A DNA stretch of 23,469 bases, from IMG/VR virus record IMGVR_UViG_3300028025_003835, positions 1-23,469 of that record. One strand, written 5' to 3'. Made by a program: the position numbers and the translations under genes. The notes below the pieces were generated by a model that saw nothing but the letters and a program-made list of their open reading frames with translations, was not told the origin of the DNA and searched no databases. Positions 1-23,469 of this stretch are shown here, piece by piece. This stretch comes from a virus. Positions within the stretch are counted from its first letter, which is position 1. Every line of letters begins with the position of its first letter.

Positions 1-439
1 CTACAAAAGTAAATGCACCACCTGTAACTTCCAGGTCACCGTCAAAGTCAATAGCACGATCCCAAACACCGTTAGCACCAGTACCTAGAGTAGACACTAC
101 CCAGATACCATTCTGTGCACCGGCTGTCTGATCTTTCAACAAGATCCTATTACCGGCTGCCAGTGTAACACCATCTATAGAGTTAGGGGCAGCAGTGATC
201 TGACCCCTGGTAGAAGTTCCACCAGTTGCAGCATAGGTGACTGTAATAGCCGCTGTAGATGCAACTCTTACAGAGTCTTTAATATCAAGACCTGTTTTTA
301 CTGCGTCTACGTAAGCTTTTGTGGCACCATCTTGAGGGTTAGTAGGATCTACTAGGTTTGTAATCTTGTAAAGACTACCAAAGGTAACATCAGAGTTTAC
401 CGTGAGTTGTTGTCTTGTTTTTACTGAAGTAATAGGCAT
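1..439 (-). CDS. Tail fibre-type structural protein, N-terminal part (cut by left edge)
   Basis: The reading frame opens at the ATG at 439 and stays open for 146 codons to the left edge, so only the N-terminus is visible. It begins MPITSVKTRQQLTVNSDVTF and continues with 'KITNLVDPTNPQDGATKAYVDAVKTG', a typical phage fibre opening. A 'GLDIKDSVRVAS' block follows, then 'GVTLAAGNRILLKDQ', 'AQNGIWVV' and 'FDGDLEVTGGAFTFV'. That domain recurs in tail and receptor-binding proteins of many tailed phages. The gene lies 18 bases after the 615-aa fibre gene and is probably co-transcribed with it. It likely forms part of a distal tail fibre. The assignment rests on domain resemblance, and the C-terminus, where receptor specificity would lie, is outside the window. 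Confidence 0.8.
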   Translation of the reverse strand, partial: MPITSVKTRQQLTVNSDVTFGSLYKITNLVDPTNPQDGATKAYVDAVKTGLDIKDSVRVASTAAITVTYAATGGTSTRGQITAAPNSIDGVTLAAGNRILLKDQTAGAQNGIWVVSTLGTGANGVWDRAIDFDGDLEVTGGAFTFV

Positions 440-457
440 GTCTAAGAATTTATAGGA

Positions 458-2305
458 TTAGGATTTTATATAGTCTACAAGTATGAGGTCTCCTAAGTCA
501 GGAGCGTTAGCAAAAGTGATCTGGTTAGCAGCTGACTCTGTATAGTCATTACCTGCCCCAGGACTGTACCGCACACCATTGACATACACTTTAGTAGTGC
601 CCGTCTGGTAGTTGTTGGTCAGTGTATATACTTTGTTTGAGCTGTTTCTAAGACCAGTGATGGCACTGTCATAGTCCGAGACAAAGCTCCCGGAGGTTAA
701 AAACGTGCTGGTAGTTACTGATCCGTCAGCCATCAGGAACTGAGTAGACGTACCGCCTGCTTTTATAAACGATGTGGCGTTGACAGATCCTGACACAGTG
801 ATCAGATTGGTAGACTCAGTCATGATACTGTTACCAATGTCACTGGCAGAGTTAAACTTGACAATCTTTCCTGCTGTACCGGACCCTGTTACGGTTCCTG
901 CTGCACCACCTGTGGCGGATAACACACCACCAGAATAAGACAATCCGGATCCTATAGTAGCTGTTGCCAAAACTCCTGTAGCATCTGTAATAACAAACCT
1001 GTCACCCGTGCCAGCAAGTGCTGTGGCTTTTATATTGTTCAGATTAAGAAATCCAAATCCTGTACTACCATTGTGGAGTTTAAGGGTGTTAGCTGCAGCT
1101 ACTTCCAAACCTACCGTGTAAGTCACAGAGTTTGTAGTACTTGCTGTGGTCCAGGCTATACCGGTATCCACCTTTAGTTTTAAGGTGGTATTGTTTAAAG
1201 ACATGGGAGACAGCTGATCTGTCTCATTGTTCCACATAATAGAACCAGGATCTACATTGTTGCTACCAACAGACCCCATGTACCACTCCTTACCACCTGA
1301 TCCGGATGTATCCAGTCCTACAAAAGCCTGACCACCCCCGGTACGGTATGCGTAGAAGCCTTGGGTAGCCCTGTATAATTTAGCTTTTACTTCGGCATAG
1401 GTATTACTAGTACCTGTGTTAATCTGCAAAAGCCCGGTAGATTCTCTGGAAAGAGCTATGTCAGGTGTACCCCAAGATAGCAATGTAGAAGACCACGCCA
1501 TCTTTACGTCACTACGAACAGCATACCGGTCAGTGTTCCAATAGGCCAACTCTACCTGGCTAGGCTGATACTGGTAGAGCATTAATCCGGTAACGCTTGT
1601 ACTACCTCCGTAAAATCCCCAGACCGTTCCGTTTACATCTGTATTATTAAAATCTATTTCAGCACCATATCCCCAAGAGGCAGTTGAGTAAAGTGCCAAA
1701 ATACCATAGTCGTTATACCACTCTAGCTTTGTTGATGCGTTTAAAGTGTTAGCCGTATCAGACCCGGTAATAACCCTCAGAGCAGCGTTGTTATTTATAG
1801 TAACCGCATAGTTAGGAATGTTTAGAACATCATTGATAAAAGTAGATGCTCCTGATGTTCCTGTAGTAGTGAGTGTTATTGTATGCTGGTAACCTGCCAG
1901 AGCATGGTCTCCCCAGGTGTAAGCTGTTTTACCTTGTTGTACATCAACATACAAAGGCACCACATACCCGCTGGATAGTCTCAGAGAGATTGTACCCGCT
2001 GTAGTAATGGGAGCTCCTGTGATAAACATACCTTCCGGAGCCGTCATGTTAATGGCAGTAACCGTTCCTACTGCTGTAGGTGTGCCACCACCTCCACCAC
2101 TACCGCCGGATCCACCGGTGCCTGATGTGTCAATGCTAATGGTGACATCACCTGTACCAGGGTCTACTCCTGTTGAGGATATAGATATCCCGTTCCCGGC
2201 TATGATCTTCCTGATCACTGCCTGGTTTGGGGTGGTAGTGTTTAACGCATATCTAATTACGGAGCCCCCTAAAATGTCTGTAGAACCATTGATGTATTCC
2301 GACAC
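458..2305 (-). CDS. Tail fibre protein, 615 aa, modular beta-rich
   Basis: This is probably a tail fibre or receptor-binding protein. A TGA stop lies directly upstream in frame, so translation must start at the GTG at 2305 or later; GTG fits best and follows the previous stop closely. Residues 1-60 are a conserved fibre opening with an 'AGNGISI' motif. A Gly/Ser linker follows at about 61-75. A 'TAINMTAPEGMFITGAPITT' block and a 'WGDHALAGYQ' motif come next, then a beta-rich middle. The C-terminus carries 'TKVYVNGVRYSPGAGNDYT' and ends 'LGDLILVDYIKS', a classic fibre C-terminal domain. Modules such as '[21 protein letters not shown]' are shared with the 1511-aa fibre. Composition is rich in Thr, Ser, Gly and Ala and poor in Cys. 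There is no enzymatic motif. Confidence 0.85.
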   Translation of the reverse strand: MSEYINGSTDILGGSVIRYALNTTTPNQAVIRKIIAGNGISISSTGVDPGTGDVTISIDTSGTGGSGGSGGGGGTPTAVGTVTAINMTAPEGMFITGAPITTAGTISLRLSSGYVVPLYVDVQQGKTAYTWGDHALAGYQHTITLTTTGTSGASTFINDVLNIPNYAVTINNNAALRVITGSDTANTLNASTKLEWYNDYGILALYSTASWGYGAEIDFNNTDVNGTVWGFYGGSTSVTGLMLYQYQPSQVELAYWNTDRYAVRSDVKMAWSSTLLSWGTPDIALSRESTGLLQINTGTSNTYAEVKAKLYRATQGFYAYRTGGGQAFVGLDTSGSGGKEWYMGSVGSNNVDPGSIMWNNETDQLSPMSLNNTTLKLKVDTGIAWTTASTTNSVTYTVGLEVAAANTLKLHNGSTGFGFLNLNNIKATALAGTGDRFVITDATGVLATATIGSGLSYSGGVLSATGGAAGTVTGSGTAGKIVKFNSASDIGNSIMTESTNLITVSGSVNATSFIKAGGTSTQFLMADGSVTTSTFLTSGSFVSDYDSAITGLRNSSNKVYTLTNNYQTGTTKVYVNGVRYSPGAGNDYTESAANQITFANAPDLGDLILVDYIKS

Positions 2306-2317
2306 TCAGAGCGTTTA

Positions 2318-2626
2318 TTAGGGTTGTGCTACTACCAGTTCAAGATTAAGTTTCTCTGCTACGTATTCGTAAGCAGCTTCGTTGGAGTTATCCCAGTCAA
2401 TATAGTCCTGGCCACCCATGTACATCTGACCACTGGCCACTGTTTCATTGATAGCCATTGGAGGCATAATAGGTTCTGGACCTTCTGGTGCTTCTGCAGC
2501 CACCATGATACGGTATGAAAAAGTAGCATACGTGTTCAGGTCATCATAGGAGCTGGCTACACTTAGCAGGCTTGCTTCTTTCAGAGATCCTTCATGCCAG
2601 ATGTTTACAGGGGTGATTGCTTTCAT
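2318..2626 (-). CDS. Small phage protein, 102 aa, paralogue of the 96-aa neighbour
   Basis: I do not recognise a named family. The protein starts MKAITPVNIWHEGSLKEASL and aligns along its whole length with the 96-aa product encoded just upstream. Shared features are an N-terminal 'MK.I..(V/I)N(V/I)W..G..K.A.L.S' block, a 'DDL' near residue 30, an aromatic-rich middle, a 'G..Y..W' pair and a C-terminal 'AY...A..LNL'. The two genes are 9 bases apart and are clearly a tandem duplication. No signal peptide or membrane segment is seen. Position between fibre genes suggests a small virion-associated protein or fibre chaperone, which is inference only. The leader before the ATG is A/T-rich (TTAATTAATAACT) with no Shine-Dalgarno motif. 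Confidence 0.75.
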   Translation of the reverse strand: MKAITPVNIWHEGSLKEASLLSVASSYDDLNTYATFSYRIMVAAEAPEGPEPIMPPMAINETVASGQMYMGGQDYIDWDNSNEAAYEYVAEKLNLELVVAQP

Positions 2627-2635
2627 AGTTATTAA

Positions 2636-2926
2636 TTAAGGTGTTGTTGTTATCACTAAGTTTAGTTGACCAGCTGCCCAGGTGTAGGCATATTCGTTAG
2701 TATCCGCATTTGCTTTCCAGGTGGTGTAAGCTGATCCTGAAATACTGATATTACCTTCTGCAACCGGGTATGGTATGTAAGGCTCTACCAAATTACTTTC
2801 TTCCAGTAGTTCATAATAAAAGTCTGCCGCTGTAGCCAGGTCATCATTAGTAACTCTTAGGCTGAATAGTTCCGCGGTCTTGATCGTTCCTTTGGTCCAT
2901 ACGTTGATGGTCTCAATGGTTTTCAT
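2636..2926 (-). CDS. Small phage protein, 96 aa, paralogue of the 102-aa neighbour
   Basis: The open frame extends upstream to an ATG at 3016, but I place the start at the ATG at 2926. From there the sequence MKTIETINVWTKGTIKTAEL matches the N-terminus of the paralogous 102-aa protein. The upstream extension would overlap the end of the 247-aa gene and has no counterpart in the paralogue. The leader before 2926 (TGTAAACCCTACAAAC) resembles others in this window. Conserved points with the paralogue are 'DDL' near residue 30, a Tyr-rich stretch, 'G.AY..W', and 'YAY.WAAGQLNL' at the C-terminus. Function is unknown. Setting in the fibre cluster suggests a virion or assembly role. Confidence 0.75.
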   Translation of the reverse strand: MKTIETINVWTKGTIKTAELFSLRVTNDDLATAADFYYELLEESNLVEPYIPYPVAEGNISISGSAYTTWKANADTNEYAYTWAAGQLNLVITTTP

Positions 2927-3005
2927 GTTTGTAGGGTTTACAATTAATAAATAAGAACAGGTCCTATTATGTGTCGTCAGGGTCCTTTTCAGGTTTGGCC
3001 TGCCG

Positions 3006-3749
3006 TTATATTCCAAAAAATCCCATCATTCCAAATGGGTCAAATCCTCCACTTACTGGTGCAGTTGCTGATTCTCGCATTCTTACTAGGAACATACTAC
3101 CTGTGTGAGCAGCTCCTAATGTGGTAGTTACCGTAACAGCTGCTGTAGCTGTTCCTAAAATTGCAATATTATAACCGCTTCTTGCAGACATGTCACCACC
3201 AGTTGTTGTAGTAAAACCAACAGCAGGTTGACTGTTAAAAGCACCAAATGTCATACCGGATGCTGTAGGGGTAACATCACCTATTGTACCGGCATCTGAA
3301 CGAGTGGTTATAACTGATGCAACCCAGTCATTGACAGCCAGGTCAATAGCTGGAGTTGTAGCCGAGAAACCTGTACCTGCTGTATTATCACCACCACCTC
3401 CAAAAGCCAGGTCCCAGAACAATAAGGCATCCTTGCTGAATACGACTATAACACCACTACCAACGTTAACACCAGCGTTTGTAACTGTTGGGTTAGTCTC
3501 TGTACCGGTATGTATCTTCCAGAATATTCTGGCTTGCATTGAACCTACGTCAATACCTGCAGCAACAGTACCATCTGTAGCAGCACCACCATTATTCCAG
3601 GCGTTATTAATAGTGGGGGCACCACTAAAGGGTTTACACCCATAAAACAGTATCATCAAGTCACCAGCTACAGCTCCTGCAGGAATTGCGGGAGTAATAT
3701 TACCAGCGGCTGCTGTATATGTACCTGTTGCTCTGAATCCTATTGCCAT
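3006..3749 (-). CDS. Beta-rich putative virion protein, 247 aa
   Basis: The protein opens with MAIGFRATGTYTAAAGNITP and has a 'PAGAVAGDLMILFYGCKPF' block near residues 22-41. Similar 'AGDL..L' openings recur in phage tail-associated beta-sandwich proteins. The rest is rich in Gly, Ala, Thr and Val, without charged helices, as expected for a secreted or virion beta protein. The C-terminus is Gly/Phe/Met-rich (GGFDPFGMMGFFGI), an unusual hydrophobic tail that could anchor it to another fibre component. The start codon overlaps the stop of the upstream 66-aa gene (TAATG), so the two are probably translationally coupled. No catalytic motif is visible. A tail or fibre accessory role is inferred from composition and position. 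Confidence 0.7.
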   Translation of the reverse strand: MAIGFRATGTYTAAAGNITPAIPAGAVAGDLMILFYGCKPFSGAPTINNAWNNGGAATDGTVAAGIDVGSMQARIFWKIHTGTETNPTVTNAGVNVGSGVIVVFSKDALLFWDLAFGGGGDNTAGTGFSATTPAIDLAVNDWVASVITTRSDAGTIGDVTPTASGMTFGAFNSQPAVGFTTTTGGDMSARSGYNIAILGTATAAVTVTTTLGAAHTGSMFLVRMRESATAPVSGGFDPFGMMGFFGI

Positions 3750-3949
3750 TAGTAATATTTACTGTAATCGTTAGCTATTAAATAATCTATGATCTCCTGG
3801 TCAGTCATGGTATCAGGGAAAGTAAACGGACTCCTGGATTCGTGTTGAAAAAAGACTCCGTTCTTGTGTACACAGAGTTCAGCAATCATACTGATGGTAC
3901 CGTTACCGTTGTCTACTTTTTCTACCAGATGTATTTCTTGTGTTGTCAT
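3749..3949 (-). CDS. Small hypothetical protein, 66 aa
   Basis: This is a compact, charged protein of unknown family. It reads as beta strands at residues 1-45 (EIHLVEKVDNGNGTISMIAE, then LCVHKNGVFFQHES), followed by a short C-terminal helix around 'TMTDQEIIDYLIANDYSKYY'. The gene fits tightly: it starts 5 bases after the stop of the 582-aa gene, and its TAA stop overlaps the ATG of the 247-aa gene. That packing supports it as a real gene. The stop codon of the preceding gene sits inside its leader (TAACTAACATG). Function is unknown. Confidence 0.7.
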   Translation of the reverse strand: MTTQEIHLVEKVDNGNGTISMIAELCVHKNGVFFQHESRSPFTFPDTMTDQEIIDYLIANDYSKYY

Positions 3950-3954
3950 GTTAG

Positions 3955-5703
3955 TTAGATTTCATATCCGTTAAGCTGAACATATAATGTCATGGCTGCA
4001 GAAGTAGTTATTCTAAGAATGTGGTCTATTGTACTAGACACAAAGGGTACGTTGAATGACTTGACAGCTCCCGGCTTTACCGTAGCAGAAGGAGCAAATT
4101 CACCCCTGAATATAACAGGATCGGTACCTGTTGTATACGTGGTATCCGCAGCAGCTCCCTGCCATAGAGTAACTACACCTGCTGTCGTACCACCCGTAGA
4201 AATAGTAATATCTGTCACGGCAAATCTCCTACCGGTTGTAGGTGTCCATAAAGCAGCACCGGTCTGTGCTGTGGTATATTCACCGTTTCTATGAACCAGT
4301 GTATATCCAAAGTTATGAGGAGCAGCACCGGTATCAATACCACCTAAGAATTGATTACCATTAGTAAGGTTGATAGCATGAGCTACTGTTGCACCAAGTG
4401 TTGTCACCGTTCTAAGTCTTACCTGACGATATCCTTGAGCAATTACCTGATACACCTTTCCTGCTGTTGGGGTAAGGTTTTGACCACTCACCCATAAATC
4501 TACGGCACCGTCAAATACCTCAAGTGGAATAAAGGTTGTATTGTCTGCAGTTCCCTCAATAATAAATGTACCTGTAGTAGTTGTGCTTATTGCTATGGTA
4601 ACAGCAGCGGCTCCGTCAACGTTAAACGTAGAGGCAGAGTTTGCAGCAGTACCTAAGTTAGTAGGGTTAGACCTGATAGAAAAACCAGGACCTGTACCTA
4701 CAGCAAGAATACCCACAGCTGTATCGTTAGCAGCATTACCAGCAAGAGCGGTGTCCGTTTTGATCCTGTCCCAGGTTGTTCCGTTAAAAGCTTCTATACA
4801 AGATCCTACGTGAGGAGCTGTAGGGTTAGCTGTTGAATCACCCAGAGCAGTGGCTGCTGGAAGTTCTGTGTCTACAGTACCAGTTACACTGACACCAATA
4901 GCCTGACCTGCTACAGAGATACCTCTACCCGCTGTAATTTCAGCGGTAAGTTCTGCGTAGTCCTGGCAAGCTACAAACTGCAGAGAAGAAGTAGTAGTAC
5001 TAGCAGGAGTTGTGCCGTTTAACCAACGAAGTCTTATTTTATAAGAAGCATTGGGATCAGGAACCTGTTGGTGCCTTCGGTAAGAGTTTACCCTTCCAGA
5101 GTTGGCATCCAGGGTTCCGGAGTGCCACCAGCACTCGTCAGAAAACGGTTCAAATTCAAATACACCAGTACCTGTAGTAGGGTTAAAAGAGGTAGCTGCA
5201 CTGATCAGGGCAGCTTGTCCTCCATTAGCTGTAAAGTATTTAGCAAGGTTGGCGTTGGTACCGTCAAAGAGAAAACCTGCAGTGTGTAATCCGTCTGCTA
5301 CACCAGTGGTAGCGTTAACAGAGATCACCTCTACATAGAACTCCTGGTTGGCAATACGCTGAGACATCGTCAACTGAAACGACAACCTGAACGGAATGGT
5401 AAACCACTCCACAGAAGTAAGAGATGTTGTACTGGCTGAAGTGGTTCCACTCACCAGGTTCACAACACCAGATCCTACGGTGATACTTCCACCTGCTCCT
5501 ATACTGCTTGTCCATTTTGCACCGTCCACGCTGGTTCCGACAAAGCTGTCCCTGAACTTTTTCTGCATGGACTTGATCTTAAGCATGTCGTCCTGTGTGT
5601 CATAGCCTTTCATGGCTATAGGAGCCTGATCGGAAGCTATGACTACCGGTGAGGAGTTTACACTAGTTGCTGACCCGTTGGGGTTATTAGGATTATATGC
5701 CAT
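3955..5703 (-). CDS. Tail/fibre structural protein with lectin-like and beta-sandwich regions, 582 aa
   Basis: The N-terminus has 'NSSPVVIASDQAPI', a short motif that recurs in structural proteins of many phages. Residues of about 50-230 ('FRDSFVGTSVDGAKW' to 'YKIRLRWLNG') read like a concanavalin/lectin-type jelly roll, with alternating strands and aromatic positions typical of sugar-binding folds. A middle section around 'SIRSNPTNLGTAANSAS' and 'GTADNTTFIPLEV' is another beta domain. The last 130 residues ('FGYTLVHRNGEYTT' to 'LYVQLNGYEI') form a further beta sandwich and could be the receptor-contacting tip. The gene begins 2 bases after the stop of the 1511-aa fibre. The likely role is a tail-tip or fibre protein contacting surface glycans. 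The fold assignment is inference from sequence pattern. Confidence 0.75.
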   Translation of the reverse strand: MAYNPNNPNGSATSVNSSPVVIASDQAPIAMKGYDTQDDMLKIKSMQKKFRDSFVGTSVDGAKWTSSIGAGGSITVGSGVVNLVSGTTSASTTSLTSVEWFTIPFRLSFQLTMSQRIANQEFYVEVISVNATTGVADGLHTAGFLFDGTNANLAKYFTANGGQAALISAATSFNPTTGTGVFEFEPFSDECWWHSGTLDANSGRVNSYRRHQQVPDPNASYKIRLRWLNGTTPASTTTSSLQFVACQDYAELTAEITAGRGISVAGQAIGVSVTGTVDTELPAATALGDSTANPTAPHVGSCIEAFNGTTWDRIKTDTALAGNAANDTAVGILAVGTGPGFSIRSNPTNLGTAANSASTFNVDGAAAVTIAISTTTTGTFIIEGTADNTTFIPLEVFDGAVDLWVSGQNLTPTAGKVYQVIAQGYRQVRLRTVTTLGATVAHAINLTNGNQFLGGIDTGAAPHNFGYTLVHRNGEYTTAQTGAALWTPTTGRRFAVTDITISTGGTTAGVVTLWQGAAADTTYTTGTDPVIFRGEFAPSATVKPGAVKSFNVPFVSSTIDHILRITTSAAMTLYVQLNGYEI

Positions 5704-5705
5704 TG

Positions 5706-8700
5706 TTATATGATTAGCCAGTTAGAGTTATCGGAAACAAGGGTGATAGATTCATCCACCTTGTTTATAGTAGCTGTAAGACCACCGTCTATGGTTTCAG
5801 TAGTTGCTCCATCTATAGTGAGAGCAGCAGTACCTGCTGTTTTCTTGATGATGATGGTAGCTGTGTTACCAACAGCTGTGGGGAGCGTTATGACAAAGGT
5901 ACCGCCACTTGTATCAGCTTTGATGATCTTAGTACCACTTGTTGCCGTTTCTGAATATGTTGTGGAAACTGATGTGACAGAGTAAGCACTGCCACCGCCA
6001 GGGATTGCCTGGGTAGACAGCACACCTAAAGCATCGGCCACCACCATGCGTGTACCTGATCCACCAAGAACGTCTAATCTTACAGCTCCATCATCTATCC
6101 AGACTGCATAGTTGTTAGTAATAGTAGCCGTTCCTGTTGCTGCTCCTTCTATGTATAAGGTAGCTCCGTTAGTTGTACTTCCTGCACCATCATTAACTAT
6201 TAAAGGCTTAATAGAAAACTGAGCAAACATGTTATGAGTACCGGCAGAGGATTCTGCAACAGTATTTCCTATTAATAGGAAGGAAGAATAACTAAGGTTA
6301 GCACCTAACGTTGTATTTAAGGCAGTTGCAATAAGTCTTCCAAAAGTAGTTTGACTTACTCCCGCTAAAGTTGTGGTTATTCCAGGTGTACCTGCTGAAA
6401 ATTCGTTTGCTGTTCCTGTTGCGTTAAGTCCGTTTAAAAATGACTTTAGACCAGCAATATTTTGTGCTGCTGTACTTACCAATCCTCTTGCAGTTCCACT
6501 TGCACTTGGTATGTCAAAAGTATGCGTGGTACCTGTAGATGTAATAGCAAAGTCTGTTCCTGCTGTTCCAGTAGCAAAAGTTTGAGTTGCTCCAGTAAGG
6601 GTATTTAATGTAGTAATACCTCCACCAGAAATTGTAGCCCAGGTATTGTCACCCCTTAGATATGTAGTAGACGAAGGTGTACCGGTTGCACTAAGATTAG
6701 CTATACCCACCACCGAGTTAGCCAGGGTAGTAGTAATAGCAGTTGTACCAGATCCGGTTACTGCTCCTGAAAGCGTGATAGATTGGTTGGTTGTTAAATA
6801 AACAGAGCTGTCAAACACCCATGTATTGGTACCCGTACCTGTGTATCTAAGGAATCCGGCAGTAGCTCCTAAGGTAGGAAGTGCCACACCACGAAGACCC
6901 ACTACAGTAAGAGCCGTTGCTCCCGTAGCATCTCCAGTATGTGTAGCATTACTAACCAGTCCACTATATAGTGAGTTAACTGCGTTGTCTCCGGTGTTAG
7001 ATCCGGAAATAGAGGATGTACCGGTTACAGCCAAAGTAGGCGTAGTAGATCCTGAGATGACCACGCTATTTACTGACGTTGGTGTAATAGCACCTAACGT
7101 AAGTGTAATTGCAGGCGTGGTTGTAGACGTAGCTACGGTTCCGCTTACTCCATTGGCAGTAGTGACAGAAACAGACGTTACTGTACCTGTGTTATTGGTA
7201 TAGCCTGACGGGTTAGAGGCTAGGTAATAAGTGTTTGTATCCAGGGCAAAAGTTCCTGCGGCTGTCATCTTCACAAATGACGTAGACGCAAAAGCAAGTC
7301 CTGCCAGGGATGTTAGGTTGGTACTTGATGCCTGGTATGCGGTAGATGCAGTAAATGCAGCAGATCCAAGTGTACCACCAGCCCCAATGTTCAAAGTAGA
7401 AGCATCTGTACCGGCAAGTGTCAGGGTATTTGATACCGTAAGTGTTTTAGAAGTAGTACCACCCGCTATAGTAAATCCAGTAGCAGCTGCAGTGAACGTA
7501 AGTCCATTTACTGTACTGGGTGTGATAGCTCCTAGTGTCAGGGTAATAGCCGGTGTTGTACCTGCTGTGGCCACTGATCCTGAAATACCGTTTGCTGTAG
7601 TAACTGATACCGTAGTAACAGTACCCGTATTGGTTGTATATCCAGAAGGATTAGAAGATAAGTAGTAAGTATTGGTGTCCAGAGCAAAGGTACCGGTTGC
7701 CGTCATCTTCACAAATGAGGTGGAGGCAAACGTTAACCCGGCTAAAGAAGTCAGGTTAGTAGAGGCTCCCTGGTAGTCTGTACCAGCTACAGCAGCTGAG
7801 ATTGCTGTTCCGTTACCCTTGAGGATACCGGTAATCGTAGTGGTCAGTGTGATAGCAGGTGTAGACGACGCAGTAGCCACCGTACCAGCAAAGCCATTGG
7901 CAGACACTACGGATACGGATGTTACGGACCCTCCACCACCTGGTGTTGTCCAGGTGCCATCTGCCCGCAGGAAGTTGGTAGTACCGCCACCGGATGCTGG
8001 GGCTAAACCTTTGAGGGTAGCTGAGAATACATCAAGTAGTGTAGTGGCCTGTGTACCGGTTATGTTTTCAACGTTGCCCGTAGCTGCTGTTACTCTTCCA
8101 TGGAAAGTAGCAGTAGGGATCTGGGCGAGCATGGCATTGGTCACCCTGTTAGCACCAATGGTAGTAGTAATAGCGGTTGTTCCTGTACCAGAAATATCCC
8201 CAGAGAGGGTGATGGACTGGTTAGCTGTTAGATAAGTCGCTGTATCAAATATCCAGGTGTTTGTACCTGTGCCGGTATATCTTAAGAATCCTGCACTGGC
8301 TCCAAGAGCTGGCAGGGCTACTCCTCTGAGTCCTACAACAGTCAGTGCTGTAGATCCGGTAGCGTCACCCGTGTGTGTGGCGTTACTGACAAGACCACTG
8401 TAAAGAGAGTTTACTGCATTATCACCGGTATTGGATCCTGAGATAGAAGACGTACCTGTCACTGCCAGTGTGGGTGTCGTGGATCCGGAGATCACAACAC
8501 TGTTCACAGAAGTTGGGGTGATGGCTCCCAGGGTAATCGTGATAGCGGGTGTGGTAGTTGATGTAGCCACAGATCCGGATACACCATTGGCAGTAGTAAC
8601 GGAAACTGAGGTCACTGTACCTGTAGTAGAAGAGGTACCTGCCCCTATAGCACTACGGAAGGTAGCGGCATCTAATGTAGATACGCTATTATCCGCATTG

Positions 8701-10241
8701 ATACGAATAAAGGTGATGGCTGACGGGTTAGTCAGTGTAAATACGTTAGATCCTACCGTAGTAGCACCTAAAGAAGTTCTGCCCGTAGCTGCTACAAGTC
8801 CTGTAGATCCACCGTCCCATTTTAGTCGGTCTGTAAACGCTGTATCCCAGTTGCTCTGGGAAGTTGTTGTAGGAATAGCATATCCACTGGTCAGAGAAAA
8901 TACACCCGTAGTATTGGTATAGGTAAGCCCTGTAGCTGTAGAAGAAAGAGATGTCAGGCTAATACCACCAAGGCTTGCCAGGGAAATGGTCACTATACCT
9001 GTGTTTCCGTTAACACTTTGTACCGCTCCATTGGCTATACGTATGTACGCAGAGCCGGACCAACGATAAGTCTCATTGGTATCCAGGGCTACGTAGATCT
9101 TACCCGTTGTACCTGTTGCAGGAAATGCTGCCAGGTTAGCGTATTCCAGTACGTCATCCACGTAGGAAGGAAGCTGGGTAGAAGGAACAAGTCCAGAGCC
9201 ATCTAAAGAAGCATACCCGTTAGCCTGACCTTTCTGACTGGTTACCTGGTAACCCGCAGAGGCGTGGTTACCCCATCCATAAGCGGTATCCCAGTTTGTT
9301 TGTGACGCAGTTGTTGGTATAGAATAACCGGCAGCAAATGTGATATCTAAACTACCGGAACTTGTTATAGGGGAATTGACAACACTAAGACCGGTAGGTA
9401 CAGTTAAACCAACAGAAGTGACCGTTCCGGTGCTTCCACTTGGGATAGCCTGGGTTGATAACACACCCGTTGACAGGGCAACTACCATCCTGGTTCCAGT
9501 GCCTACTAATGACGCTGCATATATTGTCCCATTTACCTGCACAGTAGCTCCATTATCAGAGGGTACCGATCCGGATGGACCGGCAAAAGCTACGTTACCA
9601 TTGGCAAAGAAAGTAACAGGATACCTGTAGGCAAAGGTAGTGGCATTGTACGTACTCACCTGCAAACTACCAGGACCACCTTCACCAGCACTTTTGGAAA
9701 CTCCACCCAAGTTAAACTCGGTACTGTATATGCCATTTTTCATGGCAAAACTGGTCTGGTAATCCCAGGTGGAATCTAATACAACGCTTTTAGTAATTGT
9801 ATTTGACGCCATCAAGGTCAACCTGGACTGCGTATTAGGTGAGGCTGTTCCAATACTTACAATAGATCCATTGTCATAGATGACACTAGCACCTAAAGTA
9901 GCAGAACCCGTCCACTTAGTAATATAGTTTGTCGTGCCGGAGCCACTTACACCAGTAGCGTATTGTGGTATATTCAGAGCACCCGTTCCCGCATTAAACG
10001 TAGCTGCCCCGGATGTACCAGTAGTTGTAAGTGTAATGGGAATCTGATAGTCGGCACCTGATCCGATAAGGATCCAGGTAGTACTAACAGCATTGTAATA
10101 GTATATCTTTTTATTGCCTGTATTATAATACACCTGCCCGTCCACTGCATTAAGTGGTGCCGTGGCAGCATTGTGCAGAACCCCGTTGATCAACTGGTTC
10201 TGACTTAAATCAATATCATGTAGGTATAATTTTGTAGGCAT
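5706..10241 (-). CDS. Giant repetitive tail fibre protein, 1511 aa
   Basis: This is the largest gene in the window and probably forms a long trimeric tail fibre. Residues 1-65 are an attachment-type opening ([20 protein letters not shown], then '[16 protein letters not shown]'). Around 270-400 are '[15 protein letters not shown]', '[10 protein letters not shown]' and '[12 protein letters not shown]', a common fibre module. Residues 541-695 and 1019-1173 are two long repeats nearly identical in protein. Related 'GTVT(S/T)VSVTTANG' units occur between them, preceded by two copies of '[20 protein letters not shown]'. The C-terminal 85 residues ('[20 protein letters not shown]' to '[13 protein letters not shown]') are a typical fibre-tip beta domain. 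Composition is Thr/Ser/Gly/Ala-rich and almost Cys-free. Two bases separate it from the 207-aa gene upstream and from the 582-aa gene downstream. Confidence 0.9.
6723..7187 (-). repeat. Long internal repeat of the giant fibre, copy 2
   Basis: This encodes residues 1019-1173 of the 1511-aa fibre. It matches copy 1 (residues 541-695) almost residue for residue, from '[16 protein letters not shown]' through '[19 protein letters not shown]' to 'NQSITLSG'. The codons differ strongly from copy 1: in the 15-codon stretch at 6963-7007, 10 codons differ and every change is synonymous. Confidence 0.85.
8157..8621 (-). repeat. Long internal repeat of the giant fibre, copy 1
   Basis: This encodes residues 541-695 of the 1511-aa fibre, about 155 residues, and is repeated 478 residues later as copy 2. 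Protein differences are few and conservative (for example S/T, I/L, S/A). The DNA of the two copies has drifted at most third positions, so no long exact DNA repeat remains. Confidence 0.85.
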
Positions 10242-10243
10242 GA

Positions 10244-10867
10244 TTAGGACAGATAAGCATAACCTGTTACAGCATCAGTGAATGAAATAACCAGTGTGGT
10301 CGTAGTAGCTGTATCTACCACACCAATGATTTCTACACCATTGTTATCCAAGATGAATACGTTAGGAATAAAGCCGAGGCTATGATTAATCGTCCAGGTA
10401 GTAGCAGGAGTCTGCTGGTGGTAGGTATACTGGGAAACAGTTTGGTTATTGAACGTAATGGCAGGATTCAGGTTGATCCTGGTAACACAACCACCGGTGT
10501 TTACCTCTATGAGGTTTTGATTTCCACTTACACCGTAGTTATAGTTCAAACCTACATTGACAGGGTTGGCAGAGCAGATCTTAAGGTGACGGTACGGGTC
10601 ATTGATGTTTGAGCTAAAGACAACCGATTCATCATTGCTGTTATACGTAACCGGTAACCAACCATAGTAGTTGATAGAAGTCTGGGTAAGAGCGTCATTA
10701 TCTGCATTAGACTGCCAGTCTACAAGTTCTTTGCGGATCAAGCTCAGGTCATAATCCTTGTCATCCTTGTCAGAACCAATACCATAGCGGACTTTACGGA
10801 AAGATGCATAAACATCATCCGCAAATAACCTGTAGTATTTGGCCTTATCTTTTAGCAGATTTCTCAT
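10244..10867 (-). CDS. Tail fibre-associated protein, 207 aa
   Basis: Residues 1-60 are charged and helical ([20 protein letters not shown], then '[20 protein letters not shown]'), likely an attachment segment. The C-terminal 60 residues hold '[20 protein letters not shown]', '[11 protein letters not shown]' and a final 'GYAYLS'. This pattern is a well-known phage fibre/tail domain, found as 'TWTINHNLG..P.V...D..G' in many tail proteins. It is wedged between the zinc-ribbon gene (2 bases upstream, TAACTATG) and the 1511-aa fibre gene (2 bases downstream, TAATCATG), so all three are probably translated in a coupled way. It may link the fibre to the tail or form a short fibre of its own. Confidence 0.8.
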
Positions 10868-10869
10868 AG

Positions 10870-11010
10870 TTAAGACTGGGGATTGTTAGCCGCAGCTAGT
10901 TGTTGTTCATATAGAGCCATACAGTTAGTGCATACCCTGGTTCCGTCTGTGGCTGTTCTTACCTGGCAACCGCAGGTGATAGCGGCTCCGCAATTAGGAC
11001 AAGTGTTCAT
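10870..11010 (-). CDS. Zinc-ribbon micro-protein, 46 aa
   Basis: This short gene reads MNTCPNCGAAITCGCQVRTA and then continues through 'GTRVCTNCMALYEQQLAA' to a TAA. Cysteines at 4, 7, 13, 15, 27 and 30 form two CxxC knuckles (CPNC and CTNC) plus a central CGC, the layout of a compact zinc ribbon. The rest is a short C-terminal helix rich in Gln and Ala. It fills the space between the 181-aa and 207-aa genes exactly, with 16 bases before it and 2 after, which argues that it is a real gene. The leader is A-rich (CATAAAAACCAAGAT) like its neighbours. Zinc binding is inferred from the cysteine pattern. The role is unknown: a regulator of late transcription or a small structural zinc protein are both possible. 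Confidence 0.8.
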   Translation of the reverse strand: MNTCPNCGAAITCGCQVRTATDGTRVCTNCMALYEQQLAAANNPQS

Positions 11011-11026
11011 ATCTTGGTTTTTATGA

Positions 11027-11572
11027 TTAACACATGATGGCACTCAGGCGGATGAGTCTTGCCTGAGCATATACTAAAAGCTCCATACCCTGCTCAGGGT
11101 TATGGGCATATTCCACTTTAGCTTTTGCAGCTTCTAAAAAGCTACTGATCAGCCTCAGTTCTTTGAGCTGTTCTTTAACGTCAGCATCTGGTTCACAGGC
11201 TGCCATCTCCAGGGTGGAGAGCATGTTGTAATACTTATTCATGGTTTGCGTGAGTCTGAGGTATTCATACTCAACAAAGACTTTGTCATTGGGAGAAACA
11301 GAATACCTCACTTTGTAGACACCATCGGGAATGGGATGACAGGTGTCTCCGCAACCGGTGGTCTGAATACCAAGGGTACAGGCGTTCAATACCAGGTTAA
11401 ACTGGGGAAGCACCTCTATAGATACAGGTAGGTTAAAACCAGGAGAAGTAATCTGGAGCAGGCCACAATTGGTCCCAAGATCCTCTGCATAGAGACTTGT
11501 GTCAAATACCCGTAAAACATTGATGTTATTGGTATCAGGTATTTCTAAACTTAGTAGATGTTTATTGGCCAT
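11027..11572 (-). CDS. Conserved phage protein of unknown function, 181 aa
   Basis: The N-terminal half (residues 1-100) is beta-rich and carries a cysteine cluster in 'NACTLGIQTTGCGDTCHPIP', followed by 'DGVYKVRYSVSPNDKVFVEY'. The C-terminal half is helical ('YLRLTQTMNKYYNMLSTLEM', 'KEQLKELRLISSFLEAAKAK', 'MELLVYAQARLIRLSAIMC'). This beta-then-helix layout with 'IPDGVY.VRYS.SPN' resembles a hypothetical protein I associate with structural clusters of Bacteroidota phages; I cannot name its family. It is the first gene after a strong terminator, so it probably heads a new transcription unit. Four Cys and one His in the cluster could bind a metal, which is interesting next to the zinc-ribbon gene. 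No function is known to me. Confidence 0.75.
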   Translation of the reverse strand: MANKHLLSLEIPDTNNINVLRVFDTSLYAEDLGTNCGLLQITSPGFNLPVSIEVLPQFNLVLNACTLGIQTTGCGDTCHPIPDGVYKVRYSVSPNDKVFVEYEYLRLTQTMNKYYNMLSTLEMAACEPDADVKEQLKELRLISSFLEAAKAKVEYAHNPEQGMELLVYAQARLIRLSAIMC

Positions 11573-11658
11573 GTATCTAAACTTGAGGAAGTTAGCAATA
11601 TGAAAGTGTAGAGGTTCTCAATAATAATATACCCATTTTTCAGGACTTCTCCAAAAAC
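11573..11658 (-). promoter_or_regulatory. Likely promoter-bearing leader of the adhesion module
   Basis: These 86 bases lie between a strong terminator and the ATG of the 181-aa gene and hold no open frame. On the minus strand an A/T-rich element (TATATTATTATTG, around 11618-11632) sits about 45-60 bases upstream of the start. It loosely resembles a Bacteroidota -7 element (TAnnTTTG), but no clean -33 TTTG partner is seen. A promoter is expected here because transcription should stop just upstream. The exact element is uncertain. Confidence 0.3.
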
Positions 11659-11693
11659 AAAAAAGGGAGGTGTACAAAATGTACACACTCCCC
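11659..11693 (-). terminator. Strong intrinsic terminator after the 502-aa gene
   Basis: On the minus strand the arm GGGAG-T-GTGTACA pairs with TGTACAC-CTCCC across a 3-base loop. This gives 12 base pairs with one bulged T, followed at once by six T residues and another T-rich run. An A-tract precedes the stem on this strand, so the element could also work in the other direction. It begins about 25 bases after the stop of the 502-aa gene. Confidence 0.9.
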
Positions 11694-11717
11694 GTTTTTA
11701 TAGGATATACTGATTGC

Positions 11718-13226
11718 TTAGTAAGATTCCAAAGCAATGGTGCTTGCACCCTGGGCAGCGTTTGCAGCAGCTACAAAATAGTTTGTAATAGCTGATGTTG
11801 CAGTGCCTTTAACTACGTTGAAAACGAGCAGATACTGGTCGTTGTCAAATGTACCAGAAGGATTGTTCCAACGTGGTACGTTGTGCAGAACCAATACCTT
11901 GTCATAAAGACCGCTACGAGATACTTGAGCCAAAGCTGGATCAGCTTCGATCTCTCTCATCCTCAAGCTGTCTACACGGCTGGAGTCAGGGTAAGCGTTC
12001 TGGAGGTAACGACCATCCAAAATAAGCTCACGAAGCAAGGTCTCACCCAAGCCAGAAGCTTGTACAGGAGCTTGCATCTCAACACCATGGCTGGACAAAT
12101 AAGGGTTAGTAGCAGAGTTTGCAGCTGTATTGGCATCAAAAGATGCAGCAATACAAGGCTCACCGCTCTCGTCTACAACAGCAGCATAAGCAACCAAAGG
12201 CTCAAGCTCATACTTATCTGTAGGAGTGAACGTACAGTTAGCAAAGCTGGTCTCTACAAATCCAAGGGTAAACTCAATGTGAGGCTTGCCGTTAGCATAA
12301 GTAAAGCTGGCAGCGTTAGCAGCAGCAGCGTAAACAACAGCACCGTTTCCAGAAGCAGCAACAGATGCATCAGACACTACAGCAGTTCCTGGGATAAACA
12401 CTGAACCAGTAACAGCCTCAGAGTAGAGGTCGTTAAAGAAGCTTACAGATACAGTACCGCCAATAGTTGGAGCTACGGCTTGAACTGGGTAAGTTACAGT
12501 GGCTGTGTTAGAAACGATGTTAGTGATAAATGCGTTAGCAGGGATGCCAGTACCGGTTACTTTCTGACCAATTGCTGCATAAGCAGGGATAGAAGCCCAT
12601 GTGATGGCAACGCTGGAAGTAGTGATAGATGCTACAGAAGCAGCAGCTGAAGCAGCACCGGCAGCAACGTATACACGTGCCTTAATCATTTGATCAAAGA
12701 AAGGATAGCTGTTGATCTGATCTTTCCAAGCAAGAAGAGCCATAACTGGATCTTTCTTCAAAGAAGGAGTAGTCGCGTCAGCACAACCAGCCCAATAGTC
12801 AAGGGTCCTGTACATCTGGTGGTTCAAAAACCTGAGGGCAGGAGAACCTTTGATGTCCAAACGGAGCCTGTACGTTTCGTCAGCAGTAAGACCTGTACCG
12901 TTGGCAGTAACTTTTACTACCTGGTTAACAGCAGACTTACCAGCTACACTGATAACGCGGCTGATGTACTTAGGGTTTACAAGCTTAGACTTGATAGACT
13001 CTTTGTAACCACCGTGGGTACCAATCTTGTCATTGGTAAAATAAGAACCTTGGATGACATAAAAAGGACTTACACTGGCAGCAACTGTTGCCAAAGTAGA
13101 GTTGGTAGCACTGGTTGGAGCGTACATACCGATCTGTCCTGCAGAGAGGGCAGAGGTAGCTACACCTGAAGCCAATGTACCAGAGGAAACCAAGAAGGAC
13201 TTCCTAAAGGAATGTGGAAAATACAT
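11718..13226 (-). CDS. Probable major virion structural protein, 502 aa
   Basis: I cannot name the family with confidence. The protein starts MYFPHSFRKSFLVSSGTLAS. It has a 'GGYKESIKSKLVNPKYISR' block near residues 72-90 and 'TYRLRLDIKGSPALRFLNHQ' near 118-137, followed by 'TLDYWAGC'. Residues of about 195-255 ('GQKVTGTGIPANAFITNI') look like an Ig-like domain inserted in a loop, as often decorates capsid and tail-tube proteins. Its leader is nearly identical to that of the capsid gene, and a strong terminator follows it. Both suggest high expression. It sits after the neck genes and before the fibres, where a tail tube or sheath protein is usual, so major tail protein is my leading guess. 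A second head protein is the alternative. Confidence 0.75.
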   Translation of the reverse strand: MYFPHSFRKSFLVSSGTLASGVATSALSAGQIGMYAPTSATNSTLATVAASVSPFYVIQGSYFTNDKIGTHGGYKESIKSKLVNPKYISRVISVAGKSAVNQVVKVTANGTGLTADETYRLRLDIKGSPALRFLNHQMYRTLDYWAGCADATTPSLKKDPVMALLAWKDQINSYPFFDQMIKARVYVAAGAASAAASVASITTSSVAITWASIPAYAAIGQKVTGTGIPANAFITNIVSNTATVTYPVQAVAPTIGGTVSVSFFNDLYSEAVTGSVFIPGTAVVSDASVAASGNGAVVYAAAANAASFTYANGKPHIEFTLGFVETSFANCTFTPTDKYELEPLVAYAAVVDESGEPCIAASFDANTAANSATNPYLSSHGVEMQAPVQASGLGETLLRELILDGRYLQNAYPDSSRVDSLRMREIEADPALAQVSRSGLYDKVLVLHNVPRWNNPSGTFDNDQYLLVFNVVKGTATSAITNYFVAAANAAQGASTIALESY

Positions 13227-13234
13227 GGTGTTTC

Positions 13235-13255
13235 GATTAAGGGGTTATAAAAAAT
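13235..13255 (-). promoter_or_regulatory. Conserved leader motif before the 502-aa gene
   Basis: The minus-strand sequence ends ATAACCCCTTAATC 9 bases before the ATG and is preceded by an A/T-only run. The same core (ATAACCCCTTAA) occurs in the leader of the capsid gene and before no other start I checked. It lies in the position of a ribosome-binding region. It is not a Shine-Dalgarno sequence. It may be a translation enhancer or part of a late promoter. Confidence 0.5.
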
Positions 13256-13267
13256 AAAAAAAAGTAG

Positions 13268-13684
13268 TTATTGTAAGAACATGAGCTTGTACTTGGTAGA
13301 AGCAATCAGGCTCTTCATTTCGTCCAGCTGGTTTACGATCTCAGAGAACGGCATCATTTTCTGCAGCTCGTTGATCTCGTTGTACAACTCTTTTAAATGG
13401 GCCAGGGCTTCTGGTACAGATCCGCACTTATACGGTGCAGGTGCAGGAATATCCAGGATCTTTTCACGAGCTCCCTGGTATTGTTCGGCCACTGCATCTA
13501 CAAGTCCTGGCATACCGTCATAAAAACCACCAAGGGCTTGATGAGCGGCATATGATCCTGGTCCTGTTACCTTTAAGTGAAGCTGATGGATGCTTGTGAC
13601 CAGGCCTTGGGCATGGGACAGCATTTCTCCAGTTTCTTTACATGGTCCCATAGGGGAAGGTCTTGGTATTTTAGTTAGTGCCAT
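13268..13684 (-). CDS. Dps/ferritin-like four-helix protein (DUF5856-type), 138 aa
   Basis: This small, all-helical protein has 'SIHQLHLKVTGPGSYAAHQA' at residues 31-50 and then 'LGGFYDGMPGLVDAVAEQYQ' at 51-70. Spaced His33, His36, His48, Asp56 and Glu67 match the pattern of Dps/ferritin-like bundles ('H.LHL....SYA.H.AL...Y..M..LVD...E.YQG'). I recall this as the phage DUF5856 family. Two further helices follow ('VPEALAHLKELYNEINELQK' and 'IVNQLDEMKSLIASTKYKL'). The ATG overlaps the stop of the 233-aa neck gene (TAATG). Iron or DNA binding is not shown by sequence alone. Being inside the structural cassette suggests it is packaged in, or helps build, the virion. Confidence 0.7.
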   Translation of the reverse strand: MALTKIPRPSPMGPCKETGEMLSHAQGLVTSIHQLHLKVTGPGSYAAHQALGGFYDGMPGLVDAVAEQYQGAREKILDIPAPAPYKCGSVPEALAHLKELYNEINELQKMMPFSEIVNQLDEMKSLIASTKYKLMFLQ

Positions 13685-14385
13685 TAGCTGTTACGTTGTG
13701 GGTTTTGAAGCTCTCTTTGATATTGGTTCATGCTTTCTATGTCTCCGGCAAGGATTGCAGCAGCTTCATCTACCATGATCTCGGCTATGTCATCTTTAAA
13801 CTCACAGATCACATTGGCAGTGATGGCTTGCCCATTACTGGGATCCACGCAACCTGCAAACTTTACATCCTGTGGCCTGCGGTAGTATACCAGGTTGACA
13901 TCGGTAACGGTAAATTCACCGTTCGTGTACACCCTGAGTTTATCTCCCACCAGTGTGCTGAGTGTTTCAGCCCATTCAAAGCTGGGACCTTTGGTATCTG
14001 ATGTAAGCAAAAGACCCATGTTGGCTTCTTCCACTTCATATACGGTCATCCTGCGTTTATCCGGGCAGCACTCTGAGTTGGCTAAGACGTCTATTCTTAC
14101 ATAGTAGAGATAGTCACTGGGAAGGGCAGATTCTACGTAGATCTTTTTGTCTGTTGGTACTAACACCTTATCAGTCATAATGATCCGTAGGTCATCTATC
14201 AACCCGGTAGATTGTTCTGTGCCCTCTTTACGGGTGTTGATGCCGTAGACTTGTCTGCGGATCCACTCCAACTGAGCCTTGTTGAACGCTTCCTGGATCT
14301 GCCAACATTCAAAGTTGTCATAGTCCAGTGACGCCAGCTTGTTCAGCCGCTGCTTGATCTTTATTTGTAAGAGAGCGTTTGTCAT
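13684..14385 (-). CDS. Neck / head-tail connector (ring) protein, 233 aa
   Basis: The N-terminus 'QIKIKQRLNKLASLDYDNFE' followed by 'CWQIQEAFNKAQLEWIRRQV' is a helical pair that I recall from connector-type proteins of large Bacteroidota phages. A beta-rich middle follows ('KIYVESALPSDYLYYVRIDV', then 'GDKLRVYTNGEFTVTDVNLV' and 'YYRRPQDVKF'). The end is helical and acidic: 'FKDDIAEIMVDEAAAILAGD' and 'ESMNQYQRELQNPQ'. Helix-beta-helix with a 'DEAA.I.AGDIES..QYQ' tail fits an adaptor protein docking under the portal. It lies two genes after the 75-aa gene, in the usual neck position, and its stop overlaps the start of the Dps-like gene. The exact ring it forms cannot be told from sequence. Confidence 0.65.
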   Translation of the reverse strand: MTNALLQIKIKQRLNKLASLDYDNFECWQIQEAFNKAQLEWIRRQVYGINTRKEGTEQSTGLIDDLRIIMTDKVLVPTDKKIYVESALPSDYLYYVRIDVLANSECCPDKRRMTVYEVEEANMGLLLTSDTKGPSFEWAETLSTLVGDKLRVYTNGEFTVTDVNLVYYRRPQDVKFAGCVDPSNGQAITANVICEFKDDIAEIMVDEAAAILAGDIESMNQYQRELQNPQRNS

Positions 14386-14391
14386 ATGTTA

Positions 14392-15408
14392 TTACTGGTT
14401 CCAATATTTTTCTACCGATTTCTGTAGGTCAATCAGGATTTCTTCATTCAAAGGATTCTTCAGAAACTCAGCAGCATCCGTTGGTGTTCGTCCCATCATG
14501 GTACCAGTCCTCATATGATAGATAAAACCATCTGCTTTAGGTGATATGAACTTGAAGTAGCCTGCATCTTTGATGATGGAGCGGATCTTCAGGGTTTCCA
14601 TATCCAGGTTGGCCATATCCAGGAAACGCTGTCCTGTTTTACGTTTATCTTTTTCTACCAATTCACCGTTGATGAACTTATCCATGTTGTCATAGATCAC
14701 ATCATTAGGTGTAGACTTCTTGTACTGTGCACTGTTGGGATCCAGAACCTTGGCGACATACATCAGCTTGTTCTGATTCTTGTCAAACAACTTCTGCAGT
14801 TCAGCCAGGGCCTTGTTGCGAAGCTTCTTGACTTCTGTTTGGATGGATGCTGTTTCTTCCAGCTTATCCAAATAGAACTTCGGAGGTGTAGGCATCCGTC
14901 TTGCTTCTTCTAAGGATTTAGCTACGATGGAAAACCCTGTGGCTTCTATAGCATAGAGTCTGATCAGATCATATGGGTCTTTATCTGGTTCCAGGTAAAG
15001 TGGTTCATTGCCACACCTGATCTTGATCTTATCCCAAAACTCATTGTTGTCAGGTCTGAGCAGTTTTACCTTGTTCCAGAACTGATCATCTTTAGGATCA
15101 ATCACGTTGGCAGCAAGCTGTTTTTCAAGTTCTGCTACCACTGCACGGATCTGGAGGATCTTGGCTTCCTGGTCTTCTATCGGCAGGGCTTTTACTTCCG
15201 GTGCAAACTCGTTCAGACCTGTGAGGTATCTTTTAATACCGTTGATCTCAAGACATGCAATGGGTTCTTCGTGAAAGGCTCCGTCAAAAAGACTTAATCC
15301 GTACCGTTGGAGTCCCATGTTATCTACCATAGGATCAAAGAATGGTCTGATGGCAATAGAACTCCTCTTGTTTTGTGGGTACTTCTCCACAATAGTGACT
15401 GTGCTCAT
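14392..15408 (-). CDS. Virion-associated protein of unknown function, 338 aa
   Basis: I do not recognise a family. Residues 1-65 contain 'YPQNKRSSIAIRPFFDPMVD' and 'LSLFDGAFHEEPIACLEING', likely a small beta domain. Residues 75-250 are strongly helical and charged, with coiled-coil character ('QEAKILQIRAVVAELEKQLA', then 'EETASIQTEVKKLRNKALAE'). The C-terminus 'SIIKDAGYFKFISPKADGFI' and 'MRTGTMMGRTPTDAAEFLKN' is compact and mixed. It sits between the 75-aa gene and the neck gene, 6 bases before the latter, so it probably acts at the head vertex or neck. An internal scaffold or cargo protein is equally possible. Its leader is A/C-rich (TATAAAAACCAACAACAC), typical of this phage. Confidence 0.65.
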   Translation of the reverse strand: MSTVTIVEKYPQNKRSSIAIRPFFDPMVDNMGLQRYGLSLFDGAFHEEPIACLEINGIKRYLTGLNEFAPEVKALPIEDQEAKILQIRAVVAELEKQLAANVIDPKDDQFWNKVKLLRPDNNEFWDKIKIRCGNEPLYLEPDKDPYDLIRLYAIEATGFSIVAKSLEEARRMPTPPKFYLDKLEETASIQTEVKKLRNKALAELQKLFDKNQNKLMYVAKVLDPNSAQYKKSTPNDVIYDNMDKFINGELVEKDKRKTGQRFLDMANLDMETLKIRSIIKDAGYFKFISPKADGFIYHMRTGTMMGRTPTDAAEFLKNPLNEEILIDLQKSVEKYWNQ

Positions 15409-15446
15409 GTGTTGTTGGTTTTTATATGGGTGGTCTGAATGACCGA

Positions 15447-15674
15447 TTAATCTATTAGCTTGGAGATGCCACTTTGCTCAAGTGTATCTTCCTGGTTTCT
15501 TGCTGCCCTGTGAGCTGCTCTTTCAAGCTCTCCTTCAGTGAACAAGAATTGTGTAGCCTTATCATCAACGTCTTTGATGATCACTGCGAAGTAGAAGACG
15601 TTCTCGTTGGAGAACTTCTTTCTTTCCTTATTGAGGACCTTGTGGATCCTTCCGATACGGGTCTTCTTAGCCAT
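15447..15674 (-). CDS. Small conserved phage protein, 75 aa
   Basis: This small protein has a very basic N-terminus (MAKKTRIGRIHKVLNKERKK), a beta pair around 'NVFYFAVIIKDVDDKATQ', and a helical 'FLFTEGELERAAHRAARNQE' segment. The 'LFTE.ELERA..RA.RN.ED' pattern is one I associate with small phage proteins encoded near capsid genes, but the function is not known to me. It is the first gene after the structured non-coding block that follows the capsid gene. The nearest hairpin of that block ends 13 bases before its ATG, so its translation could be affected by RNA folding. A capsid decoration or stabilising role is possible. Confidence 0.65.
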   Translation of the reverse strand: MAKKTRIGRIHKVLNKERKKFSNENVFYFAVIIKDVDDKATQFLFTEGELERAAHRAARNQEDTLEQSGISKLID

Positions 15675-15687
15675 TACTTAGAAGTTT

Positions 15688-15825
15688 AGAACCTGTTGGA
15701 GTGGTAAGCTCCCAAGGGTACGTTCCCAACAGGCGTTCTAAGGATTACTATCCTTAGAGAGGAAAATGACTCAGACTGGGACAGGTGTTATCCAGTTAGA
15801 CTGGTGGCCGTTTACTGCTCTGAGT
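15688..15825 (-). ncRNA. Structured non-coding block with several hairpins
   Basis: The span between the capsid gene and the 75-aa gene has no open frame but dense self-complementarity. Stem A pairs 15692-15699 with 15726-15733 (8 bp), is extended by 15688-15691 with 15736-15739, and encloses a GGAG/CTCC hairpin. Stem B pairs 15738-15745 with 15750-15757 (8 bp, 4-base loop). Stem C pairs 15769-15775 with 15819-15825 (7 bp) and encloses 15792-15796 with 15800-15804. Stems A and B share two bases, so they may alternate. It is not a tRNA: no acceptor stem or T-arm fits. An RNA element or processing region is inferred. Confidence 0.45.
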
Positions 15826-15840
15826 ACTGTTACTGTATAA

Positions 15841-15870
15841 AGGCAGGAGGAGTTACGGCTCCTCCCGCTT
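15841..15870 (-). terminator. Terminator-like hairpin after the capsid gene
   Basis: On the minus strand GCGGGAGGAG pairs with CTCCTCCTGC across a 6-base loop (10 bp, one G-U pair), starting 10 bases after the capsid stop codon. Only a short T-rich tail follows (CTTTATA), so termination may be partial. The hairpin could also protect the 3' end of the capsid mRNA. Confidence 0.65.
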
Positions 15871-15878
15871 TATGTTAT

Positions 15879-17498
15879 TTAGAATGATCCACCAGTTACA
15901 GGGTTTCTCATAACGATCTTCAATACTTTAGTAGGATCTTTAACCCATACTGCAGGCATTGTTTGTGTCATGAATACTCTGTAGCCATTGAAGTTGCCAG
16001 AAGACTGGAAACCTTGAGTACGTCCCATGTAATCCATGGTACCGTTCTGATAGAACCATTTCAATTGATTATCCCAAGACAGCTTCAACAAGTAGATGTT
16101 GTCGTTAGTGTTCTCAGTGACATCAAAAATGATGAAGTTGTAAGAAGACAATGGGAAACCGTCAATGATTGGGTTCTCAATGTCATTGGTGTGTACGTTG
16201 TCAAACGCTGGGTTCAACACAAACTTTACGTTAGCCAGGAATGGGATAACATATTGAGTGTATGCAAAACCAAAGTTGAGGTCCATACCTTTACCAGTGA
16301 TGGCTCCGACTTCAGAAGCGTTGATAACAAGTCCGCTGTTGATAGCTTCCTTCTTAATTGCTTCATTCACCAGACGCATACCACCCATACCGGTTTGTAC
16401 GATCAACTGACGCTTAGGATCTGGTCCCTGGAACTCAACCTTACCATTGAAGAAGTTGAAGATCTCAGATTTGAACAGATCAAGATTGAAAGATGCTTTG
16501 TTGTAAATACGCTTGAAAGAGTTATCAAGCTGCTTCCAAAGACCCACAGAAAGGCGGATATCATCTGGACCATCTTGCTTAACCTTTCCACCCTGTCCCC
16601 ACATGAGGTAGGTTTCAATGTCATTGGCAATCTTAGTCAGGTGAGCTGCTTCCAAAGTGGTCAAGAACGTACGAGACAATTGACCAGACTGGTAAGCTTT
16701 CTTTACGTAGTCTTTACCCATCTTTTCGGCCATGCCTTCCAGAGAGTTTACAGCAGGATCAACGCTCTTGTCAAAGTTTCTCCACATCTCAATTACAGGA
16801 ACAGTACCATCGGCTTTCATTCCACCTTTCAACATGAGGTCAGCACGTGAGCTGATGCTGTAGTGAACGTGAGCTTCAGCACCTCCAACGTAGTTGTAGA
16901 ATTCGCGGAAACCTGCAGAAACGTTACCAAGATCAGAGAATTTCTCTCCGTATTCCCCACGGGCAGAACCCTTACGGAACATCTTGGTACCTTGGCGAAC
17001 GTATTTGTTCTCAAGGAATTTAGTAGAGTCGTTGTTAACGAGCTGTACAGTGTAGATGAAACCGTCACCAGCAGGGATGATGTCATCCGCAGTGATGTAA
17101 AGTTCCACACCATTGTACTTGTCATAAGTGATGATATCACCATGACCAAAAGAACGCTTGTTTACCTTGATCTTGAATGACTGACCGTCAACACCTTTTG
17201 TAGCGTTGGCAGACTCAATGTCTTCAACGATGTAAGGCAGATCTTGGGCAACAGGCACTTGCCATTTGTACTCACCACGGCTGTTATCTACGGAGATAAC
17301 ATTCTTTCCGCCAAAAGAAGACATTTGGTAAAGAGGCATTTCTACCTTTTGTGCCATTGCCCATAGGTCAACTGGTCCCAGGTCTGTGGGTTCAGCTGAT
17401 TTCAGCAGGTTAGAGAGGTGGTAAGAATCTACGTGTGAGCTAGTTTGATAGCTTGTATCCCGTAGAAAGATACCATTGTTAAGAACTGGAGTTGCCAT
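15879..17498 (-). CDS. Probable major capsid protein, 539 aa
   Basis: This is the best candidate for the HK97-fold major capsid protein. It lies directly after portal and scaffold-like genes, is of suitable size, and has a soluble mixed alpha/beta sequence with no membrane segment. An N-terminal arm ('RDTSYQTSSHVDSYHLSNLL') is followed by 'VDLWAMAQKVEMPLYQMSSF' and a beta region near 80-180. A helical stretch with 'NSLEGMAEKMGKDYVKKAYQ' lies near 250. 'LIVQTGMGGMRLVNEAIKKE' and the final 'MPAVWVKDPTKVLKIVMRNP' fit a spine and A-domain. It has a special leader (see 17511-17529) and a hairpin right after its stop, both expected for an abundant product. The fold is inferred; sequence alone does not prove it. 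Confidence 0.8.
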   Translation of the reverse strand: MATPVLNNGIFLRDTSYQTSSHVDSYHLSNLLKSAEPTDLGPVDLWAMAQKVEMPLYQMSSFGGKNVISVDNSRGEYKWQVPVAQDLPYIVEDIESANATKGVDGQSFKIKVNKRSFGHGDIITYDKYNGVELYITADDIIPAGDGFIYTVQLVNNDSTKFLENKYVRQGTKMFRKGSARGEYGEKFSDLGNVSAGFREFYNYVGGAEAHVHYSISSRADLMLKGGMKADGTVPVIEMWRNFDKSVDPAVNSLEGMAEKMGKDYVKKAYQSGQLSRTFLTTLEAAHLTKIANDIETYLMWGQGGKVKQDGPDDIRLSVGLWKQLDNSFKRIYNKASFNLDLFKSEIFNFFNGKVEFQGPDPKRQLIVQTGMGGMRLVNEAIKKEAINSGLVINASEVGAITGKGMDLNFGFAYTQYVIPFLANVKFVLNPAFDNVHTNDIENPIIDGFPLSSYNFIIFDVTENTNDNIYLLKLSWDNQLKWFYQNGTMDYMGRTQGFQSSGNFNGYRVFMTQTMPAVWVKDPTKVLKIVMRNPVTGGSF

Positions 17499-17505
17499 AG
17501 GGCAT

Positions 17506-17529
17506 CGGATTTAAGGGGTTATTAAAATG
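17506..17529 (-). promoter_or_regulatory. Conserved leader motif before the capsid gene
   Basis: The minus-strand leader reads TTTTAATAACCCCTTAAATC and ends 7 bases before the ATG. Its core ATAACCCCTTAA is also present before the 502-aa gene at nearly the same spacing. In other respects the leader lacks a Shine-Dalgarno sequence. It may be a translation enhancer for abundant virion proteins or a promoter part. Confidence 0.5.
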
Positions 17530-17535
17530 AATAAG

Positions 17536-18792
17536 TTATCTCTTGAATATGTTGGCCGGTCTGGTAAGCTTACGCGACCTGGTCTCTTCTTCTTCCTGGA
17601 ATGTGTTGGTGGTTTTACGGGACTGCTCAGTTTTAAGCTGGCGTACCGTTTGTTCTACTGCCGCATTCTTGCCGGCTTTTGTAAGTTGTGAGCGGTATGT
17701 GTCCGGATCACTGAGCAACCAGAGAGCTTCAGCAATAAGTGAGTAGTTGGGTTCAACAAACTGGTATTTCTCTAACAGGTGTCCAAGCAAGTTGGTAGGT
17801 CTTCCACTGATAGATGGATACTGAGGCTGTGTAAGACCGCTGTAAAGTTGAGCCTGGGTTTTCTTGTCCAGTTTCAGACCATTGATCTCAGCAGGACGAA
17901 GGGCTTCAAATACATTTTGCATGTATGCCTGGGCAGCTTGTTCCTGTTGTTGCTTACGGCCTTCCTGTTCTGCCAGTTGAGATTGAACAATCTCTTCCTG
18001 CATCATGTCAAGCTTTGGCTTAAACTGCTTGGCTTTCTTTTCCAGTACACCAAGGTCTTTCCAGGTGGTCAGCTCTTCTTCAATCTCTTCCGTAGTACCA
18101 AACTGTGTAGCTTGTAAATACTGGCGGATGATGCTTTCCTGGTCTCCTTCTTGTGTTGGGTCCATTTCCCTCACTTGCTCTACCTGAGCCAGTGCCTGGA
18201 AGAGTCCTTTTAGATCCTGGCCACCATCAGCTACATATTTAGCAGCATACTGCAGTTCATCAGGAAGGGATTCAAAAAACTCTTGCGGAGTCTTGGCAGC
18301 TACCTCCTGTTTCATGTTATCTACATTGGCTTGCCAGAGCTCATCTATATCTTTTTCTCCAAGGGTACCGAGGTAATCCTCCAGAGATTGTTTACTTTCA
18401 TCAAAGTCATCAAAGGCAAACATTTCCTTTGACTCAATACGCTTCTTTAGAAACTCCACCAGTCCGGACTTTTCTGTTTTAGGTCGTCCACCTTTAGACT
18501 TCTTGTCGTCAGTCTGGTCTTCATTCTCCAGGTCGTTAACAAGCTCATCCATTGTTTCACGGGAAACGGGCCCTTTAGAGTCTTCATTAGGCTTAGCAGG
18601 ATCTGCATCTTCTTTATCATCATCGTCGTCTAAAAAAGAAAGATCAGGAGCCTTGGACGAAAAGATGTTGGGCTTGGTCTCAGCAGGTTTATCCGGAGTG
18701 ACGATGCTATCTGCACCGGGGGCTCCTAACCAGCTGTCAATATCAAGGTCTACTTGTTGTACAGATGTCTGTACGGAGGTTGAGGTTTCCAT
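17536..18792 (-). CDS. Scaffold-like capsid assembly protein, 418 aa
   Basis: The gene lies between portal and capsid, the classic scaffold position. The N-terminal 120 residues are disordered and very acidic ('SFLDDDDDKEDADPAKPNED' near 52-71), ending in a basic patch ('KKSKGGRPKTEKSGL'). The middle is helical and charged, with a Gln/Glu-rich coiled coil around 'MQEEIVQSQLAEQEGRKQQQ' (about 265-295). The C-terminus is again basic ('TRSRKLTRPANIFKR'), as in scaffolds that contact the capsid shell. No protease catalytic motif is visible. The gene is preceded by a 127-base gap holding an inverted repeat, and is followed after 37 bases by the capsid gene. Scaffold is inferred from position and composition. 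Confidence 0.7.
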   Translation of the reverse strand: METSTSVQTSVQQVDLDIDSWLGAPGADSIVTPDKPAETKPNIFSSKAPDLSFLDDDDDKEDADPAKPNEDSKGPVSRETMDELVNDLENEDQTDDKKSKGGRPKTEKSGLVEFLKKRIESKEMFAFDDFDESKQSLEDYLGTLGEKDIDELWQANVDNMKQEVAAKTPQEFFESLPDELQYAAKYVADGGQDLKGLFQALAQVEQVREMDPTQEGDQESIIRQYLQATQFGTTEEIEEELTTWKDLGVLEKKAKQFKPKLDMMQEEIVQSQLAEQEGRKQQQEQAAQAYMQNVFEALRPAEINGLKLDKKTQAQLYSGLTQPQYPSISGRPTNLLGHLLEKYQFVEPNYSLIAEALWLLSDPDTYRSQLTKAGKNAAVEQTVRQLKTEQSRKTTNTFQEEEETRSRKLTRPANIFKR

Positions 18793-18820
18793 AGGTTATG
18801 TTGGGTTTTTTTATGATGGA

Positions 18821-18875
18821 GTTCTACAATAAGAATATACAACTTTAAACCTTAAGAATTTACGTTGTGTAGAAC
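18821..18875 (-). promoter_or_regulatory. Inverted repeat in the portal-scaffold gap
   Basis: The 127-base gap between portal and scaffold genes has no open frame. It contains perfect 8-base arms GTTCTACA (18868-18875 on the minus strand) and TGTAGAAC (18821-18828), 39 bases apart, with a CAAC/GTTG pair continuing inward. The enclosed sequence is A/T-rich and includes a CTTAAG palindrome. It could be an operator or promoter region for the scaffold-capsid unit, or an RNA stem 28 bases before the start codon. No clear promoter consensus is seen. Confidence 0.45.
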
Positions 18876-18919
18876 TTGGAGAGCTGAATAGTGGATAATA
18901 GAGCTATAACTAAGGAGTC

Positions 18920-21667
18920 TTACTTGGATTTCTTAGAAGAATTTGGTACGTCATACTTGTTTTTGTTCTCCTGGGCTACCTGCAGCTGTTTTTCAGCAAT
19001 CTCCCTTTGGGTTTGGAGCTTTTCCCTATCTATCTGGATCTTTTGGGTACCTATCTCTTTCTTAGTAAGTTCACTTTCCCTTTTCAGGTTCATCTGGTCC
19101 TGGTAGCGTTGCTCGTCACGGATCTTTTCCAGGGCATCCATGTAGTCTGACTGCTGATTTTGGTTGATGTCAACCGCAGAGCCGTAGCCTGCAGCCCGGA
19201 TCTCAGCCACGGTGATGTCCTTTTGGATCATCTTGTCGTCACGATCTCCCTGGGCTTGTATCTCCATAGCCCTTTGTTTTTCCTGGGCAGCAATCATTTC
19301 CTGCTGCATTTGCTGTTGTTGCTGCATCTCAGCTTCTTTCTGGGCCATGGTCTTTTGCTCTGCCTGTTTCAGTACACTGGTAAGCTCGGCTATAGACTCA
19401 CTCTTGATAATGTTACCCAGATCATAAATAGAAGCACCTGCTGTATTGTTAGACAGGGCCAGCTGCTTAAGCTGTTCCATCACTGACCTTGAATTGGTCT
19501 TGGTGGTGCAGAATATATTGAGGTCACGCAGCAATAGATCAGTACCGTTCATTTGGAAGTTTACCTTCTCATGGCCTGTAGTGATATACTGAAGGCGTAC
19601 TGAAGGTTTTCTGGAGTGGTAATACTGGGCCAGGTCGGTACGCATCTGGTGCACCCGTGGCATCAGGTTGTCAGAGTGCTGAATAAAGTATTGCTCAGTC
19701 TGGGCGTACGAAGCATTCATGGCTTGCTGTACACCAGTAGCTGTTTCCTGAGCAATCATCTGACCCATGCGTTGCGGGTTCAGACCAATCACCTCAAATG
19801 CCTGGTTCTTAAAATACGTAGCCAGCTGAATGCGTGAAAGCAAACGATTGGTCTGCTCCAGATTCAGTACCTGGTAGTGCTGAAAGCTCAAGGCATTTTC
19901 AGTGTTGGTGATCGTGGTATCCAGTGGCAGCATCTGGAAGTTCTTCATAGCCACATAGGCATTGGCCAGGTTATTTTTACCCCAGTCTTCTCCCATGGAG
20001 TGACGTGGTAAAGCGTTCTGGTCCAGCAGAATCACTGTACCCAGTTCATCCACCAGGATGTCAGCGATCTGATTGTTCACGATGTTGTAGCCTATCTGGT
20101 ATGGCTTCATCAGGTCAACCAGTGAAATACTGCGGGTGTTTCTGTCACCGAATACAGCACCTTCCACCGGAAGCTTGCAACCATAGAGTGTTGAATCTCC
20201 TTTAAACTGGAATGGGATACGTCCGGGTTTTCCACCGTTGAGGCCCAAATAGATGGGATTGATACCACCCGGGTTGTTCTGGCCCCAGAATGCAGGACGG
20301 TTAGGTCCAATCTTAATACCACCCCAGGTCTCGTTGATCCAGATCCAGTCAATATGTTCTCCAAAGACTAAGTTTTCTTTGGACTTTTGTTTATAAACAA
20401 CCGTATTGTACATAGGCTTATCGGTCACCTTGTACTCTTCGGATATAATGTCTTGAATGATTTCACCTTCTTCTGTAATCTTGGTCAGGTGACCCACTTT
20501 ACGCTGACTTTTCCAGTAGATCTGGGATACACGAAGCAGGTTGGTTTTACCAAAGTCTACGGTGTCCTCAGAATCACCCAGGATCCATTCTACAATGTCA
20601 CCCGTACCAAACTTGGTATCATACAAACTTGTAAACTGACGATATGCCAAAGAAGGCATTTCTGTATTCCACTCGTGTGAGCGGGTAGCGTCATAGTAGG
20701 ATCCGTCATTTTGGTATCCTTGTACAGCGTAACCGGCAGAACGTACAGGATAGATGGCTTCTAACGCCTCTAACTGTTCCTGGTTCATCATCCAGCCAAA
20801 CTTGTCAATCACGTCAGAGACACTCAGCAGGTCAATTTTACCTACCCAGTTACCCTGGGAAATATACCTGGAATCAGGACTTTTAGAATAAAAAGTAAGT
20901 AGCGGGTTCCACAGCTCCAGCTCATAATCGTCTTCTCCCATCTGGAAATGCCAGAACTCACGGTCTGCAATCAGCATGTCCCTGAAGGCACGCTCTTCCA
21001 GTTCCTGCATCTTAAAGCGTTCCTCATCTACCAGCATTTGGTGAGAGGCCCACTGCTCAATCATGGACCGATAGTTGGTCCTGAAGAAAGCTTCTATTTC
21101 AGGCAGTTTTTTTAAAGCATCAGGAGCCGTGGCTTGTTGAGCTTCTTCACTGTCCATTTCCACACCCATGGTTACCATCTGGTTCTGGATCTTAACCTGG
21201 GCTTCCTGTAAAAGCACGTCTTCGATCATCTGGCGTTTTTCCTCCAGCATTTCATTGTAGGAAATATCGTCTACCGCTTTAAACATGATCCGGCTGGAAC
21301 GCTTGGAAAACTCGTTACACAGTACATTTACGACATTGGGAATAATGGGATAGAACTTCAGTTCCAGGGCTGACTGATCTTCTTTAGTCAAAGTGTCAAT
21401 CAGATCTGCCATCTCGTTGTTCTCTTCTACGATGTAGTCAGCCTTATCAATAATACCCTTGGCCAGTTTGTAGTTCTTCATCAACCTGCGGGCGTTGCGA
21501 CGCAGTTGTTTCATGCCCTGGAATTCGAGCCAGTCCAGGTTCCAGGCACGCCACTCATCATCCTTATCCTTTCCAGGCAGGAATTGAATGGGTTGCGTGA
21601 GAGTACCCATCTTGTTGTACTCCACTTTTTTCCCGGCTTTTAAGTCAAGGGCATTATATATCTGCAT
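18920..21667 (-). CDS. Portal protein, 915 aa
   Basis: This is the dodecameric portal through which DNA is packaged. The N-terminal region has 'LRRNARRLMKNYKLAKGIID' near residues 55-75 and 'KFYPIIPNVVNVLCNEFSKR' near 104-123. That is the conserved opening of large portals of the T4/crAss-like style ('Y.....G..D' then 'PI..P.VN.L..E..KR'). The clip/wing region is long, with 'RSHEWNTEMPSLAYRQF' and 'GLNGGKPGRIPFQFKGDSTL'. A long helical stem follows ('ENALSFQHYQVLNLEQTNRL'). The last 150 residues are a Gln/Glu/Lys-rich coiled coil ('EMQQQQQMQQEMIAAQEKQR'), probably the barrel or an extension into the head. At 915 aa it is larger than many portals. It starts 5 bases after the stop of the 103-aa gene. 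Confidence 0.85.
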   Translation of the reverse strand: MQIYNALDLKAGKKVEYNKMGTLTQPIQFLPGKDKDDEWRAWNLDWLEFQGMKQLRRNARRLMKNYKLAKGIIDKADYIVEENNEMADLIDTLTKEDQSALELKFYPIIPNVVNVLCNEFSKRSSRIMFKAVDDISYNEMLEEKRQMIEDVLLQEAQVKIQNQMVTMGVEMDSEEAQQATAPDALKKLPEIEAFFRTNYRSMIEQWASHQMLVDEERFKMQELEERAFRDMLIADREFWHFQMGEDDYELELWNPLLTFYSKSPDSRYISQGNWVGKIDLLSVSDVIDKFGWMMNQEQLEALEAIYPVRSAGYAVQGYQNDGSYYDATRSHEWNTEMPSLAYRQFTSLYDTKFGTGDIVEWILGDSEDTVDFGKTNLLRVSQIYWKSQRKVGHLTKITEEGEIIQDIISEEYKVTDKPMYNTVVYKQKSKENLVFGEHIDWIWINETWGGIKIGPNRPAFWGQNNPGGINPIYLGLNGGKPGRIPFQFKGDSTLYGCKLPVEGAVFGDRNTRSISLVDLMKPYQIGYNIVNNQIADILVDELGTVILLDQNALPRHSMGEDWGKNNLANAYVAMKNFQMLPLDTTITNTENALSFQHYQVLNLEQTNRLLSRIQLATYFKNQAFEVIGLNPQRMGQMIAQETATGVQQAMNASYAQTEQYFIQHSDNLMPRVHQMRTDLAQYYHSRKPSVRLQYITTGHEKVNFQMNGTDLLLRDLNIFCTTKTNSRSVMEQLKQLALSNNTAGASIYDLGNIIKSESIAELTSVLKQAEQKTMAQKEAEMQQQQQMQQEMIAAQEKQRAMEIQAQGDRDDKMIQKDITVAEIRAAGYGSAVDINQNQQSDYMDALEKIRDEQRYQDQMNLKRESELTKKEIGTQKIQIDREKLQTQREIAEKQLQVAQENKNKYDVPNSSKKSK

Positions 21668-21672
21668 GATCT

Positions 21673-21984
21673 TTAGTTATTTAGGTCAGCAGTTGGTGTG
21701 CTGGGGGTATTTAGAAAAGCGGTGGTAGTTGTAGAACCTAGATTAGAAGTAGAAAGTGTAATTGTTCCAGAGCCTGTCCCGGAGGCCATGAAGGGAAAAG
21801 TGCCATGGTAAGGTGCAATCCAGGTTGATCCAGGGGTAATGCCGGGATTGACGACTGTAGGCGTTGATTCTATAACCTCTTCTTCCTGTAACAAAAGCAG
21901 GGCTTCTTCCAGGGTGAGGGAACTTTCTTTGACCAGGCGGCTGAGGATAGTCACCTTTTGGGTGTGCAGGGTAGGAGTTTCCAT
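21673..21984 (-). CDS. Small protein between terminase and portal, 103 aa
   Basis: Its family is not recognised. The N-terminal 40 residues form one amphipathic, acidic helix pair ('TILSRLVKESSLTLEEALLL' then 'LQEEEVIEST'). The C-terminal 60 residues are Ser/Thr/Gly-rich and beta-like ('PGITPGSTWIAPYHGTFPFM', 'GSGTITLSTSN'). It starts 2 bases after the terminase stop (TAACTATG) and ends 5 bases before the portal ATG, so it is surely translated with them. Position suggests a packaging or head-vertex accessory. It is not an evident terminase small subunit, since no clear DNA-binding domain is seen. The C-terminal part resembles decoration-type or fibre-type sequence. Confidence 0.65.
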   Translation of the reverse strand: METPTLHTQKVTILSRLVKESSLTLEEALLLLQEEEVIESTPTVVNPGITPGSTWIAPYHGTFPFMASGTGSGTITLSTSNLGSTTTTAFLNTPSTPTADLNN

Positions 21985-21986
21985 AG

Positions 21987-23469
21987 TTATCTAAGGTTTT
22001 TAAAGGGATTTCTGGGGGCTTGCATACCTGTAGAACTACCTTTAGAGGACCCCATGTGTCTGAAAGGTCCCCAATTTAATTTACTAAATTTCCGGGAGTT
22101 ATCCAACTTTTTATCTGTAAACTCTACACGTTTAGCATAACCTCTATTAGATTGTTGGACCTTGGCAAAGGCTATCAGGGCACAAAAAGCCACCAACCTA
22201 TCCACGTTAAGTCCGTCCTGGTAGGCCTGCATTTCTTTCAGGAGCATCGGATCGGGTATCCGTTCTACACCATAGGTTGTGTGTACGATCTCTCCATCTG
22301 CCTTAGTCTCATGGTCCAGCTCTTCCTGGGTAAACTGGATGCCGTAGCTCAGGATGTTTCCTTTAAATAGTGTACCCACGTTCTTCCAGCCATATTCCTG
22401 GAAAACGTTTCTGTTGGCACCAATGTCTTTTAGAAACAGGATCATGTCTTTGGGTACCAGGTAACGCTGACGCTTACGGGAAATCATGTATTGTATGAAC
22501 AGAGCTACGTTGTTTTCCACGATGGTCCAGGCATTGTACCATTCTATGAGCAGTTCTAGACGCTCATGCGTTTTGTTAATGTCGTCAAAACGGCCACACC
22601 ATGATGCTACGATCTTATCCTGTTCTATGGTGTTCTCCACTTTGCCGTCCCCGTAGTCTTTGATGACTTCCACCGGGTTCTTGTAGATATAAATGGCACA
22701 AAGTGAATCAGACGTGGTAGTCTTTCCTTCTCCTACAGGATCCACCGAGCCGTAGTACATCCCAAACGTGGCATCCTTAGCAGGGCGTTCATATACACAG
22801 ATTACCCCTTCCTTGTCTTCTGTTTTCTTGGAGATGGGAAACTCCATGATCGGGATCTTACGACTAGGTTTATCTACGATCTTTCCTTCAGCATTTCTAC
22901 TTAGTTCTAAGTATTCTACCGGATATTGCTTGTCTGATATCCGCTGCATTTGTTTAGCCACAAGATGAGGAGGGAAGACACTCACCTTCCTGGTGGCAAA
23001 GGCTTCTTCTATGTTACGGGGCTGCTGGGAAACAGATAGCTGGTAGGCGTCTGGAGCCAGGTCCCTTTTCATTTTAGCAAACTCTATGTCCAGGGCTTCA
23101 AGAGCTTCCTTCACTTTAGAATTACCCCACTCGTCAATGTAGGGCGGCATGCTCCACTGCTCTGGTATAAACAGACCCGTGATACCAATAGTCCCGTCTT
23201 TGTCCACGAGGTTACTTTCTACACCATAAAACCCGTTTTCTTCCGGGTGCATGACGTATTCTTTCATGGGTTCACACTGATCCAGGTCACCCACGGATCC
23301 TGCGGCTATGAACTGGCCGGTGATAATATGACCTGATTTCAGGGCAGGCTTAATGAACCCATACGTGTCGTTCATTTTGGGGGCTATTCCTGCCTCTTCA
23401 TGGAAAAAGTAAGTAACAGGTCCACCGACACCATTAGTAGGGTCCTTTTCAAAGGAATACCCCGCTATG
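21987..23469 (-). CDS. terL: Large terminase subunit, C-terminal part (cut by right edge)
   Basis: The frame is open to the right edge, and the first ATG in the window (23375) is internal. Upstream of it, in frame, is 'GYSFEKDPTNGVGGPVTYFF' and then 'HEEAG', the Walker B/catalytic Glu region of a terminase ATPase. 'TGQFIAAGSVGDLDQCEPMK' is the coupling motif. The nuclease domain shows three acidic sites: 'YYGSVDPVGEGKTTTSDS', 'IVENNVALFIQYMISRK' and 'DGLNVDRLVAFCALIAFAK', as in RuvC-like terminase nucleases. The Walker A motif and N-terminus lie outside the window. The C-terminus is basic ('WGPFRHMGSSKGSSTGMQAP'). It cuts and pumps phage DNA into proheads with the portal. About 493 residues are visible. 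Confidence 0.9.
   Translation of the reverse strand, partial: IAGYSFEKDPTNGVGGPVTYFFHEEAGIAPKMNDTYGFIKPALKSGHIITGQFIAAGSVGDLDQCEPMKEYVMHPEENGFYGVESNLVDKDGTIGITGLFIPEQWSMPPYIDEWGNSKVKEALEALDIEFAKMKRDLAPDAYQLSVSQQPRNIEEAFATRKVSVFPPHLVAKQMQRISDKQYPVEYLELSRNAEGKIVDKPSRKIPIMEFPISKKTEDKEGVICVYERPAKDATFGMYYGSVDPVGEGKTTTSDSLCAIYIYKNPVEVIKDYGDGKVENTIEQDKIVASWCGRFDDINKTHERLELLIEWYNAWTIVENNVALFIQYMISRKRQRYLVPKDMILFLKDIGANRNVFQEYGWKNVGTLFKGNILSYGIQFTQEELDHETKADGEIVHTTYGVERIPDPMLLKEMQAYQDGLNVDRLVAFCALIAFAKVQQSNRGYAKRVEFTDKKLDNSRKFSKLNWGPFRHMGSSKGSSTGMQAPRNPFKNLR

What the first reader, a model, noticed from the sequence alone, without database searches (positions are those of the whole stretch)
6723..8621. 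Fibre repeats with conserved protein but scrambled codons
The 1511-aa fibre has two ~155-residue repeats (residues 541-695 and 1019-1173) that are nearly identical in protein. At the DNA level most wobble positions differ. In the stretch [15 protein letters not shown], 10 of 15 codons differ and all changes are synonymous (8397-8441 versus 6963-7007). Other repeated units, such as '[16 protein letters not shown]', show the same look. This could be an old duplication held by strong protein selection, or selection against exact DNA repeats that would recombine and shorten the fibre. Either way, synonymous divergence appears far above protein divergence.
Basis: partly seen in the sequence, partly recalled or inferred. 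Interest (0 to 1): 0.65.

Follow-up and report, generated by a model that had tools for sequence, protein, structure and literature searches.

The report
Codon-scrambled repeats in a phage fibre
A tail-fibre gene of a crAss-like phage carries two copies of a protein segment that are 90% alike as protein but share no more codons than chance, which is best explained by very old, widely traded fibre parts kept constant at the protein level and not by selection against repeated DNA.

Summary
Repeats A (541-695, window 8621-8157) and B (1019-1173, 7187-6723) share 140/155 residues with saturated synonymous sites (pS 0.787, pN 0.070). They share 42 of 139 codons; random codon choice predicts 45.0. 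The contig is a crAss-like structural fragment.

Selection against exact DNA repeats is not supported: codon sharing is at chance, exact repeats are no rarer than after codon shuffling, and across 181 related fibre ORFs in-gene copies are not less similar at silent sites than matched copies in unrelated phages.

Strong protein constraint on old copies is supported. In L020/L024 the internal copies are silent-saturated (18/48 codons) while each nearly matches its orthologue (52/53, 47/52). But A and B need not be a duplication of this gene: B shares more codons with copies in L003 and L016 than with A, in phages whose portals are 21-30% identical. Best reading: exchanged, ancient, protein-frozen fibre modules. 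Ordinary in kind; unusual is the degree of constraint, beyond nearly all capsid and portal windows tested.

The parts
5706..10241 (-). 1511-aa tail-fibre-like protein gene containing all repeats
   Evidence: ORF; PHROG matches phrog_8309 at residues 7-62 and phrog_15439 at 329-408; Pfam none
8157..8621 (-). repeat copy A (residues 541-695), modules N1+K1
   Evidence: 140/155 aa identical to B, 42/139 shared codons, pS 0.787
6723..7187 (-). repeat copy B (residues 1019-1173), modules N3+K2
   Evidence: shares more codons with L003 and L016 copies than with A
8475..8621 (-). module N, first copy (residues 541-589)
   Evidence: 47/49 aa to N3, 14/47 codons vs 14.1 expected
7479..7625 (-). module N, second copy (residues 873-921)
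   Evidence: 34/49 aa to N1 and to N3
7041..7187 (-). module N, third copy (residues 1019-1067)
8157..8441 (-). module K, first copy (601-695), core [29 protein letters not shown]
   Evidence: 82/95 aa to K2, 26/81 codons vs 27.5 expected; 24 of the 28 invariant columns among 11 copies of the unit lie at unit residues 62-94
6723..7007 (-). module K, second copy (1079-1173)
7626..7808 (-). module X, first copy (812-872), [10 protein letters not shown] type
   Evidence: 47/61 aa to X2, 14/46 codons vs 16.5 expected
7188..7370 (-). module X, second copy (958-1018)
   Evidence: X-N spacing 146 aa; L002 holds X-N-like matches at about 140-146 aa spacing
15879..17498 (-). major capsid protein, used to place the phage and as yardstick
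   Evidence: Pfam Crass_capsid E 3.9e-31
18920..21667 (-). portal protein, used as yardstick
   Evidence: phrog_6547 portal E 1.3e-91

Best explanation
The fibre is a mosaic of standard modules (X, N, K) that circulate among crAss-like and other environmental phages. A and B are two N+K cassettes that separated long ago, long enough for silent sites to randomise completely, while the protein is held by strong purifying selection (omega at most about 0.04). At least one copy probably reached this gene by recombination with another phage and not by a recent in-gene duplication. The scrambled codons are then neutral drift towards each genome's codon usage, with no selection on the repeats as DNA. 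Shown: saturation, chance-level codon sharing, protein constraint, antiquity of paralogues in related fibres, presence of the module in phages with very different cores. Inferred: the exchange route, and that the constraint comes from fibre-shaft folding or trimerisation.
For: Codon sharing A-B equals random expectation, 42 vs 45.0 of 139. A codon-redraw simulation needs at least about 1.5-2 synonymous substitutions per codon: P(42 or fewer)=0.007 at 1.5 and 0.100 at 2. With dN 0.073 that gives omega of about 0.04 or less (arithmetic). Non-homologous-gene pairs between phages also combine high protein identity with silent saturation: among non-orthologous cross-phage 60-aa windows at 85-90% aa, 114 of 344 have no residual codon similarity. 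Orthologous fibre pairs keep both copies and their order: L020/L024 paralogues 48/53 aa with 18/48 codons (20.0 expected), orthologues 52/53 and 47/52 codons; similar contrasts in L059/L063, L027/L070 and L173/L174. B shares codons with L003b more than with A (32 vs 12 discordant sites, p=0.004) and with L016 (32 vs 14, p=0.011). Those records have portals only 21-22% (L003) and 28-30% (L016) identical, terminase 25% and 35%, and capsid not detected and 24-29%, whereas the unit is 77-90% identical. Third-position GC of carriers' fibres runs from 0.057 to 0.525.
Against: A and B are the closest pair at protein level in the N part (58/60 in segment 1-60, versus 49/60 for B-L003b) although B's codons are closer to L003b (23/49 vs 16/58); simple exchange plus drift does not predict that discordance. 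The p values for codon sharing are uncorrected over four comparisons (0.004, 0.049, 0.111, 0.011) and assume no site-specific codon preference. The most conserved 60-aa window shares 12 of 59 codons versus 19.1 expected (z -2.02, uncorrected), and all six 60-aa windows of this gene lie below zero. No relative with both copies in the same positions was found, so the age of this particular pair rests on saturation alone. No structure supports the shaft role: the AlphaFold model had mean pLDDT 46.4.
Confidence: 0.8

Rival explanations
1. Selection against exact DNA repeats: synonymous changes are favoured because identical copies would recombine and shorten the fibre.
For: Six of six 60-aa windows of this gene have residual codon similarity below zero, one with z -2.02; C-D pair z -1.23. 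Two near-identical strains (L044/L046) differ by exactly one 63-nt unit of a nearly DNA-identical array, so exact repeats do change number.
Against: Overall A-B z -0.55. Longest exact repeat in the gene is 17 nt and repeated 12-mers number 21, versus means of 15.2 and 10.3 after codon shuffling, so there is no depletion. Within-ORF windows with z<-1.645 are 5 of 232, against 88 with z>1.645. Within-ORF copies are more similar at silent sites than non-orthologous cross-phage copies in every bin from 0.70 to 0.90, and not clearly different at 0.90-0.95 (0.108 vs 0.147, overlapping intervals) or above 0.95 (0.268 vs 0.262). Exact repeats of 78-318 nt persist in L054, L046 and L188.
Confidence: 0.05
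2. Simple old in-gene duplication: A and B arose by duplication inside this fibre lineage and have been inherited vertically ever since.
For: Relatives such as L020/L024 show exactly such stable old paralogues; A-B is, together with A-L003b, the most similar pair in protein.
Against: B shares more codons with L003b, L003a and L016 than with A (p 0.004, 0.049, 0.011; L007 0.111), and those phages have deeply diverged cores. Fibre ORFs at the same genome position in close relatives differ in length (802-1166 aa) and module content.
Confidence: 0.13
3. Repeated rewriting by a diversity-generating or hypermutation process.
For: None beyond the high number of changes.
Against: All twelve directional third-position changes occur, 106 in all, with only 19 and 5 changes at positions 1 and 2; a diversity-generating retroelement would change adenines and alter protein (recalled).
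Confidence: 0.01
4. Chimeric metagenome assembly joined unrelated modules.
For: The record is an incomplete 23.5-kb contig.
Against: The ORF is intact over 1511 codons; other contigs show the same combination of diverged internal copies, some in orthologous pairs from different records.
Confidence: 0.01

Closest known systems
BACON-domain tandem repeats in crAss-like phage tail proteins (PMC6949934; passages and section 3.4 read)
   Same: Repeated domains in a tail protein of crAss-like phages; one lineage keeps an old duplicated array in fixed order, two others built arrays by horizontal transfer plus duplication, and similarity of the repeat region greatly exceeds that of the rest of the genome.
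   Different: Different sequence: the fibre has no Pfam match, hence no BACON domain. The words synonymous, nucleotide and recombination have no occurrence in that main text by the tool's count, so codon-level divergence was not its subject.
Tail fibres shared by distantly related Alteromonas phages (PMC10579305; search listing only)
   Same: Host-recognition modules shared across phage families, as the listed start of the abstract states.
   Different: Not crAss-like; not about internal repeats or silent divergence as far as the listing shows.
Large repetitive surface proteins of Apilactobacillus kunkeei (PMC12863079; passages read)
   Same: Giant surface proteins with intragenic recombination and dS far above dN.
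   Different: Bacterial; dN and dS there compare strains, not internal copies, in the passages read.

Membership tests
crAss-like phage (Crassvirales) structural gene cluster | Major capsid protein of the crassvirus type | tested here: met
   Pfam Crass_capsid E 3.9e-31, above cut-off; phrog_11589 major head protein
crAss-like phage (Crassvirales) structural gene cluster | Portal and large terminase nearby in the same orientation | tested here: met
   phrog_6547 portal and phrog_6681 terminase; terminase runs off the contig end
crAss-like phage (Crassvirales) structural gene cluster | Complete genome of typical size and organisation | not testable with these tools
   Record is a 23,469-base fragment
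Horizontally exchanged modular tail-fibre units | Unit far more similar between phages than their core genes | tested here: met
   Unit 77-90% identical to L003/L007/L016 copies versus portal 21-30%
Horizontally exchanged modular tail-fibre units | Module occurs in different neighbour contexts | tested here: met
   K core follows unrelated N-terminal parts in L004, L006 and L009 and is followed by other sequence in L012 and L013
Old in-gene duplicate (paralogous repeat) | Copies are each other's closest relatives | tested here: inconclusive
   Codon sharing favours L003b and L016 over A for copy B; protein identity is a tie for A (90.3% to B and to L003b)
DNA-repeat avoidance by codon choice | Fewer shared codons or exact repeats than random codon choice | tested here: not met
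   one uncorrected window at z -2.02
Diversity-generating retroelement target | Changes confined to adenines of a template (recalled definition) | tested here: not met
   All base changes seen at third positions; a reverse transcriptase was not searched for
BACON-domain repeats | Match to the BACON Pfam model | tested here: not met
   No Pfam family at E 0.01 in the fibre

The most novel reading that the evidence does not exclude
A small set of fibre modules, above all the K core ([29 protein letters not shown]), is a near-frozen standard part traded among deeply diverged environmental phages, with tighter amino-acid constraint per silent change than the capsid or portal proteins, contrary to the usual picture of fibres as the fastest-changing phage proteins.
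Probability: 0.3. Interest if true: 0.5.

Novelty: new member of a known kind. Interest (0 to 1): 0.3.

Why it matters
It separates two things often run together: host-range fibres are said to evolve fast, but here shaft-like modules are held at 90% protein identity through complete silent turnover. The residual-codon measure used here also gives a simple way to tell recent duplication, old duplication and module exchange apart in metagenomic fibres, and argues that codon scrambling of repeats need not signal selection against DNA repeats.

Tried and rejected
Selection against DNA repeats was tested four ways and not supported (long exact repeats). DGR-like mutation was rejected on substitution types. 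Overlapping antisense genes (the long + strand ORFs across the repeats) were considered: the frame whose third positions face the fibre's third positions stays 76% alike but has 2 and 1 stops in the two copies and pS 0.69 versus pN 0.13, as expected when wobble faces wobble; not pursued as a gene. Structure: one AlphaFold job on 11 copies gave mean pLDDT 46.4 and pTM 0.21 and was not used for a fold search. PDB sequence searches gave nothing useful (best E 0.22; none). Phage-record searches: 2 weak records for the 633-aa region, none for the 155-aa unit. Literature: seven searches brought up no paper on silent divergence of phage-fibre repeats among the titles listed; subscription journals are mostly not held.

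A first comparison of within-gene and cross-phage pairs (part of 47) binned whole BLAST segments by mean identity. One search showed that this diluted the A-B pair to 66% identity, so the comparison was redone with 60-aa windows, and conclusions rest on that. Dropped before counting: 46 of 227 fibre-like ORFs as near duplicates, windows under 70% identity or with fewer than 30 usable codons, and segments under 60 aa. The 'non-orthologous' class removes cross pairs with a segment of at least 150 aa and residual above 0.3, which lowers the cross-phage values. With all cross pairs kept they are 0.246 at 0.90-0.95 and 0.545 above 0.95, higher than the within-gene values (0.108, 0.268), because close relatives' orthologues are then included.

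Full report
What was checked. The window is a 23,469-base virus record. Its capsid ORF matches Pfam Crass_capsid (E 3.9e-31), with portal and terminase PHROG matches, so it is a fragment of a crAss-like phage structural cluster. The 1511-aa ORF 5706-10241 (-) has no Pfam match and two partial PHROG matches; calling it a tail fibre rests on its position, repeat content and resemblance to other repeat-rich ORFs, and is an inference.

Observation. Every coordinate and count in the finding is right. A and B agree at 140 of 155 residues, yet pS is 0.787 and pN 0.070. The right null for 'scrambled codons' is random choice of codon given the residue: expected identical codons 45.0 of 139, observed 42 (z -0.55). 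The second pair (812-921 vs 958-1067) gives 22 of 80 against 27.0 (z -1.23). So the silent sites carry no memory of common ancestry. A redraw simulation puts silent divergence at no less than about 1.5-2 substitutions per codon.

Anatomy. The repeats resolve into three modules: X (812-872, 958-1018), N (541-589, 873-921, 1019-1067) and K (601-695, 1079-1173), arranged N-K, X-N and X-N-K. Of 28 invariant columns among 11 copies of the A/B unit, 24 lie between unit residues 62 and 94, in K. K occurs after unrelated N-terminal parts in L004, L006 and L009 and before other sequence in L012 and L013. L002 holds several X-N-like matches at about 140-146 aa spacing.

Is it repeat avoidance? Four tests. 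First, A-B codon sharing is not below random overall. Second, in the whole gene the longest exact direct repeat is 17 nt, with 21 repeated 12-mers and 4 repeated 15-mers; shuffling codons among identical residues gives means of 15.2, 10.3 and 1.8, so exact repeats are not depleted (300 shuffles). Third, in 181 dereplicated fibre-like ORFs from 138 loci, 60-aa windows at matched protein identity gave pooled residual silent similarity within ORFs versus non-orthologous cross-phage pairs of 0.138 vs 0.044 (0.70-0.80), 0.203 vs 0.053 (0.80-0.85), 0.258 vs 0.059 (0.85-0.90), 0.108 vs 0.147 (0.90-0.95) and 0.268 vs 0.262 (0.95 and above); 5 of 232 within-ORF windows have z below -1.645 and 88 above +1.645. 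Fourth, related fibres carry exact internal repeats of up to 318 nt (L054). Against this, one 60-aa window of this gene (98% identical residues) shares only 12 of 59 codons versus 19.1 expected, z -2.02 without correction, and all six windows of the gene are below zero. I take this as noise around saturation but report it. One caveat from general knowledge: short-read assembly tends to break at long exact repeats, so these are under-sampled within genes; that bias would make within-gene copies look more diverged, and overall they still do not.

Is it old? In fibre gene pairs from related phages, each internal copy matches its orthologue and not its sister. In L020/L024, copies 365-417 and 672-724 share 48/53 residues but 18/48 codons (20.0 expected), while orthologues share 52/53 and 47/52 codons. 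L059/L063, L027/L070 and L173/L174 give the same contrast; over these four pairs paralogue residuals run from -0.07 to 0.25 and orthologue residuals from 0.28 to 0.98. Both copies were therefore kept apart since before those phages split. Of 12 pairs given, five (L004/L006, L038/L039, L210/L213, L183/L196 and the second ORFs of L020/L024) yielded no qualifying internal pair; L044/L046, L055/L057 and L047/L048 are near-identical strains and say little about age. Module gain and loss does occur (gaps of 10-584 aa in several pairs, some possibly at contig ends), and L044/L046 differ by exactly one 21-aa, 63-nt unit of a nearly DNA-identical array.

Was it duplicated here? At sites where all three proteins agree, B matches L003b but not A at 32 sites and A but not L003b at 12 (p=0.004); for L016 32 vs 14 (p=0.011), L003a 33 vs 18 (p=0.049), L007 30 vs 18 (p=0.111); A matches L003b but not B at 24 vs 12 (p=0.065). 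L003 and L007 lie on one contig. In the L003 and L016 records the portal is 21-22% and 28-30% identical to the window's, terminase 25% and 35%, capsid not detected and 24-29%. A unit 77-90% identical in such phages, with residual codon similarity, is best explained by exchange after the cores diverged. The protein-level closeness of A and B in the first 60 residues (58/60, against 49/60 for B-L003b) does not fit simple exchange and stays unexplained.

How strong is the constraint? Compared with 155-aa windows of the window's own capsid, portal and two other structural-block proteins against relatives at 87-94% identity, only 5 of 620 overlapping windows (all portal, 5 of 210) are as silent-saturated as A-B. 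With 60-aa windows, non-orthologous fibre modules retain less silent similarity than core genes up to 0.95 identity (for example 0.059 vs 0.149 at 0.85-0.90), but the fibre relatives were picked by exact peptide patterns, which favours high-identity stretches, and windows overlap, so these are comparisons and not tests. Carriers range in fibre third-position GC from 0.057 (L016) to 0.525 (L178), so the protein is held while codons follow each genome.

Distribution. The K core also matches 27 loci of bacterial or metagenome-assembled genomes, many labelled as Bacteroidota lineages (Flavobacterium, Emticicia, Cytophagaceae, Bacteroidales), others as Elusimicrobia or Patescibacteria. Labels are the records' own titles and may reflect binned phage contigs.

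Verdict. The finding is real and its first reading is largely right; its second is not supported. The kind is known: exchanged, repeated tail modules, as described for BACON repeats in crAss-like phages (PMC6949934, passages and section 3.4 read). The degree of protein constraint on a fibre segment is the part worth keeping.

Noticed in passing
L044 fibre ORF 4152-8709 and L046 fibre ORF 481-5101: Two near-identical strains differ by exactly one 21-aa (63-nt) unit of an array whose units are DNA-identical or nearly so: a direct example of length change between exact repeats.
   Followed up: partly
L054 ORF 5484-6942, residues 157-293 and 244-380: Related fibre with a 318-nt exact internal DNA repeat, evidently a recent duplication.
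   Followed up: no
window 6826-7203, 7231-7665, 7819-8235, 8431-8922 (+): Long antisense ORFs across the fibre repeats; the antisense frame faces wobble to wobble and so stays similar between copies. Probably a by-product of composition.
   Followed up: partly
window 458-10241 versus 15879-23375: Third-position GC is lower in the fibre-block genes (0.34-0.40) than in capsid, portal and terminase (0.47-0.55), which may reflect a different history of the fibre block.
   Followed up: no
L016 fibre ORF 3777-6690: Third-position GC of only 0.057 in a fibre whose unit is 77-81% identical in protein to the window's.
   Followed up: no
L230-L256: The K core matches 27 loci of bacterial or metagenome-assembled genomes, many Bacteroidota, some Patescibacteria and Elusimicrobia by record title.
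   Followed up: no
window fibre residues 541-600 versus 1019-1078: A and B agree at 58/60 residues here although B's codons are closer to L003b, whose protein agrees at only 49/60: protein and codon distances disagree.
   Followed up: partly
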